In this document: positions 1-64,000 of the stretch, one piece after another
Numbering within the stretch: the stretch's first letter is position 1
Layout of the letters: every line of letters starts with the position of its first letter
Source: Fidelibacterota bacterium 408169
Lineage (GTDB): Bacteria; Fidelibacterota; Marinisomatia; Marinisomatales; TCS55
Assembly: GCA_002256485.1 (NCBI GenBank)
Contig: NNSG01000002.1
Location: forward strand, 62,001 to 126,000
Length of the DNA: 64,000 nt
Direction: 5' to 3'
Position numbers and translations under genes: made by a program
The notes under the pieces: generated by a model
The model's database searches: none
The model's input: only the letters and a program-made list of their open reading frames with translations
Told to the model about the DNA's origin: nothing

Positions 1-1159
1 TAAACAATGCCCAGTTTTGTCCATCATTTGTTTTCCAAAGCCCATTTGCAGATGCGGCAAACACCAGTGAATCCTTTGCATACACATTGTACACTCGCTC
101 ACCGATCAAAGTTGTGTGCCATGTACCACCATCATTCAATGTATAGCTCACACCACGCTGCTCAGTCGGATCATCTGCATTCATGGTTGCCGCCCATATA
201 ATTCGCTGTCCATTCCAGTTTTGCTTGGCGATACTAACCACGAAATTTCCAGATAAGTTTTCAAATGGATAAGCATAATGTTGCCAATCGATACAACCTT
301 GACTCCCAATAATTCCCCGATTGATACCATTTGCTGTCCCCACCCAAACTGTATCATTATATGTTAAAACTGAAAATGCTTTATGATTATGATTTCCTCC
401 ATCAATTGGATCTCGAGGATTCATATAAAAGTTCATAAGAATTTTTTTACCATCCACCATTTCATAAGATGAATCTGCGCATGTGATAAGAGTAAGTTTG
501 TCATCTTCCGGGGTTGGAACTCGCTCCCAACTGCCATCTGAAATTTTATACCGTCTTAAACCGCCGGCCCAACTGGTAATCCATACAAACCCACTGCCGA
601 TTGATGCGTCATATGTAATATTATATTCCTCAGCTGTTATAGGCAATCCTTGGACAAATCCAATGCCACCCCATGGAAATGTTTCTGCATCCGCAAAATC
701 TATAGGCTGGCTATAATATGTCCATACCGGAAATTCAGTTGTAGTATTTGCTGTATAAACAACGCCTCTGCCAATGGGAAAATCATTTTCACTTCCGGCA
801 AAAGCTGCAAAAACAGTATCACCACTAACAGCAATTGCAGATACGCCGCCTTCAGGAAAAAATCCGCCTGTACTTGAACCATTCGTCAGTTCTGAACTTG
901 TAAAGAATGTTTCTACTTTTAGTGAATCTTTTACCCTAGAAAGACCTCTCCCGGTTCCTAACCATACCCAGCTACTGTCACCTTGTAGGCGAATTTCTGA
1001 TACAACATTGCTCAATAAACCCGGTTGTGATGTGTCCGTCGCAGTTGTTGTTTTAAAATTGGCAATATTGTTCGGTAATTTAAACGAAACAGGTGATGTA
1101 ACTTGGGCAATCAAAAACGATAATAGAAAAATAATGCTAAATAGAAATCGTTTAATCAT
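1..1159 (-). CDS. Exported beta-propeller protein, partial (3' end outside window)
   Basis: The frame is open from an ATG at 1159 to the window edge (386 codons, no stop), so the C-terminus is missing. Residues 1-18 are a signal peptide (MIKRFLFSIIFLLSFLIA) with predicted cleavage before Gln19. The mature part carries propeller-blade signatures of the two-component-regulator-propeller or BNR type: WVWLGTGRGLSRV near residue 55, then VWITSWAGGLRRY, VWVGTANGINRG and GLWKTNDGQNWALF near the edge. Such blades usually form a ligand- or surface-binding beta-propeller. The start overlaps the stop of the upstream lipoprotein gene by 4 bp (ATGA), so it is the last visible gene of the sprA operon. With a type IX translocon gene in the same operon it could be a secreted surface protein, but a C-terminal sorting domain, if any, lies off the window. 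Function unknown. Confidence 0.8.
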   Translation of the reverse strand, partial: MIKRFLFSIIFLLSFLIAQVTSPVSFKLPNNIANFKTTTATDTSQPGLLSNVVSEIRLQGDSSWVWLGTGRGLSRVKDSLKVETFFTSSELTNGSSTGGFFPEGGVSAIAVSGDTVFAAFAGSENDFPIGRGVVYTANTTTEFPVWTYYSQPIDFADAETFPWGGIGFVQGLPITAEEYNITYDASIGSGFVWITSWAGGLRRYKISDGSWERVPTPEDDKLTLITCADSSYEMVDGKKILMNFYMNPRDPIDGGNHNHKAFSVLTYNDTVWVGTANGINRGIIGSQGCIDWQHYAYPFENLSGNFVVSIAKQNWNGQRIIWAATMNADDPTEQRGVSYTLNDGGTWHTTLIGERVYNVYAKDSLVFAASANGLWKTNDGQNWALF

Positions 1160-1983
1160 TCTACAACCAGTGTTGTTATAAATGGCTCAGATAAAATTCC
1201 TGAATAATCCCGGGCATAAAAATAAGATGTATATGTTCCCAATGGATTATTTGAATCAATAATAATATACCGGGAAAATTTTCCATCATACGCTTCTTCA
1301 TCCCAAAGATACATTGAAAAATCTTGAACACCATCATCATATAAAGAAATGGGACTTCCACTGGAATAAGTACCATCCGGTTTCTGAAACATTAGATAAC
1401 ACGTTTGTACATCTTCATGGCCATCCGGATCAGAAACTGTAACGACAAGATTCCCCACTGCAACACTATCCGCTCCGGGTCTGCGCATGGTATCCGGCAT
1501 ACTGACCGACAATATTTTCGGCCCCTGATTTCCTGTTTCAAAGATGAGCATACTGCCCTTGAGAGTGGAACCATATTGAGCGAGAAACTTGATATAAACA
1601 TTTCCCGTATCTGTTGGCTCTAAAACATAAGATACATTATTCGTATCATTGCTGACATTGATAGAATAAATATCATCATAAGGAATAATATCACCTGAAT
1701 AACCAATATCATTCAACACGAGTGTGTCAGCTTTTTGAGTTGAATCAAATCCAAAATATAGTGCATTCACCGCTTGAAGTTGAGCCCCAAGGAAAGATGA
1801 CTCAACTCGAACGCTGAAAAAAAGCTTATTCAAGCCTTGATGATAATTGAACTGCAAATTCTGTAAAGAAGCAATTTCTTCATCGGTGGCATCGCCGCCG
1901 GGGCAGCCCATGTTAAATAAAAGCAGCCCGGAAAGCAGCCAAAAGGTTTTATGCATAGAAAAAAAGTAATGCAGTTTCATCAT
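1156..1983 (-). CDS. Predicted lipoprotein of unknown function
   Basis: 275 residues. The N-terminus has a hydrophobic stretch ending in a lipobox-like FNMGC (Cys near residue 27), so it should be lipid-anchored. A second Met at residue 10 (MHKTFWLL) gives a more usual lipoprotein signal length and may be the true start. The rest is beta-rich. The C-terminal third (DPDGHEDVQTCYLMFQKPDG, then YDDGVQDFS, and LGTYTSYFYARDYSG) resembles the Ig-like or choice-of-anchor domains of exported proteins. It overlaps the upstream M28 gene and the downstream propeller gene by 4 bp each, which points to translational coupling. No enzymatic motif seen. A role as a surface or periplasmic partner of the propeller protein is inference from the operon only. 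Confidence 0.75.
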   Translation of the reverse strand: MMKLHYFFSMHKTFWLLSGLLLFNMGCPGGDATDEEIASLQNLQFNYHQGLNKLFFSVRVESSFLGAQLQAVNALYFGFDSTQKADTLVLNDIGYSGDIIPYDDIYSINVSNDTNNVSYVLEPTDTGNVYIKFLAQYGSTLKGSMLIFETGNQGPKILSVSMPDTMRRPGADSVAVGNLVVTVSDPDGHEDVQTCYLMFQKPDGTYSSGSPISLYDDGVQDFSMYLWDEEAYDGKFSRYIIIDSNNPLGTYTSYFYARDYSGILSEPFITTLVVE

Positions 1984-2915
1984 TCAGTTCTATAAATATG
2001 ATGAGTTAATAAAGTTCCCACTTGTTCCAGGCTGGCGGGTGAACATTTATCCGGAGTATCCTCTTGAGTATGCCAATAATTATCAAATTTATTTGGATAA
2101 TCAAAATCTATAATGTCAATTGCAGGAATTTCTGCAAATTCCCAAAGAGGTACATGATCATCAAAAATTGTATATCCAAGGGATTGGTCAAACGCCGGTA
2201 AATTTAATTTATTGGCCAGTTTCCATATATCACGTGCTAACCGTGGAGCATGGCGATAAGATAATCTTTCGATGGGTAGATGAAGATATTTATCACCTAC
2301 CATATCAAGAATGATTGCATAGTCCGGTTTGGAAATAGGTAAATTTTTGGCAAAATATTGTGAACCTTGCGCATAGGATCTATTTTCACCGGACATCCCT
2401 AAATCTTCTCCATCGAAGAAAATAATTGTAACACCTGTTTCAGTTGGATTTAATTTTAATATATAAGCTATTTCTAAAAGAACAGCCACACCACTGGCAC
2501 CATCGTTTGCGCCTAAAAGGGGCATATTTTGATTTTCAATTTCTGATTCCTTATCCGACCATGGTCGTGTATCCCAATGCGCTCCGAGTAAAATTTGTTT
2601 TGCAGCATTTGGATTAAATCTAGCAATGATATTTTGCAAATCATAACTGTCCCCACGATACAAATCATTATACCTAAAAGGTTGTGTCCAAACAGTATCT
2701 GCGGTTGCTTTCAATTCCTGCAATAAATAGGTGAGACATTCTTTGTAACCGATAGAACCGGGATTACGTGGTCCAAATGAACATTGTTTTTCTAGATACT
2801 GAAACGCACTTTTACCTGAAAATTTCGGTACTGCATTCCCACAACCGGTATTTATGAGCATAATAAATATGATTAATATTATTTTTAGTATTTTTTTCAT
2901 TTTTCTTTCGCTCAC
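1980..2915 (-). CDS. M28-family glutaminyl-peptide cyclotransferase-like lipoprotein
   Basis: 311 residues. The lipobox INTGC (Cys25) makes it a lipoprotein facing the periplasm. The M28 zinc-hydrolase fold is clear, and the motif set fits bacterial glutaminyl cyclases: LLGAHWDTRPWSDKE (residues 109-123), GANDGASGVAVLLEIA with Asp138, IIFFDGEDLG with Glu170/Asp171, ILDMVGD with Asp204, DDHVPLWEFAEIPAIDII, and WHTQEDT with His282. Asp138, Asp171 (usually Glu) and His282 are the expected zinc ligands. Glutaminyl cyclases turn N-terminal Gln into pyroglutamate, and several exported proteins in this window would start with Gln after signal-peptide cleavage. The drawn start is GTG five bases after sprA; an ATG at residue 6 (2900) is equally plausible. 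An aminopeptidase remains the alternative, but the HWDTRPW motif favours cyclase. Confidence 0.85.
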   Translation of the reverse strand: MSERKMKKILKIILIIFIMLINTGCGNAVPKFSGKSAFQYLEKQCSFGPRNPGSIGYKECLTYLLQELKATADTVWTQPFRYNDLYRGDSYDLQNIIARFNPNAAKQILLGAHWDTRPWSDKESEIENQNMPLLGANDGASGVAVLLEIAYILKLNPTETGVTIIFFDGEDLGMSGENRSYAQGSQYFAKNLPISKPDYAIILDMVGDKYLHLPIERLSYRHAPRLARDIWKLANKLNLPAFDQSLGYTIFDDHVPLWEFAEIPAIDIIDFDYPNKFDNYWHTQEDTPDKCSPASLEQVGTLLTHHIYRTE

Positions 2916-2920
2916 CAGTC

Positions 2921-5900
2921 TTATCCACTAATGGCAATATTTACATCAAACCCGAAATCACGATCAATTTTCTTACCTGTCGTTTTAGAATCTGATTCCC
3001 TGTATTCATAAATGATTCCACCGCTTATTTGGGAACTGAATGAATATGAAATTCTCAATGATGTTTTCCAACCGGAATTAAATGCAGTCTGTCCAAATTC
3101 TGCACCACCATCCTTACTTCCAAGTGATTCACTTTCATTCATATCAAAATTCAACGTAAAGTTTACGGTATTTTGGATATTCCAATCGTCCATATATGGA
3201 AGTGGAATAGTGAATCCTCCACGGTGGCTGTAATTACTGCTTGCAGTCCATGATTTTTCATTACGTACACTTAATCCATTGGATTCGTCCTGAACTGACC
3301 TGGACACATTGTGACGAACATTCATTGAAATTCCTTTTTTCAAGTTCATGTTCAAACCGATTAAAGGTGAAAAGCTGATGTTTTTTCTCGCTGATCGCTG
3401 GTTTTCAGTGTAATCATCAATAAATTGAGTTAAATCAAATAAGGGCATTCCCGGACCATCAAAATTCTCAAATTGCCACGAGCGGGCTTCCTTTCCATTT
3501 ACGGCATGTTCCATACTGGCTGAACGTGCAATTCTATTAATGAGTGGCCATTTTTCCACTCCGGTCCAACGTAGACTCCAACCAAAAAATGGAATTCCAT
3601 TTTCCAGTTTTTCTCCCCAAAACAAATAATCTCGAGACATGGTCCGTTGTTCAATATTGGATGCCCCTATGGTTGTGGAAATATTCTGTGCATAATTCAT
3701 TGACGTGGATATATTCCGAGTAAAATTCACACCAGAACGTATAGAAAAATCACGCTTGTGATCCCAAGCCCCCTGATCAGATCCAACATCAGCAGCATGA
3801 TTTAAACCATGTTCAGGCAACCATCCGAATTTGTAACCGGTAGGTACGGTTCCCTGCACACCTCGACCAGTTCGGTTGAGATTTTCTGTGTATGAAAAAC
3901 TAATTGGGTTTAATTTTTTTACCATTCCGTGCATTGCAGTTAAAATTGCATTTTCTTTTTGTTCTGGTTTAGCTTCTTTAACCTCTTCATCTTTAGTTCG
4001 CCCCCTACGCCTAGTGCTGCCTGGGCGTTTCTTCGCTTTTGAAGGCGGTTTATAGAACATTTCAAAAAATTGCGATGGTAAAATATTAAAGCTAGATGAA
4101 AATCGTAATTGGGTTCCTATTGTTGCCCCATCGATGGAACTGGCTCGCGGCTTATTCCAGCGGAAAGCAGCGGTATGGTTAAAATTAGGCTTGAGCCATG
4201 TAAAAAATTGTGGATTAAATGACGTTGTCAGATTTTCAGTAATGTTTTCCACGACACCCGGGTCTAAGTCTCGAATAGCCATCCAGGCATATCCACGAAA
4301 ATCTCTAAGGTCACTGCTGACAGATCGCTTGTATTTGGTTTTCAGCTTATCTGTCAAACTGTAGTCCAATGAAAATGAACGGCTTAAACCAAAAGAATAT
4401 GTATCTGTTCGGCTGCCGATTCGCTTTGTTGTTTGTGATAAAGCTTCACTTATATTTAAACTGGTATTGAAGGCAGAAGGAGAATAATACAGATTCATTT
4501 CTCCCAATTTTTCACCCAGCCAGGGGACATCTTTAAGCCACTTAAATGGTGTAATATAATTATCCCTGCTGAATGGATAGGAATAGCTAACCTTTCCTGA
4601 ATATTTTTCATTCAACACCTCTTTATTAAGCGAATTAGAAGATGTGGACTGGGAAGCTGAAAAACTGGGTTTAATTTTATCGAGTGTTGCTTTAATAAAC
4701 CTATTATCTGATTTACTTGATTTTGTTAGGGACGTACTGAAAGAAATTTCTTGTTTCTTGCTCATAATAGAATCTGGGACATTTTCCTGATCTACCAATA
4801 TATCTGAATCGGGGAAGTATTTTGGTCTATTCTCTGATTGTGCAAAAGTTGTGTTTAAGGGAATACTTATACCCCACTTCTTGGGGAGTAATTTGTGCAG
4901 TTGAATATTTGTACTGACTCTGAAATTTTCTGTATTTGTATTACTACCTAACCGTTGTTGTAAAACATGGAAATCAGCATCTTTTCTGCTATAGGAAAAA
5001 GTAGACGATGCAATATCCGCCAAATTGAATTTGGATTGTATGCGCATTGCCACACCACGTTCTTTTTTCACGCCGCTTAGGCGCAATTCATCTAGCCAAA
5101 CTTCTCCTGAAATAGATTCACTCGCCTGATTATTGATTCCCACTATAAAAAATTGAATACTGGAAAGCGATGGTTTTCCCCTAATATGAATCTGTTTACC
5201 AGTTTCAATTCCATTTTCATCCGTAAATGTATAATACCTTTCATTATCTATTACTTCATATATATCTGTTTCATTGAATTTCTTAACACTTGATGAATCC
5301 TGCAGTTTCAGTTTAGTAAGCCAATCCAAATCTATTTCAACAGAATTTCTACCACGTGTTTCATCCCATCCACTGTAAACAGGCTGGACAAATTCGTAAT
5401 AATTATCTCCCTGACCGAACCGCAGAAACAGTTCCACACTGGTTTCTTCTTTACCGATCCATTGATTGGTTGTTTCTCCATAAACATACATTTTTAATTT
5501 ATCATAGGTTAAATAATTCACACCGGATATCTTCATCAAACTTTTCATGGCAGCACCACTGTAATTCATAGGAAGATCCGTGAACTTCATCACCAGAGAT
5601 TGTTCCTTGGAACGAATATCGTTCAGCCTGTCATATTCCCCTTTTACTCCTTCAGGTGGAACATAATTATCATTGTCTTCTGTATTAATAACGGCAATTG
5701 AAAAAATACTGTCAGCATTTTCTTTGGTAAATGTATTGGATGAATCCGGTGCAATGCCCATTTCCTGCCATTCATTTCCAACCAATTCTATTTTTGCAAC
5801 ACTTATGTTAACATTTCCTGTATCAGACACGACCAGTCGCATATGGCGAATATCCGTCCATTCCGTGCTCATGCTGGAATCTATTCGGCTGAAATGGTTT

Positions 5901-8900
5901 AATGGAATTCGGTATAATTTCCAACCGGTATAATTTCCATCGGATTTTTTTGTGCGGCCTGCCAAATAAGTTGTATCCGTTAAGAAAAAGGATTTTGTGA
6001 AATATTTATTTACACTTAATAATTCAAACGAACGATCTAAGCTTTCAGAATCAGGATATTTCCCTGCATCAAGGCCATTACCCTCTGTTCCATTAATTTT
6101 TGAAAAATCTGAACTCCCTTCTTTATAGGTCCAATTGTCATTATTAGGATCATCCAAGTTTCGATCCAGCCCTGTATATACTTGATCTTCCCAGAGTGGA
6201 TTGTCTACAACATCTGCATACAAAGTATCTAAACAGCCTCCCCAGCCATCTTCGTAATCATCCGAACAGCCATCCAAACCAATATCTTCATGATCTTGAA
6301 GTATTCCATCACCGCTCATACCGGCTACTTTTTCATCTTCAGTATCCAATAGTCCATCACCATCACGATCCTCACTAATTCGGCCCAAGTCAATGGTCAA
6401 TTCTCCATTTTCGCCATATAACCAGATTTCAAAAAATTTGGTTTGGGTCTGATCATAATCACCTGAATATAATGGTGATGTTACTCCAGCCCATAAAGAA
6501 TCTTGCTCCATTCCGCTTTGTAAATCCCGGGGTCTGTAATTTAATCTTAATATATCTGTTGTTTCGTTTTGGGCGCGTATAGATGTGGATTGGTTTGGCC
6601 AAATATCTTTCGTTCGAACTTGAACGTAAGGATTGTACCAAACAAGTTTGGCTCGATTATTCAGATTCAGTACTTCTTCATTTTCTGAAGCCACCGGAGC
6701 AGACGATTCTTTCCAGTACCGTCGTTGGATCGGAATAGATGTTGTACGTTTTGATCCTTCAAAATCATCAATAAATGCTACACCATTTGGATCGCCTGTA
6801 GCGGTATTATTGATCGGGTTTGGATTGGGTAAAACCTGAGCAATTTCTCCCTCAATAGAAAATGCAGACACCTTTTCTGTTTCAATGATGGGTAATCGAT
6901 CCAATGCCCGTGTTAAACCATCAAACTCAAGTTGATACCGACCATTCATATCCCAGATAAAATTTCGCATAGGCTCATATCCAACTTCAATTTTTTCATT
7001 CATAATCGTCTGGTTATAATATAATGCTGTAGCACCAACAAATGATTTTTCACCCAAATCCATTTGAGCGCGTGTTCCTACAATTGTTTTCTTATCAAAA
7101 GATACCAATTCATGTTTATCATATAAAATTTTTAGGTTTGCTTCCGGGCCGGATTCAACGTTCATAATCAGCGTTCCGCTGAAATAATCTATTTGATAAT
7201 CTTGACCGCGTTTGAGTTCTACATTATCCAAAAATACCTGTTCACTACCTTCAACTATCATAAATCCAAGATTGATTGTGGAACTTGGGTTTGTGTATTT
7301 AACTTCAATTTCCCAATGCTTATCCCGGGTAATCTCACTGGTAATAGTAGATGTATACATACTTCCTTCTCCCAGTAAGCCTTTTAGAGCTGAATTCGTA
7401 TTACCTCCTTCCAGTGAATCATTGGCAAACGGATGAAATGCAGGAAAAAACAATTCACCTGTTTGCAGGCTAACAATATTGGGGTTGTACATATCAATAA
7501 TTTCATCATTTACCGGTTCATTCGATGTATCTACACTATCCAAACCAAATTGGGTTAAATACTCAACTCCAGTGGGATCATAATTTTTAACAGGTTGTAA
7601 GTATGTATTCCAGATTGTTACACCAAACCCCTCTTCGTTAATCTTTGTGGCGCCCAAGTAATACACATTTTTAAACATGAGATCCCATAAGTCATGGGAT
7701 GGCGTCAGGCTTTTTGGTTTAATCATTTGTAATGTAAGCATGGTATCACTTTCCGAAATACCATGACCAACAGCCAAAACGGTATCGAGTATAGTTTGGC
7801 GATCATTATCTAATTCAACGATATAGTAGTGACAAGCAATAACATTATCCGCAGAACGATTATTTAATCGAATAAATCCCAGATCCCTACTGATGGAATA
7901 ATCCGGCCCTTCCTCCAGTCGCTTGAAATTGACATTATTGTGATCATCATCTGAAGGATTGTTAATATCCACCATAGCAGAACCAGGTTCTGTTGTTGGA
8001 TCTGAAGCACTATCCATACGGTATAATTCAAAATTACGAATCGCGTAGCGCCCAATGCGGTGAAGTCCGCCTACCAGTGGATAAAACGGTGGAATATATT
8101 GGATATTCTTGGATTGACCCAGATACTCCGTTGGCTGATTTTGGGCGCCGTTGCGATAAAATGTGTTAATAAAGAAATATTGATTTTTTATATAATCGTA
8201 ATCATTGATACGCATTGATTGTGCTTCATTTGTTCCTTTGTATTCTTGTTGTTCCTTCCTAGTTTTTTCAATTGAAGCAATCGTCGTTATATCTATGGGA
8301 CCCAGTTTTGAAACTGCTTTCATGCCAAACAGCCCTTTATTCTGTCCAGAAAATGTTACGTATTGCGTTGCCGGCAAGGAAAGTGAAATATTCCCCGCAT
8401 CGATCTTTTGAATAATATCATCCTCTGCTCCTTCATAAGAAATACGAATATTATTTTCCCAGTCAAAATCCCGTTCAGAGTCATTATCCATAAGTACTGT
8501 AATGCGATCGCCGATTTTTCCTTCCACATTCAAATTTTGTTTTTGATCAAATTCAAGATGGGTATTCTGGGATTCGGTCAAACTTGAGCGTATTAATTCC
8601 TGATCCTGGAACACCATTTTACCCGAAATATTTATATTTCCCCTTACCCTCAATGAAGCAGTCCCCAAGGCACCCATATCAACTATGTCAAACGTAATTC
8701 CTTTTCCGCCTCGTCGGGTTTCTTCAGTCATACCTTCACCACCCAACGATACCTTTTCAGAAAATAACAACCGGCGCTTGACATTCATCATGTGCTCAAA
8801 ATACCAATCTACCGGTGCAGTGAACGGTACACGTAATATTTCATCATCGATATATTCTGTAAATGTGATGTGTGTCCAATCACGATCTATATGAATTTCA

Positions 8901-9130
8901 ATATCACGATCTCCAAAATCAGCATTAATCCAACCTAAGGGAACTAATAATGTATCGGACAAAAGACTTAATGGTTTAGGCAAATTAGGAAGAGCAGGTG
9001 CGATATAATCGGATGAAGGAATAAAATTATCTTGGAAATATTGGGCGGACGAATCCGGTTGACCATCCTGGGCAAAGATTGCCGAGAAAGCCATAAAAAG
9101 TACTAATATGACCGCATGCCCTTTATTCAA
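2921..9130 (-). CDS. sprA: SprA/Sov-type giant outer-membrane translocon protein (type IX secretion)
   Basis: 2069 residues, in the size range of Flavobacterium SprA, the very large outer-membrane barrel through which type IX cargo passes. The start is TTG, chosen because AGGAG lies six bases upstream; the signal peptide is residues 1-20, cleaved before Gln21. Family signatures: a motif near residues 200-250 (EGKIGDRITVLMDND, then ISYEGAEDDIIQKIDAGNIS), FSGQNKGLFGMKAVSKLGP, and FIDDFEGSKRTTSIPIQRRY near 785-805. The C-terminal half is alternating, Asn/Ser-rich beta-barrel sequence. Unusual is an Asp-rich stretch at about 913-960 (DRDGDGLLDTEDE) that looks like a thrombospondin-3 or EF-hand-like calcium site. 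It leads an operon with the cyclase lipoprotein, a lipoprotein and a propeller protein. Other T9SS core genes are not in the window. Confidence 0.92.
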   Translation of the reverse strand: MNKGHAVILVLFMAFSAIFAQDGQPDSSAQYFQDNFIPSSDYIAPALPNLPKPLSLLSDTLLVPLGWINADFGDRDIEIHIDRDWTHITFTEYIDDEILRVPFTAPVDWYFEHMMNVKRRLLFSEKVSLGGEGMTEETRRGGKGITFDIVDMGALGTASLRVRGNINISGKMVFQDQELIRSSLTESQNTHLEFDQKQNLNVEGKIGDRITVLMDNDSERDFDWENNIRISYEGAEDDIIQKIDAGNISLSLPATQYVTFSGQNKGLFGMKAVSKLGPIDITTIASIEKTRKEQQEYKGTNEAQSMRINDYDYIKNQYFFINTFYRNGAQNQPTEYLGQSKNIQYIPPFYPLVGGLHRIGRYAIRNFELYRMDSASDPTTEPGSAMVDINNPSDDDHNNVNFKRLEEGPDYSISRDLGFIRLNNRSADNVIACHYYIVELDNDRQTILDTVLAVGHGISESDTMLTLQMIKPKSLTPSHDLWDLMFKNVYYLGATKINEEGFGVTIWNTYLQPVKNYDPTGVEYLTQFGLDSVDTSNEPVNDEIIDMYNPNIVSLQTGELFFPAFHPFANDSLEGGNTNSALKGLLGEGSMYTSTITSEITRDKHWEIEVKYTNPSSTINLGFMIVEGSEQVFLDNVELKRGQDYQIDYFSGTLIMNVESGPEANLKILYDKHELVSFDKKTIVGTRAQMDLGEKSFVGATALYYNQTIMNEKIEVGYEPMRNFIWDMNGRYQLEFDGLTRALDRLPIIETEKVSAFSIEGEIAQVLPNPNPINNTATGDPNGVAFIDDFEGSKRTTSIPIQRRYWKESSAPVASENEEVLNLNNRAKLVWYNPYVQVRTKDIWPNQSTSIRAQNETTDILRLNYRPRDLQSGMEQDSLWAGVTSPLYSGDYDQTQTKFFEIWLYGENGELTIDLGRISEDRDGDGLLDTEDEKVAGMSGDGILQDHEDIGLDGCSDDYEDGWGGCLDTLYADVVDNPLWEDQVYTGLDRNLDDPNNDNWTYKEGSSDFSKINGTEGNGLDAGKYPDSESLDRSFELLSVNKYFTKSFFLTDTTYLAGRTKKSDGNYTGWKLYRIPLNHFSRIDSSMSTEWTDIRHMRLVVSDTGNVNISVAKIELVGNEWQEMGIAPDSSNTFTKENADSIFSIAVINTEDNDNYVPPEGVKGEYDRLNDIRSKEQSLVMKFTDLPMNYSGAAMKSLMKISGVNYLTYDKLKMYVYGETTNQWIGKEETSVELFLRFGQGDNYYEFVQPVYSGWDETRGRNSVEIDLDWLTKLKLQDSSSVKKFNETDIYEVIDNERYYTFTDENGIETGKQIHIRGKPSLSSIQFFIVGINNQASESISGEVWLDELRLSGVKKERGVAMRIQSKFNLADIASSTFSYSRKDADFHVLQQRLGSNTNTENFRVSTNIQLHKLLPKKWGISIPLNTTFAQSENRPKYFPDSDILVDQENVPDSIMSKKQEISFSTSLTKSSKSDNRFIKATLDKIKPSFSASQSTSSNSLNKEVLNEKYSGKVSYSYPFSRDNYITPFKWLKDVPWLGEKLGEMNLYYSPSAFNTSLNISEALSQTTKRIGSRTDTYSFGLSRSFSLDYSLTDKLKTKYKRSVSSDLRDFRGYAWMAIRDLDPGVVENITENLTTSFNPQFFTWLKPNFNHTAAFRWNKPRASSIDGATIGTQLRFSSSFNILPSQFFEMFYKPPSKAKKRPGSTRRRGRTKDEEVKEAKPEQKENAILTAMHGMVKKLNPISFSYTENLNRTGRGVQGTVPTGYKFGWLPEHGLNHAADVGSDQGAWDHKRDFSIRSGVNFTRNISTSMNYAQNISTTIGASNIEQRTMSRDYLFWGEKLENGIPFFGWSLRWTGVEKWPLINRIARSASMEHAVNGKEARSWQFENFDGPGMPLFDLTQFIDDYTENQRSARKNISFSPLIGLNMNLKKGISMNVRHNVSRSVQDESNGLSVRNEKSWTASSNYSHRGGFTIPLPYMDDWNIQNTVNFTLNFDMNESESLGSKDGGAEFGQTAFNSGWKTSLRISYSFSSQISGGIIYEYRESDSKTTGKKIDRDFGFDVNIAISG

Positions 9131-9211
9131 AGGGAACTCCTATGATAGATATTTTCGGTGTTTTAAAGCCCCGGTTTATTGGGGTCAATCCGATAGCGGT
9201 AGGTCTATAGG

Positions 9212-9820
9212 TTATTCTCCTGTTGGTTTATTCGCTCTCCAGTGAGCGGATAAAAGTTTACAAAGTTTTTGTAACGCAAGTCCACGATGGCTTATTTTAT
9301 TCTTTTCTTCTGCAGAAAGTTCCGCGAATGTACGTTTCAATTCTGGAATATAAAATACCGGATCATATCCAAAACCATTGGCGCCTTTCGGTTCTTTTGT
9401 AATCAATCCGTCTATTTTACCCTCGGCAATTAATTCATCTTTACCATCTACAAAGACTGTGACAGTTCGAAATTGAGCATTTCTATCAACTTTAATTTTC
9501 ATTTCAGTGAGTAATTTATTTATGTTGTCCTCAAATGATGCATTTTCTCCTGCATAACGAGCTGAATACACACCTGGTGCTCCATTTAATGTCTCGACCT
9601 CTAAACCAGTGTCGTCACCAATAGCTGGAATCCCGGTTAATCGGTTCACAGTTCGTGCTTTGATCAATGCATTCTCTTTCATTGTTTCTCCTGTTTCAGG
9701 AATATCTTCGATATTTGGAAATTGCTCTAAAGTTAAAATATCGATAGCGAGATCTTTCAATACATCTCTCATTTCTTCCATTTTATGGAGATTGTGAGTT
9801 GCTAATATAATTTTCTTCAT
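9212..9820 (-). CDS. rdgB: Non-canonical purine NTP pyrophosphatase (RdgB/HAM1)
   Basis: This 202-residue cytoplasmic enzyme hydrolyses dITP, ITP and XTP to the monophosphates, keeping deaminated purines out of DNA and RNA. Family motifs are present: ATHNLHKMEEM at the N-terminus (S/TxNxxK phosphate-binding motif), IGDDTGLEVETLNGAPGVYS, GFGYDPVF and KISHRGLALQKL at the C-terminus. I start it at the internal ATG at 9820 (MKKIILATHN), where the family begins. The frame stays open 24 codons further upstream, but that extension has no family similarity. It lies 80 bp upstream of sprA on the same strand, so it may share its transcript. Confidence 0.95.
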   Translation of the reverse strand: MKKIILATHNLHKMEEMRDVLKDLAIDILTLEQFPNIEDIPETGETMKENALIKARTVNRLTGIPAIGDDTGLEVETLNGAPGVYSARYAGENASFEDNINKLLTEMKIKVDRNAQFRTVTVFVDGKDELIAEGKIDGLITKEPKGANGFGYDPVFYIPELKRTFAELSAEEKNKISHRGLALQKLCKLLSAHWRANKPTGE

Positions 9821-9942
9821 AAAAAGTCGGGGAAAATAGAATGATGACTCCAATACAGCAAGAACTAAAAATGGGTGAGTTTGGGTTTGCAAAAGGATAT
9901 AATCGCCGTTAATTTCAGCGGCTTTTTTATGGTGGTAATTGT

Positions 9943-10015
<73 letters not shown>

Positions 10016-10604
10016 CTTTTTTATAATCTACATCTAAATACCTTTTATTTAAAAACTTTCCTCTCTTGTTTTTCTCAATTTGAAGACTGTTATACCTTTC
10101 AAACCATAAACACAATGTATCAATTTGGGCCATTTTACTTTAATTAAGTGATACATCTCACTGTACTTTTTTTAGTGTCTTACCATAGACCTTGTTTACA
10201 GTTAGGGAACATAAAGAAGCCCTGGAATATGGGAATGGAGACGTGGCGTAGAATAAAAAGAATAATAAAGAAAAGCCTGTCCGATTAATCGGACAGGCTT
10301 TCTAAACTTGAGCCTTCTTTCAAACAAAAAAGTAAGGATTTCAAGATGGTTAAAGTTATGAAGAATAAATATCAATTGAACTTCCACGTTTTGAGGATGA
10401 AAAAATCAACGATTAGGATGTGAATGCTTGAGTGTTTATGAAGAAGGAATTGGATGGCTACAACTCTATTGAAAGTGATTTTGATGCACAAAATAGATGT
10501 AAATAACAAATCAAGAGAACTGAAATTATTTCTTGAATCATTTTAACTAATTGATTTAATTCAGTAAGAACATTATTGTTGAAATAATTACATTAACAAT
10601 CAAT
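10016..10604 (+). other. 589-bp gap without a convincing gene
   Basis: No ORF here has recognisable similarity. A 61-codon minus-strand ORF (10202-10387) looks like chance, being mostly the complement of the palindrome region. On the plus strand there are only very short frames, such as a 25-codon ORF from 10345 preceded by AAGGA. The gap holds one notable structure, the perfect 30-bp palindrome listed separately. The last 60 bases presumably hold the promoter and ribosome-binding site of the next lipoprotein gene, but I see no strong Shine-Dalgarno sequence. Confidence 0.5.
10272..10301. terminator. Perfect 30-bp palindrome, possible bidirectional terminator
   Basis: The 30 bases equal their own reverse complement; the half-site core is GCCTGTCCGATTA. 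As RNA it forms a stem of about 13 bp with a tiny loop, with A's before and T's after on both strands, as in a bidirectional intrinsic terminator. The nearest gene end is tRNA-Phe more than 250 bp upstream, so its user is unclear. Confidence 0.55.
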
Positions 10605-11966
10605 ATGACCAGAAAAATTTACATACTGTACTTTCTCATATTATTCCTGGGTTGTCAAGATAACCTATTGGACCCATCGGTGACAAAGTCTGTCAGCAAC
10701 GATAATTTCAAATTATCAATGTCGCTATCAGATGATATAGTTCATGAAGCAGGCAATATTAAAGTAGACGTTTCATTAGAGCGAACTGTTGATGCTCCCT
10801 TTTTCCTGCCAAGTAAAATGCTGGGAGAATGGTATCTTCGGGAAATAAATGACCAAATCCTTACAGAAGATTCATTGCAGATTGTTTATGAATTTTTAGC
10901 TGACAGCACATACGGTATCAGTAAAACGTTTTCTTTCAACAGCAAATCTTTGGGTTCACAAGTTTTGGGGAAATGGAATGTATACAGCGACACAGATTAC
11001 CAATTAATCCACGGCTATGATACAACAACCACGGCAGAAGAAACTTTAAATGAATGGCCTGTTGGTGATACAACATATACTGTTACCACCCATGATATTA
11101 TTCATATTGACTCTATCCGAACATTAGAATACACATTTTCAAATGATTATGGCGTAACTCTTACAAACAAGATTATTTATAATTATATGACTGTTACAGA
11201 ATTAGATACGACGATAACATGGAATAATGGTGATAGTGGTGCCTGGGGAACCGGAAGAGATACAGTAAATACCACTGATAGTACAAGCACAGACAGAGAT
11301 GGTTTGTGGGATTTTACACAGGATAATATCACAACTTTAACTGTTCATTTCTATGATGTTCAGGGTGGAGAGCATAGCTCATTCAACACAACGTTTGATA
11401 TAGATATTGCTACAATTCCAATAGGCAGTTTTATGTATTGGGCGGGGGATAATTACCGCAGCGTCGTTCTGCAAAAAACTGGTGCATCCACAACATTTGA
11501 TACACCGGATGATTCCACAGCTTCTTTCCAAGGAGGTTGGACATTTACTCAAACAGCTAATGAATTAACTGTAACGACTAATTTGAATAATACAGAAGAA
11601 TCCGGATTAATCAGTTTTGATACACCTGGCTCTGTTGTTCCTGTGGGTGGTTATATGTACTGGATTACGAATGATAATCAATATACATTTGAAAAGAAAG
11701 CAGATCCCGGTACTTCCGATCCAAACTTTGAATTGTTGGATATGAGTTTAATCGTTTCAGCTTTAGGCGGTGATATTTATGTTTTGAATTCAACTTATGG
11801 ATCTGAATACAAATCATTTGATGTTGAAATTGGCAGCGGTACAGGAGATGAATATAAAGCAACTTGCTTTTTTGAACCGAGTTCCAGCGCTGGCTCTAAC
11901 GGTTATATTTCAACACAGTTCGACGATATTACTTTAACAATCTCTGTTTATATCATACAGGACTGA
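10605..11966 (+). CDS. Predicted lipoprotein with repeated beta-rich domains, paired with a secretin
   Basis: 453 residues. The N-terminus MTRKIYILYFLILFLGCQDN contains a lipobox LFLGC (Cys17). The mature protein is rich in Thr, Asp and aromatic residues and contains repeated lipocalin-like units. One unit runs from GLWDFTQDNITTLTVHF to IPIGSFMYWAGDN; the next runs from GGWTFTQTANELTVTTN to VPVGGYMYWITND. An earlier, more diverged unit starts at LGEWYLREIND. I do not recognise the family. Its stop overlaps the secretin start (TGATG), so the two are translationally coupled. A lipoprotein encoded this tightly with a secretin could be a pilotin or a structural partner, but it is far larger than known pilotins, so that is speculation. 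Confidence 0.75.
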   Translation: MTRKIYILYFLILFLGCQDNLLDPSVTKSVSNDNFKLSMSLSDDIVHEAGNIKVDVSLERTVDAPFFLPSKMLGEWYLREINDQILTEDSLQIVYEFLADSTYGISKTFSFNSKSLGSQVLGKWNVYSDTDYQLIHGYDTTTTAEETLNEWPVGDTTYTVTTHDIIHIDSIRTLEYTFSNDYGVTLTNKIIYNYMTVTELDTTITWNNGDSGAWGTGRDTVNTTDSTSTDRDGLWDFTQDNITTLTVHFYDVQGGEHSSFNTTFDIDIATIPIGSFMYWAGDNYRSVVLQKTGASTTFDTPDDSTASFQGGWTFTQTANELTVTTNLNNTEESGLISFDTPGSVVPVGGYMYWITNDNQYTFEKKADPGTSDPNFELLDMSLIVSALGGDIYVLNSTYGSEYKSFDVEIGSGTGDEYKATCFFEPSSSAGSNGYISTQFDDITLTISVYIIQD

Positions 11967-14065
11967 TGTTCAGAAAATTTCTTTATACTTCGTTTATAAT
12001 CCTTTTTCTATCTGCAATTCATGGGCAGACACTACAACGGACAAATACAGCCACAAAGGGGATTTCACTTCGTGATCTTGAATATGAAGTAATTAAATTA
12101 AGTTATATCCGCACAGATCGTGCAGTGGGTATTCTAAAGTCTATGGGATATGTCGTTATCGAATTTGAATCTGGCAAAGATGATCCAGCCGGAGAACGCC
12201 AGTATAATCCTAAACAATCAAAAAAGATAAATATTAATAATATTAAACCGGATGAATTTCCCATCATTATCAAACTTCCGGAAACTGAATCAGTGACTTT
12301 GGTGGCAGAAGATAAATCCAAGAAATCCAGTAAAAAGAAAGCAGAACTCGGGGTAGATCTTGGTGGAATTCCTTTAGAAGACATTACAGACGGCGACCCA
12401 ATGCAACGGCTTCTTGTCGGGTACAATACAGGTAAATTTGATGAAGTAGCACAATTACTTAATTTGATTCATAATAAAATTGATATTCCGGCTCCTCAAA
12501 TATTAATAGAAGCATTGGTCATTGAATTGGACTCGGATAAATTGGATGAGTTAGGAATTGATTATAGTGGTACAGGAACAGGTTTTTCAGCAGCATTTCC
12601 TCCACCTGATCCTGAATCTGGAGAGATTAATCCATTCACAGTTATATTGGATCGAACACTACTTGGAAATGCAAATACATTCAGAACAAATGTCCAAGCA
12701 CTAATCAGTACAAAGGCAGCCGAAATATTATCAAAACCTTCCGTTCTGGTTTTGGATGGCCGCCAAGCACGCATCCAAGTAGGACAGCAAATCCCAATTG
12801 TTAAAACAACAGATACACAAATTTCCCAAACGAAATCTGTTGATTATATTCCCGTTGGAATTGTATTGAATTTGCGTCCAAGAATCAATGAAGATAACAC
12901 ACGTATTACCATTCAAGTGGAAACAATTATCAGTGAAACAGAAGAACGTATCGGTGCTTCATCCGGTGGAGGTGTTTTGGAAGCACCTGTAATTAATAAT
13001 CGTCGAGTTCAGTCCTTTGTACGTGTAGCCAATAATACCCCATTTATAATCGGTGGATTGATTTCCAATAAGAAATCCAATAGTGAGGGTGGAATTCCTC
13101 TTTTAAAAGACCTTCCCTTTTTAGGAAAAATATTTTCTATTTCAACTGAAAGAACAATTAAGAAAGAAGTTATCGTTGTCATAACTCCCCATATAATCCA
13201 GGAATCAGAAAATAATTTCAGTCGAGTTATTCCGCAAGATTCTGATCTCTTTAACGCATTTGGTAACCGTTCTTTTCCAAATAGTTATCGGGTACAAAAT
13301 ACAGATGTTTTTGATTTGAGTTTTATTTACAGTAGTCCAATATATAAAAAAATCAGATCTGCAGTGAGTAATGAAGCTAAAAAAGATAAAACTATGTATA
13401 TGGAAGAACCATATAAAAGTGTCTTAGAGGGACGTGTTTTTGGCGAAGATATCCTTGTGCGAAGGATGATTTATGAAATCATCGAAAAAATGGATTATTA
13501 TAAATATATTGATCCTGAAAAAGTAATGTTTTTCAAGGATAATCCAGACGATCCATCTGGTTTTAAAGTTGAACCATTAGCAGAATATATTCGTGGAGTT
13601 TTTGATTTGAAAGGTGATAAATATTTACGCCTTACTTACTCTGTACGCGGACTAGCATCGCTGGATAAACCATTCGTTCGTCCCACTGCGCTTATAGCCT
13701 ATGATGATAAAAGCGGGCAATATAGTTTTAAACAATTGAATCGTATTAAAAATAAACGTGATACAAATTCAAGTGATAATGATTATACCATATTGATTGG
13801 TGAAGAAAAAAACGAACGCCGATTATATGAAATTTTAGTTTTGAAAAAAGTTTTAGAATTAAACCCTGATTTGTTACTTGAGCTGGATTATTTTAAACCT
13901 GGAATTGAGATACTTTTTCCCTCCCCTGAAGTATTGATTAAAGATTATCATATAGTTGATAGAGATGGAGCAAAATATTTCTATGAAATAAATGATTATT
14001 ATGGTGCTTTTGAAGACGTATTTAACCGTCAAACTTCCGCTTTTGTCGATTTAATTATAAAATAA
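11966..14065 (+). CDS. Secretin (GspD/PilQ-like) with long C-terminal extension
   Basis: 699 residues. Signal peptide 1-20, cleaved before Gln21. The N-terminal region (about 25-175) has short ring-building-like segments, including GKFDEVAQLLNLIHNKIDIP just before the core. The secretin core (about 175-410) shows PQILIEALVIELD, LSKPSVLVLDGRQARIQVGQ, VGIVLNLRPRI, the gate-type motif GIPLLKDLPFLGKIFS, and KEVIVVITPHII, the normal end of the barrel. Secretins form large outer-membrane pores for type II/III secretion, type IV pili or phage exit. Unusually, about 285 residues follow the core, with no motif I recognise. No other T2SS, T3SS or pilus gene is nearby; the neighbours are the coupled lipoprotein and an acidic exported protein. 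Confidence 0.9.
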   Translation: MFRKFLYTSFIILFLSAIHGQTLQRTNTATKGISLRDLEYEVIKLSYIRTDRAVGILKSMGYVVIEFESGKDDPAGERQYNPKQSKKININNIKPDEFPIIIKLPETESVTLVAEDKSKKSSKKKAELGVDLGGIPLEDITDGDPMQRLLVGYNTGKFDEVAQLLNLIHNKIDIPAPQILIEALVIELDSDKLDELGIDYSGTGTGFSAAFPPPDPESGEINPFTVILDRTLLGNANTFRTNVQALISTKAAEILSKPSVLVLDGRQARIQVGQQIPIVKTTDTQISQTKSVDYIPVGIVLNLRPRINEDNTRITIQVETIISETEERIGASSGGGVLEAPVINNRRVQSFVRVANNTPFIIGGLISNKKSNSEGGIPLLKDLPFLGKIFSISTERTIKKEVIVVITPHIIQESENNFSRVIPQDSDLFNAFGNRSFPNSYRVQNTDVFDLSFIYSSPIYKKIRSAVSNEAKKDKTMYMEEPYKSVLEGRVFGEDILVRRMIYEIIEKMDYYKYIDPEKVMFFKDNPDDPSGFKVEPLAEYIRGVFDLKGDKYLRLTYSVRGLASLDKPFVRPTALIAYDDKSGQYSFKQLNRIKNKRDTNSSDNDYTILIGEEKNERRLYEILVLKKVLELNPDLLLELDYFKPGIEILFPSPEVLIKDYHIVDRDGAKYFYEINDYYGAFEDVFNRQTSAFVDLIIK

Positions 14066-14068
14066 ACG

Positions 14069-14088
14069 TAAATCACTTATGTGATTTA
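14069..14088. promoter_or_regulatory. Small inverted repeat between secretin and acidic-protein genes
   Basis: TAAATCAC-TTAT-GTGATTTA is an 8-bp perfect stem with a four-base loop, immediately after the secretin stop codon. It has no T-tract, so it is a poor terminator. It may be an operator or mRNA-end structure upstream of the acidic-protein gene, whose strong Shine-Dalgarno (AAGGAG, 14156-14161) follows. Confidence 0.35.
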
Positions 14089-14166
14089 ACGCATATAATT
14101 GTTTTGATTTATACTATATATTGTGTTTATAATAATACACCAACCACAAGAAAGTAAGGAGAGATC

Positions 14167-15081
14167 ATGAATAGAATGATTAAAAACGTCCTCATACCAA
14201 TTTTCATTATCATCACTTTTGGCTTATACGGCCAGGATGATTGCCCAGATGACCTGAATATGCTACATGCACCTGGTGAAGGTGAACCTGGATGTATCGA
14301 TTACACCGATTGCAACGACAATGGTGCTTTTGATGTGGGTGAACCATGTTACGATGCACCACCTGAAGGTGAAAATGAAGGCGAACATGAAGGTGAAGAA
14401 GAAGGAGATCCAGTGTCAGAAGCATTTTTCAACGCATTAGATGATGGAGCTGACCCAACAGCTGCTTTTGACGCAGCTGCTGGAGTGGTCTATCAACTGG
14501 AAGTAGTCGAAGGTGGTATGCCAGAAGATGAATATCAAGAAGGACTGGATGCTGTTTCACAAGCTTTTAATGAGGCTCTCGAAGATGGAGTTGATCCTGG
14601 AGAAGCTTGGGGTGCAGCAATGGAAGCCGCAGAACAGTTAGATGATGTGAATGACTCAGAATATGGTGAACATACTGTACATAATTGTATTGCTTTAGCA
14701 GAAGATCGTGGAACATATTGGATTGGCGAAGAAGAATTTGTTGTCTGGGATGACCCAAATGTTGATTGCGATTATCTACTAGATGAAATTGGGTATCAAC
14801 CACCACCTGAAGGTGAAGAAGATTCCCAGCATGATTGGTACTGTGCTATTTGTGATGAACATTTTGCTACAGAAGCTGAAATGGATCAACATGCTGCAGA
14901 AATGGGACATACAATGGGTGGATCAGCTGGAGGTTGCGATCCAGAAGCAGACTATCCTGAAAATCCACCTGGTGATGGTGAAGGATGTATGGCTTATGAA
15001 GATTGCAACGGCAATGGAGTTTTTGATATTGGTGAACCATGTCATGATGGTCCACCTCCAGGTGATGGAGAAGGTCATTAA
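14167..15081 (+). CDS. Acidic exported protein with EF-hand-like loops and a C2H2-type zinc finger
   Basis: 304 residues, strongly acidic. Signal peptide 1-22 (ending LYG), cleaved before Gln23. Near-identical modules sit near each end: D48-CNDNGAFDVGE and D279-CNGNGVFDIGE, each preceded by GC..Y.DCN and followed by PC.D.PP. Both fit a 12-residue DxNxNGxxDxGE calcium loop, with flanking Cys that could pair. In between are Glu/Gly-rich linkers, two helical repeats (DDGADPTAAFDAAAG and EDGVDPGEAWGAAMEAAEQ), and YCAICDEHFATEAEMDQHAA from residue 225 ending at His248. That segment matches the classical C2H2 finger C-x2-C-x3-F-x5-M-x2-H-x5-H (C226, C229, H242, H248). It has its own strong ribosome-binding site and terminator. 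It could be cargo or a partner of the upstream secretin; function unknown. Confidence 0.8.
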   Translation: MNRMIKNVLIPIFIIITFGLYGQDDCPDDLNMLHAPGEGEPGCIDYTDCNDNGAFDVGEPCYDAPPEGENEGEHEGEEEGDPVSEAFFNALDDGADPTAAFDAAAGVVYQLEVVEGGMPEDEYQEGLDAVSQAFNEALEDGVDPGEAWGAAMEAAEQLDDVNDSEYGEHTVHNCIALAEDRGTYWIGEEEFVVWDDPNVDCDYLLDEIGYQPPPEGEEDSQHDWYCAICDEHFATEAEMDQHAAEMGHTMGGSAGGCDPEADYPENPPGDGEGCMAYEDCNGNGVFDIGEPCHDGPPPGDGEGH

Positions 15082-15102
15082 TCATTTATCTATTTCTTTT
15101 TC

Positions 15103-15135
15103 AAAGAACCCCGCTCAAGCGGGGTTCTTTGTTTT
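15103..15135 (+). terminator. Intrinsic terminator after the acidic-protein gene
   Basis: A perfect 13-bp stem (AAAGAACCCCGCT with its complement, 15103-15130) is followed by a T-rich run. It lies 22 bp after the stop codon and ends the secretin/acidic-protein region. Confidence 0.9.
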
Positions 15136-15382
15136 ATTTACATTCCCTTACACTGACATTTATCTTCTTCGATTAAATTTATGAATAAAGCAACTGAACC
15201 CTTTCTAAAACAGGGCGTGGAGTCACATATCAGGTTATACAATTATTTTTGGAATATTTGTTAGAGCTGTGATGTATGAAAGTCAATCGTGACAAAATCC
15301 CAAAATCTTTATTACATTGTGGCAGAATTATAATTAAAGATTTGAATGATTTAATAAACTAGTATTTGAAAGAAACTATACA

Positions 15383-16360
15383 ATGAGTAATCGCAATATC
15401 AACATTGGGAAAAACGTACTTAAGATTGAAGGTGAAGCTGTCTTAAATCTTATAGATCGAATCGATGATAATTTTGATGAAGCTGTTAAAGCACTAAAAA
15501 ATTGTGAAGGAAGAGTCATAGTTACCGGTATGGGAAAATCAGGGTTAATTTCTCAAAAAATTGCTTCTACATTGTCAAGCACTGGAACACCATCTTTATT
15601 TTTACATCCTGGGGAAGCAAGCCACGGAGATTTGGGAATGGCCACAAGAAATGATATTATTCTAGCCATTAGTAATAGTGGCGAGACATATGAATTAATC
15701 CAAATAATACCTTCTTTCAAAAAAATGGGATTAAAAATAATTGCATTAATAGGACGACAAAAATCTACAATTACTAAAATGACAGATATTTACATCGATA
15801 CATCTGTTGACCAAGAAGCGTGTACATTGGAATTAGCACCTACAGCTAGTACGACTGCTACGTTGGCAATGGGTGATGCACTCGCTGTAGCGCTTTTGGA
15901 AAATCGAGGGTTTAAACCTGAAGACTTTGCTTTGTTACATCCTGGAGGAAATTTAGGTAAACGATTATTGCTTACGGTCGGGGACATTATGCATTCTGGA
16001 AATGAAATACCTTTTGTAAATGAATCATCAACAGTAAATGAAGCCCTATTAACAATGACAGAAAAAGGATTTGGAGTGACAGGAGTTTTAGATAATGCAG
16101 GAAAAATAACAGGAATAATAACCGACGGAGATATTCGGAGGGGAATGGAAAAGTCAGGAAACCAGATTTTTGAACAGACTGCAGCTTTTCTACAATCCAA
16201 AAATTTCAAATGGGTTGAAAAATCTACTTTAGCAATAAATGCTCTGGAAGTAATGGAAGATCATAATATTACCAGCTTATTTGTATTTTCAGATAAAATA
16301 AAAAATGCTCCAGAGGGGCTTATCCATATCCATGATATTCTCAAAACAGGTATACTTTAG
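15383..16360 (+). CDS. kdsD: Arabinose-5-phosphate isomerase (KdsD/KpsF family)
   Basis: 325 residues, the usual family length. It interconverts ribulose-5-phosphate and arabinose-5-phosphate, the first step towards Kdo for lipopolysaccharide. The SIS domain (about 35-185) has VTGMGKSGLISQKIASTLSS, LHPGEASHGDLGMA and AISNSGETYELIQIIPSFK; LLHPGGNLGKRL closes it. Two CBS domains follow (about 205-260 and 270-325), with GVTGVLDNAGKITGIITDGD in the first. Together with lptD elsewhere in the window it indicates an LPS-bearing outer membrane. It stands alone, with about 250 bp of unassigned DNA upstream. Confidence 0.93.
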   Translation: MSNRNINIGKNVLKIEGEAVLNLIDRIDDNFDEAVKALKNCEGRVIVTGMGKSGLISQKIASTLSSTGTPSLFLHPGEASHGDLGMATRNDIILAISNSGETYELIQIIPSFKKMGLKIIALIGRQKSTITKMTDIYIDTSVDQEACTLELAPTASTTATLAMGDALAVALLENRGFKPEDFALLHPGGNLGKRLLLTVGDIMHSGNEIPFVNESSTVNEALLTMTEKGFGVTGVLDNAGKITGIITDGDIRRGMEKSGNQIFEQTAAFLQSKNFKWVEKSTLAINALEVMEDHNITSLFVFSDKIKNAPEGLIHIHDILKTGIL

Positions 16361-16388
16361 TTAATGTGATTTAAATCAACTGCTGGAT

Positions 16389-16514
16389 TCAATTAGTAAG
16401 TGCAACATTGTATGGTTCTCCAAAAAATACTTGATTGGGCGTTTTATACCCAAGTCTTTTTCTTGGACGATTGTTAAGTCTTTTCATGGTGTGGATTAAC
16501 TCCTTATCTGTGAT
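16389..16514 (-). pseudogene. IS30-family transposase, C-terminal fragment
   Basis: The minus strand encodes ITDKELIHTMKR then LNNRPRKRLGYKTPNQVFF and a stop, the C-terminal end of IS30-family transposases (DDE integrases). Only about 41 codons are recognisable, so the catalytic core is gone. The reading frame continues a little beyond 16514 but there overlaps the opposite-strand gene tail, so the junction is around 16505-16530. No terminal inverted repeat could be identified with confidence. Confidence 0.75.
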
Positions 16515-16760
16515 GGATCTGAAGGGAAGAAAGATAATCCTAAGTCCTTCTTTGGTAAACTTTTTGGTAAAAGTACCAAAAGTTCAGCTTCTGCAAAATC
16601 TACTTCATCTGGAAAATCTGCTCCCGGCAGTTCAAGCGCTAAAAAAGGCGGAAAAACAAAAGGTAAATCCAGCGATTCCCCCCCTTCAGTTGGAGGTGAC
16701 GAAAAAGGTGAAGAATCGAAAGATGAACATCGTCAAGATAAAGATGATGGTGGCCGTTAA
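16500..16760 (+). pseudogene. Decapitated gene: low-complexity Lys/Ser/Gly C-terminal tail
   Basis: An open plus-strand frame with no start codon follows an in-frame stop at 16497-16499. From 16512 it reads DGSEGKKDNPKSFFGKLFGK, then a Ser/Lys/Gly-rich tract and an acidic end (DEKGEESKDEHRQDKDDGGR), and stops at 16758-16760 just before a good terminator. The composition and the properly placed terminator say this is the true 3' end of a gene whose 5' part was removed or displaced when the IS30 element inserted and decayed. The parent gene is not recognisable. A 112-codon ORF in another frame across this region is a shadow. Confidence 0.65.
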
Positions 16761-16790
16761 TAATTATTTTTGATTAATTATAAAGAAAAA

Positions 16791-16822
16791 AACAGGGCAG
16801 TTCATCTACCCTGTTTTTTTTT
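16791..16822 (+). terminator. Intrinsic terminator after the truncated gene
   Basis: AACAGGG (16791-16797) pairs with CCCTGTT (16809-16815), preceded by A's and followed by an uninterrupted T-run. It ends the decapitated gene. Confidence 0.8.
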
Positions 16823-16885
16823 ACAATAATTTCTAAATTAACATATCTAAAAGGAGAATTTTTTCAACAAAATAATGAGGAATAG

Positions 16886-17749
16886 ATGAATCGACTTCTA
16901 ATAACATCATGTTTTATCTCTTTAATTATAGCTGAACCCATGTCTCTGAAATTTTCAGGATCATATTATGGTCGACGAGGAAATTTAGATTATCATTATT
17001 ACACAGGCTCTTTTTCTATATCCAAATATGGTCATATACAATTTGGTGGTTTATCCCTACCGGACACGGAATTTCTTTTCGCTGCTGACAGAGCTAAATC
17101 AACTTATGATAACGACCCTTATGAAGATGATGGTAGTGCAATCTTAAAAGTAGACTTATCAGCCAATCAGAAATTTTCTCCATTTATTTTTGCTGAGTGG
17201 GAATTTGATTCACTTTATGCTCTTGAAAGCAGAACAAACATTGGAGCAGGTGGGAAATATCGTTTTGGTCCATTTTTTTCTATTAGCTATGCCGCTCTTT
17301 ATGAACAGGAAAAATATACTGATGATACGACACATACTCTACTATATCGCCATTCGTTCAGACCAAAATATAAACGTAAATTTGAATCATTAGGTTTATT
17401 CATGGATTGGCAAATATTCTATAAACCAAGGTTTGATAATAATAATCAATATTTATTGAAAAATATTCTATTACTATCTTTCCAAACGTTTTATGATGCA
17501 CTAACACTCGATATTAGTTACCAATATGAATTCAACTCCAAGTATGAATTAAATAATGTAGTAAGAAGTTATCAATATTCAATTGATGATACTCTGGGAT
17601 ACTATTTTGTTGAAGATTATTCAGAATATTATGGTACAGATATTCCTTTTGTTTATACGACAGATTCTGATGGATATGTGATGATCCCAAGTGAATATTA
17701 CAAACCAGAAGATTATACAGTTTCAATTGGTTTTACATTTATATTTTAA
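16886..17749 (+). CDS. Outer-membrane beta-barrel protein, DUF481-like
   Basis: 287 residues. Signal peptide about 1-16 (ending LIIA), cleaved before Glu17. The mature protein is alternating beta sequence with many Tyr/Phe and ends in Phe (IGFTFIF), as outer-membrane barrels do. The patterns FSGSYYGRRGNLDYHYYTGS near the start, and GAGGKYRFGPFFSISYAALYEQEKY in the middle, resemble the DUF481/YdiY family. Function in this family is not established. It is followed 18 bp later by the M14 peptidase gene on the same strand, so the two may be co-transcribed. Confidence 0.75.
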   Translation: MNRLLITSCFISLIIAEPMSLKFSGSYYGRRGNLDYHYYTGSFSISKYGHIQFGGLSLPDTEFLFAADRAKSTYDNDPYEDDGSAILKVDLSANQKFSPFIFAEWEFDSLYALESRTNIGAGGKYRFGPFFSISYAALYEQEKYTDDTTHTLLYRHSFRPKYKRKFESLGLFMDWQIFYKPRFDNNNQYLLKNILLLSFQTFYDALTLDISYQYEFNSKYELNNVVRSYQYSIDDTLGYYFVEDYSEYYGTDIPFVYTTDSDGYVMIPSEYYKPEDYTVSIGFTFIF

Positions 17750-17767
17750 CTTAAACCTGGAAGCAAA

Positions 17768-20560
17768 ATGATAAAACATACACTCATACTAGTTGCGTTT
17801 ACTTTAATGCTAAATAGTCAGACGATGCTAACTCATGATTCACCGGGGCTTGGCAATTATGATTTACCTTTTAATTCAAATGGTACATATAATAATGAGA
17901 TCCAATCTCCATCAGAATTTCTAGGGTTTGAATTGGGCTCAAGACCCGTTCATCATTGGGAAACAAAAACATACTTCGAATACCTAGATGCCACAGTTGA
18001 TAATGTAACTTTATACAGCTATGGAAAAACTTACGAGGGTCGTGAACTGATTTATCTTATCATTACCAGTAAGGAAAATTATCAAAAAATAGATAATTTG
18101 AGGAAAAATATTGCTAAACTGGCAGATCCTCGTACAATGAACCGAAAAGAAGATGTTGAAAATATTATTGCAAAAACACCCGCTGTTGCCTGGATGGCTT
18201 ACGCAATTCATGGGGATGAAATTTCAAGCGCTGACGCTGCCCTGCAAGTTGCTTACCAACTTGCTGCCGGCACAGATGAAAAAACACAAGCGATCCGAGA
18301 TAATGTTATTGTGGGTATTGATCCCATTGAAAATCCCGATGGTAGGGAACGAATTTTATCACAGTATCAACAATGGCGAGGTGTTGTTCCAAATTCTGAC
18401 TTACAAAGTTTGAATCACAGGGGGATGTGGCCTTGGGGCAGAACAAACCACTACCTATTTGATTTAAACAGAGATTGGTTTGCTACAGTCCATCCAGAAA
18501 CACGAGGTAAAGTCAAAACCATTTTAGAATGGAAACCACAATTCCTGGTAGACTCTCATGAAATGGGAGCTTATGATACCTATTTATTTAATCCACCCCG
18601 TGAACCTTTTAACCCTTATTACCATAAAGTTATTCATAAATGGTGGGGTAGAATCGCAAATGACCATGCAAATGCATTTGATCAATATGGTTGGAGTTAT
18701 TATACACGAGATTGGAATGAAGAAATTTATCCGGGATACGGCAGTTCTTGGGGAATTTATGCTGGAGTTGTAGGTATTTTGTACGAACAATCCCGGACAT
18801 CTGGACAATTGGTAAAACGCCCCGATGGGTCGGTAACAACATTCAGGGAAGCTATCCATCATCAATTTATAAGCTCCATTTCAAACCTCTCTACCGTTGC
18901 TGCACATCGAGAAGAATTATTATACGATTATTATGAAATTCGTAAAAATGCTGTAAATAGTAATCCAAATGAAGCTTATATCTTTCCCTTATCCAATAAT
19001 CTGGATCGTCTCGATGATTTTGTAGAGACGCTGCAAAGACAATCAATCGAAGTTCATTTTACTCCGAACCATTTAAAACTAGTTTCTGCACAATCTCATG
19101 AAAATAAAAAAATAAAAAATATTAATATCGATGGAGGGGCATTGGTGATAAAGGTAAATCAACCTTTGCAAGCACTTATCCAGAATATCCTGCAATTTGA
19201 TATTCGTCTTGATACTAAATCGATGGAAAAAGAACGTCAGAAAGTTTTAAAAAATGATGGCTCCACGCTCTATGATGTAACAGCTTGGTCTCTTCCGCTA
19301 GCATTTGGACTAGAAGGATATTATACAACATCCCTGCCTCGCGTAGATCTAAATCCATACACAAAATTATCAGGGAAGGGTCATTTAACAAATGTTGATG
19401 CAGATTACGGATTTGTTTTAGACGGATCTGAAGATGGCATTTATATTGCGATATCGCGGTTAATGGAGAAGGGTATCCATATCTATGCCATTGAGGAAGA
19501 AGTGAAAATTGAGGGGAATCGTTACCCCCTTGGAAGTATATTGATACGTAAACAGTCTAACCCTGATTTAGAGGATGATTTTCTTCAAGAAATTGCTAAA
19601 GAAAGTGGAATTAATGTTGTTGGCATTGGGACAGCATTAGCTGAAAATGGACCGGATTTAGGCGGTAGTAAAGTTAATTTGCTAGAAGAATCCCGTATTG
19701 CCTTGATCGGCGGACCGCCCACAAGTCCTTATAGTTTCGGTTCAATGTGGTATTTACTTGATTCGAGGTTGAAAGCCAGAGCTTCATTATTGAATTTCAT
19801 GGATGTGCGCCGGACGGATTTGAGAAAGTATAATGTATTGGTTTTACCATCAACTTGGGGTGGATCTCTAGAACAAGTACTGGGAGACAAAGGATTAAAG
19901 AAACTGAAAGATTGGGTTAGTGATGGAGGTACACTCATTGCCTTAGGCGGAACGGCTAATTCTATCGCTGATTCTTCATCTGGATTAAGCAGCGTCAGGA
20001 AAAAAAGAAATATACTTAAAGAATTAGAGAGTTATAATTACAACTTGATACAATATCAGTCAGCAGCAGAAATCAGAGTGGATAGTTTGGAATTGTGGGA
20101 AGGAAAAACTACGACTGATGACGAAACTGAAGCTGTTCAGGAAAAACCCGGTTTTAAGGAATTAAAAGATCGTGATGAACTGGGACGAAAATTGAGTCCC
20201 CAAGGAGCAATTCTTCGTGTCAATCTGGATCAGGAACACTGGCTTAATTTTGGTTGTGGTGGCATGGTTCCTGTTCTGTTTAATTCTTCTACAGTATTAA
20301 TGACAAAAAATCCCTCTGCAACTCCTGCTCGATTCGCTTCAAAAGAAGATTTACGTCTCGGCGGCTTATTATGGCCCGAAGCAAAAGAGCGAATCGCAAA
20401 CGGTTCATGGGCTACACGGGAACGATTGGGTAATGGTCAAGTAATTCTTTTTGCCACACAACCAAATTTTAGAGGTTATTTCAGAGGATCTGAACGCTTA
20501 CTTCTTAATGCCATATTTTATGGCCCAGGATTAGGTGCAAACGCTTCAGTCGACTGGTAA
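17768..20560 (+). CDS. Exported M14-family zinc carboxypeptidase with C-terminal GATase1-like domain
   Basis: 930 residues. Signal peptide about 1-17, cleaved before Gln18. The M14 domain (about 60-370) has the HxxE zinc motif in AIHGDEISS (H148, E151), IDPIENPDGRER, DLNRDWF, the third ligand H264 in LVDSHEMGA, and a likely catalytic Glu340 in GILYEQSRTSG. These enzymes remove C-terminal residues from peptides. Downstream is a beta-rich region. Then a domain (about 640-760) with RIALIGGPPTSPYSFGSMWYL, VLVLPSTWGG and LKDWVSDGGTLIALGG resembles glutamine-amidotransferase-like domains found fused to M14 peptidases. Likely periplasmic or secreted, for peptide nutrition. Its 3' end overlaps the convergent HAD gene by 15 bp. 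Confidence 0.9.
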   Translation: MIKHTLILVAFTLMLNSQTMLTHDSPGLGNYDLPFNSNGTYNNEIQSPSEFLGFELGSRPVHHWETKTYFEYLDATVDNVTLYSYGKTYEGRELIYLIITSKENYQKIDNLRKNIAKLADPRTMNRKEDVENIIAKTPAVAWMAYAIHGDEISSADAALQVAYQLAAGTDEKTQAIRDNVIVGIDPIENPDGRERILSQYQQWRGVVPNSDLQSLNHRGMWPWGRTNHYLFDLNRDWFATVHPETRGKVKTILEWKPQFLVDSHEMGAYDTYLFNPPREPFNPYYHKVIHKWWGRIANDHANAFDQYGWSYYTRDWNEEIYPGYGSSWGIYAGVVGILYEQSRTSGQLVKRPDGSVTTFREAIHHQFISSISNLSTVAAHREELLYDYYEIRKNAVNSNPNEAYIFPLSNNLDRLDDFVETLQRQSIEVHFTPNHLKLVSAQSHENKKIKNINIDGGALVIKVNQPLQALIQNILQFDIRLDTKSMEKERQKVLKNDGSTLYDVTAWSLPLAFGLEGYYTTSLPRVDLNPYTKLSGKGHLTNVDADYGFVLDGSEDGIYIAISRLMEKGIHIYAIEEEVKIEGNRYPLGSILIRKQSNPDLEDDFLQEIAKESGINVVGIGTALAENGPDLGGSKVNLLEESRIALIGGPPTSPYSFGSMWYLLDSRLKARASLLNFMDVRRTDLRKYNVLVLPSTWGGSLEQVLGDKGLKKLKDWVSDGGTLIALGGTANSIADSSSGLSSVRKKRNILKELESYNYNLIQYQSAAEIRVDSLELWEGKTTTDDETEAVQEKPGFKELKDRDELGRKLSPQGAILRVNLDQEHWLNFGCGGMVPVLFNSSTVLMTKNPSATPARFASKEDLRLGGLLWPEAKERIANGSWATRERLGNGQVILFATQPNFRGYFRGSERLLLNAIFYGPGLGANASVDW

Positions 20561-21205
20561 TAAATTCTGTAAATACATATTTTTAAACTCATATAAATCA
20601 CTAAAAATAGTTGCATCCGTTTCTAGTAAACGTGACTTACTTGTATGACCTTGTGCAATTAAAATACAATTTACACCCATATTATTGGCAACATCAAAAT
20701 CATGGAGCGTATCACCAATCATCAATACTTCGTGAGGATCATAATGCATTTCGTTGATCCATGTATTACCAATGTCCGTTTTCCCGCTGGCATAATGATT
20801 GTTTATTCCTAGTACCTTAATAAAATATTTTTCTAAACCATGAAAGGCAACCCAATCCTGAACATAATCATGTTTTCCAGCAGATAGGATTGATTGCGTT
20901 AACCCTCTAGATTGTACAAATTCAAGTAGATCTACTACACCATCCTGAAGATTAGGTTCATGAAATTTTGAATTATAATTTTCAATAAACTCAGTACCCG
21001 AAACAGTGAAAGGTTCTTTTTCAAAGTCAAATCCTAGTTTTATATAATAATCTTCCACGGGGAATGTAAAAATATCTAAATACTTTTCTTCGGACATTTG
21101 AGGTAAGTTTCTTTTATGAAGAGCTTTATTCATAGCTTCTACGCAAAGCCAGCGATCATTAAGCAACGTACCGTTCCAATCCCAAATGATGTGTTTTATT
21201 TTCAT
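20546..21205 (-). CDS. HAD-superfamily hydrolase, phosphoglycolate-phosphatase-like
   Basis: 219 residues, cytoplasmic. The N-terminal motif IIWDWNGTLLND contains the nucleophile Asp9, but the usual second Asp of DxDGT, the acid/base residue, is Asn11. This DWNGT variant recurs in a subset of HAD proteins. Motif II is SILSAGKH, motif III an ASGKTD region, and motif IV is MIGDTLHDFDVA. The cap insertion after motif I is of the helical C1 type. Substrate unknown. Convergent with the M14 gene. Confidence 0.85.
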   Translation of the reverse strand: MKIKHIIWDWNGTLLNDRWLCVEAMNKALHKRNLPQMSEEKYLDIFTFPVEDYYIKLGFDFEKEPFTVSGTEFIENYNSKFHEPNLQDGVVDLLEFVQSRGLTQSILSAGKHDYVQDWVAFHGLEKYFIKVLGINNHYASGKTDIGNTWINEMHYDPHEVLMIGDTLHDFDVANNMGVNCILIAQGHTSKSRLLETDATIFSDLYEFKNMYLQNLLPVD

Positions 21206-21260
21206 ATACTCCCGTAAATATCAGGTAGTTTATTCTAAAAAACGATAACTTTTACAGGCT

Positions 21261-21893
21261 ATGGAATTAAATAAATTATCTCAAAAGCTCCAATTCCTAC
21301 TAAAAAGTGATCTTCCCGGTCAAAGTAGTCAATGGAGAATGCGCGTTAAAACAGATAAGATCTTTAATTTCAACACGACTGAAGAAAATGCCATTCAATC
21401 TGCCATATTAATTCTTCTTTATGAAAAATGTGGTAAAATATATTTTTTATTAACTGAACGAACTCATACAGTAGAACATCATCGGGGTCAAATTTCTCTG
21501 CCTGGCGGAGTAAGAGAAATTAATGAAAAACTTTCATCTACGGCGACTCGTGAAACTAATGAAGAAATTGGTATCAATGCAGATGATATAGATGTTATGG
21601 GTGCACTTTCTCCTTTATTTGTTCCGGTTACAGGTTTTATCATCCATCCGTTTGTTGGCGTAATAAATAACAATTTTGAACTACATCCCGAACCGGGGGA
21701 AGTTGCGAATGTTTTTGAAGTTGATGTTGATGAACTTATAAATGATGACAATGAACTTGAGGAAAAAAGAAATCTTCGCGGTTATGACATGGATATACCT
21801 TATTTTTTATTATCAAAACATAAAGTTTGGGGCGCTACTGCAATGATATTATCAGAATTTAAAACAGTATTAAAAGAGGTATTTGATGCATAG
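21261..21893 (+). CDS. Nudix hydrolase, CoA-pyrophosphatase-like (NudL group)
   Basis: 210 residues. The Nudix box is intact from Gly83 to Ile105 (G-x5-E89-x7-R97-E98-x2-E101-E102-x-G104). Just upstream, LLTERTHTVEHHRGQISLPGG matches the extra signature of the CoA-pyrophosphatase subfamily (YeaB/NudL), which splits CoA into phosphopantetheine and 3',5'-ADP. It overlaps the downstream ROK-kinase gene and is the first gene of a three-gene operon. Confidence 0.88.
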   Translation: MELNKLSQKLQFLLKSDLPGQSSQWRMRVKTDKIFNFNTTEENAIQSAILILLYEKCGKIYFLLTERTHTVEHHRGQISLPGGVREINEKLSSTATRETNEEIGINADDIDVMGALSPLFVPVTGFIIHPFVGVINNNFELHPEPGEVANVFEVDVDELINDDNELEEKRNLRGYDMDIPYFLLSKHKVWGATAMILSEFKTVLKEVFDA

Positions 21894-22764
21894 GATAGGT
21901 ATTGATCTTGGCGGAACAAAAATTGAAGGAATTCTACTGGATCAAAACAACGAAACAATTTCTCGAAAAAGGGTACCAACAAATCGGGAAGATGGTTATA
22001 AAGCTATTATCCATCGTATATCAAAATTAGGAAATGAGTTGCTGGAAAAATCTTCTGGAGTCGAACGTATAGGTATTTGCACTCCCGGCTCCGTAGATCC
22101 ATCTGAAGGAGTCATGAAAAACAGTAATACTTTATGTCTTATCGGGGAACCGTTGCAGAAAGATTTAGAAAATAGTTTTGACCTTCCTGTCTACATGGAA
22201 AATGATGCAAACTGTTTTGCATTAGCTGAGACAGTAATGGGGGCAGCAAATGGGTATGGTGTTGTATTTGGTGTTATTATGGGTACCGGTGTTGGAGGCG
22301 GAATTATAATTGATGGTAAAATACACCGGGGGCCAAATCATATTGCAGGTGAATGGGGTCATCATGTTCTTTATCCTGATGGGCGAAATTGTTACTGTGG
22401 AAATAAAGGCTGCACAGAGTCATATATCAGCGGCACTGCTCTTGAAAAAGAATGGAAAGAATTAACCGGGCAAAAAGAAATTGTTACAAACATCATCGAA
22501 AAAGAACTTTATAAAGAGCATCCTGAGTGGAAAAATAAATTTTTCCTTAATTTTGGACGAGCATTAAGCCATATAATTGACATATTAGATCCTGACTGCA
22601 TTGTGCTTGGAGGAGGCCTGTCAAAAATTGATTTACTTTATTCCGAAGGGAAAGAATCTGTTTATAATGAAACGTTCAGTACTCATGTAATCACTCCAAT
22701 TTTGAAGAATAAACTTGGAGATTCCGCTGGAGTATTTGGAGCCGCTTTGTTAGGAGAAACGTAA
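21886..22764 (+). CDS. ROK-family sugar kinase
   Basis: 292 residues. IGIDLGGTKIEGILLD is the N-terminal phosphate loop; ENDANCFALAE and GTGVGGGIIIDG are the central ROK motifs. GEWGHHVL followed by CYCGNKGCTESYISG carries the zinc-binding His and three Cys typical of ROK kinases. The family phosphorylates glucose, fructose, N-acetylglucosamine or N-acetylmannosamine; the sequence does not settle which. I start at the ATG at 21886, six bases after GAGG, rather than at the preceding TTG. The start lies inside the Nudix gene and the stop overlaps the next gene by 1 bp. Confidence 0.9.
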   Translation: MHRIGIDLGGTKIEGILLDQNNETISRKRVPTNREDGYKAIIHRISKLGNELLEKSSGVERIGICTPGSVDPSEGVMKNSNTLCLIGEPLQKDLENSFDLPVYMENDANCFALAETVMGAANGYGVVFGVIMGTGVGGGIIIDGKIHRGPNHIAGEWGHHVLYPDGRNCYCGNKGCTESYISGTALEKEWKELTGQKEIVTNIIEKELYKEHPEWKNKFFLNFGRALSHIIDILDPDCIVLGGGLSKIDLLYSEGKESVYNETFSTHVITPILKNKLGDSAGVFGAALLGET

Positions 22765-23024
22765 TGAAATTCGGGCGTTGGCTGAATTCTTTAACATTTA
22801 TTGATCATGTCATAATTTTGTTAATATTTTCAATATCTTGTTGGCTGGCTCACATATCAATGAAAGGATTTAGAAAACTTGTTGAAAAAACAAACCAAAG
22901 TCCCTATGCCGCAGAATTTCGCTCCAGCCCATTTATTATATTTGTGATTGCAGTCCCTTATACAGTAATTATATATAGGATTTTTGGAATATATCTAACT
23001 GAACTTCTAAAATCTACTTTTTAG
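22764..23024 (+). CDS. Small membrane protein, function unknown
   Basis: 86 residues with two predicted membrane helices (about 14-31 and 52-76) separated by a charged loop. The start overlaps the ROK-kinase stop (TAATG), so it is coupled. No family recognised. The operon position says nothing firm about function. Confidence 0.65.
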   Translation: MKFGRWLNSLTFIDHVIILLIFSISCWLAHISMKGFRKLVEKTNQSPYAAEFRSSPFIIFVIAVPYTVIIYRIFGIYLTELLKSTF

Positions 23025-23030
23025 AAGTTC
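23001..23030 (+). terminator. Hairpin overlapping the end of the small membrane-protein gene
   Basis: GAACTTCTAAAA pairs with TTTTAGAAGTTC across a short loop. The hairpin overlaps the last codons and stop. It lacks a good T-tract, so termination strength is uncertain. Confidence 0.5.
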
Positions 23031-23104
23031 CTTAAGCATCCATTCCTGTAAGTAGATTTACAGGTTTTCGGAAGGTAAAAATAAAAATAATCGTAAACTT
23101 GTGT

Positions 23105-23362
23105 TCAATCACTCGTTAAAGCTTTTAATAGAATAATGATTCCCATGACAAATCCAAAATTATATTTCCTTCCAACATTTTCTGACTCATACAAATTGAT
23201 ACTTGGTTTATATTGACTATAAATAAACGTCAAGGGTAGAATAAATCCATGAACAAAACCAGGCCAAAAATTAGCGGGGAAATTTTTGTATTTTGAGTTA
23301 GGCCCCGGCATGTATTTTTCAAACCTTTGGAGAAATTTTGGGGCTTCATTACTCTTTTCCAT
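23105..23362 (-). CDS. Small conserved-looking membrane protein
   Basis: 85 residues. FPANFWPGFVHGFILPLTFI forms a first membrane segment, then YKPSINLYESENVGRKYNFG and a second hydrophobic stretch (GFVMGIIILLKAL). This layout (xWxGxxHGxxxPxxxI, then N(I/L)YE..N.G..Y..G) resembles small uncharacterised membrane proteins widespread in bacteria. It sits 9 bp after the SDR gene and is the last gene of the hydrolase/SDR operon. Function unknown. Confidence 0.7.
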   Translation of the reverse strand: MEKSNEAPKFLQRFEKYMPGPNSKYKNFPANFWPGFVHGFILPLTFIYSQYKPSINLYESENVGRKYNFGFVMGIIILLKALTSD

Positions 23363-23371
23363 TTTAAAACC

Positions 23372-24223
23372 TCATTTTTTAGATTTCTTCCGCATAGCAT
23401 CCATGGCTTTCCATGCCATTTTCGGCATTCTTTCAAGTTCGTTGAACTGACCTGCTCCTTTAAGCCATTCACCGCCATCAATCGTAACAACTTCTCCATT
23501 AATATAACCCGCTTCATCGCTGAGTAAATAAGACGCAAGGTTTGCCAATTCTATATGTTCACCAAAACGTTTTAGTGGAATTCGATTTTTCATTTTCTTT
23601 TCAATTCCAAGTCCCGGGGGTGTCAACCGACTCCAGGCTCCTTTGGTTGGAAAAGGTCCCGGTGCAATGGCATTTGATCGAATGCCATACTTCGCCCATT
23701 CAACAGCTAAAGAACGTGTAATTGCTAAAACACCTGCTTTTGCTGCTGCTGAAGGCACAACATATCCGGAGCCGGTCCAAGCATACGTTGTAACAATGTT
23801 TAATATTGAACCACCATCATCATCGATCATTTCTTTCCCCACAGCATGAGTGCAATTGAATGTTCCATTGAGAACAATATCTACTACAGCTTTAAATCCA
23901 TTGGCAGATAAATTTTCTGTAGGACTTATAAAATTCCCTGCTGCATTATTTAGTAATACATCAATTTTCCCAAATTGTTTTTTAGCAGCATCCACCATGC
24001 CCTGAACGTTTCCGGGGTCACGAACGTCGCAAGGGATGCCTAAAACGTCTGCACCAGTCTTGCGCAACTCGTCGGCGGCATCTTGAATCACCTGCTCTCT
24101 CCTGCTAGCGATTACAAGATTGGCTCCCAATTCACCAAAGCGAGTTGCCATGGATTTTCCTAATCCTGTACCTCCGCCGGTGACAATAATTGTTTTGTCT
24201 TTTAGTAAATCTTTTCTAAACAT
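23372..24223 (-). CDS. Short-chain dehydrogenase, 2,4-dienoyl-CoA-reductase-like
   Basis: 283 residues. The NADP-binding motif TGGGTGLGKSMA is at the N-terminus, with DVRDPGNVQ and LLNNAAGNFISPTENLS following. NNAAGNF, VLNGTFNCTHAVGKEMI and GSGYVVPSAAAKAGVLAITR align with the DECR group, which reduces 2,4-dienoyl-CoA during unsaturated fatty-acid breakdown. As in that group, the SDR YxxxK has no Tyr (SAAAK), while the Lys is kept. C-terminal GYINGEVVTIDGGEWL is standard SDR. It lies 16 bp after the alpha/beta hydrolase gene and 9 bp before a small membrane-protein gene, which suggests a lipid-related operon. Confidence 0.85.
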   Translation of the reverse strand: MFRKDLLKDKTIIVTGGGTGLGKSMATRFGELGANLVIASRREQVIQDAADELRKTGADVLGIPCDVRDPGNVQGMVDAAKKQFGKIDVLLNNAAGNFISPTENLSANGFKAVVDIVLNGTFNCTHAVGKEMIDDDGGSILNIVTTYAWTGSGYVVPSAAAKAGVLAITRSLAVEWAKYGIRSNAIAPGPFPTKGAWSRLTPPGLGIEKKMKNRIPLKRFGEHIELANLASYLLSDEAGYINGEVVTIDGGEWLKGAGQFNELERMPKMAWKAMDAMRKKSKK

Positions 24224-24239
24224 GTGTAATTATTTCCTG

Positions 24240-25121
24240 TTATTGATTCATAAAGTTAGTAATGATTTTGTTAACTAGTTCCGGTTGTTCTAACATAACC
24301 AGATGAGATGCTTTTTCAATTATTTTTAATTCAGCATGAGGTATTTCAGCTGCCAAAAGCTTTGCTCCGGCTACAGGAGTTAATCCATCCGTTGCTCCAT
24401 TTATAATCAATACTGGAATAGAAATATCATTAACATTCATTGCTGGCATTTCTTTCATCCCATTCATCAACGCCTTCATCATAAACATGGGATTCTGATC
24501 ACTGATCGCCCGTTCCCTGTTGATAAAATCCGGATCTGAATCAGAATGAAAAGCATTTTTCGCAAAGCCATTACTGAAAACCGGTCGAAGCCATTCGAGC
24601 ATAAATACCGGAAGATTCCAAAGACCTACACCTGTAATCGGTCGGGGTTTATTTGCTCCGATTAGAATTAGTTTTTGGATTTTGTGCTCATTATTTAATG
24701 CGAGTTGTAAGGCAAAAGCAACACCGTAAGAATGAGCAATTACAATATTATTTTCGCGTTTATATTTAGTATATATTTTTTCTACATCTCCCATTAGTTC
24801 TGAAAATGTATACCCGGTTTTAGGTTTTGGGCTCTTGCCATGACCCAACAAATCAAATGCTACAATCGTATATTTATCTTTTAGAGCATTGATTTGGTGG
24901 TACCACTGATCAGCACGACCGCCGGCGCCATGAATGAAGAAAATTAATGTATCAGAATCCGTTCGGTGATGATAGATCTCAAGTTCATGTTTTTGGCGAA
25001 TTTCTTCTGTAAAATGATGATTTATTTCATGATTCATTCTGAAACTTCTGGTATATACTCCATTTAAACAAATAATAACTGATAATATCAGTACAGATAG
25101 GCTTGGTTTGATGGAAGTCAT
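24240..25121 (-). CDS. Alpha/beta hydrolase
   Basis: 293 residues. The oxyanion-hole motif is FIHGAGG (64-68). The nucleophile is Ser131 in IAHSYGVA, a variant of GxSxG with Ala at the first position. The acid is probably Asp245 in NGATDGLTP, and the base His273 in EKASHLVML. DLLGHGKSPKP follows the usual fold. The N-terminal 20 residues are hydrophobic and may be a signal peptide or anchor; an alternative Met at residue 29 would give a cytoplasmic protein. Substrate unknown. It heads an operon with the dienoyl-CoA-reductase-like gene. Confidence 0.85.
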   Translation of the reverse strand: MTSIKPSLSVLILSVIICLNGVYTRSFRMNHEINHHFTEEIRQKHELEIYHHRTDSDTLIFFIHGAGGRADQWYHQINALKDKYTIVAFDLLGHGKSPKPKTGYTFSELMGDVEKIYTKYKRENNIVIAHSYGVAFALQLALNNEHKIQKLILIGANKPRPITGVGLWNLPVFMLEWLRPVFSNGFAKNAFHSDSDPDFINRERAISDQNPMFMMKALMNGMKEMPAMNVNDISIPVLIINGATDGLTPVAGAKLLAAEIPHAELKIIEKASHLVMLEQPELVNKIITNFMNQ

Positions 25122-25185
25122 CTGGCTATATTTTATTCATAATATGTATTTAGAAAATAGATTAAACCAAACCCAATAACAACCC

Positions 25186-26523
25186 GTGCCTAAAACCAAG
25201 TCTAAAACAAAACTATTTATCCTGGATACGAATGTAATTCTCCATGATTCCGAATGTTTATATAATTTTCAGGATAATGATATTGTTATTCCTATTTCCG
25301 TTTTAGAAGAATTAGACCAATTCAAAAGGGGAAATGAACAAATCCATTACAATGCCCGGGAATTTTTACGCCAGTTAGATACATTATCATACTCAGATAC
25401 TAAAACGGATCATAAAATTTTGGAAGACCACCAAGGGACTGTTCGTGTTGTCGTAAATCATAATTGGCATCCGGATGTTGAAGCATCTTTCCAGGAAGAT
25501 AATCCTGATCATCGTATTTTAAACTGTGCTTTCAAACTGGCAGAAGATAATCCTGAACGAGAGGTTGTTTTAATTTCTAAAGATACGAATATGCGTTTGA
25601 AAGCCCGGTCTTTACACCTTCATGCAGAAGATTATACGACAGATAAAATTGAAAGTATTGAAAAGATTTATAATGGTGTTAGACTGATTGAAAATTACCC
25701 AAGCGAAGCCATTGATCAGTTATATAGTGATCAAGGATTTATTGATTCAGAATTATCGGCCAAAATTGATAGTCCAATTCCCAATGAAAATTTTATTTTA
25801 CGTAATGGGCAAAAATCTGGACTAGCAACTTACTGTCCCAAAAGTGAGAACCTGGTACATGTAGATAAATTACACTCTTACGGTATTAAACCTCGTAATG
25901 CCGAACAATCGTTTGCAATTAGAGCATTATTGGATTCTGATATAAAATTAATTTCTATAACGGGCAAGGCGGGGACAGGTAAAACATTATTGGCCTTGGC
26001 AGCTGCTTTAGAACAGCGGTCTGATTATCGCCAAATATATTTAGCACGGCCTATTATTCCTTTAAGTAATAGAGACATTGGTTTTCTTCCGGGAGATATT
26101 CAATCGAAGATAGATCCATATATGAAACCCCTATTTGATAACCTGTCATTTATAAAACATCAGTTCAAAAAGAATGATCCGAGAGCGAAAAAAATTGATG
26201 AATTATTAGAGGTTGATAAGTTAGTTATAACACCATTGACTTATATACGTGGACGCAGTTTTCAGAAAGTATTTTTTATTGTTGATGAAGCTCAAAACCT
26301 TACTCCTCATGAAGTAAAAACAATTATAACTCGTGCAGGAGAAGGAACAAAAATCGTGTTTACCGGGGATATTAACCAGATTGATCAACCCTATTTAGAT
26401 AGTCTTTCCAATGGAGTGAGTTATCTAATCAACCGTTTTAAAGGTCAATCTGTTTATGCTCATGTAACATTACAAAAAGGTGAACGGTCAGCATTGGCTG
26501 ATTTAGCTAGTAATCTATTGTGA
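25186..26523 (+). CDS. PhoH-like ATPase with N-terminal PIN domain
   Basis: 445 residues, starting at GTG. The PIN domain (about 8-150) has [24 protein letters not shown] and [11 protein letters not shown], retaining the acidic residues of PIN nucleases. The PhoH domain has Walker A GKAGTGKT (260-267), [29 protein letters not shown], and Walker [20 protein letters not shown], followed by [12 protein letters not shown]. This PIN-PhoH architecture (YlaK/PhoH2 type) is thought to act as an RNA helicase/nuclease. Divergent from the hydrolase operon. Confidence 0.92.
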
Positions 26524-26571
26524 GTCATTTCTCTGGTTTTTCAAATAGTGTTATAACTAATTGAATTTATC

Positions 26572-29500
26572 TTGAAATTCTTATGGAATATATTTGATAT
26601 TAAAGAAGGAGAAGGCAAACCCCTTCTCATTCTTTTTATACATTTTTTTTGTTTTTCTGCAACGGGAATTACTGCCGGTTCGGCTCGTGATGCTTTCTTT
26701 TTAAACCTGTTTGAAAAAACGTATTTGCCCTTAATGTTTGTAGCTATCGCCATCATCATGGCGGGAGTAATTCCACTATATACAAAACTGACAAGAGGTA
26801 AAGATTTAACAAAAGTCATTATGTTTTCAGCTGTCATATTTGGCGGCAGCCTCATTCCACTGACATTCATGCTAAAAGGCTGGATTATTCCAATTTTATA
26901 CATTTGGGTGGAGATTATCATTGTCCTTTCCATTGCACAATTTTGGATACTCGCCGGAGATGTGTTTGATCCTCGACAAGCAAAACGATTGTTTGGACTC
27001 ATTAGTGGCAGTGGTGCAATTGCTTCCATTGTTATTGGCTCCAGCATCCGTCCTTTTGTTCATACATTTGGTTCAGATAAACTTCTATTTGCAACATCCT
27101 TTTTCATAGGTATAACTGTAATAACATCCTTTCTGATACGTCCCCATCGCATGCAATTAGAAAGCAGTCCAGTTATACCGGTTGCTACAACAAAAAGAAA
27201 AAGTGAATCGACGTTTGATCGTTATTTAATTGCAATAACAGTTGTGATTTGTTCGATGGCCATTGTATCAAAATATGTGGATTATCAATTCAAAATTACG
27301 GCATCAAATGCTTATCCAACACAAGATGAATTAGTCAACTTTTTTGGGTTATTTTATGCTCTGACTGGTGCGGCAGCTTTTATTGTGCAATTTTTTCTGA
27401 CAGGCAGAATTTTATCTAGATTCGGTGTGTTGGTAGGATTGATTATTTTACCTTTAGCTATTTTGTTCGGATCAATCGGCTTTTTAATGGTTCCGGTCAT
27501 GGCAGCTATTTTTCTACCAAAATTTGCTGATCAAGTTTTCAAATTCACAATAAATAATGCAACAATTCAATTGCTTTGGCTTCCTGTTTCACCTAAATCC
27601 AAAAAGGAAACTAAACCAATTATTGATGGAACAATTAAAGCATTTATGGAAGGTTTTGCTGGTTTATCTATTTTTATTGTTGCGACTAAATTAGGCGTCC
27701 CAATTCATTTTTTAAGTTTATTCGTTTTACTTGTAGCCGGAATATGGATTTATTTCACATTCAAAACAAAAAAAGGTTATGTCAGTGCGTTGCAAAAAGC
27801 TATTGAGAAACGCCAGCTGAATTTTGAAGAACTTGAAGTGGATGTAGCAGATAGTGAAATGGTGGCCACAATTGAAAAAGCACTTCGGGCAGATGAAGAA
27901 GTAAAACAGCTCTTTGCTTTGGAATTGATTGAAGATATTCCTCTAACACCTTGGGCAAAAACTCTGAATGAACTTTTTCATGGACAAAATCATGAAGTAA
28001 GCAAAACTGTATTGAAAATATCTGCAGATAATTCAAAAGTGATTTCGGATGATGAATTAATGGACGTTTTACAAAAACACGATTTTGCAGAAAAAGCTAT
28101 CAATATTGCCGGCACACGAAAGTTGACATCTGCAGTTCCCATTATTGAATCATACTTATTAGATGAGGACCCTGAATTGCAAATCACAGCTGCAGCAGCT
28201 TTACAATTCATTGAATCAGAAAAAGCAGAAGAAGCTCGAAAACTGATTCAAGAAAAAATGAGCAGTGAAGATCCTATAATCCAGGCAATGGCCGTCAGGC
28301 ATTTGGTTGACCAAGAAGATATTCTTACAGATGTATTATTGGAACAATTTTTGGAAAACCCATCAGAAGTAACCAGCAACGCTGCGCTTGCTGTGGCAGG
28401 AAAGCGTAATAACCCGGAGCAAATACCAGCAATTATCACCAATTTGGCAAATTCAAAAACATTACCAACTGCACGTTATATACTTTCGCAATTTCCAGAA
28501 GATAAAGTCATTACTGAATTAATATCGATCATTAAAAATGAAAAAATTGATCAAAATTTATTGCGAGGAATTGTTGTTACATTAAAAGTATTTAAATCAA
28601 ATGAAACCATCGATGCACTGATTGCATTATTAGAAAAAAACGAAAAACGAGTTACGGGTGAAATTATTGATTCACTGCTTTCCCTGGCGCGACAAGAGCG
28701 TTTATCAGAGGAACATGAAAACAAACTCAAACTGGAAGTCAATAAAATTTCAATACATGCCTATCGATTAATTGATTTCTTACATGGCGTTGAACAAGTA
28801 GATAAAAAACATACACTTAATGAAGTCATTCAGCATGAGTTGTCAAAACAAGTTCCTCTACTTTTAAAATTGGGTATATTAGATACTCCTTCTACACCAG
28901 TGGAGTCATATCTGCAAACAATCAAAAAGCAAGATCAACGACAAATGCCCTTCGTTTTGGAAGTACTGGATAATATTTTTGATATAGATGAAAAAGAATT
29001 AATTACACCTTTGGTTGAAAGTATCTCAACAGAAGAACTTGCTAAAATTGGTGAAAAACATTTCGATGAAATCCCCATAGGATTGGAGAAACATCTTAGT
29101 ATAATGATTTCCGGGGAGAAAGAATGGGCGGCAGCAGTGGCAACAGATTTTGCATTAAAACATCAACTCACAACCGTATTAAAAAACATAAATTGGAAAA
29201 ATATCTCTGGATCCGTTGTGTTGAAAGAAATCATATCCAAACATAATAATGCAATTGAAGTGAATGAACATTTACAAAAATTTAAACTGAACAAAAAGGA
29301 GTTAACCATGTATTCTACATTGGAAAAAACAATCCTGTTAAAAACTGTGAATCTGTTTCAAACAATCCCCACCGAAGACTTATCTAAAGTAGCGCAGATC
29401 GCTGTAGAAGAACAGTTTAATGCAAATATACCTTTGTTTCTTGAAGGGGATTTTGGTGATTCATTATATATTATTATGGATGGAGACATAAAAATCCATA

Positions 29501-29721
29501 AAGGTGATCGTCACATCGCTTCATTGAGTAAAGGAGCATGTTTGGGAGAAATGGCGTTGTTGGATCAGGAACCGAGATCTGCAGATGCTACTTCAGAAAC
29601 TGAAGCAACCCTTTTAAAGATTAAACAGGAAGATTTTTATGAAATTATGAGTAGTAATATGGAAATTATGCAGGGTATTGTAAAATTATTAACGGGGCGT
29701 TTGCGGGATGCCATTAATTAG
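26572..29721 (+). CDS. Nucleotide-transporter-like membrane domain fused to HEAT repeats and a cyclic-nucleotide-binding domain
   Basis: 1049 residues. Residues 1-420 have about 10-12 membrane helices like the NTT/Tlc ATP:ADP exchanger group (FSATGITAGSARDAFFL near the start). Residues 430-900 are helical repeats of HEAT type (PIIESYLLDEDPELQITAAA, DPIIQAMAVRHLVDQEDI). Residues about 915-1049 form a cNMP-binding domain with FLEGDFGDSLYIIMDGDIKI and GACLGEMALLDQEPRSADA, the latter matching the phosphate-binding cassette. The start is TTG; I see no ATG alternative without losing the first helix. The order resembles membrane proteins with an MFS/Tlc domain plus C-terminal cNMP domain known in several phyla; transported substrate unknown. 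Its end overlaps the convergent small gene by 8 bp. Confidence 0.82.
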   Translation: MKFLWNIFDIKEGEGKPLLILFIHFFCFSATGITAGSARDAFFLNLFEKTYLPLMFVAIAIIMAGVIPLYTKLTRGKDLTKVIMFSAVIFGGSLIPLTFMLKGWIIPILYIWVEIIIVLSIAQFWILAGDVFDPRQAKRLFGLISGSGAIASIVIGSSIRPFVHTFGSDKLLFATSFFIGITVITSFLIRPHRMQLESSPVIPVATTKRKSESTFDRYLIAITVVICSMAIVSKYVDYQFKITASNAYPTQDELVNFFGLFYALTGAAAFIVQFFLTGRILSRFGVLVGLIILPLAILFGSIGFLMVPVMAAIFLPKFADQVFKFTINNATIQLLWLPVSPKSKKETKPIIDGTIKAFMEGFAGLSIFIVATKLGVPIHFLSLFVLLVAGIWIYFTFKTKKGYVSALQKAIEKRQLNFEELEVDVADSEMVATIEKALRADEEVKQLFALELIEDIPLTPWAKTLNELFHGQNHEVSKTVLKISADNSKVISDDELMDVLQKHDFAEKAINIAGTRKLTSAVPIIESYLLDEDPELQITAAAALQFIESEKAEEARKLIQEKMSSEDPIIQAMAVRHLVDQEDILTDVLLEQFLENPSEVTSNAALAVAGKRNNPEQIPAIITNLANSKTLPTARYILSQFPEDKVITELISIIKNEKIDQNLLRGIVVTLKVFKSNETIDALIALLEKNEKRVTGEIIDSLLSLARQERLSEEHENKLKLEVNKISIHAYRLIDFLHGVEQVDKKHTLNEVIQHELSKQVPLLLKLGILDTPSTPVESYLQTIKKQDQRQMPFVLEVLDNIFDIDEKELITPLVESISTEELAKIGEKHFDEIPIGLEKHLSIMISGEKEWAAAVATDFALKHQLTTVLKNINWKNISGSVVLKEIISKHNNAIEVNEHLQKFKLNKKELTMYSTLEKTILLKTVNLFQTIPTEDLSKVAQIAVEEQFNANIPLFLEGDFGDSLYIIMDGDIKIHKGDRHIASLSKGACLGEMALLDQEPRSADATSETEATLLKIKQEDFYEIMSSNMEIMQGIVKLLTGRLRDAIN

Positions 29722-30040
29722 GGGAAACAAGATCTTCTACTTTTTCATCCAGTTTTTCTTCAACAGCTTCACCCACTTTTTCTTTCATTGATTCACTGAT
29801 TTCACCTGCTTTTTCCGATATGGATTCGCCAGCAGATTGAACCCCTTCTTTGATCCTATCCATATCTACTTCTTCTCCGGTCCATACAAGATAAGCAACA
29901 TAAATCACTAATACTGCTGCCACTACTAATACGAGTTTAATCAATTTTCGAATTACACCAAATAAAATGACAATCGCTAGTACAACGGCTACTGCCAGAT
30001 AAACGGGATTATCTATTAGTGCTTGAATTATGGTTTCCAT
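29714..30040 (-). CDS. Small membrane protein with amphipathic C-terminal helix
   Basis: 108 residues. Two hydrophobic segments (about 13-30 and 33-53) precede a charged helical tail of heptad-like repeats (IKEGVQSAGESISEKAGEIS, MKEKVGEAVEEKLDEK). The tail resembles YtxH- or apolipoprotein-like stress and envelope proteins. Its start overlaps the metallophosphatase-like stop by 13 bp, so it is coupled to it. Function unknown. Confidence 0.7.
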   Translation of the reverse strand: METIIQALIDNPVYLAVAVVLAIVILFGVIRKLIKLVLVVAAVLVIYVAYLVWTGEEVDMDRIKEGVQSAGESISEKAGEISESMKEKVGEAVEEKLDEKVEDLVSPN

Positions 30041-30951
30041 TTTTCAGGTTTCTGATGTTTTAGTTTGTTGCGGTTTATATGACCGGTTTTTTGCTCGTAT
30101 GAATTTATTAATTTCATTATATATGGATCATCAAGCATGTCGAGGGTCATGGTTTTTATTTTAGCAGATTTTGATATTATTTTTTTATCATCATCAAACT
30201 GAATTTTAATTATTCCAACATGATATCCTTCTTTTCCTGCCTGAACAATTAAGCTACCATTGACTACATCGCCAGAATCCAACTTTGTTTGTGAATGGCT
30301 GCCAACAATGATATCTAAACCGGAAATTGATTTCGCCAAGGAGACATCATTATCATGACCTTGATGGGTTAAACTGATAATTAAATCTAATGAATCTGAA
30401 TTTTCTTTAATGAATAAGCTAATTGTTTCTTCTGGATTTTCCAGTTCAATATTTTCTTTAATTTCATTCGGATAAAACCGAAAGACAGCAGGATGAACGA
30501 TTCCAATAATTCCGATTTTGTATTCTCCCCGCTTGATAATTACATTACTTTCTAATCCAAACTTTGAATGATTAGTTAAGTTCGCCGCTAGGAAAGGATA
30601 TTTTAATTTTTCTGAATAATGAAACAAATTTTCCCGTGATAATTCCTGATCACCTGCAAGGACGGCGTCGTAAGGTAATGATATATACGCATCGATAATC
30701 AGGCTATCCAAAAAGGGACGATTGGTTACAGGAAAGAAATCTCCCGCATCTAAAACAAGTGTATTTGGATGATCGCTGATGAAATTATTTATAAATACAG
30801 ATCTCTTTTCGATTGCGCCATATGGATGGTCGGGACAATAACAATTTTCCAATGCACCATTGGTATTATTTGTATGCAAAATATAAAGAGTATTGTCTTC
30901 TGCCACCATGCAGGAGACAATCAGGGACAAATATATAAAAATTTTCCTCAT
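30028..30951 (-). CDS. 5'-nucleotidase/UshA-like protein with altered metal and catalytic motifs
   Basis: 307 residues from an ATG at 30951. The frame runs open to 31425, but that stretch overlaps the divergent OPT gene and has no family similarity. Signal peptide about 1-17 (ending CMVA). The calcineurin-type metallophosphatase fold is recognisable: LYILHTNNTNGALENCYC, LVLDAGDFFP, AVLAGDQELS, SLTHQGHDND and DIIVGSHSQT. In UshA-type enzymes the first motif reads HTNDxHG and the fourth GNHE. Here the metal-binding Asp and His are Asn29 and Asn31, and GNHE is GDQE, losing the catalytic His. A C-x-C pair (C37, C39) follows. Only the N-terminal domain exists; there is no C-terminal nucleotide-binding domain. 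It is probably not an ordinary nucleotidase. Confidence 0.8.
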   Translation of the reverse strand: MRKIFIYLSLIVSCMVAEDNTLYILHTNNTNGALENCYCPDHPYGAIEKRSVFINNFISDHPNTLVLDAGDFFPVTNRPFLDSLIIDAYISLPYDAVLAGDQELSRENLFHYSEKLKYPFLAANLTNHSKFGLESNVIIKRGEYKIGIIGIVHPAVFRFYPNEIKENIELENPEETISLFIKENSDSLDLIISLTHQGHDNDVSLAKSISGLDIIVGSHSQTKLDSGDVVNGSLIVQAGKEGYHVGIIKIQFDDDKKIISKSAKIKTMTLDMLDDPYIMKLINSYEQKTGHINRNKLKHQKPEKWKP

Positions 30952-31015
30952 GACGATTGGTTCAAATTGCCGTAAAAGCATGTAGGATTCAAGAGAATTT
31001 TTCATAAACTTAATC

Positions 31016-32656
31016 ATGCTGAAACCGATAATAACAGCTGTCATCATTGCCGTTTTTCTTTTTTTCACCAGTGCATATATTGCCCTAAAAATGGGTGCCC
31101 TTCCCTGGCCGATCATTTTTTCAATCATTGTTTCATCTGGAATTTTGAAATTAGTAAATGATTTGTCTCCGAACAGAATTAATATTGCACAGGCCGGAGG
31201 GTCAATCGGCGGACTCATGGCCGCTGCTGTTGTATTTACACTTCCTGGACTCATTATTGAAAATCCAAACCATTTTTCCCATGGTTGGTTGGTGTTGGTT
31301 TGCGCCTCTGGTGCTATTCTCGGGATTGGCTTATCTATTCCATTACGGGAAGAATATGTTATAAAACGCAATTTACCCTTTCCCGCCGGGCGAGCCGGTG
31401 GCGAAGTCATTAAAGCAGGATTCAATAAAGATCATCGCTTTGGACTTATGCTTATTTTTGGGATTCTTGCAGCACTATTTACATTAGGCAAAGATGCACT
31501 CGGTTGGAATTATTTCGACCTTGGAATTGTTGGCTCCCAACCCATTTTAATCTTGATTATGCCCATGGTCATTGCCACAGGAGTCATTTTAGGATCGGCT
31601 AATAGTTTTTCTTGGGGAGTTGGAGGAATTCTATCAGTTATTATTGGAATTGTTTTTACAGAAATGTTCAGTACTCCGGATATAACAGTGAAGATTCAGA
31701 ATTTTGGAATGGGTTTGGTCATTGGATCCGGAATAGGGTATATACTTTTACATTCTGGCTCTACCCTTCCCTCAAAATCAATCATTTTCAAACAACAACC
31801 TTGGGTCTGGGGAATGGCAATCATCAGTGGATTGATATTATTTTTTATGGGCATCCCAATATTCGCTGTTGTGCTATGTTTAATACTGACCTTTTTTACA
31901 GTAAATCTCGCCAGCCGCATGACTGGATTAACCAACATCGATCCTTTAGAACAATTTGGATTATTGTCGGCATTATTAATCACATTTTTCTTTGGGATGG
32001 CCAATCTTGATCTTGCACTGGAACATCGTTATATCATTACGTTTTTTATTGCCACGGCCACTGCAATCGCAGGTGATATCGGCCATGATTATAAATCAGC
32101 TCAAATTGTCGAAACCGATCATAAACAAATTGTGATTGTCGATCTCGTAGCTGCTGTTTCAGTCGCATTGATGATACCCTTATTACTGGGAGTTATCCAA
32201 AGTCCGATTATTGCTGTTAAATTATTCACACCGGATTTTCCTGCACCTCAAGCACACATTGTTGCAATGAACCTGAAGGGATTACCTCATCCAACTATTT
32301 TTATAGGTGGATTGATATTGGCAATTATCATTGAAGCCTTTCGATCTCGAGGTAAACTTTTAGCCGTACATTTAATGCCGTTGGGAATTGGATTGTTTTT
32401 AGGATTCAACTTGGCTTTTCTCATTGCCATTGGTGGTTTAATAGCTATGAGGGTATCTAAAAAAAGTCATGAACACATGCTTACAGCTATCGTGATTTCT
32501 GCTGCAATACTTGGTGGAGAAGGAACCATTGGATTTTTGCAATCCACAATTCAGGTTTTCTTTCCTGAAAAAGCATCATTGGTTTTAGGATCAACATCTT
32601 TGCTGCTAATTGCTTTATTAGCACGCAGCATTAGAGGGCACGTTCAGAAATCATGA
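31016..32656 (+). CDS. OPT-family oligopeptide transporter
   Basis: 546 residues, nearly all hydrophobic with about 14-16 membrane helices. LPFPAGRAGGEVIKAG is the hallmark family motif (residues about 118-133). IALKMGALPWPIIFSIIVS near the N-terminus and GDIGHDYKSAQIVE further on are also typical. OPT proteins import small peptides, or metal chelates in some members, with protons. It is shorter than many OPT proteins (600-700), but the core appears intact. The start ATG has an in-frame stop 33 bases upstream, so no longer N-terminus is possible. Coupled by a 4-bp overlap to the YidD-fusion gene. Confidence 0.88.
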   Translation: MLKPIITAVIIAVFLFFTSAYIALKMGALPWPIIFSIIVSSGILKLVNDLSPNRINIAQAGGSIGGLMAAAVVFTLPGLIIENPNHFSHGWLVLVCASGAILGIGLSIPLREEYVIKRNLPFPAGRAGGEVIKAGFNKDHRFGLMLIFGILAALFTLGKDALGWNYFDLGIVGSQPILILIMPMVIATGVILGSANSFSWGVGGILSVIIGIVFTEMFSTPDITVKIQNFGMGLVIGSGIGYILLHSGSTLPSKSIIFKQQPWVWGMAIISGLILFFMGIPIFAVVLCLILTFFTVNLASRMTGLTNIDPLEQFGLLSALLITFFFGMANLDLALEHRYIITFFIATATAIAGDIGHDYKSAQIVETDHKQIVIVDLVAAVSVALMIPLLLGVIQSPIIAVKLFTPDFPAPQAHIVAMNLKGLPHPTIFIGGLILAIIIEAFRSRGKLLAVHLMPLGIGLFLGFNLAFLIAIGGLIAMRVSKKSHEHMLTAIVISAAILGGEGTIGFLQSTIQVFFPEKASLVLGSTSLLLIALLARSIRGHVQKS

Positions 32657-33264
32657 GAATTTTACTTCTAACTACTTTTTTACTATTTGCCCAATCAAAA
32701 TATCCAGCGGATTCTGTACTGGCGTCACCTAAAGCTTCTCTATTAGAAAAAATGACAATACTTCCCATAGCAGCTTGGCAAAGGATTTCGCACAATGCTA
32801 ATTTTTTGAACTGTCAATTTTATCCCAGCTGCAGTCAATACAGTGCCATCGCCATCAAAGAAAATAGTATTATAAAAGGAATTCCCATGACGGCAGATCG
32901 TATCGTCCGCTGTAATCCATCTGCATTTTTTAACCATTTACACATTCGCGGTGGATTCCATAAATCTGATGGTCGATTGATTGATCACCCTACATCACAT
33001 TTAACTGTTTCGACCAAAAAATCACCTATTACAGCAGGACTTCTATCTGCGATTGTTCCCGGTTCCGGGCGTATGTATGCCGGTAGGTGGTTTGACGGAT
33101 TTATGGGTTTTGTCATGGTATACTTAACAGCATCATCTGCAGTAGAAGCATCAAAAAAAGATAATGTATTAAATAAAGGATTTTCTTATTCCATGTTTGG
33201 TGTTTTTTATACAGGAGAAATTTACGGTGCTTACCGCACTGCTAAATATTACCAACGTCAATAG
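32653..33264 (+). CDS. YidD-like domain fused to a C-terminal membrane region
   Basis: 203 residues. Signal-like N-terminus MRILLLTTFLLFA, with Gln14 next. Residues 50-92 match the YidD membrane-insertion-efficiency family: NCQFYPSCSQYSAIAIKENS and DRIVRCNPSAF, with Cys54, Cys60 and Cys87 as in YidD. Normal YidD is about 70-90 residues and cytoplasmic or membrane-peripheral. Here an export signal is added, and a C-terminal part with IVPGSGRMYAGRWFDGFMGF (the PGxGxxYxGr pattern of TM2/DUF5683-like proteins) and two membrane helices. The YidC and rpmH neighbours of ordinary yidD are absent. Coupled to the OPT gene by ATGA overlap. Confidence 0.8.
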   Translation: MRILLLTTFLLFAQSKYPADSVLASPKASLLEKMTILPIAAWQRISHNANFLNCQFYPSCSQYSAIAIKENSIIKGIPMTADRIVRCNPSAFFNHLHIRGGFHKSDGRLIDHPTSHLTVSTKKSPITAGLLSAIVPGSGRMYAGRWFDGFMGFVMVYLTASSAVEASKKDNVLNKGFSYSMFGVFYTGEIYGAYRTAKYYQRQ

Positions 33265-33310
33265 TTGATGAACGTTTAAATAAAATTGTATTTTCGCCGG
33301 TAATTTTAAT

Positions 33311-33383
<73 letters not shown>

Positions 33384-33452
33384 CACCTTGTTATCTTATA
33401 GTTCGTATAACAATGAAAAACCAAAATAAATATCTTTTAAAATAACTACCCT

Positions 33453-34214
33453 ATGAAAATTTATTATCATAGTAAATTATATATAATACTGGTTTTTACA
33501 TTATTAAGCTGTTCTCAAATTCAATCCCTTTACATCAAATCTAAACTCACTGAATTAGAATGGATACTCGTTCCCGGCGGTACATTCATGATGGGGGATT
33601 TTGAAAAACAAACTGATAAAGATGCTCTTCCTCTTCATGAAGTAACTCTTCCGTCTTTTTATATGAATACCTACGAAATTACCTATTCACACTACGATAT
33701 TTACGCCAAATTGAAAAATGTATCAAAACCGGATGATGAAGGTTTTGGCCGGGATGATCGTGCCGTTGCTATGGTCACATGGGAAGAAGCAAAAGCATTC
33801 TGCGAATGTTACGGAGCTCGTCTACCCACAGAAGCTGAATGGGAATATGCCGCTCGGGACGGCGGAAAAGATATTTTATATTATGGAACAAATTTCAAAC
33901 ACCGCATCAATGAATACGTCCGCCATGAAACAAATTCAGTTGGGTATTCATTTTATGTAGGGAGTAAAAAGCCAAACGGATTGGGTTTATACGATATGGG
34001 CGGAAATGTCTATGAGTGGGTCGGTGATTTTTACCCCCAATATCCCGATTCCGGTAAAACTCCGGTTTGGGCAGATTATTCCTGGTATGAATTACGCATC
34101 GTTCGCGGCGGGAGTTTCTGGTCACCAACATGGCCGGCTTATAAACGTATTGGAATGTTATTTGATTTACCCTACTCCCAAACAGGTTTCAGGTGCGTAA
34201 AGCCAGTAAAATAA
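33453..34214 (+). CDS. FGE/SUMF1-domain lipoprotein
   Basis: 253 residues. A lipobox near LLSCSQ (Cys20) gives a lipid anchor. The formylglycine-generating-enzyme-like fold covers the rest: LVPGGTFMMGDFEKQ, EVTLPSFYMNTYEITYSHY, VTWEEAKAFCECYGARLPTE, AEWEYAARDG, GLGLYDMGGNVYEWVGDFY, RIVRGGSFW and TGFRCVK. True FGEs have two active-site Cys near the C-terminus. Here I see only Cys in FRCVK, so sulfatase activation is doubtful. In type IX secretion systems the ring lipoprotein GldK/PorK also has this fold, and a SprA gene lies in the window, but this protein is shorter than GldK. Family certain, role open. Confidence 0.85.
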   Translation: MKIYYHSKLYIILVFTLLSCSQIQSLYIKSKLTELEWILVPGGTFMMGDFEKQTDKDALPLHEVTLPSFYMNTYEITYSHYDIYAKLKNVSKPDDEGFGRDDRAVAMVTWEEAKAFCECYGARLPTEAEWEYAARDGGKDILYYGTNFKHRINEYVRHETNSVGYSFYVGSKKPNGLGLYDMGGNVYEWVGDFYPQYPDSGKTPVWADYSWYELRIVRGGSFWSPTWPAYKRIGMLFDLPYSQTGFRCVKPVK

Positions 34215-34220
34215 ATTATT

Positions 34221-34904
34221 TCAAGGTTTTTTCGTATAAAGAATTAGACTATAATTTGCAAATCGTTTTTGATTAGCTGACGGTAAGAATCCGTGAATAT
34301 AACGGTGGGAGATAATTTTTAAGCCAGCATTTTTTACATCATCACATAACCGGTTATAGCCGTATTTACGCACGTGAACATTTATATATTTTCCCCGACC
34401 CCAATTTAGAATATTTTCAAAAATAGCGGCATCGCCTCGAATTCGTTCCAAGGGGACGCTCAAGGCTAAAATACCATTATCCGTTAATAGAGATTTTACA
34501 TCTTTTAGCAATGCGATGGGATGATCCACATGTTCCAAAACATGCATGAGAGTAACAGCACAGAATCGTCCTTTATTTTCTTTATAAAATCCATTACTGA
34601 TATGGTGAAATTTATTTTGAAATAGTGTTCTGTTTCGCACAACTGAATCGAGGTGAATATCGGCGCCATGGACACGTTGATTTCCAAATCGCAAGGACAA
34701 TTCTTCCACCATGTGACCAGTGGAACAACACATATCTAATATATGACCATCGTTAACATTCGAATGAATGAAGTCGGTAATCTGATCCATTTCCCATTGT
34801 TTGTAACGCATGATCTTTCGTCCAAACATTACTTTTGCCTTAATCGTATATTGATAGGGCAAATTGTATATAGATCGATAATTGTTTCTTATTTCATTGT
34901 TCAA
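34221..34904 (-). CDS. Class I SAM-dependent methyltransferase
   Basis: 227 residues. Motif I is HILDMCCSTGHMVEEL; the acidic loop is VHGADIHLDS; motif IV-like VTLMHVLEHVDHPIALLKD is followed by LLTDNGILALSVPLER. The HVLEHVDHP phrase is typical of UbiE/Coq5-like methyltransferases with unknown small-molecule or lipid acceptors. Substrate not predictable. Convergent with the FGE-like gene (6 bp between stops). Confidence 0.85.
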   Translation of the reverse strand: MNNEIRNNYRSIYNLPYQYTIKAKVMFGRKIMRYKQWEMDQITDFIHSNVNDGHILDMCCSTGHMVEELSLRFGNQRVHGADIHLDSVVRNRTLFQNKFHHISNGFYKENKGRFCAVTLMHVLEHVDHPIALLKDVKSLLTDNGILALSVPLERIRGDAAIFENILNWGRGKYINVHVRKYGYNRLCDDVKNAGLKIISHRYIHGFLPSANQKRFANYSLILYTKKP

Positions 34905-34964
34905 TAAATTGTTCTTGATTGCCTAATTGAAGAAATTTCTACTGCGATTCTCATTGGAGTGTAA

Positions 34965-35375
34965 CTATTCTACACTGAGTAAATCCACTTCAAAAATAAG
35001 AACAGAATTTGGCGGAATTACGCCCATATCCTGATTGCCATATCCTAATTCAGGCGGAATGGTTAATCTTCTTTTTTCTCCAGTTTTCATTCCCAAAACA
35101 CCTTGATCCCAACCGGCAATAACTTGACCCACTCCGAGTGTAAAACGAAAGGGTTCTCTTCCCGGATTAAGAGAAGAATCAAATACAGTTCCATTTTCCA
35201 AAGAACCGGTATAATTCACAGTTACAATACTATATTGCTCTGCAGTAGGCTCTTCCCCTTCAGTAAGTATTTCTATTATTAACCCATTTTCCATAGTAGT
35301 CCTTTCGTCTTGACAGCCTGACATAATTATTAGGCAGCCTATAAGTATTAAAAGTCGTTTTGTGTATATAAGCAT
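34965..35375 (-). CDS. FKBP-type peptidyl-prolyl isomerase lipoprotein
   Basis: 136 residues. Lipobox IIMSGC (Cys21), then one FKBP domain: [57 protein letters not shown] and [17 protein letters not shown]. The residues lining the proline pocket (Tyr, Phe, Asp, the VIxGWD motif, Tyr of LGYG) are all present, so it should be an active periplasmic folding catalyst. Divergent from rarA with only 38 bp between, a region that must carry both promoters. Confidence 0.93.
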
Positions 35376-35413
35376 TTTTTAAGCGTAATTTCCACCGGAG
35401 TTTACAGCACACT

Positions 35414-36715
35414 ATGGCAAAAACAGAAAATATGTTTTCATCTACCCACCTTCCACCACTGGCAGACCGTATCCGTCCCGTCAACTTGGAAGAATTCATC
35501 GGGCAAAACCATTTGGTGGATGAGGATAAGATCATTTCCAGTTCCCTGGAACAGAAAAAAATATTCTCCATGATATTTTGGGGGCCGCCCGGTTCAGGCA
35601 AGACCACATTGGCCAGAATTATTGCCAATACGGTGGATGCAGATTTTCATGAATTATCTGCAGTTTCAAGTGGAGTAAAGGATTTAAGAAATATAATTAC
35701 TAAGGGTAAAACGAATTTAGAAACTGGGATTTCAACAATTCTATTTATTGATGAAATTCATCGCTTCAGTAAATCTCAGCAGGATGCGTTACTCCACGCA
35801 GTTGAAGAAGGAATTCTAACACTTATTGGTGCTACGACTGAAAATCCGTCATTTGAAGTCATCAGCCCCCTTCTTTCCCGTTGTAGAACGTTAAAACTAA
35901 AACCCTTATCAGATGATCATTTAACAACTGTAATAAACAGAGCCTTTGAAATGGACATCCTTCTGTCAAAAAACAATGTTGTAATAGAAAATGATGTAAA
36001 AGAAAAACTTATTCATTCTGCCGGTGGGGATGCCCGAAAATTGCTAAACACTTTGGAAGTGGCGAATAGTTTAATCAACGAAACCGGCGAAATTACGGAT
36101 AAAATTTTGCAGGAAGCGCTTCAAAGCAGAACACAACTTTACGATAAAACCGGCGATTATCATTATGACACTATCAGTGCATTTATTAAATCCGTCCGCG
36201 GCAGTGATCCCGATGCGGCTGTGTATTGGCTGGCCGTTATGCTGGAAGGCGGAGAAAAACCCGAATTCGTTGCCCGGCGATTGGTGATCTTGGCATCGGA
36301 AGATATCGGCAATGCCGATCCGCAAGGGTTAACTCTTGCCACATCGGGTTTCCAAGCCGTTCACATGATTGGTATGCCGGAAGCAGCCCTAATATTATCC
36401 CAAGTGACGACATATCTCGCCAGCGCTCCAAAATCAAATTCTTCATATTGGGCCATAAATAATGCCATGAAAAACGTAAAAGAACATGGAACTCCCGGGG
36501 TACCTCTGCATTTACGAAATGCCCCCACAGGACTTATGAAAGATTTAGATTACGGCAAGGATTATAAATATCCCCATAGCCACCCAGATCATTTTATAGA
36601 TGAAAACTATTTCCCGGAAAATGTGCAGGAAACTTTTTATAAACCAACTCATTTAGGTTATGAAGAATTTATATCTAAACGATTAAAAAAATGTTGGCCC
36701 AACCGCTATAAATAA
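35414..36715 (+). CDS. rarA: Replication-associated recombination protein A (RarA/MgsA)
   Basis: 433 residues. AAA+ clamp-loader-like ATPase: LADRIRPVNLEEFIGQNHLV at the N-terminus, Walker A WGPPGSGKTTLA, Walker B ILFIDEIHRFSK, sensor 1 IGATTENPSFE, arginine-finger SPLLSRCR. The C-terminal tetramerisation part includes KSVRGSDPDAAVYWLAVMLE, ASEDIGNADP and DLDYGKDYKYPH. It acts at stalled replication forks. lptD follows 9 bp later. Confidence 0.95.
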   Translation: MAKTENMFSSTHLPPLADRIRPVNLEEFIGQNHLVDEDKIISSSLEQKKIFSMIFWGPPGSGKTTLARIIANTVDADFHELSAVSSGVKDLRNIITKGKTNLETGISTILFIDEIHRFSKSQQDALLHAVEEGILTLIGATTENPSFEVISPLLSRCRTLKLKPLSDDHLTTVINRAFEMDILLSKNNVVIENDVKEKLIHSAGGDARKLLNTLEVANSLINETGEITDKILQEALQSRTQLYDKTGDYHYDTISAFIKSVRGSDPDAAVYWLAVMLEGGEKPEFVARRLVILASEDIGNADPQGLTLATSGFQAVHMIGMPEAALILSQVTTYLASAPKSNSSYWAINNAMKNVKEHGTPGVPLHLRNAPTGLMKDLDYGKDYKYPHSHPDHFIDENYFPENVQETFYKPTHLGYEEFISKRLKKCWPNRYK

Positions 36716-36724
36716 CGTTTTCTA

Positions 36725-39700
36725 TTGAAGGGTTTCTACTCAATTTTATTTTTTTTTCTTTTATCACTGCTTGCAGCTCAAGATAATCGTTTACGTCTAC
36801 AGCAAGCCGATCTTCTCGAAAACAAAAATATCAATGGGAAATCCACACAGTTTTTAACTGGCAATGTTGTGTTTGTCAAAGGAAAAATGACTATCCGTTG
36901 TGACAGCGCCCGATACGTTGAACGCACGGAACAAGGGATATTAACCGGACATGTAGTCATGGATAAAGAAGATCAGAACCTAAGGGCAGATTCCGTCCAC
37001 TTTGATTCTCCCAACGACAAATTCACTTGTTACAATAATGTCCATATTTGGGATGAAGATTATGATCTGAAAGCTGATACGGTTATCTATTATTCAGAAC
37101 TGGACAGCGGTATTGCTAATGGTAACTCTAAAATGATTCAGGAAAGTCAGACCATAACAGCCCATCATTTACTTTATGCCAAAAACGAAAGTGAAGATGC
37201 TGTTTCATACACGGCAGAACAAGATGTTACCATCGTTGAAAATGGGCGTGTAGCTACCTGTGGATTAGCTATTTATGATGTGAGTCATGACAAAACATGG
37301 TTACGTATTAAACCAAAATTGGAAGAAGAAGATCGTGTCCTTGAAGGCAGCGAAATCCAGATGTACTATTCAGATAATGTTCTCGATTATGTATATATCC
37401 CTGAAAAGGCACATATAGTAAATACAGCATCAGGTTTTCGTGAAGTCGAATTAAATGAACTCGATTCAACCATCATAAAACGATTATCTGTTTCATACGA
37501 CGATGATATGACCGGTTCAGCACTAAAAGGATATTTTATAGATGGCAGTTTAGATTCCGTGCGTTTGGAAGGCATGGCAACAACACTATACCATATTTTT
37601 GAAGATTCAGTGTACCAGGGGAATAATCTGGCTTCCGGAGACACAATTGTTATGTCATTTTACACTGTAGACAGTGCAGAAGTACAATTAGATGAAATCC
37701 ATGTTTCAGGTGGATCACGCGGTGTATTTACTCCCGATACAAGCAACAAGGATATGGATGCGCCAATTACCTATACATCTGATGAGATATTATACGATAT
37801 GCAAACTGAAAAAACAAATTTGACGGGTGATGCAAATATCAAATATACTGATGTGGATTTAACATCCGGATTCATCAATGTGGATTGGAATGGGAATTTG
37901 CTAAAAGCATTTCCTACACCACCGGCAGATTCAACTGTGGAATATAAAAAACCCACTATTGTTGAACGAGGTCGAGATCCCATGGTGGGAGATACTCTGG
38001 TCTATAACTTGAAATCCCGTAAAGGACGTGTTAAGGAAGGACGTTCCAAAGCAGATGATGGTTATTATACGGGCAATGAAATCCGTAATAATGACAAAAA
38101 AATATATTATATCGAGAATAGTTCTTATTCCACGTGTGACTTGGAATCTCCCCATTTTCATTTTGAAAGTATGAATATGAAAATCATCAATCAGGACAAG
38201 GTTATCGCACGTCCCATTGTTTTATACATCAGTCGGATTCCCATTATTGCATTACCCTTTGGCATTTTTCCCCATAAGAGCGGAGGTCGTCATTCCGGAT
38301 GGATTATGCCTGGTTATGGTGAAAATAGTGTTCGAGGACAGTATATCAATAACTTGGGATATTTTTGGGCACCTAATGATTACTGGGGAACAAAGTTCAC
38401 CATGAGTTTTGGTGATCGTCAGGGCTTTGTTTTCAATTTGAATAACCACTATAAATTGAGATATAAATTTAATGGATCACTTAATTTACAGAGCAGGCAA
38501 TTATTGTCGGCTACGGATAACATTACTGATATTGGTACAGACCGCAGTACGAGCTATCAAGTTCGTTGGCAGCACACCCAAAATTTGCGTCATAACCAAA
38601 ATTTTAATGTGAATGCTAATTATTCCAGCAGTGGTGAATTCAACCGTAAATATAATTCAAATCCTCAACAACGAATGGATCAACAGCAAACCATTTCCAA
38701 TACCACATATTCCAAACGCTGGCCTTCTATCCAGGCTTCCTTGAGTATGAATTTATCTTCCACAACAAACTTGATGGCAGATGATCGCATTGATTCATCA
38801 TCCGTTTTTTACTCAAAACCAGCCCATGAGGGTATGCAAACAAATATTACAACATCTACATTACCCTCCATGAATTTTAATCTTGGCCAGCGGAACTTCT
38901 TTCCAAGCAAGGGTAGAGATCCAAAATGGTATAATAATATTACGTGGCGTTATAATTCTTCATTGACTAACAAAGAGCGGCTGTACTATGAATCAGAAGA
39001 AACGATCATTGATGATACGTTGAGTGTTTACTACTGGAATGATGAAAAACAAAATTTCAGTGATAATGTTATGCGCCATTCATTATCACTTAATTCCCCT
39101 ACAAAAATCTTTCGATATATTACGTTCAATCCAAATGCCAGCTTTAAATCAGATTGGGTTAACAGAACTTTTTCAGGGAGATTGGATAGTACAACCAACA
39201 CTATTTTAACGACAGAAATCCCCGGATTTGCCACTCGAACTACGGGAAGTTTTGGTGCATCTATTAATACACAGATCTACGGCCTCTTCCCTATCAATTT
39301 GGGAAATATGATCGCTATACGCCATGTAGTTTCTCCTTCAATTGGATACTCTTTTAAACCCGATTTTTCTCAACCCGTTTTTGGGAACGACTTGGGTTAT
39401 TTTGAATCTATAGTGGACACATCTGGGAATACATTATATCACGACCGTTTCAGCGGTACCATGGCCGGCGGTACACCGCAAAGTGAATCACAGTCCATGA
39501 CCTTTAGTGTAAACAATAATTTTCAAGCCAAAATAAAAGAGGGTGAAAAGGATAAAATTGTCAACCTGTTTTCCTGGCGTTTGGGAACGAGTTATAATTT
39601 TGTAGCGGAAGAATTCAGATTGAAGAATCTATCTTCATCCATCCGTTCAAAGATAGGTCAGTCAAGTGTGGACCTGCGCATGACTCATGATTTTTATGAA

Positions 39701-40249
39701 TATAACAAAGAATTGAACCAGCGTGTCAATACAATCAAACGAACTGAAAATGGGATACCATATCCTCGTTTAACCCGGATGGACTTATCAACAGGTTTTC
39801 AACTCTCCGGTCAGCGAATGGGAACAAAAAGTGCATCTACAGATTCGACGGTTCTTCAAGATAGCCTGGCGACTGTTTCTTCATTGGCAAATAACAATAG
39901 TGGTTCAAAAGGTAAACTTTGGAGTACACGATTCAGTTTAGGTTACTCTTTACAGAAAAGTAATCCATCACTGTCTAATGAAACATTCTGGCTCAATACA
40001 AATTCAACAGTTAATGTAACAAAAAAATGGCGTGTAGGGTATTCCGCACGTTTTGACTTGATGGAAAATGAACTCATCAGTCACCGCTTTACTATTTATC
40101 GTGACCTGCACTGCTGGGAATTGGCCTTAGATTGGACACCAAGTGGATATGCAAATGGATTCTACCTGCGCATTAATGTTAAATCACCTACGTTGAAAGA
40201 TATACAATTTGAATCACGAGGCGGATTTAATCGTATCGTACCTTATTAA
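36725..40249 (+). CDS. lptD: LPS-assembly outer-membrane protein LptD (OstA) with extended N-terminus
   Basis: 1174 residues, larger than the roughly 780 of E. coli LptD. TTG start, no ATG available; signal peptide 1-18, cleaved before Gln19. The N-terminal half (about 20-440) is OstA/LptA-like beta-jellyroll: TQFLTGNVVFVKGKMTIRCD, GILTGHVVMDKE and, again near 330-400, ITYTSDEILYDMQTEKTNLT. This suggests two or more LptA-type units. The hallmark join to the barrel is YSTCDLESPHFHFESMNMKI followed by YISRIPIIALPFGIFPHKSG (near 465-520). The rest is beta-barrel. LptD places LPS into the outer leaflet. Its last 41 coding bases plus flank are duplicated 470 bp downstream. Confidence 0.92.
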   Translation: MKGFYSILFFFLLSLLAAQDNRLRLQQADLLENKNINGKSTQFLTGNVVFVKGKMTIRCDSARYVERTEQGILTGHVVMDKEDQNLRADSVHFDSPNDKFTCYNNVHIWDEDYDLKADTVIYYSELDSGIANGNSKMIQESQTITAHHLLYAKNESEDAVSYTAEQDVTIVENGRVATCGLAIYDVSHDKTWLRIKPKLEEEDRVLEGSEIQMYYSDNVLDYVYIPEKAHIVNTASGFREVELNELDSTIIKRLSVSYDDDMTGSALKGYFIDGSLDSVRLEGMATTLYHIFEDSVYQGNNLASGDTIVMSFYTVDSAEVQLDEIHVSGGSRGVFTPDTSNKDMDAPITYTSDEILYDMQTEKTNLTGDANIKYTDVDLTSGFINVDWNGNLLKAFPTPPADSTVEYKKPTIVERGRDPMVGDTLVYNLKSRKGRVKEGRSKADDGYYTGNEIRNNDKKIYYIENSSYSTCDLESPHFHFESMNMKIINQDKVIARPIVLYISRIPIIALPFGIFPHKSGGRHSGWIMPGYGENSVRGQYINNLGYFWAPNDYWGTKFTMSFGDRQGFVFNLNNHYKLRYKFNGSLNLQSRQLLSATDNITDIGTDRSTSYQVRWQHTQNLRHNQNFNVNANYSSSGEFNRKYNSNPQQRMDQQQTISNTTYSKRWPSIQASLSMNLSSTTNLMADDRIDSSSVFYSKPAHEGMQTNITTSTLPSMNFNLGQRNFFPSKGRDPKWYNNITWRYNSSLTNKERLYYESEETIIDDTLSVYYWNDEKQNFSDNVMRHSLSLNSPTKIFRYITFNPNASFKSDWVNRTFSGRLDSTTNTILTTEIPGFATRTTGSFGASINTQIYGLFPINLGNMIAIRHVVSPSIGYSFKPDFSQPVFGNDLGYFESIVDTSGNTLYHDRFSGTMAGGTPQSESQSMTFSVNNNFQAKIKEGEKDKIVNLFSWRLGTSYNFVAEEFRLKNLSSSIRSKIGQSSVDLRMTHDFYEYNKELNQRVNTIKRTENGIPYPRLTRMDLSTGFQLSGQRMGTKSASTDSTVLQDSLATVSSLANNNSGSKGKLWSTRFSLGYSLQKSNPSLSNETFWLNTNSTVNVTKKWRVGYSARFDLMENELISHRFTIYRDLHCWELALDWTPSGYANGFYLRINVKSPTLKDIQFESRGGFNRIVPY

Positions 40250-40258
40250 TTCTTTTTT
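40209..40258 (+). repeat. 50-bp direct repeat, copy 1 (3' end of lptD)
   Basis: Exact 50-bp match to 40679-40728. It includes the last 41 bases of lptD (with the stop) and nine bases after it, ending in a T-run. Confidence 0.97.
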
Positions 40259-40678
40259 TCTGTTTTCTGCAATGGGATAACTAAAAAAGTATTAGGCAAG
40301 TGTAAAAAGTCTAACATATCATAAATAATTTCTTCTCTATTCTTTTTCCCTTGATGGAAAAAGAACCAAAAAGATCAAGGCTGGACTATATTTGCTAAAA
40401 CTTCAGACAGTTTTACTAAAAGAAAAAAACTCGTCCGCGTGTACCGATTATTTATTTTATCTGTAATGATAAAATACGAACTTTAAACAGTTTTTCTTTT
40501 TTAACGTAAAACTATTTTCGTTTCTTAACGCAACTAAACGTCAGGCCACTTTTGTAGCCGTTTTCTTTGCGTCAAAGAAAATGGTGTGAGACTTTTTTTT
40601 ACGACAAATATAACAAAAAAGCCACTTTTTGATCATTGAGACACTCATATCTTCATTTCTCCCCCTGTATCTTACAAA
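40259..40678. mobile_element. 420-bp non-coding insert between 50-bp direct repeats
   Basis: No ORF of note. It contains two hairpins of similar build. One is CTTTTTCC-CTTGAT-GGAAAAAG (40342-40363), overlapped by the alternative pair CCTTGAT/ATCAAGG (40349-40380). The other is CCG-TTTTCTTTG-CGT-CAAAGAAAA-TGG (40558-40584). Flanking direct repeats that copy a gene's 3' end are typical of att-site integration or of a duplication around a small non-autonomous element. The first hairpin region looks like short intergenic repeats I recall from Bacteroidota-type genomes; this was not checked. Confidence 0.45.
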
Positions 40679-40728
40679 TTGAATCACGAGGCGGATTTAA
40701 TCGTATCGTACCTTATTAATTCTTTTTT
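40679..40728 (+). repeat. 50-bp direct repeat, copy 2
   Basis: Second exact copy of the lptD 3'-end repeat, 470 bp downstream of the first and 32 bp before the next gene. It is non-coding here. Confidence 0.97.
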
Positions 40729-40760
40729 CATTCTCTAACAAAATCATCGCAAATTCAATC

Positions 40761-41108
40761 ATGGAAAAAAACGATTTTAAGTACTGTCCTGAGTGCCAAG
40801 CAGAATATAAACTCCAAATTGAGATTTGTTCTGATTGCAATGTGACCCTTGTTGATACACAACCATTTGATCAATCTTTAGAAAAAATTACATGGATAAA
40901 AATTGCTCAATTTTCCGGAAAAGTATATGCTGAAATGGCGGGTGAAATTTTATCAAAAAACAATATTCCCTACTTTTTGAAATCAGATTTTTTTGCTTCT
41001 GCATTTAGTATAACTCTAACAAATGTTCCCGGTGCTGTGGTTAAATTACTGGTCCCAGAAGATAAAAAAGAACAAGCAGAAAATCTCATTATAAATATAT
41101 CAGAATAA
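40761..41108 (+). CDS. Zinc-ribbon plus DUF2007-like protein
   Basis: 115 residues. The N-terminal treble-clef/zinc ribbon has C9-x2-C12 and C23-x2-C26 (YCPECQAEY, CSDCNVTLVD). The remainder fits the DUF2007 signal-transducer fold: GKVYAEMAGEILSKNNIPYF, with LVPEDKKEQAENLI at the end. Function in this family is uncharacterised. It is 4 bp upstream of hisS, on the same transcript. Confidence 0.8.
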   Translation: MEKNDFKYCPECQAEYKLQIEICSDCNVTLVDTQPFDQSLEKITWIKIAQFSGKVYAEMAGEILSKNNIPYFLKSDFFASAFSITLTNVPGAVVKLLVPEDKKEQAENLIINISE

Positions 41109-41112
41109 ATTC

Positions 41113-42357
41113 ATGGCATTCCAAACCATCAAAGGCACACACGATATTCTTCCGGAAGACAGTACTCGCTGGCAGGAGTTGGAAAGCATTATTCACGATG
41201 TTGCAGTTCGTTTTGGTTATAGTGAAATCCGTACGCCTATTTTTGAAGATACAAGTTTATTTTCCAGAAGTGTCGGAGAAGATACGGATATCGTTTCGAA
41301 AGAAATGTACACGTGGGATGATCGTTCCGGTGGATCTTTAACACTTCGTCCCGAATTGACTGCGCCTGTGGCTCGTGCATTCATTCAACATAATTTAGGT
41401 AGCAAGTCTCCAGTGCAACGCATGTATTATCTGGGACCCTTGTTTCGCAGGGAACGTCCGCAAAAAGGCCGACAGCGGCAATTTCACCAATTCGGCATCG
41501 AAGCGTTTGGTTCTGAGTATCCTGAACAGGATGCTGAAATTATTGCAGTTGGCCAGACTATTTTTTCAGAATTAGGTTTAAAAGATTTTTCCTTAAAATT
41601 GAACAGCCTTGGTTCAGGTGAATGCCGCGGTCATTATAAAAAAGCATTGCAAGATTATTTCAATCCACTCAAAAATCAATTGTCTGAAACCAGCCAAAAG
41701 CGGTTAGAAACCAATCCCTTAAGAATCCTGGATACAAAAAATCCCGAGGAGCAAAAACTTCTAGCGGGCGCTCCATCTATTGCTGATTTTTGGACTAGAG
41801 ATGACGCAGAGCATTTTTCAAACGTTCAAGACCTTTTAAGTGTTTTGGATATTCCCTTTGAATTAGACCCTCAAATGGTGCGCGGGTTGGATTATTATAC
41901 TCGTACAACCTTCGAGTTCATTTCAGGAAATCTTGGAGCTCAAGATGCTATTTGTGGTGGAGGTCGCTATGATGGACTCGTTGAAATATTGGGAGGGAAA
42001 CCAACGCCTGCCATGGGCTTTGCCGCCGGAATGGAACGCATATTAATGTCCATGGAACAGAATGGAAAAAAAATTGAAGGAAATTCAGTGTATTTGATTA
42101 ACCTAGTGGAATCTGCCCGTGGAAAAGCGTTACAGATCGCAAATGAAATACGCGAGTTAGGATTTACCTTAACAATGGATACATTACGGCGCAGTTTAAA
42201 AGCTCAATTACGCGATGCCAACAGGATTGGTGCAGTTAAAGTTATCATCATGGGAGATGATGAAATAAAAAATCAAACTCTTCAAATTAAAGACCTCACC
42301 ACGGGGGAACAGGAAGAAATAGCAGAAAGTGATCTGGTTAAACATTTCGCAGTTTGA
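41113..42357 (+). CDS. hisS: Histidyl-tRNA synthetase
   Basis: 414 residues, full length. Class II core: KGTHDILPEDSTRWQELE at the start, motif 2 region YYLGPLFRRERPQKGRQRQF, the histidine motif LDYYTRTTFEF, and GGGRYDGLVEILGG with motif 3 GFAAGMERILM. C-terminal anticodon-binding domain. Charges tRNA-His. Confidence 0.97.
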   Translation: MAFQTIKGTHDILPEDSTRWQELESIIHDVAVRFGYSEIRTPIFEDTSLFSRSVGEDTDIVSKEMYTWDDRSGGSLTLRPELTAPVARAFIQHNLGSKSPVQRMYYLGPLFRRERPQKGRQRQFHQFGIEAFGSEYPEQDAEIIAVGQTIFSELGLKDFSLKLNSLGSGECRGHYKKALQDYFNPLKNQLSETSQKRLETNPLRILDTKNPEEQKLLAGAPSIADFWTRDDAEHFSNVQDLLSVLDIPFELDPQMVRGLDYYTRTTFEFISGNLGAQDAICGGGRYDGLVEILGGKPTPAMGFAAGMERILMSMEQNGKKIEGNSVYLINLVESARGKALQIANEIRELGFTLTMDTLRRSLKAQLRDANRIGAVKVIIMGDDEIKNQTLQIKDLTTGEQEEIAESDLVKHFAV

Positions 42358-42423
42358 CTTTTCTGAAATTTATTATACATTATAATACGCGCACGTAAAC
42401 AATAAAAATCTCGGAATTATTTT

Positions 42424-44937
42424 ATGAACAAACCACTAATTATAGTTGAATCCCCGGCTAAAGCACGGACAATTGAGAAATATCTCAGCAATGAGTATGA
42501 AGTTTTTGCTTGTGTAGGGCATATTAAAGATCTTCCTCGCAAAGAATTAGCTGTAGATGTTGATAACGAATTCGCCGCTACATTTGTTGCCATGGAGGGC
42601 AAAAAAGATATCATTAAAACGATTAAGAAAAAATCCTCCCAAGCCCCGGAAGTTATTCTAGCCACTGACCCTGATCGCGAGGGTGAAGCTATTGCTGCAC
42701 ATATTGCAGAAGAAATTATAAATGAGTCTGTTTCAAGAGTTCAATTCACCGAGATTACCAAAGAAGGAATCATGGAAGGAATGGAACAACGTCATGAAAT
42801 TGACAAATTTCTTGTCAGTGCTCAATATACCCGCCGTGTAATCGATCGACTCGTGGGGTATAAATTATCTCGATTATTATGGAGCACTCTCCAAAAAACA
42901 ATGAGTTTCGTAAAAGGATCTCTCTCTGCGGGTCGTGTACAATCTGCAGCATTGAAAATGATCGTTGATAGAGAACGCTTGAGAGCACTATTTAAATCAA
43001 CTACATATTTTGATCTCCAAGCTGAATTGGAGACAGATGCATTAGAAGGTTTTAATGCTGATATGATCAGGTTGGATGGAAAACGTCTTGCGGCGAGTAA
43101 AGATTTCGACAGTAATACAGGTAAATTGAAAAAAGATAATGTATTATTACTTTCTTCATCTCAAGCAACAGCATTAGCTGAAGAGATACAAAATGGTCCT
43201 TGGATTGTAAGCAGTGTGGAAGAGAAGCCCCAGACTTCTAATCCCTATGCACCATTCACAACCAGCACGCTGCAGCAGGAAGCGTCGCGCAAAATTCGCT
43301 TTTCTGCTCGTAAAACCATGCGTATGGCTCAACGCTTGTATGAAGCAGGGTTTATTACATATATGCGTACAGATTCTATTCAACTTTCGAATGAAGCATT
43401 GACCGGCGCGCGTAAAGTAATTAAAGATCGTTATGGTGATGAATTTTTACCTGATAAACCGGTTATGTATAAAAGCAAGGTCAAGAATGCACAGGAAGCT
43501 CACGAAGCAATCCGTCCTGCCGGTGTTATTTTCAGCGATGTAAAAACAGTCAGTGCAAAAATTGGCAGTGACGAAAGTAAATTGTATGATTTGATCTGGA
43601 AGAGGACCGTCGCCAGCCAAATGAAACCGGCAAAGCTTAAGCGTACTAAAGTTGATATTGAGAATAAAAATACAGTTTTTCGCGCTCGCGGCCGGGTGAT
43701 TCTTTTTCCTGGCTATATGCGTGCTTATGTGGAAGGCAGTGATAACCCGGATGGCAAATTAGCCGATCGCGAACGATTCCTTCCTGAGATGAAAAAAGGT
43801 CAGCGTTTGGAGTGTAAAAACCTCACTCCGGAAGAACATAATACAAAACCACCGGCCCGGTTTACGGAAGCATCCGTAATTAAAGAAATGGAGAAACAAG
43901 GTATTGGTCGCCCGTCAACTTGGGCCAGCATTATTGGACGTATCCAGGAAAAAGAATATATACAAAATAAAAAAGGGGCTCTCGTACCCACTTTTCTTGC
44001 GGTTGCAGTTACGCAACTATTAGAGAATCATTTTTCTTCACTTGTGGATTCCCAATTCACATCTAAAATGGAAGATGAGTTGGATTCAATTTCCAGGGGA
44101 GATTCAGATTCACTTCCTTTCATGAAGGGATTTTATTTTGGTAGCAACGAGAACCCCGGATTTGAGAAAATGTTGGAAGATGAAATCGATATACGTAAAG
44201 CATGTACCGTTTTAATCGCCAATGACAGCGTGGAAGAAATTGTAATAAGGGTTGGAAATTATGGTCCTTATTTAGAGCAAGGTGAAGAGCGTCGAAATAT
44301 TCCCATGGAATTTTCTTTGGGGGATATTTCTATCGAAAAGGCCTTGGAAATATTAGCGAAAGAGGCATCGCAAACACAACTCCTTGGTGTTGATAATGAA
44401 TCGGGACAATCCATTTATTTAAAAGAAGGACCCTATGGTCCTTATGTTCAATTGGGTGATTCCAAAACACGAAAATCCCTACCGAGAGGTACAGAAAAAG
44501 ATGACGTAGATCTTGAATTAGCATCAAAATTACTTTCCATGCCGCGACTCCTGGGAACACACCCAGAGACAGGGAATGAAATCAGGGCTGATTTCGGCAG
44601 ATATGGTCCTTATTTAAAAGTGGGCGATAAAAATGTTAAACTACCTCACCCCCACGATCCACTTATTGTTACATTGGAAGCAGCAATAGACGTCATCAAG
44701 AATCGCAATAAACCCAGCAGTGAATTAAAAACGCTTGGGAAACATCCAGATACAGGAGAAGAAATAACACTTAAAGATGGTCGTTACGGACCATATGTTT
44801 CTGATGGTAAATTTAATGCTTCACTGCCTAAAGATATTTCTCCTGATGATGTGGATCTAGACACGGCAGTTAGTTTAATTAATGACCGGCGAGCTAAAGG
44901 ACCGGTAAAAAAACGTAAGAGGCGGAAAAAGAAATGA
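42424..44937 (+). CDS. topA: DNA topoisomerase I
   Basis: 837 residues. The Toprim domain opens with LIIVESPAKARTIEKYL and has the acidic triad in ATDPDREGEAIAAH. The active-site Tyr313 is in FITYMRTDS. PSTWASIIGRIQEKEYI is in the central domain. The C-terminus has four copies of the YGPYv-type repeat (NYGPYLEQG, PYGPYVQLG, RYGPYLKVG, RYGPYVSDG) in place of Cys4 zinc fingers, as in many non-proteobacterial enzymes. It ends in a Lys/Arg tail. Relaxes negative supercoils. The stop overlaps the next start by 4 bp. Confidence 0.96.
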   Translation: MNKPLIIVESPAKARTIEKYLSNEYEVFACVGHIKDLPRKELAVDVDNEFAATFVAMEGKKDIIKTIKKKSSQAPEVILATDPDREGEAIAAHIAEEIINESVSRVQFTEITKEGIMEGMEQRHEIDKFLVSAQYTRRVIDRLVGYKLSRLLWSTLQKTMSFVKGSLSAGRVQSAALKMIVDRERLRALFKSTTYFDLQAELETDALEGFNADMIRLDGKRLAASKDFDSNTGKLKKDNVLLLSSSQATALAEEIQNGPWIVSSVEEKPQTSNPYAPFTTSTLQQEASRKIRFSARKTMRMAQRLYEAGFITYMRTDSIQLSNEALTGARKVIKDRYGDEFLPDKPVMYKSKVKNAQEAHEAIRPAGVIFSDVKTVSAKIGSDESKLYDLIWKRTVASQMKPAKLKRTKVDIENKNTVFRARGRVILFPGYMRAYVEGSDNPDGKLADRERFLPEMKKGQRLECKNLTPEEHNTKPPARFTEASVIKEMEKQGIGRPSTWASIIGRIQEKEYIQNKKGALVPTFLAVAVTQLLENHFSSLVDSQFTSKMEDELDSISRGDSDSLPFMKGFYFGSNENPGFEKMLEDEIDIRKACTVLIANDSVEEIVIRVGNYGPYLEQGEERRNIPMEFSLGDISIEKALEILAKEASQTQLLGVDNESGQSIYLKEGPYGPYVQLGDSKTRKSLPRGTEKDDVDLELASKLLSMPRLLGTHPETGNEIRADFGRYGPYLKVGDKNVKLPHPHDPLIVTLEAAIDVIKNRNKPSSELKTLGKHPDTGEEITLKDGRYGPYVSDGKFNASLPKDISPDDVDLDTAVSLINDRRAKGPVKKRKRRKKK

Positions 44938-45365
44938 AGAAACTTTTAACATTCTTAACACTATCTGTTCTAATTCTATCCTCTACCAATGAAGATTTAA
45001 TTATTGATTTAGAACGCAGTCTCATGGCGCCCTGCTGTTGGAGCGGAACTGTCTATGATCATGGTCATTCACAATTGGAAAATGAGATACAATCAATGGT
45101 TAATGAGGGGCAAACACGTCAGCAGATTTTGGATCATTATGTGCGCATTTATGGTGAAAGAATTCTCGCAATTCCTGTTGCCCAGGGATTTAATGTTATG
45201 GCATGGATTGTACCAATCATTATCGCTATTGCAGCATTGATACTATTTGGATTATTTCTACGAACACCAAAAAATAAGGATAATAAGTCTACACAGGTAT
45301 CCTCTGAAGACACTTCAATTCCTTTTAATAATCAAATTGAAAAAGAATTACAGGAAATGGACTAA
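44934..45365 (+). CDS. CcmH-like cytochrome c biogenesis protein
   Basis: 143 residues. Signal/anchor at the N-terminus, then DLERSLMAPCCWSGTVYDHG, where Cys34 and Cys35 are adjacent instead of the CxxC of standard CcmH. ENEIQSMVNEGQTRQQILDH and YVRIYGERILAIP match the CcmH helical domain, and a membrane helix (about 88-112) follows. CcmH reduces apocytochrome thiols for haem attachment. A CC version of this motif exists in some CcmH-type proteins, so activity is plausible. No other ccm gene is nearby. Overlaps topA (4 bp) and glyS (1 bp). Confidence 0.8.
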   Translation: MKKLLTFLTLSVLILSSTNEDLIIDLERSLMAPCCWSGTVYDHGHSQLENEIQSMVNEGQTRQQILDHYVRIYGERILAIPVAQGFNVMAWIVPIIIAIAALILFGLFLRTPKNKDNKSTQVSSEDTSIPFNNQIEKELQEMD

Positions 45366-46711
45366 TGACAGATAAAATACACTCACTGGACAAAATAGTT
45401 TCTTTGTGCAAACGACGTGGTTTTATTTTTCAAAGTTCTGAAATCTATGGTGGCTTTGGGGCTGTTTACGACTACGGTCCCCTTGGTATAGAATTAAAAA
45501 ATAATATTTCAAACTTGTGGTGGCGTTCCATGACGCAACTCCACGAAAATATTGTTGGATTAGATAGTGGAATTATTATGCACCCAAAAATTTGGGAAGC
45601 GTCTGGTCATATTGCTGAATTTCATGATCCATTAGTGGACTGCAAACAATGTAAAGCTCGTTATAAAGCAGACCAATTATCAGATGAGAATCCCGATTAT
45701 GCAGATTGGTCTGCCCTTCAATGTCCAAAATGTGGAACAACTGGAAAATTGACAAATCCACGGCAATTTAATCTTATGTTCAAAACCCAAATTGGACCTG
45801 TTGAAGATGAAGGATCTATTGCCTATCTACGTCCCGAAACAGCTCAGGGTATTTATGTTAATTATTTATTAGTACAAGGCTCACAAAGACTAAAGGTCCC
45901 CTTTGGTATTGCCCAGATCGGTAAAGCATTCCGCAATGAGATTGTGGCTAGAAATTTCATTTTTCGTACTCGTGAATTTGAACAAATGGAAATGCAGTAT
46001 TTCGTAAAACCCGGAACGGATGATGATGAAATGAAAGCATGGAAAGAAGAGCGCTTTAATTTTTATACTGATGGTTTAGGAATCAACAAAGAGAAAATTC
46101 GATTTCATCAACATGGAGATGGGGAATTAGCTCACTATGCTAAAGAAGCATGGGATATAGAATATGAATTTCCTTTTGGCTGGTCAGAAATTGAAGGTAT
46201 TCATAATCGGACGGATTTTGATATAAAGCGTCACCAGGAATACTCCGGGAAAAACATGCAGTATTCCGATCAAGTGGTTAATGAAAGATATTTCCCTTAT
46301 ATCATCGAAACATCTGCGGGTCTCAATCGCATGCTATTAACAGTGCTGGCTGATGCCTATTGGGAAGATACCGAAAATAACCGTATTGTAATGAAGCTGC
46401 ATCCAGCATTAGCTCCCATAAAAGCAGTTGTTTGTCCTTTGACTAAAAAAGACGGTTTGCCTGAATTGGCTAGAAAAGTAGTCGAAAATCTAAAAAATCA
46501 CCATAAAGTTTTATATGATCAGCAGGGTTCCATTGGCAAACGCTACTATCGACAGGATGAAGCGGGCACACCCTTTGGCATCACCGTTGACCACCAATCT
46601 CTCGAGGATAACACAGTGACATTACGACAAAGGGATACACAAGGACAAGACCGTGTTAATATGGATGCTCTCGTCGATAAAATAGATCTTAATATCTTAA
46701 ATTATTCCTAA
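45365..46711 (+). CDS. glyS: Glycyl-tRNA synthetase, single-chain type
   Basis: 448 residues. This is the homodimeric type found in eukaryotes, archaea and many bacteria, not the two-subunit type. Key segments: KRRGFIFQSSEIYGGFGAVYDYGPLG, a Cys-rich insertion (DCKQCKARYKA and CPKCGTTGK) that probably binds zinc, LMFKTQIGPVED, YLRPETAQGIYVNY, AQIGKAFRNEI and REFEQMEMQYF. The C-terminal anticodon-binding domain ends with VTLRQRDTQGQDRV. Start overlaps the CcmH-like stop (TAATG). Confidence 0.96.
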   Translation: MTDKIHSLDKIVSLCKRRGFIFQSSEIYGGFGAVYDYGPLGIELKNNISNLWWRSMTQLHENIVGLDSGIIMHPKIWEASGHIAEFHDPLVDCKQCKARYKADQLSDENPDYADWSALQCPKCGTTGKLTNPRQFNLMFKTQIGPVEDEGSIAYLRPETAQGIYVNYLLVQGSQRLKVPFGIAQIGKAFRNEIVARNFIFRTREFEQMEMQYFVKPGTDDDEMKAWKEERFNFYTDGLGINKEKIRFHQHGDGELAHYAKEAWDIEYEFPFGWSEIEGIHNRTDFDIKRHQEYSGKNMQYSDQVVNERYFPYIIETSAGLNRMLLTVLADAYWEDTENNRIVMKLHPALAPIKAVVCPLTKKDGLPELARKVVENLKNHHKVLYDQQGSIGKRYYRQDEAGTPFGITVDHQSLEDNTVTLRQRDTQGQDRVNMDALVDKIDLNILNYS

Positions 46712-46855
46712 AAACACTCAAAATTTTATAAAAAATCCTATTTTTTTTAAAACTTGGTATTTTTACTATTTAGCCATATCTTCGCCAGAATTTGCCACTA
46801 GGCAAAAGTCAAAATGTGGGTAAAAACACATACAAATCAACTAAGCAAGGAGAAA

Positions 46856-49519
46856 ATGATGAAAAAACTCATCAATATTATTTTTGCGCTTGGGATGTTT
46901 ACAGGCCTCATAGCCCAGGGATCTTTCGTCGGTTCGGTAACGGATGCGGACGGAAATGCTTTACCTGGTGCTAATGTAGCCGTCGAAGGAACATCCTTAG
47001 GTGCAGCAACCGATGGAGACGGTGCGTATTCGATCTATGGCGTTCCCGCTGGATCATATACATTAACTGCTTCATTCATCGGTTATGAATCTTCAAGCCA
47101 AAGTGTGACCGTAGATGCAGGAGCAAGTCAAGTTGACTTTGCACTTGCTGTGAGCGCATTGGCTGGAGCTGATGTTTTTGTAACAGGTACTCGGGCTGCC
47201 GGTCGTACCGCAATGAAATCACCAACACCTATAGATGGATTTGATGACTTATCATTGCGTCGTCAAGGTAACGGCGATTTAACAGAAACACTAAAAAACC
47301 AAGTACCATCATTCAACGCTACGCCGCTTACAGGTGACGGCGCTGCATTCGTTCGACCTACGTCTATGCGTGGTCTTCCACCGGATAATATTCTGGTAAT
47401 GACGAATTCAAAACGTCGCCATCGTTCAGCATTGATATCACATTTTGGTGCTGCAATGAATGTGGGTGCCCAAGCTGTTGATGTGGGTATGATTCCAAGC
47501 ATTGCTATTCAAAAGCTAGAAGTACTACGTGACGGTGCTGCCGCTCAATACGGTTCAGATGCAATAGCTGGTGTTATGAATTTTATCTTGAAAGATAATT
47601 CATCCGGATATCAAGTTCATGTTACAGGTGGTAAATGGATGGAAGCGCCAAATGGTCGAGGTGGTGAAACAGATGTTACCTTAGCAGCCAATGTTGGTCT
47701 ACCCCTTACAGACAACGGTTTCGTTAACCTTAGTTTTGAATATGCTGATAGACCTGAACTCTCAAGAGGTAATCAACATGCTTCTGCTTCTGATGGTTAC
47801 AAAGGCTGGGATGCAAATGATGCAGGTCAAAGTGTAGATGAATGGCAAACAGCCATGAATTGGGGTCGTCCCATAAGCAGTGGATTTAAATCCGTCTGGA
47901 ATGCCGGTTTAAAAATTAGTGAAAATGTATCGGCATATTCTTTTGGTAATTATGGTGACACGTTTGGCGAATATAGCTTTTTCCTACGTGCAGCCGGTAA
48001 ATCCGGTGCATTAACAGCAATTCCACTAGATCCCACAGATCCTTCAAAAGGTGATTTTTCCTGGGGAGATACATATCCTTTGGGATTTACACCTCGTCTT
48101 GAAGGCCACGGAAACGATTTTAGTTCAGTTGTTGGTATTAAAGGTGATGACCTTTTTGGTTTGGGTTATGACTTTAGCGCAAGCTATGGTTCAAACCATA
48201 TCCGTTATTATCTGAAAAATACACTGAACCTTTCTTGGGGTCCTTATTCACCACATAATTTCGACATTGGTGATTTAGAACAAGCAGAAACAAACTTGAA
48301 TGCTGATTTCACTTATTCCTTATCGAATGCTATTAATTTGGCATTTGGTGCTGAATGGCGTGAAGAATCTTACACCATGTTTGCAGGTCAAAAAGAATCT
48401 TGGATGGCAGGACCATGGGCAACAGTTCATACATTAACATATGACTCTGCTGGTACAGGTAATATGGTCAATTATGGTTATACTGCTCCAGGATCAGCCG
48501 CAAACGGTATGCCCGGAACAAGTCCGGATGCTGCTGGTGTTTTTGCTCGTCAAAATACTGCTTTTTATGCTGATGTTGAATATGCCATGGGAGAAGCATT
48601 GCTACTGCAATTTGCTGCCCGTTCTGAAAACTTTTCAGACTTTGGCTCAACCAGTAATATTAAAGTTGCTGGACGATACTCATTAGGTGATTTGGTGACG
48701 TTACGCGGTGGTTATTCTACCGGTTTTAGAGCACCCACACCTGGCCAATCAAATTATACGGGTATTGTTACCTCATTTGATGGCGTCACAGGACTACAGG
48801 TACAAGAAGGTACAGTAAAACCAACTGATCCACTTGCAGTTCTGTACGGTGGTAAAGAACTTGGTCCAGAAAATGCAGTCAATACTAGTTTTGGTTTTAC
48901 ATCAAGCCCGATAGACAATCTGAATTTGACATTTGATATGTATCAAATTGATATTGAAGGTAAAATCTTGAAATCTCGTTCTATCTCTGTTGATGATCCA
49001 AATTTTTCAGAGTTAGCGTTTTACACCAATGCATTGGATACAAAAACGTCTGGATATGATTTGGTTGCAACATATAGAATGGGTAATACCAATCTTGGTC
49101 TTGCAATGAACCATAATGAAACAGAAGTGGTTAAACAAAATAAGGTTAATGGGCAAAATCCAGTATCTGATGGTAATGTTCAGAATCTTGAAGAAAATCT
49201 ACCAAAAGATCGTATCACTGCAACAGTAACTCAAGACATTGGTGATGCTTTATCTCTTATGGTTCGCCTAAACAATTTTGGTGAGTCTATTGATGAACGC
49301 AGCGACAAAGATGTCATTGATCCCATAACATTCATTGATGTTGAATTGAGTTATAGCGTAAGTAATAACCTCAATGTAGTATTAGGTGCTAATAATGTGA
49401 CCAATGCATATCCGAATGAGATTGATACACGTGCATCTCAAGGAATGCCTTACCCACGTCGTTCACCTCTCGGTTATCACGGTGGTATGACTTACATTCG
49501 ATTAATGTACGACTTCTAA
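46856..49519 (+). CDS. TonB-dependent outer-membrane receptor
   Basis: 887 residues from the ATG at 46856, chosen because AGGAGA lies just upstream; an in-frame ATG at 46814 would add 14 non-signal residues. Signal peptide 1-20, cleaved before Gln21. Next is a carboxypeptidase-regulatory-like domain (GSFVGSVTDADGNALPGANV and GAYSIYGVPAGSYTLTASFIG). The plug domain has FVRPTSMRGLPPDNILVMTN and LEVLRDGAAAQYGSDAIAGV. The 22-strand barrel contains YSTGFRAPTPGQSNY and ends in MTYIRLMYDF. No cargo specificity is evident. About 145 bp of upstream DNA presumably hold the promoter. Confidence 0.93.
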   Translation: MMKKLINIIFALGMFTGLIAQGSFVGSVTDADGNALPGANVAVEGTSLGAATDGDGAYSIYGVPAGSYTLTASFIGYESSSQSVTVDAGASQVDFALAVSALAGADVFVTGTRAAGRTAMKSPTPIDGFDDLSLRRQGNGDLTETLKNQVPSFNATPLTGDGAAFVRPTSMRGLPPDNILVMTNSKRRHRSALISHFGAAMNVGAQAVDVGMIPSIAIQKLEVLRDGAAAQYGSDAIAGVMNFILKDNSSGYQVHVTGGKWMEAPNGRGGETDVTLAANVGLPLTDNGFVNLSFEYADRPELSRGNQHASASDGYKGWDANDAGQSVDEWQTAMNWGRPISSGFKSVWNAGLKISENVSAYSFGNYGDTFGEYSFFLRAAGKSGALTAIPLDPTDPSKGDFSWGDTYPLGFTPRLEGHGNDFSSVVGIKGDDLFGLGYDFSASYGSNHIRYYLKNTLNLSWGPYSPHNFDIGDLEQAETNLNADFTYSLSNAINLAFGAEWREESYTMFAGQKESWMAGPWATVHTLTYDSAGTGNMVNYGYTAPGSAANGMPGTSPDAAGVFARQNTAFYADVEYAMGEALLLQFAARSENFSDFGSTSNIKVAGRYSLGDLVTLRGGYSTGFRAPTPGQSNYTGIVTSFDGVTGLQVQEGTVKPTDPLAVLYGGKELGPENAVNTSFGFTSSPIDNLNLTFDMYQIDIEGKILKSRSISVDDPNFSELAFYTNALDTKTSGYDLVATYRMGNTNLGLAMNHNETEVVKQNKVNGQNPVSDGNVQNLEENLPKDRITATVTQDIGDALSLMVRLNNFGESIDERSDKDVIDPITFIDVELSYSVSNNLNVVLGANNVTNAYPNEIDTRASQGMPYPRRSPLGYHGGMTYIRLMYDF

Positions 49520-49542
49520 AATTGCTGAAGCAATTATAGTTT

Positions 49543-49574
49543 AAAAAGGCGGTGAATATTCACCGCCTTTTTTT
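49543..49574 (+). terminator. Strong intrinsic terminator after the TonB receptor
   Basis: A perfect 30-bp palindrome (half AAAAAGGCGGTGAAT) followed by T's, 23 bp after the stop codon. It may act in both directions. Confidence 0.92.
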
Positions 49575-49609
49575 ATACATCAACATGTGCATTACATTTA
49601 ATTTCAAAT

Positions 49610-50371
49610 ATGAATATAGATAATAGAACTATGATCGGAGTTGTTGGCGGTATGGGCTCCTATGCCGGGATTGATCTTATACAAAAAATATTTGATCAAA
49701 CCAAGGCTGACACAGATCAAGATCATTTACCTGTTATCATGATATCTGTACCACATTTAATTTCTGACCGAACCGAATTTCTAATTGGAAAATCCGAAAA
49801 TAATCCTGCTTTAGCAATAGCCGATGTAATTTGTTCATTATACAAACAAGGGGCAACTATCATAGGCATGCCCTGCAATACAGTGCATACAGAATCAATT
49901 TTCAACGAAATAATCAACAGAATACCGACAGAATTACAGCTGGTCCACATGATAGAAAAGGTAGCTGAATTTATCAATGAAATGCATCCATCAGTAAAAA
50001 ATGTGGGTATTTTATCAACAACTGGTACATTTATGTCGAATGTATATCCAAAAAGTCTATCGAAATATGGTTTAAATGGAATTCAAGTTTCAGAGGTAAT
50101 TCAGACAAATCATATTAATCCTGCTATATACAATCCAAACTATGGAATAAAAGCTCATTCAAATCCTGTTAAACATAAAGCCATGAATAAATTACATAAA
50201 GGTACAGAATATTTAATCAATAATGATGCTGAAGTTATTATTCTAGGCTGTACAGAAATCCCCCTTGCATTAAAAGATGATAAAATCAATGATATACCGC
50301 TAATTGATGCAACAAAGATTCTTGCTCGTACTTTAATAATGAAATCTTCACCTGAAAAACTTTTAGAGTAA
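49610..50371 (+). CDS. Aspartate/glutamate racemase family protein
   Basis: 253 residues. Starts MIGVVGGMGSYAG after a short lead. The two catalytic Cys are in GMPCNTVHTESIF and VIILGCTEIPLAL, as in Asp/Glu and broad-specificity amino-acid racemases. These interconvert L and D acidic amino acids without PLP. It is one base upstream of the threonine-synthase gene and opens a long amino-acid metabolism cluster. Confidence 0.9.
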   Translation: MNIDNRTMIGVVGGMGSYAGIDLIQKIFDQTKADTDQDHLPVIMISVPHLISDRTEFLIGKSENNPALAIADVICSLYKQGATIIGMPCNTVHTESIFNEIINRIPTELQLVHMIEKVAEFINEMHPSVKNVGILSTTGTFMSNVYPKSLSKYGLNGIQVSEVIQTNHINPAIYNPNYGIKAHSNPVKHKAMNKLHKGTEYLINNDAEVIILGCTEIPLALKDDKINDIPLIDATKILARTLIMKSSPEKLLE

Positions 50372-50372
50372 A

Positions 50373-51554
50373 ATGAGTAATTCTACTAATTCAACAATCA
50401 GCCATTTAGAATGCACAAGTTGTAATAAAATATTTCCCAAAGAACAATTATTAAATTTATGCACTGACTGTAGTCTACCTATTTTTGCCCGTTACGACTT
50501 AGATAAAGCCAAATATGAAATAGATAAAGACCAGTTGGTTCAACGAGAATCAACTATGTGGCGTTATAAAGAATTGATGCCAATTGAAAATGAAGAAAAC
50601 ATTGTCACATTAGGTGAAGGGTGGACACCTTTAGTCCACGCGCAAAGGTTAGGTGCATCATTAGGATTTTCAAATCTTTTATTAAAAGATGAATCTCTTA
50701 ATCCAACAGGTTCTTTTAAAGCTCGTGGAATGAGCGCAGCCATATCTCAAGCAAAAGAAAAAGGTGTTAAAAAGGTTGCTATTCCTACCGCCGGGAATGC
50801 AGGCGGAGCCACAGCTGCGTATGCAGCAAAAGCGGGGATGGAAGCACATATTTTTATGCCTTCAGATACCCCTATAGCCTTCCAGGTTGAATGTGAACAG
50901 AATGGAGCACAGGTTGAAAAGATTGATGGGTTAATCAGCGACTGCGGTAAAATAGTTGCTGAACGGAAAGACGCGGAAGGCTGGTTTGATATTTCCACAT
51001 TAAAAGAACCCTATCGTGTTGAAGGTAAAAAAACATTGGGGTATGAATTGGCTGAACAATTGAACTGGAATTTGCCAGATGTAATCATTTATCCTACGGG
51101 TGGTGGAACAGGTATTATTGGAATGTGGAAAGCATTTCAGGAAATGGAGGATATGGGATGGATTGGTTCAAAGCGCCCTAGAATGATATCTGTTCAAGCG
51201 GAAGGATGCGCACCTATTGTTCGTGCATTTAACTCGGGGCTTAATAATGCTCCGACATTTAAAAATGCAGAAACAGTAGCATCTGGTCTTCGTGTTCCGT
51301 CAGCTATTGGAGATTTTTTGATTCTCCAGTCTATTCGCGAAAGTAATGGATATGCAATTGCCGTCAGCGATAAAGCGCTATTAGAAGGTGTTCAATTATT
51401 GGGTAAAATGGAGGGAATTTTTGCCGCTCCTGAAGCGGGCGCAACAGTTGCTGCTCTATCTGGGCTTGTTGAAAGCCAACACATTAATCAAAATGAAAAA
51501 ATTGTATTATTTATTACCGGAGGAGGGGCGAAATATATAGATGTTTTTATTTAG
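50373..51554 (+). CDS. thrC: Threonine synthase (PLP-dependent)
   Basis: 393 residues. An N-terminal zinc-ribbon-like set (Cys14, Cys17, Cys30, Cys33) is common in the ThrC class. Then LGEGWTPLVHAQRLGASLGF, LLKDESLNPTGSFKARGMS with the PLP Lys116, IPTAGNAGGATAAYAAKAGM and YPTGGGTGIIGMWKAF. It makes threonine from O-phosphohomoserine, but close relatives act on other substrates, and the neighbourhood (racemase, saccharopine-dehydrogenase-like protein) is not a threonine-biosynthesis operon (hom and thrB absent). Convergent 4-bp overlap with the next gene. Confidence 0.88.
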   Translation: MSNSTNSTISHLECTSCNKIFPKEQLLNLCTDCSLPIFARYDLDKAKYEIDKDQLVQRESTMWRYKELMPIENEENIVTLGEGWTPLVHAQRLGASLGFSNLLLKDESLNPTGSFKARGMSAAISQAKEKGVKKVAIPTAGNAGGATAAYAAKAGMEAHIFMPSDTPIAFQVECEQNGAQVEKIDGLISDCGKIVAERKDAEGWFDISTLKEPYRVEGKKTLGYELAEQLNWNLPDVIIYPTGGGTGIIGMWKAFQEMEDMGWIGSKRPRMISVQAEGCAPIVRAFNSGLNNAPTFKNAETVASGLRVPSAIGDFLILQSIRESNGYAIAVSDKALLEGVQLLGKMEGIFAAPEAGATVAALSGLVESQHINQNEKIVLFITGGGAKYIDVFI

Positions 51555-52672
51555 TTTTTTATATACTTATCTGCTAATTGTTTAAAACAAGCCATTTGTT
51601 CAAATGCCAACTCCTTTGATTCCCACGCGTGAAATGATTTGCAATCAAAACCTAGCGAATCTTTCATTATTTCATAAGCATAATCTGTAAAAACGACTGT
51701 TCCATCTTCTTTAATTTCTTCAATTGAATCAAGTTTTCCTGATTCTACATTCATTTTTATCGCTTCATCAATTGTTATCTCATTCGGAAGAATAACTTCT
51801 GCACCTGAAGCATTTAATAAAACTGGGTACCCCCCAGGTAACCCATTAGGACCCGGAGAATGAGTTCTTAAATTTTGATCATATATCATTGCTTTCAAAT
51901 TTTTTAATGCTGATGAAGCAGACACCGTTGTAAATCCAATCCCTGTTCCATATAGTTTTACAGAATTATACATAACTTCATCTGTATCAAATTCAGATGT
52001 AACATCCTCTCCATCTATAAGAATTTTAAGAAAATAAGGTGCGCCTTCTTGATAACCAGCTTCACGGGGATAAACCCAATGCTGATGGTGACAGACCTGA
52101 AAAGTTTCAACTCTGGAACGTTCGATACCTTTTTGTTGTGCCACATAGGTTAATACTGCCGGCGCAATTAAGTCAACATTCCCAATGCCTATCGTTGGAG
52201 CCAATCCCACCTTTCCCATAACAGGATTCGTTAAACATGATAAGGATGTATTAATAAAATAAGGTGATTGCCCAGATTCATGAATTGATTTTGAAAAATT
52301 TAACCCCAATGCTAATTGACAGGGTAACCAAGCACCTAAACCAGCAGAACTAATCTTTGCATACAATTCATCAGGTAGTTGACGAATCAAATGCCACGTA
52401 TGCAAAACTGTGCAATTGATAATAGCATCTGGTTTTTCAGACTGAATTAATTCAGTCGTTTCTTCAATATTGAATAAGTCAACCTGTATTGGTTTGAATT
52501 TTGGATGTTTTCCGTGATGAGCTGCTCCAATTTCAGCATTATTGCATGCCCAACGAGCTCTTTCTTCATCTACATCACCCACAATCCATTTTATATTGGG
52601 TTCATCTCGGGCGGCAAATTCTAGTAAATGTTTACCAACATCACCCGTTCCAACCATTAATACTTTTTTCAT
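51551..52672 (-). CDS. Saccharopine-dehydrogenase-like oxidoreductase
   Basis: 373 residues. N-terminal Rossmann motif VLMVGTGDVGKHLLEFA and an acidic NAD(P)-binding loop (IVGDVDEERARWA), then EKPDAIINCTVLHTWHLI. The rest follows the saccharopine/homospermidine-type catalytic domain loosely (VETFQVCHHQHWVYPREAGY, HSPGPNGLPGGYPVLL). Such enzymes make or cleave secondary amines between an amino acid and an oxo-acid. Substrate unknown. It diverges from the aminotransferase gene, with about 115 bp between them. Confidence 0.78.
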   Translation of the reverse strand: MKKVLMVGTGDVGKHLLEFAARDEPNIKWIVGDVDEERARWACNNAEIGAAHHGKHPKFKPIQVDLFNIEETTELIQSEKPDAIINCTVLHTWHLIRQLPDELYAKISSAGLGAWLPCQLALGLNFSKSIHESGQSPYFINTSLSCLTNPVMGKVGLAPTIGIGNVDLIAPAVLTYVAQQKGIERSRVETFQVCHHQHWVYPREAGYQEGAPYFLKILIDGEDVTSEFDTDEVMYNSVKLYGTGIGFTTVSASSALKNLKAMIYDQNLRTHSPGPNGLPGGYPVLLNASGAEVILPNEITIDEAIKMNVESGKLDSIEEIKEDGTVVFTDYAYEIMKDSLGFDCKSFHAWESKELAFEQMACFKQLADKYIKN

Positions 52673-52789
52673 TCATTTTCCCTATCGCTTGTTTTCTACT
52701 AATATATAATTTTATGAATTTCAAAAGTTAAATAATAGTCTTTTTTATTTAAAGCAATTAACTAAACCTGTTAATTTCGCTCGACTTTT

Positions 52790-54061
52790 ATGAATCAAAA
52801 ACTCCAAACTCACCTTGAATCATTAGAACGGTCTGCCACATTGGCTCTCAATGAATGTAGTGCCGAAATGGCAGATGCCGGTCAAACCATTTACCGATTT
52901 GGGTTTGGCCAATCCCCTTTCCCTGTTCCGGAAATCATTGTTTCGGCATTACAGGAAAATGCTTACAGGAAAGATTATCTGCCTGTAGAGGGTTTATTTG
53001 AACTTCGTAAATCAATAGCAGATTTTCATCAAAATACAGACCAAGTTGATATAAATGCGGAAGGTGTGTTAGTTGCGCCTGGATCTAAAGAATTAATGTT
53101 TACATTACAATTAGCACTAGAAGGATCCACGTTAATTCCTGCTCCATGTTGGGTGTCCTATGCTCCCCAGGGACACATCGTAAAACGCCAAACTCATTAT
53201 ATTAATACTAGCTTTAAGAATTATTGGCGCTTACTTCCAGAGCAATTGGAATCTGCTGTAGAAAATATAGATGGTCCCCATTTACTTATTTTGAATTACC
53301 CAGGGAACCCTGATGGAGGCACATATACAATTGATGAATTAAACGCTTTGGCAAACGTTTGCAGAAAGAATGAAGTGCTTGTTTTATCCGATGAAATCTA
53401 TGGAAGGCTTCATCACAAAGGTGAACATGTTTCTATGGCTCGCTATTATCCTGAAGGAACAATCGTTAGTTCAGGTCTATCAAAATGGTGCGGTGCGGGC
53501 GGTTGGCGATTAGGGCACTTTGCATTCCCAAAGGAATTATATTGGCTTAAAAATGCAATGGCATCCATTGCCAGTGAAACATATTCTTGTGTTGCATCCC
53601 CAATTCAACACGCAGCTGTCGTTGCATATCAAGATAATGAAACGGTAGATGATTACTTATTTCATTGTCGTCGTATTCTTAAAGCAGTTGGTCAATATTG
53701 CTCTGAAACATTATACAATGCTAATGTAAATGTAAATATACCTTTAGGCGCATTTTATCTTTTTCCTGATTTTTCAAATTTTGCTGAAAAACTACGCGTA
53801 TGCAATATTAATGATTCAGCTGCTTTTTGTGAAAGACTATTAAATGAAACCGGGGTAGCCCTACTTCCAGGAAACGAATTTGGTAGACCATCCAATGAAT
53901 TTAATGCTCGATTGGCATATGTTAATTTTAACGGAGGTGAAGCTCTTTCCATAAGTAGAGGGCTCGCTAACAAAAAAGATCTCTCTATTGAGGATTTAGG
54001 AGACAATGCAAAACGAGTAAAAAGTGGTATTAAAAATATCCTAAACTGGATCAATAATTAA
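52790..54061 (+). CDS. Class I/II PLP-dependent aminotransferase
   Basis: 423 residues. Fold type I: GFGQSPFPVPEIIVSAL, LPVEGLFELRKSIADFH, LNYPGNPDGGTYT, VLSDEIYGRLHH and the Schiff-base Lys232 in SSGLSKWCGAGGWRLG. The C-terminal arginine for the substrate carboxylate is probably in FNARLAYVNF. Resembles aspartate/aromatic aminotransferases; substrate unassigned. GGT begins one base after its stop. Confidence 0.9.
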   Translation: MNQKLQTHLESLERSATLALNECSAEMADAGQTIYRFGFGQSPFPVPEIIVSALQENAYRKDYLPVEGLFELRKSIADFHQNTDQVDINAEGVLVAPGSKELMFTLQLALEGSTLIPAPCWVSYAPQGHIVKRQTHYINTSFKNYWRLLPEQLESAVENIDGPHLLILNYPGNPDGGTYTIDELNALANVCRKNEVLVLSDEIYGRLHHKGEHVSMARYYPEGTIVSSGLSKWCGAGGWRLGHFAFPKELYWLKNAMASIASETYSCVASPIQHAAVVAYQDNETVDDYLFHCRRILKAVGQYCSETLYNANVNVNIPLGAFYLFPDFSNFAEKLRVCNINDSAAFCERLLNETGVALLPGNEFGRPSNEFNARLAYVNFNGGEALSISRGLANKKDLSIEDLGDNAKRVKSGIKNILNWINN

Positions 54062-54062
54062 A

Positions 54063-55751
54063 GTGAAAAAAAAATATCTGATAATTCTACTAATTTTTTC
54101 TACACTTTATGGAGCAAGTCCCGATCCCGTTTTTGCAGAAAACGGCATGGTAGTATCAACTAGTCGTCACGCATCTGAAGCAGGAATTGAAATCATGAAA
54201 AAAGGCGGTAATGCTGTTGATGCTGCGTGTGCAGTTGGATTTGTTCTTGCTGTAACATCTTCTTCTAACGGAAATATCGGCGGCGGCGGGTTTATGGTTG
54301 CTCATATGGCTGATGGTACAACAATAACGCTTGATCATCGTGAAATGGCTCCTTCTGATTCTCACCGAGATATGTTTTTAGATGCAGAGGGAAATGTAAT
54401 TGAGAATATGTCTTTGAATACAAGAGCTTCATCCGGCGTTCCAGGTACCGTAGATGGATTATTAAAAGCATGGGAAGATTATGGTTCAGGAAATATTTCC
54501 AGAAGGCAATTGCTAGCTCCTGCCATTACTCTAGCTGAAAAAGGATTCGAATTAAGCCATTTTGAATCAAAAATGCTCAATAATAATAAAAATTTATTTT
54601 TAAATAATAAAGCTGCTGCTAAAATTTTTATACGTAAAGATGGCCGTCCTTGGGAAAAAGGTGACCGTTTCATTCAAAAGGATCTTTCAAAAACATTGAA
54701 GCGAATCGGCCGAATAGGTCGGGACGGTTTTTATTCTGGTAAAACTGCTGATTTGATTGTAGCAGAAATGAAAAATGGTAATGGATTAATTACACACGAA
54801 GATTTACAGAATTATAAATCTGTCTATCGTAAACCTGTAAAAGGCTCTTACTATGGGCATGATATTATTTCTATGGGACCTCCAAGTTCGGGTGGTACAC
54901 TTTTGATTCATATGTTAAAAATGCTGGAACATTATCCCATTGATACGTTGGGTTGGAATTCATCGAATTATATTCACATTTTAACTGAAGTAGAACGACG
55001 TGCGTATGCAGACAGGGCAAAACATATGGGCGATTCGGACTATTGGGATGTACCCGTTCAAATGTTTCTTTCTTCAGAATATGCCGAACAAAGAATTAGT
55101 GATATTTCTTTGACTACAGCATCAGAAAGTGCTGATGTATATGCCGGACCACCCTCTCAAAATGAAAGCAGAGAAACAACACATTATTCTGTCGTAGATA
55201 AAGATAGGAATGCTGTTTCAGTTACATCAACTATAAATTGGTCCTATGGAGGTGGTTATTTGGTTGAAGGAGGCGGATTTTTTCTAAATAATGAAATGGA
55301 TGATTTTTCATCCAAACCGGGTTCGCCTAATATATATGGCCTCATTGGAAATGAAGCCAATTCAATTCAGCCTGGGAAACGCCCTTTAAGTTCTATGACG
55401 CCCGTCATTGTACTTAAAGATAAAAAACCTTATTTGTTAATTGGATCTCCCGGAGGAGCAACAATCATAACAACTTCAATGCAGACAATATTAAATGTAA
55501 TTATTCATGGGATGGATATTCAAGATGCTGTTTCTGCTTATCGAGTTCATTCTCAATGGCTACCAGATATACTTTTTTATGAAAAAAATGGCCTTTCAAA
55601 AGATGTTCTAAAAAACTTGAATCAAAAAGGACATGTAACTAAAATTCATCCATGGGTTGAATGGGGGCAGGCAAACTGTATTATGATAAATGAAAATGGA
55701 TATTATGGCGGTGCTGACAGTCGTGGAGAAAATACAGCAGTAGGATATTAA
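54063..55751 (+). CDS. ggt: Gamma-glutamyltransferase
   Basis: 562 residues, GTG start. N-terminal signal sequence (about 1-20), so periplasmic. Large-subunit motifs: GMVVSTSRHASEAGIEIMKKGGNAVDAAC and GGFMVAHMADGTT. Autocleavage before Thr372 in RETTHYSVVDKDRNAVS makes the small subunit, which has INWSYGGGYLVEGGGFFLNN and GKRPLSSMTPVIV. It removes or transfers gamma-glutamyl groups from glutathione and similar peptides. Length matches E. coli GGT (580). Confidence 0.95.
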   Translation: MKKKYLIILLIFSTLYGASPDPVFAENGMVVSTSRHASEAGIEIMKKGGNAVDAACAVGFVLAVTSSSNGNIGGGGFMVAHMADGTTITLDHREMAPSDSHRDMFLDAEGNVIENMSLNTRASSGVPGTVDGLLKAWEDYGSGNISRRQLLAPAITLAEKGFELSHFESKMLNNNKNLFLNNKAAAKIFIRKDGRPWEKGDRFIQKDLSKTLKRIGRIGRDGFYSGKTADLIVAEMKNGNGLITHEDLQNYKSVYRKPVKGSYYGHDIISMGPPSSGGTLLIHMLKMLEHYPIDTLGWNSSNYIHILTEVERRAYADRAKHMGDSDYWDVPVQMFLSSEYAEQRISDISLTTASESADVYAGPPSQNESRETTHYSVVDKDRNAVSVTSTINWSYGGGYLVEGGGFFLNNEMDDFSSKPGSPNIYGLIGNEANSIQPGKRPLSSMTPVIVLKDKKPYLLIGSPGGATIITTSMQTILNVIIHGMDIQDAVSAYRVHSQWLPDILFYEKNGLSKDVLKNLNQKGHVTKIHPWVEWGQANCIMINENGYYGGADSRGENTAVGY

Positions 55752-55756
55752 AAACG

Positions 55757-56245
55757 TTGAAAATTGAAAATATCACATCAGATGATATTCCCCAGATTCT
55801 TGAATTAAATCAAATATCCCAACCACACCTTTCTTTTCTATCGCTCAAACGGTTAAATGAATTAGCTGAAATGACGTTTCATTTCCGAATTATTAGAGAT
55901 AATGATTCTATAGCTGCATTTCTTATGGGAATGGAAGAAAAACAACCCTATGACAGTATGAACTACAATTGGATTTCTGATCAGTACGATTCATTCTATT
56001 ATATTGACAGGATTGCTGTTGCTGAAAAATACTGGCGAAAAGGTTTGGGGAAAAAATTATATGATGATGGACAATCCTTTGCTTTGCACATGAATAAACC
56101 AATGATGGCGTGTGAAGTAAATATAAAACCCATGAATCAAGGATCTATATTATTTCATGAAAATTATGGATTTAAATCTGTTGGAGAACAAGATACTGAA
56201 GGCGGTAAAAAACGGGTTCGATATATGATTAAGAACCTAAAATAA
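55757..56245 (+). CDS. GNAT-family N-acetyltransferase
   Basis: 162 residues, TTG start five bases after ggt. The acetyl-CoA motif is IDRIAVAEKYWRKGLGKKLY (R-x2-G-x-G/A present), and ILFHENYGFKSVGEQDTEGG is the C-terminal signature. Acceptor unknown. As the third gene of the aminotransferase/GGT operon it may acetylate an amino acid or amine, the reverse of what the downstream M20 amidohydrolase would do. Confidence 0.85.
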   Translation: MKIENITSDDIPQILELNQISQPHLSFLSLKRLNELAEMTFHFRIIRDNDSIAAFLMGMEEKQPYDSMNYNWISDQYDSFYYIDRIAVAEKYWRKGLGKKLYDDGQSFALHMNKPMMACEVNIKPMNQGSILFHENYGFKSVGEQDTEGGKKRVRYMIKNLK

Positions 56246-56281
56246 GGAACTTCTGTTTTTGAACTTATAAATTTTAGATTA

Positions 56282-56725
56282 TCATTTTACTGCTGTTACC
56301 ATTATTTCAACAAGAGCGTTTAATGGAAGCCGCGATGCTTGTATCGCTGCTCGAGCTGGAGGATCATTTATAAAATAGGATGCATATATTCTATTCATTG
56401 CTCCATAATTATTTAAATCTGATAAATAAACCTGACTTTGCACAACATCTGATAATACAAACCCAGAAGCGTTTAATACAGCTTTAATATTTTTTAATAC
56501 TTGATGTGTTTGTTCTTCAATGCCCCCTTGAACCAACTTTCCTTTAATAGGATCAATAGCAATTTGGCCTGATAAATAAAGTGTATTCCCGACTCGAACT
56601 GCTTGGGAATAGGGTCCAATTGCTTTAGGCGCTTCATTTGTGGAAATAATTTCTTTTTTACTGTTTTCTGCAGGATGAGCATGATTTCCTACCAACGCAA
56701 TGATTAAGATTAGTATTTTTTTCAT
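56282..56725 (-). CDS. RidA-family protein with export signal
   Basis: 147 residues: a 20-residue signal sequence (MKKILILIIALVGNHAHPAE) on a normal RidA domain. Signatures are APKAIGPYSQAVRVGNTLYL, SGQIAIDP and the active-site Arg125 in DPPARAAIQASRLPLNALVE. Cytoplasmic RidA hydrolyses reactive enamines or imines released by PLP enzymes; here the protein is predicted to be outside the cytoplasm. It follows the Tat-exported class V PLP enzyme by 22 bp, which fits a shared periplasmic location. Confidence 0.9.
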   Translation of the reverse strand: MKKILILIIALVGNHAHPAENSKKEIISTNEAPKAIGPYSQAVRVGNTLYLSGQIAIDPIKGKLVQGGIEEQTHQVLKNIKAVLNASGFVLSDVVQSQVYLSDLNNYGAMNRIYASYFINDPPARAAIQASRLPLNALVEIMVTAVK

Positions 56726-56747
56726 AATAATAATTCCTTTTTGATTA

Positions 56748-58160
56748 TCAATTAATTTTTTTCAAAACATCTTTTAATGAACTCTTAAAAAGTTCAATGT
56801 CATTAATAGAATTAAAATATCCCGTAGAGACTCGCAAAGCATAAGATTTTTCCGAAGAGCCATAAGATGTACCCGTTTTTGGGATTCCTATAGGTCGAAT
56901 TTGGATATTTCTTTTCAATAATGTTTCGGAGACCCAAGTAGCTGTTTTTTTATCTTTAATTGGAATTTGAGGTTGGTTCCACTTGAATGGATAAAATGTT
57001 GTTATCCCTGAAGTTAAAGCATTGTCTGTGTAGGGTGAAATAATACAATTTGGAGCAAATGTCAAAAAGAAATTTTTAACTTCATGAGATAAATTTAAAA
57101 TGTAATCTTCAATAATGGTTGTACCACCTTCTTCTTCTACAAACTTCATTGCTCTAACCATAGCAGTAAATCCTGGTGTATTACTGCAACCTCTAATTTG
57201 GAGCGCCTTTGCTATAGGATAATTAGAGCTTCCATCCGTATATCTAATCATTCTTTGTGAGAGCGTTGGATAAAATTCTGGAGGTTGTATTTCTGAATTT
57301 CGAATATAAAGTACACCTGTACTAGGTGGGCCATTCAACCATTTATGACCCGAGCATGCGTAAAAATCACAATTATTTACACGTTCATTTACATTGTTTA
57401 TATCTATCGCTCCAATTGCTTGGGCGCCATCAACGATTAAGTAAGTAATTTTTAATTCATCTGCTTTTTCTCTTAGTGCTCTTAATGGAAGCCGAACCCC
57501 AGTTGTAGGATAAACATGAGAAACGCACATTGCTTTAGCTCCTCTTAAAGCAGATGTATTAGGAAATAAAACATCAAGGAGTTCGTTTTGGCTCATACTT
57601 CTGATTTCTTCAGGAGGAGGAAATGATTGAATTTCTAAACGAAGTCCCTGTCTTGATCTCCAAATCTGTAATGGAGAAATTACTGACGGATGTTCTTGGT
57701 TGGTTGTTACAACTTTATCCGTAGACTTAAAATTTAATCCCATGATTGCCATGCTTATTCCCATGGTTGTATTATCTGTTAAACATACATTATTTTTATC
57801 AACACTTAAAAACTGGCCCACTTTTTCTCGATTATATTCCTGTCGCTTTCCAAGGTCACGGTCTAGTTCGTAAGAGTATGTAGGGTTACGAGTCCATTTG
57901 CTTAAATTAGTTTTCAAACTAGACATTACACATTCGGGCATAGTTCCTTCTGTACCATTATTCAAATAAATAAAGTCATTTGGTAATTCTGAAAAATCAC
58001 AAAATTCTTTTAAGTAAGATAATGCTAAATTGTTTGAAATATTATTTTTTGCAGTCAGACCAGTAAAAAGAGCAGTGCTAGCCAGCCCTGCAGTTTTTAG
58101 AAATTTTCTTCGAGATGAAATATAAATAGGAGTTGAATTCGTTAATTCATTCTTTTTCAT
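56748..58160 (-). CDS. Tat-exported class V aminotransferase (isopenicillin-N-epimerase-like)
   Basis: 470 residues. The N-terminus has a twin-arginine signal (SRRKFLKTAGLA, Arg17-Arg18), so it should be folded with its cofactor and exported. The PLP fold type I class V domain has FIYLNNGTEGTMP, CLTDNTTMGISMAI, LIVDGAQAIGAIDINN and the PLP Lys near residue 272 in FYACSGHKWLNGPPSTGVLY. The group includes cysteine-desulfurase-like, kynureninase-like and isopenicillin-N-epimerase-like enzymes. Reaction unknown. Co-directional with the exported RidA gene downstream and the amidohydrolase upstream (25 bp). Confidence 0.88.
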   Translation of the reverse strand: MKKNELTNSTPIYISSRRKFLKTAGLASTALFTGLTAKNNISNNLALSYLKEFCDFSELPNDFIYLNNGTEGTMPECVMSSLKTNLSKWTRNPTYSYELDRDLGKRQEYNREKVGQFLSVDKNNVCLTDNTTMGISMAIMGLNFKSTDKVVTTNQEHPSVISPLQIWRSRQGLRLEIQSFPPPEEIRSMSQNELLDVLFPNTSALRGAKAMCVSHVYPTTGVRLPLRALREKADELKITYLIVDGAQAIGAIDINNVNERVNNCDFYACSGHKWLNGPPSTGVLYIRNSEIQPPEFYPTLSQRMIRYTDGSSNYPIAKALQIRGCSNTPGFTAMVRAMKFVEEEGGTTIIEDYILNLSHEVKNFFLTFAPNCIISPYTDNALTSGITTFYPFKWNQPQIPIKDKKTATWVSETLLKRNIQIRPIGIPKTGTSYGSSEKSYALRVSTGYFNSINDIELFKSSLKDVLKKIN

Positions 58161-58185
58161 TTTATTATTTTCCTCTAAAAGAGCT

Positions 58186-59358
58186 TTATCCTGGTATTAG
58201 TTGGTCTTCGATCAATTGTACAAAAACGGAAGTCCCTACAAGCAATGCCCTTTCATCAATATCAAAATGTGAACAATGATGGGGAACACTGCGAAACGGT
58301 TGGTTTTCTGGAGCAGATCCAACAAAGAAAAAACAACCTGGAATTTTTTGAAGGTAATAACTAAAGTCCTCACCGCCCATGGATAAATAGGGATAATCAG
58401 CACCGTCTCCCACAATCTTTTTCGCAGAAGCCAACAGTTTTTCATACGCAGTTTCATCATTAATTGTTGGTGGATATCCGTCTCGATAATTGAATTCTAT
58501 TGAAGCACCAAACGTATGGCCGATACCCTCTATGATTTCTTTCATTCGTGATTTTATCATTTGTCGATTTTCTTCTGTATAAGCCCGCGCAGTCCCTTTT
58601 AAAACCACCTCGTCAGCAATAACATTAAAATTATATCCCCCATTTACCATGCCAACTGATACAACTGTACTTTCCAAAGGATTTGTATTGCGACTAACTA
58701 TTGTCTGTAACGCTGTAATCAAATGAGCAGAAACAATTACTGCATCTACAGATCCTTGGGGAGTTGCACCATGACCACCGACTCCTTTTATGATAATTTC
58801 AAATTCATCTGCTGCTGCCAGGATTGAACCTTCTTTCACGCCTACTTCACCGTATTTCTGATAATTCCATAAATGGATTCCATAAATTTCATCCACGCCA
58901 TCTAAACATCCATCTTCGATCATATATTTAGCACCACCTTCTCCTTCTTCTGCGGGCTGAAATAAAAAACGCACTGTTCCATTAATCTGATCTTTTTTAT
59001 CAGCTAACACTTTTGCGGCGCCCAAAAGCATTGCCGTATGGCCATCATGACCGCAGGCATGCATAACGCCATCATTTTGAGATATATAATCAATATCTCC
59101 TGTTTCCTGTATAGGCAATGCGTCCATATCCGTACGTAAGGCAATTGTAGGACCGTTTCCACCTTTTAGATCAGCAACTACACCTGTTTTTCCAATGCCA
59201 GTTTGGACATTCATTCCTAAATCAGATAATCGTTTAGCAACAATACTTGCTGTTCGATGAACTTCAAAACCCAGTTCAGGATGTTTATGAATATCCCTGC
59301 GGGTGGCGATGATTTCATCCGAAATTATTTTGACATCTTTGTGAATGTTTATACTCAT
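58186..59358 (-). CDS. M20-family amidohydrolase (hippurate/N-acyl-amino-acid hydrolase)
   Basis: 390 residues, no signal peptide. M20D motifs: IHKHPELGFEVHRTA, LRTDMDALPIQE, MHACGHDGHTAMLLGAAKVL (metal-binding Cys and His), FLFQPAEEGEGGAKYMIEDG and MGGEDFSYYL. These di-metal enzymes remove acyl groups from N-acyl amino acids or indole-3-acetyl amino acids. In this cluster it would release free amino acids in the cytoplasm. First gene of a three-gene minus-strand run with the PLP enzyme and RidA. Confidence 0.92.
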   Translation of the reverse strand: MSINIHKDVKIISDEIIATRRDIHKHPELGFEVHRTASIVAKRLSDLGMNVQTGIGKTGVVADLKGGNGPTIALRTDMDALPIQETGDIDYISQNDGVMHACGHDGHTAMLLGAAKVLADKKDQINGTVRFLFQPAEEGEGGAKYMIEDGCLDGVDEIYGIHLWNYQKYGEVGVKEGSILAAADEFEIIIKGVGGHGATPQGSVDAVIVSAHLITALQTIVSRNTNPLESTVVSVGMVNGGYNFNVIADEVVLKGTARAYTEENRQMIKSRMKEIIEGIGHTFGASIEFNYRDGYPPTINDETAYEKLLASAKKIVGDGADYPYLSMGGEDFSYYLQKIPGCFFFVGSAPENQPFRSVPHHCSHFDIDERALLVGTSVFVQLIEDQLIPG

Positions 59359-59389
59359 TAATTTAAATTTATATACTCTTTCAATTTAT

Positions 59390-60484
59390 TCAATTATTTA
59401 CAGATGATTCCATAACTGCTAATTGCCCGCAACCGGCGGCAATATCTGTCCCCTTGCTCCATCGAACGGTCACGGGAAATGGTGCTTTTTCTAAAACCTT
59501 AATAAATGCTTCGATCCGTTCATCGCCGGGCCGTTTGTATTTTCCACCAATTTCGTTATAGGGTATTACATTCAGTTTACACCGCCGTCCTGATAATAGC
59601 GTCATCAACTTTTGTGCATCTTCTTTTGAATCTGTCACTCCGGCCATTAATACATATTCAAGTGTAACTGGGTGTCTGGACCGGGATGAAAAATGATCAA
59701 TAGCTACCAATAGATCATTTAGTGGATATTTCTTCGCAATGGGCATTGTTTTCAGTCGCTTCTCTTGGGAAGCCCCATTTAAACTGATGGCTAGTTTATA
59801 ACGATGTTTTTCCTCTGCGTAACGATTAATTTTGGGCGTAATTCCTACAGTAGAAATTGTGATTCGTTTTGCACCAAGCTTAATTCCTTTTTCAGCATTC
59901 ATTAAATCAGCAGCTGAAATGACTCGATCATAATTCAAAAACGGTTCACCCATACCCATGAAAACAACATTTGTGATTGGAGCTGTTGATTCTTTACTCA
60001 CCAGCAAAAATTGATCAACAATTTCTCCAACAGACAAATTTTTCTGAAAACCCATTGAAGCCGTTGCGCAAAAATCACAATCCACTGCACAACCCACTTG
60101 CGATGAAATACATATTGTCGTTCGCTTTCCTTCCTTCATGAGCACGGATTCAACTTTTTCTCCAGATTGCAATTCAAATAGGAACTTACGTGTTGATTCA
60201 CCAGTTGAACCGGTTACATGAATCAATTTAAGAGGATGTATACGATATTTTTCTTCGAGACTTTTGCGTAATCCTGATGGTATGTTGCCCATATCTTCAA
60301 ACGAATCCACGCGGCTACGGTAAAGCCAACCAAATAATTGTTGGCCTCGAAATGACGGCTCTTTCAATACATTAAGAATGGTATCCAATTCCCTACGGTT
60401 CAAGCCAACCAGGGCAATTTTTGATTCAAGAGAGGCCTGCATAAGCAAAGAATTTCGATTATCTTTTAGGGGAGCGCAAGACAT
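59390..60484 (-). CDS. rlmN: 23S rRNA/tRNA (adenine-C2)-methyltransferase RlmN
   Basis: 364 residues. Radical-SAM CxxxCxxC in SQVGCAVDCDFCATASMGF (Cys132, Cys136, Cys139). FRGQQLFGWLYRSRV is the N-terminal HhH-like RNA-binding part; NVVFMGMGEPFLNYD and ITISTVGITPKI follow. The C-terminal catalytic Cys352 in GTDIAAGCGQLA is present. It methylates A2503 of 23S rRNA and A37 of some tRNAs. A start at Met15 is possible. Confidence 0.95.
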   Translation of the reverse strand: MSCAPLKDNRNSLLMQASLESKIALVGLNRRELDTILNVLKEPSFRGQQLFGWLYRSRVDSFEDMGNIPSGLRKSLEEKYRIHPLKLIHVTGSTGESTRKFLFELQSGEKVESVLMKEGKRTTICISSQVGCAVDCDFCATASMGFQKNLSVGEIVDQFLLVSKESTAPITNVVFMGMGEPFLNYDRVISAADLMNAEKGIKLGAKRITISTVGITPKINRYAEEKHRYKLAISLNGASQEKRLKTMPIAKKYPLNDLLVAIDHFSSRSRHPVTLEYVLMAGVTDSKEDAQKLMTLLSGRRCKLNVIPYNEIGGKYKRPGDERIEAFIKVLEKAPFPVTVRWSKGTDIAAGCGQLAVMESSVNN

Positions 60485-60552
60485 TAAGATTGTTTCAATT
60501 TGAAGTGACCGTTAAGTTCGAGCCCATTAATTAAATAAATTCAGGAAAAAAC

Positions 60553-61533
60553 ATGTCAACACAAAATGATGCACAACTTGTACAGCAATTAGAACAGTTT
60601 CGCCAAGAGTTCATGGACGAGATTGGAAACGTAATTATAGGTCAACAAAATATTCTTGATCATTTTCTCATTGCGCTGATTAGTAAAGGACATACTCTTT
60701 TAGTAGGTGTTCCGGGATTGGCAAAAACACTTTTGATAAAATCCATGGCTGAATTACTTGATCTCAAGTTTAGTAGAATCCAATTTACGCCTGATCTCAT
60801 GCCCAGTGATATAACCGGAACTGAAGTGATTGAAGAAGACCATGCAACCGGAAAACGGGAATTCAGGTTTTTTCAGGGACCCGTGTTTGGAAATATAATT
60901 CTTGCAGATGAAATTAATCGAACACCGCCCAAAACACAATCTGCGTTATTGCAGGCCATGCAGGAACATAATGTAACTGCAGGTGGACAAACCTACACAC
61001 TGGATGAACCCTTTTTTGTATTAGCAACGCAAAACCCCATCGAGCAAGAAGGAACGTATCCCCTGCCGGAAGCACAATTAGATCGATTTATGTTCAATAT
61101 TAAAATCGACTACCCCAGTCGCAAAGAAGAAGTGTCCATTGTGCAAACAACAACAAGCGGAAGTGAAGCTGCTTTAAAGCCCATTATTCCGAAAGATCAA
61201 CTTTTGGCATATCAGGAATTAGTACGACGCGTTCCAGTTGCGGAAAATGTTGTAGAATATGCTGTAGACCTTGTTGGAAAAACCAGACCCAAAACAGATG
61301 GTGTACCAGACTTTGTAAATGAGTGGATCGATTGGGGTGCCGGGCCACGAGCTTCGCAATATTTAATTTTAGGTGCTAAAGGACGAGCCGTTCTTGATGG
61401 CCGCCCAACACCAGATATTACAGATGTAAATGAGCTTGCACTACCGGTATTACGCCATCGTTTGATTACTAATTTTAATGCCGAAGCTGAAGGTGTAAAT
61501 GTGGATGAAATTATTTTAAAACTTTTAGGTTAG
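60553..61533 (+). CDS. MoxR-family AAA+ ATPase
   Basis: 326 residues. VIIGQQNILDHFLIALISKG, Walker A GVPGLAKTLLIKSMA, FTPDLMPSDITGTEV, Walker B IILADEINRTPPKTQSALLQ, ATQNPIEQEGTYPLPEAQLD. MoxR ATPases act as chaperones for enzyme maturation together with vWA-domain proteins. The DUF58 gene starts directly after its stop codon, the standard pair. Confidence 0.95.
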   Translation: MSTQNDAQLVQQLEQFRQEFMDEIGNVIIGQQNILDHFLIALISKGHTLLVGVPGLAKTLLIKSMAELLDLKFSRIQFTPDLMPSDITGTEVIEEDHATGKREFRFFQGPVFGNIILADEINRTPPKTQSALLQAMQEHNVTAGGQTYTLDEPFFVLATQNPIEQEGTYPLPEAQLDRFMFNIKIDYPSRKEEVSIVQTTTSGSEAALKPIIPKDQLLAYQELVRRVPVAENVVEYAVDLVGKTRPKTDGVPDFVNEWIDWGAGPRASQYLILGAKGRAVLDGRPTPDITDVNELALPVLRHRLITNFNAEAEGVNVDEIILKLLG

Positions 61534-62427
61534 ATGTTAGACAAAAAAAAATACCTCCATCCTGAGACAGTCGCAAAATTGGACAATATGGCTCTTCGGG
61601 CTCGATTAGTGGTTGAAGGATATATCATCGGCCAGCACAAAAGCCCTTATCATGGATTCAGTGTTGAGTTTGCCGAGCATCGCGCGTATGGCCCTGGAGA
61701 TGAAATACGACACATAGACTGGAAGCTCTATGGTAAAACAGATCGCTATTATGTAAAACAGTACGAAGAAGAAACGAATCTAAAAGCGTATATATTACTC
61801 GATACCAGCAGATCCATGAAATATACCAGCGGAAAAGTGACTAAATTGGATTATGCATCATATTTATCAGCAGCGCTCTCTTACCTGATGCTTAACCAAC
61901 GGGATGGAACAGGTCTCATTTTATTTGATGAAAAGATTCAAACGTATATTCCGCCCCGTTCAACCTCGAGCCATTTGAACACTCTCCTAAAACACTTGGA
62001 AAAACCTAAACTGGGATCTGATACTGAAATTGGTTCTGTCCTTCATGAAATGGCTGAACGAATTAAGAAACGTGGTTTAATCATTCTAATTTCTGATTTA
62101 ATGGACAATCAGGAATCAGTATTAAGCGGATTGAAACATTTTAGGCATAATAAACAGGAAGTTATTCTTTTTCATATTTTAGATCGGAAGGAATTGGAAT
62201 TTGATTTCAATGCTCGTACGCGGTTCAAAGATATGGAAAATGCTTCATTATTAACCACAGAACCTTGGCAAATTAAAAGTGGTTATAAAAAAAGAATTCA
62301 GTTGTTACAAAACGAATATAAAAAACAATGTCGTAAGCAGTTGATCGATTATGTTCCTCTCTTTACAGATCAAAGTCTGGATATTGCTCTAAACAGCTAT
62401 CTAAATAAACGTCAAAAATTGGGATAA
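61534..62427 (+). CDS. DUF58/vWA-like protein partner of MoxR
   Basis: 297 residues. DUF58 signature VEFAEHRAYGPGDEIRHIDW and KTDRYYVKQYEEETN, with an AYILLDTSRSM MIDAS-like segment of the von Willebrand fold. No membrane helix, as in the shorter DUF58 proteins. Usually the operon continues with BatA/BatB-type membrane vWA proteins; here a terminator ends it after two genes. Confidence 0.92.
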   Translation: MLDKKKYLHPETVAKLDNMALRARLVVEGYIIGQHKSPYHGFSVEFAEHRAYGPGDEIRHIDWKLYGKTDRYYVKQYEEETNLKAYILLDTSRSMKYTSGKVTKLDYASYLSAALSYLMLNQRDGTGLILFDEKIQTYIPPRSTSSHLNTLLKHLEKPKLGSDTEIGSVLHEMAERIKKRGLIILISDLMDNQESVLSGLKHFRHNKQEVILFHILDRKELEFDFNARTRFKDMENASLLTTEPWQIKSGYKKRIQLLQNEYKKQCRKQLIDYVPLFTDQSLDIALNSYLNKRQKLG

Positions 62428-62429
62428 AT

Positions 62430-62458
62430 AAATCCCCCGTACTCACGAGGGATTTTTA
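62430..62458 (+). terminator. Intrinsic terminator after DUF58 gene
   Basis: AAATCCC (62430-62436) pairs with GGGATTT (62449-62455), with an inner CGT/ACG stem, followed by T's; three bases after the stop. Confidence 0.85.
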
Positions 62459-62479
62459 TAAAGCTGGTAAGAATAATTC

Positions 62480-63556
62480 TTATTCAAATCTTTTGGATTT
62501 TTCAAAATATCGTTGAGCTTGATCTTGTTTCCCCTGCTGCAAAAGGACCCTGGCAATTCCACGGTAATGGGAAGCATTTTCAGGTTCTAGAAAAATAAGT
62601 TCTTTATAAAACTTTTCTGCTTTTCGCCATTTTTCATTACTCTCAAATGTCTGGGCCATCCCAATAATAGCTTCTACATCTTCAGGGTTTAGATCGAGGG
62701 CTAAAAGAAAATGATCCTCTGCTTGAACAAAATCTTCGACCTGATTATATAATACACCCAAATTGAAATGTAAATCAGCTTTTGCTTTCGAATCTAAAGT
62801 AGTTTTAATTGCTTTTTCGTAAGTTGCGATGGATTCATCTGTATTGCCAAGATCATAATACGTTTGCGCCAAGTTACGAATTGCCGAACTGTTACTGGGA
62901 TCTAACTCCACAGCTTTCTTAAGATATGATAACGCATTTTCTGGTTGGTCATTCCGTGCAAAAATTTGCCCTGCAGCCATATTTGAATTGAAGTCTTCCG
63001 GAGCTAATTCAACTGCTTTTGCGATAAATTCAGTTGATTTTTCTCCCTCACCCAAATCAAAGTGACATGTTGCCAGCATCGTGTAATTTAAACTTTCATC
63101 TGACTTGATGATTAATGCTGTTTGAAATTCATCAACAGCATCAAGAATAATCGCTTTTCGATCTCGATCATCCAGACCTTTTGATGAGTTAAATACTTTT
63201 ACACCTTTATTGTAGACATCACTCCAATATCCATACCTAGACATATCCACCATTTCCTGGACAGTAATTCCTTCAAGTATTTTGCGATTTGGATCAATTT
63301 CCAGTGCTTTGTTATACACGTCATTCATTTCAGTCCAGCGACCATCTTTTCCATAAATATGGTGCCCAAGCTGAAATGGTATTTCCGGATTATCTACTTC
63401 AATTGCCATAGCTTTGACAAGAAATTCTTCAGCTTTTTCTAAATCGTTTTGTTGTAAATATAACTTTGCTGATGTGTATTCTTCGCTAGGACACCCCCAA
63501 AAGATGAAGGTGCACAGCATTACCAAAAGTGTTTTATTTTGTTTGTGGTGAAACAT
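62480..63556 (-). CDS. Tetratricopeptide-repeat lipoprotein
   Basis: 358 residues. Lipobox FIFWGC (Cys22), then about seven TPR units, for example LQQNDLEKAEEFLVKAMAIE, QPENALSYLKKAVELDPSN, GNTDESIATYEKAIKTT and VEDFVQAEDHFLLALDLNPE. TPR lipoproteins are scaffolds in the periplasm or outer membrane; partner unknown. It sits alone in a minus-strand run ahead of the partial kinase gene. Confidence 0.88.
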   Translation of the reverse strand: MFHHKQNKTLLVMLCTFIFWGCPSEEYTSAKLYLQQNDLEKAEEFLVKAMAIEVDNPEIPFQLGHHIYGKDGRWTEMNDVYNKALEIDPNRKILEGITVQEMVDMSRYGYWSDVYNKGVKVFNSSKGLDDRDRKAIILDAVDEFQTALIIKSDESLNYTMLATCHFDLGEGEKSTEFIAKAVELAPEDFNSNMAAGQIFARNDQPENALSYLKKAVELDPSNSSAIRNLAQTYYDLGNTDESIATYEKAIKTTLDSKAKADLHFNLGVLYNQVEDFVQAEDHFLLALDLNPEDVEAIIGMAQTFESNEKWRKAEKFYKELIFLEPENASHYRGIARVLLQQGKQDQAQRYFEKSKRFE

Positions 63557-63642
63557 ACGTCCTCTCTTATAATTTTATAATATTTTTGGGCTTAGAAAAT
63601 AGTGAGTAACCAGCGCTTTTCAAAGGTCTAGAGTCGAGACCA

Positions 63643-64000
63643 TTAAAGAACCTCTTTTGGCCAAGGGATTTTTGTATTTAACTGTTTTATGACAGATATT
63701 TCAAATTGTGCTCCAGTAATCTGGATAATTTCTTCTGCTAAATAACTACCAATTTCCCCCGCTATTTTTGCACTGTACCCTTTACATAAAGCAGATAAAA
63801 AACCAGCTGCAAATATATCACCAGCCCCAGTTGAATCTCTCGCTATGATTGGTCGTGGAGAAATTTTGGATAAATTTTCATTTTCAACCACATAACATCC
63901 ATCCTTCCCTAATTTAACAGCAGATATATGTGTCATTTCCCCCAATGACAGTGTTGCTTCTTCAATGTTTTCTATATCAAATAATATTTCTAGCTCATCC
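63643..64000 (-). CDS. PfkB-family carbohydrate/nucleoside kinase, partial (5' end outside window)
   Basis: The frame enters from the right edge without a start and ends at 63643, giving the last 118 codons. The conserved PfkB signature is DSTGAGDIFAAGFLSALCKG, with the GAGD anion hole and catalytic Asp. SAVKLGKDGCYVVENENL upstream is typical of the ribokinase/adenosine-kinase group. Substrate not determinable from this fragment. The 86 bp to the TPR gene hold nothing notable. Confidence 0.88.
   Translation of the reverse strand, partial: DELEILFDIENIEEATLSLGEMTHISAVKLGKDGCYVVENENLSKISPRPIIARDSTGAGDIFAAGFLSALCKGYSAKIAGEIGSYLAEEIIQITGAQFEISVIKQLNTKIPWPKEVL

What the first reader, a model, noticed from the sequence alone, without database searches (positions are those of the whole stretch)
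10605..15081. Orphan secretin set: lipoprotein, secretin, acidic metal-binding exported protein
A secretin without T2SS, T3SS or pilus genes nearby is translationally coupled to a large repeat lipoprotein and followed by a highly acidic exported protein with two calcium-type loops and a zinc finger. This could be a minimal outer-membrane export or assembly system with its own substrate. I know no described system with this composition.
Basis: partly seen in the sequence, partly recalled or inferred. Interest (0 to 1): 0.6.

Follow-up and report, generated by a model that had tools for sequence, protein, structure and literature searches.

The report
Motor-free secretin pore with acidic partner
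In a lineage of uncultured ocean bacteria, three neighbouring genes encode an outer-membrane pore that lacks the usual docking part and motor of its family, a lipid-anchored helper, and a very acidic metal-binding exported protein found almost nowhere else, so they probably form a small export or surface-assembly device that has not been described.

Summary
Window 10605-15081 (Candidatus Neomarinimicrobiota, SAR406) holds a lipoprotein overlapping a secretin by one base, then an extremely acidic exported protein (mature part 28% Asp+Glu, no Lys). The trio is a conserved unit. An orthologous secretin is in 26 of 40 genomes of the family and in a second family of the order. A coupled lipoprotein sits upstream in both. 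The acidic gene follows at all 28 type-A loci that can be judged, although flanking genes differ. In 245 genomes of the phylum, two signature modules of the acidic protein occur only beside this secretin, with one explainable exception. The secretin is a true orphan: the T2SS and T4P of this genome have their own secretins, and 14 related genomes keep this secretin with no detectable T2SS/T4P ATPase or platform gene. It lacks the N0 domain that docks other secretins to inner-membrane machines, and has a unique 265-residue C-terminal domain. A lysine-rich N3 loop (4-6 K/R against 0-2) and a CRP/FNR-like site occur only where the acidic gene is present, though this is one evolutionary event. Best reading: a motor-free secretin, piloted by the lipoprotein, that passes or displays its own acidic client. 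Transport itself is inferred, not shown.

The parts
10605..11966 (+). Lipoprotein, 453 aa: signal sequence with invariant Cys17, then an all-beta core split into residues about 26-60 and 380-453, interrupted by lineage-specific inserted repeats
   Evidence: ORF; alignment of 28 homologues with one common insertion site; AF2 pLDDT about 80-93 over the core halves; weak Ig-like Foldseek hits only
11966..14065 (+). Secretin, 699 aa: signal peptide, one N3-type domain, barrel domain, unique C-terminal domain
   Evidence: PF00263 E=2e-39; nearest NCBIfam TIGR02517 GspD 161 bits, below cut-off 351; Foldseek PDB secretins E down to 8e-15
12077..12535 (+). Single N3-type periplasmic domain (residues 38-190) with a long insert; no room for an N0 domain between signal peptide and N3
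   Evidence: no STN or Secretin_N in 20 members; profile alignment to own PilQ starts only in the last N domain; beta-alpha-beta ... beta-alpha-beta; N-termini
12281..12358 (+). Lys-rich loop in N3 (ETESVTLVAEDKSKKSSKKKAELGVD): 4-6 K/R in all 30 secretins of the acidic-gene clade, 0-2 in the 12 without it
   Evidence: one evolutionary event
13253..14062 (+). C-terminal domain of the secretin (residues about 430-699), no Pfam or PDB match, conserved in Neomarinimicrobiota
14072..14085 (.). Dyad ATCAC-N4-GTGAT after the secretin stop; in relatives a CRP/FNR-like GTGA-N6-TCAC stands at this place
   Evidence: the exact form is found only in post-secretin regions of the acidic-gene clade; about 0.0015 expected per region
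14104..14133 (+). Sigma70-like promoter (TTGATT-18-TATAAT) for the acidic gene
   Evidence: consensus scan; a prediction, count in the region not clearly above shuffles
14167..15081 (+). Acidic exported metal-binding protein, 304 aa, no Lys in the mature part; single copy in the genome
14242..14349 (+). Module A copy 1 (Cys plus DxNxxGxxDxGE calcium-type loop)
   Evidence: HMM, E=7e-16
14407..14637 (+). Module B (alpha-helical AFF...AFDAA...GAA module), only at this locus in the phylum
   Evidence: E=4e-29
14665..14772 (+). Module E (NCxA...Y...W), only at this locus in the phylum
   Evidence: E=1e-13
14836..14904 (+). C2H2-like zinc finger CAICDEHFATEAEMDQHAAEMGH
   Evidence: PF12171 E=0.001 here, below cut-off; up to 6e-10 and above cut-off in orthologues
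14935..15042 (+). Module A copy 2
   Evidence: HMM, E=2e-18
15102..15131 (+). Intrinsic terminator (13-bp stem, T-run) closing the unit

Best explanation
A stand-alone outer-membrane secretin system. [quoted passage not shown] (2) The secretin forms a gated pore whose periplasmic side is one N3 ring plus a large outer C-terminal domain. Without N0 it lacks the usual dock for a T2SS, T4P or phage inner-membrane machine, and many relatives encode no such machine (shown from sequence and genomes). (3) The acidic Ca/Zn-binding protein crosses the inner membrane by Sec (signal peptide). It is recognised electrostatically at the N3 vestibule by the Lys-rich loop, and in several genera by an Arg/Pro-rich N-terminal tail, and then passes through the pore or is held in it, ending on the cell surface or outside (inferred). 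(4) The acidic gene has its own promoter, probably controlled by a CRP/FNR-type regulator, so client supply is regulated apart from the pore (site shown in relatives, regulation inferred). With no ATPase, net movement would have to come from mass action and trapping outside, for example metal-stabilised folding or binding to the surface; this step is speculative.
For: Trio conserved: full-length secretin orthologues in 26/40 family genomes; the lipoprotein directly upstream in all 25 fetched family loci, with 1- or 4-base overlap in most; the acidic gene at all 28 judgeable type-A loci in two families, across at least three gene contexts. Exclusive linkage: in 245 phylum genomes, 23 module-E hits in 21 genomes, all at this locus, one gene being split between two contigs; 24 module-B hits in 16 genomes, one exception at the syntenic place on a contig that ends there. 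Independence: three secretins in this genome and two complete T4P/T2SS sets with their own; 14 genomes (four at least 90% complete) with this as sole secretin and neither PF00437 nor PF00482. No N0. Lys-rich N3 loop and GTGA-N6-TCAC only where the acidic gene is present.
Against: No biochemical data; the AF2 models are weak (pLDDT 60 and 66) and no complex could be predicted. Charge loop, regulatory site and acidic gene all map to one branch, so their association is one event, not repeated co-evolution. In the window's own genus the CRP/FNR-like site is rearranged. Three genomes of genus g2 and the distant f16/f17 genomes keep the secretin without the acidic gene, so the pore has a function without it. 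No energy source is known. The lipoprotein matches no known pilotin family. MAGs are incomplete: G024 lacks PF00437 but has a PF00482 fragment.
Confidence: 0.5

Rival explanations
1. The acidic protein is not a passing substrate but a resident: a polyanionic Ca/Zn-binding plug or gate that sits in the positively charged vestibule of the secretin, closes the wide pore and opens with metal or charge conditions. The pore then serves other traffic, such as uptake or release of polymers.
For: Exclusive linkage and the charge complementarity fit a bound partner as well as a cargo. Secretins without the acidic gene persist in g2 and f16/f17, so the pore has another use. Length, repeats and module order vary greatly, as if exact fold did not matter.
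Against: Its own, probably regulated promoter and very fast, modular evolution (74% identity against 92% for the secretin and 86% for the lipoprotein between the closest pair) fit an exposed or released protein better than a pore component with fixed stoichiometry.
Confidence: 0.2
2. The secretin is an alternative outer-membrane pore used in trans by the genome's T2SS or T4P.
For: Both machines are encoded elsewhere in this genome.
Against: Each has its own secretin; secretins outnumber assembly ATPases by one in G000, G003, G004, G010, G023 and G031; 14 genomes keep this secretin without any such motor; no N0 docking domain.
Confidence: 0.06
3. The acidic protein is a secreted or periplasmic metal scavenger or buffer (Zn/Ca-binding), and the secretin is its exit or a co-regulated but functionally separate gene.
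For: EF-hands, C2H2-like fingers, repeated CxxC-H-x-C modules and His-Asp repeats in orthologues.
Against: Modules occur nowhere else in the phylum, unlike a general metal buffer. I did not test for a metal-responsive (Zur-type) operator; the conserved site is CRP/FNR-like.
Confidence: 0.14
4. The lipoprotein, with its lineage-specific inserts, is the surface-displayed cargo, and the acidic protein is an accessory.
For: Acidic residues follow the lipid Cys (CED, CSD, CQE), as in surface-export signals of related Bacteroidota lipoproteins (own knowledge); inserts of lineage-specific beta repeats and, in f10, FG-GAP propeller repeats; weak structural hits to adhesin Ig domains.
Against: A core is conserved and encoded upstream of the secretin even where the acidic gene is missing in g2, which fits an obligatory assembly partner.
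Confidence: 0.1

Closest known systems
Type II secretion secretin GspD (TIGR02517)
   Same: Same barrel family, best NCBIfam score (161 bits, residues 163-416)
   Different: Far below the 351-bit cut-off; no N0, N1 or N2; no GspC-O genes nearby; extra C-terminal domain of about 265 residues that is not the short S-domain
Type IV pilus secretin PilQ (TIGR02515)
   Same: Barrel and last N domain
   Different: 115.7 bits against a 284 cut-off; no STN/N0 and no PilMNOP next to it, whereas the genome's own PilQ has both
Filamentous phage secretin pIV (phrog_1012)
   Same: Few N domains and an orphan in the bacterial sense; PHROG match E=7e-42 over residues 156-413
   Different: pIV has N0 plus N3 and works with inner-membrane pI/pXI (PMC8563730); here N0 is absent and the flanking genes are not phage genes; no viral contig carries the C-terminal domain
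Pilotin lipoproteins (PulS/OutS, AspS/EpsS, TadD, PilF/PilW types)
   Same: Lipid-anchored and encoded with a secretin
   Different: All-beta, Ig-like core with insertions; no Pfam or PDB relation to a known pilotin
TadD-RcpA, the Tad secretin-pilotin pair (PMC10499894)
   Same: A dedicated lipoprotein and secretin pair
   Different: TadD is a different fold (TPR, own knowledge), and Tad systems have a PF00437-family ATPase, absent from many carriers here

Membership tests
Secretin superfamily | Secretin barrel domain PF00263 above gathering score | tested here: met
   135 bits against 27.5; all 20 members of alignment A1
[quoted passage not shown]
   N3 present; no STN/N0 in 20 members; signal peptide plus linker ends at residue 37, or 22 in g2, leaving no room
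Type II secretion system | GspD equivalog score | tested here: not met
   161.5 against 351.35; note that the genome's own T2SS-like secretin also misses its cut-off
Type II secretion system | ATPase, platform protein and pseudopilins with the secretin | tested here: not met
   None beside it; elsewhere in this genome they go with other secretins, and they are undetected in 14 relatives
Type IV pilus / Tad | PF00437 ATPase and pilin genes linked to the secretin | tested here: not met
   neighbourhoods
Type III secretion | SctC equivalog score | tested here: not met
   107.9 against 238 bits; T3SS export-apparatus genes were not searched for separately
Filamentous phage export (pIV) | Linked pI/Zot-type ATPase and phage genes | tested here: inconclusive
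   Neighbours are SprA, an ITPase-like gene and SIS/CBS housekeeping genes; no dedicated Zot search; no viral contig hit
Pilotin | Lipoprotein signal and genetic linkage to the secretin | tested here: met
   Invariant Cys in 28 homologues; coupled reading frames
Pilotin | Homology or fold match to a known pilotin class | tested here: not met
Pilotin | Binds the secretin C-terminus and is needed for outer-membrane targeting | not testable with these tools
   Needs experiment
T9SS cargo (acidic protein) | Por-type C-terminal sorting domain | tested here: not met
   No NCBIfam sorting-domain match for the 304-aa protein
EF-hand / C2H2-type metal-binding protein (acidic family) | EF-hand and C2H2 models above gathering score | tested here: met
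   Met in orthologues such as L048, L050 and L054; in the window copy the loops and the finger are below cut-off

The most novel reading that the evidence does not exclude
A secretin-based export pathway without an inner-membrane motor: an N0-less secretin with its own pilot lipoprotein captures a Lys-free, metal-binding polyanionic client by charge at the N3 ring and exports it without ATPase, pseudopilus or phage machinery.
Probability: 0.35. Interest if true: 0.8.

Novelty: new variant of a known kind. Interest (0 to 1): 0.62.

Why it matters
The characterised secretins work as the outer door of a larger envelope machine. A secretin that has lost its docking domain, persists in genomes with no such machine and is locked to its own lipoprotein and acidic metal-binding protein would show that the secretin channel can work alone. 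It gives a minimal case for asking what opens a secretin gate and what moves a client through it, and would add an unrecognised surface system to an abundant uncultured marine phylum.

Tried and rejected
T2SS/T4P accessory secretin: rejected on secretin/ATPase counts and motorless genomes. T9SS cargo: no sorting domain. Phage origin: no viral-contig relative; the PHROG pIV hit is the shared barrel. Secretin-acidic gene fusion in L066: an artefact of N's at the stop codon. The lipoprotein as a homologue of the Big_1 lipoprotein beside this genome's PilQ: only the signal-peptide region aligned. C-terminal-domain function from fold: the whole-model Foldseek search returned only secretins with significance. 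Literature searches found no description of such a set, but only open-licence papers are held. G024 and G104 were not counted as motorless: G024 has a platform fragment and G104 a T2SS-type secretin fragment.

Full report
Observation. The lipoprotein and secretin frames share one base (TGATG); the acidic gene follows 101 bp later and ends before a strong intrinsic terminator at 15102-15131. The window lies in a 2.47-Mb assembly. Close relatives in GTDB are named Candidatus Neomarinimicrobiota, or Marinimicrobia/SAR406.

Is the secretin really an orphan? The genome has three secretins. One lies in a T4P cluster with PilT, PilM, PilN, PilO, PilB, PilC and a prepilin-peptidase-like gene (contig C1). 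One lies in a T2SS-like cluster with an E-type ATPase, an F-type platform protein and pseudopilin-like genes (C6). The window secretin has no motor left over for it. Among 40 carriers, secretins outnumber assembly ATPases by one in G000, G003, G004, G010, G023 and G031. Fourteen genomes, four of them at least 90% complete, have this as their only secretin and show neither PF00437 nor PF00482. One genome that lacked PF00437 (G024) carries a PF00482 fragment, so single absences can be assembly gaps; fourteen together are hard to explain that way.

Conservation of the set. Full-length orthologues, C-terminal extension included, are in 26 of 40 family genomes at 44-92% identity. A profile of the C-terminal domain finds 41 of 245 genomes of the phylum; a pattern scan of all GTDB species found only this phylum, though that scan is not sensitive to distant members. 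A lipoprotein gene stands directly upstream in all 25 fetched family loci and in the second family of the order (f10), with a 1- or 4-base overlap in most. The acidic gene stands directly downstream in 21 of 21 family loci where the contig extends far enough and the clade is the window's, and at 7 of 7 f10 loci. It is absent in genus g2, from the second paralogue in G103 (L121), and from the f16/f17 homologues. Flanking genes differ between genera: SprA/ITPase and a SIS/CBS gene in the window's genus, PhoH-type and SDR genes in others.

The acidic protein. Its mature part has 28% Asp+Glu, no Lys and almost no Arg. Orthologues are modular and diverge fast: 74% identity against 92% for the secretin in the closest pair. 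HMMs built here for three modules (A, calcium-type loop with Cys; B, helical; E, NCxA...Y...W) cover the downstream genes, each gene having at least one. Searched over 245 genomes, E gives 23 hits in 21 genomes and B gives 24 in 16. All lie at this locus, with two cases that need comment. The single E hit on another contig is the second half of a gene split between contigs. The single B exception is a 1099-aa lipoprotein-like gene at the same syntenic place on a contig that ends there. Orthologues contain EF-hands and C2H2-type fingers above Pfam cut-offs. In this genome it is single copy.

Secretin anatomy. Pfam sees only PF00263; none of 20 members has STN (N0) or Secretin_N. Only one N domain, of N3 type with an insert, precedes the barrel, and only about 16 residues (window) or almost none (g2) separate it from the signal peptide. 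The pIV paper states that secretins share N0 and N3 and that N0 meets the inner-membrane partners (PMC8563730). The 265-residue C-terminal domain has no Pfam or PDB match. The AF2 model is good only locally (pLDDT about 80 over residues 460-630).

Lipoprotein. Twenty-eight homologues share a lipid Cys and an all-beta core; lineage-specific repeats, and FG-GAP repeats in f10, are inserted at one place. The AF2 core is confident. PDB matches are weak Ig-like folds, none of them a pilotin.

Charge and regulation. While reading the first alignment I noticed that a Lys-rich N3 loop was missing in g2, which lacks the acidic gene. I then tested the f10, L121 and f16/f17 sequences. All 30 secretins of the acidic-gene clade have 4-6 K/R in this loop and all 12 without it have 0-2. 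The tree needs only one change for the acidic gene (quick method, weak support at that branch), so this is one correlated event. The space after the secretin stop holds GTGA-N6-TCAC, a CRP/FNR-type dyad, in many loci of the acidic-gene clade and in none of those without the gene (about 0.0015 expected per region); most other loci with the gene hold a near-match. In the window's genus it is a related but rearranged dyad. Two CRP-type regulators are encoded in the genome.

Mechanism. Shown: linkage, independence from motors, loss of N0, charge and site correlations. Inferred: lipoprotein as pilot, acidic protein as client recognised at N3, passage or display through the pore, separate regulation of the client. 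Unknown: the energy source. The main rival is a resident plug. Novelty: the channel family is known; a stand-alone N0-less version with dedicated partners was not found described in the papers searched.

Noticed in passing
window 2921-9130 (-): 2069-aa T9SS translocon SprA/Sov (TIGR04189, 756 bits) beside the trio in the window's genus only.
   Followed up: partly
L012 10507-12462: A 651-aa lipoprotein-like protein with a Big_1 domain is encoded directly after PilQ in this genome's T4P cluster: an unrelated but parallel secretin/Ig-lipoprotein pairing.
   Followed up: partly
G103 (L120 and L121): One genome carries both paralogues: trio type with acidic gene, and g2 type without it followed by a 727-aa exported protein ending in a T9SS-like sorting sequence.
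   Followed up: partly
L126, L127, L129-L131: In the f16 family the distant secretin is preceded by a small Lys-rich exported protein of about 100-119 aa instead of a lipoprotein: opposite charge to the acidic partner, while the N3 domain there is strongly acidic.
   Followed up: no
L157 5882-9181: 1099-aa FecR-like lipoprotein carrying module B of the acidic family at its C-terminus, at the syntenic place in G029.
   Followed up: partly
window 20546-33264: Genes that flank the trio in other genera (SDR, PhoH-type, transporter-like, ROK kinase, NUDIX) lie 6-18 kb downstream in the window, so the trio seems to have moved as a unit within one region.
   Followed up: partly
upstream of the lipoprotein gene in L049, L052, L053, L055, L058, L059, L061, L065: Conserved GTTTACTTTA...GTTTACAxTT element, possibly the promoter of the lipoprotein-secretin pair.
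   Followed up: no
window 9943-10016 (+): tRNA-Phe(GAA) upstream of the unit, with an inverted repeat and terminator-like site at 10271-10302.
   Followed up: no
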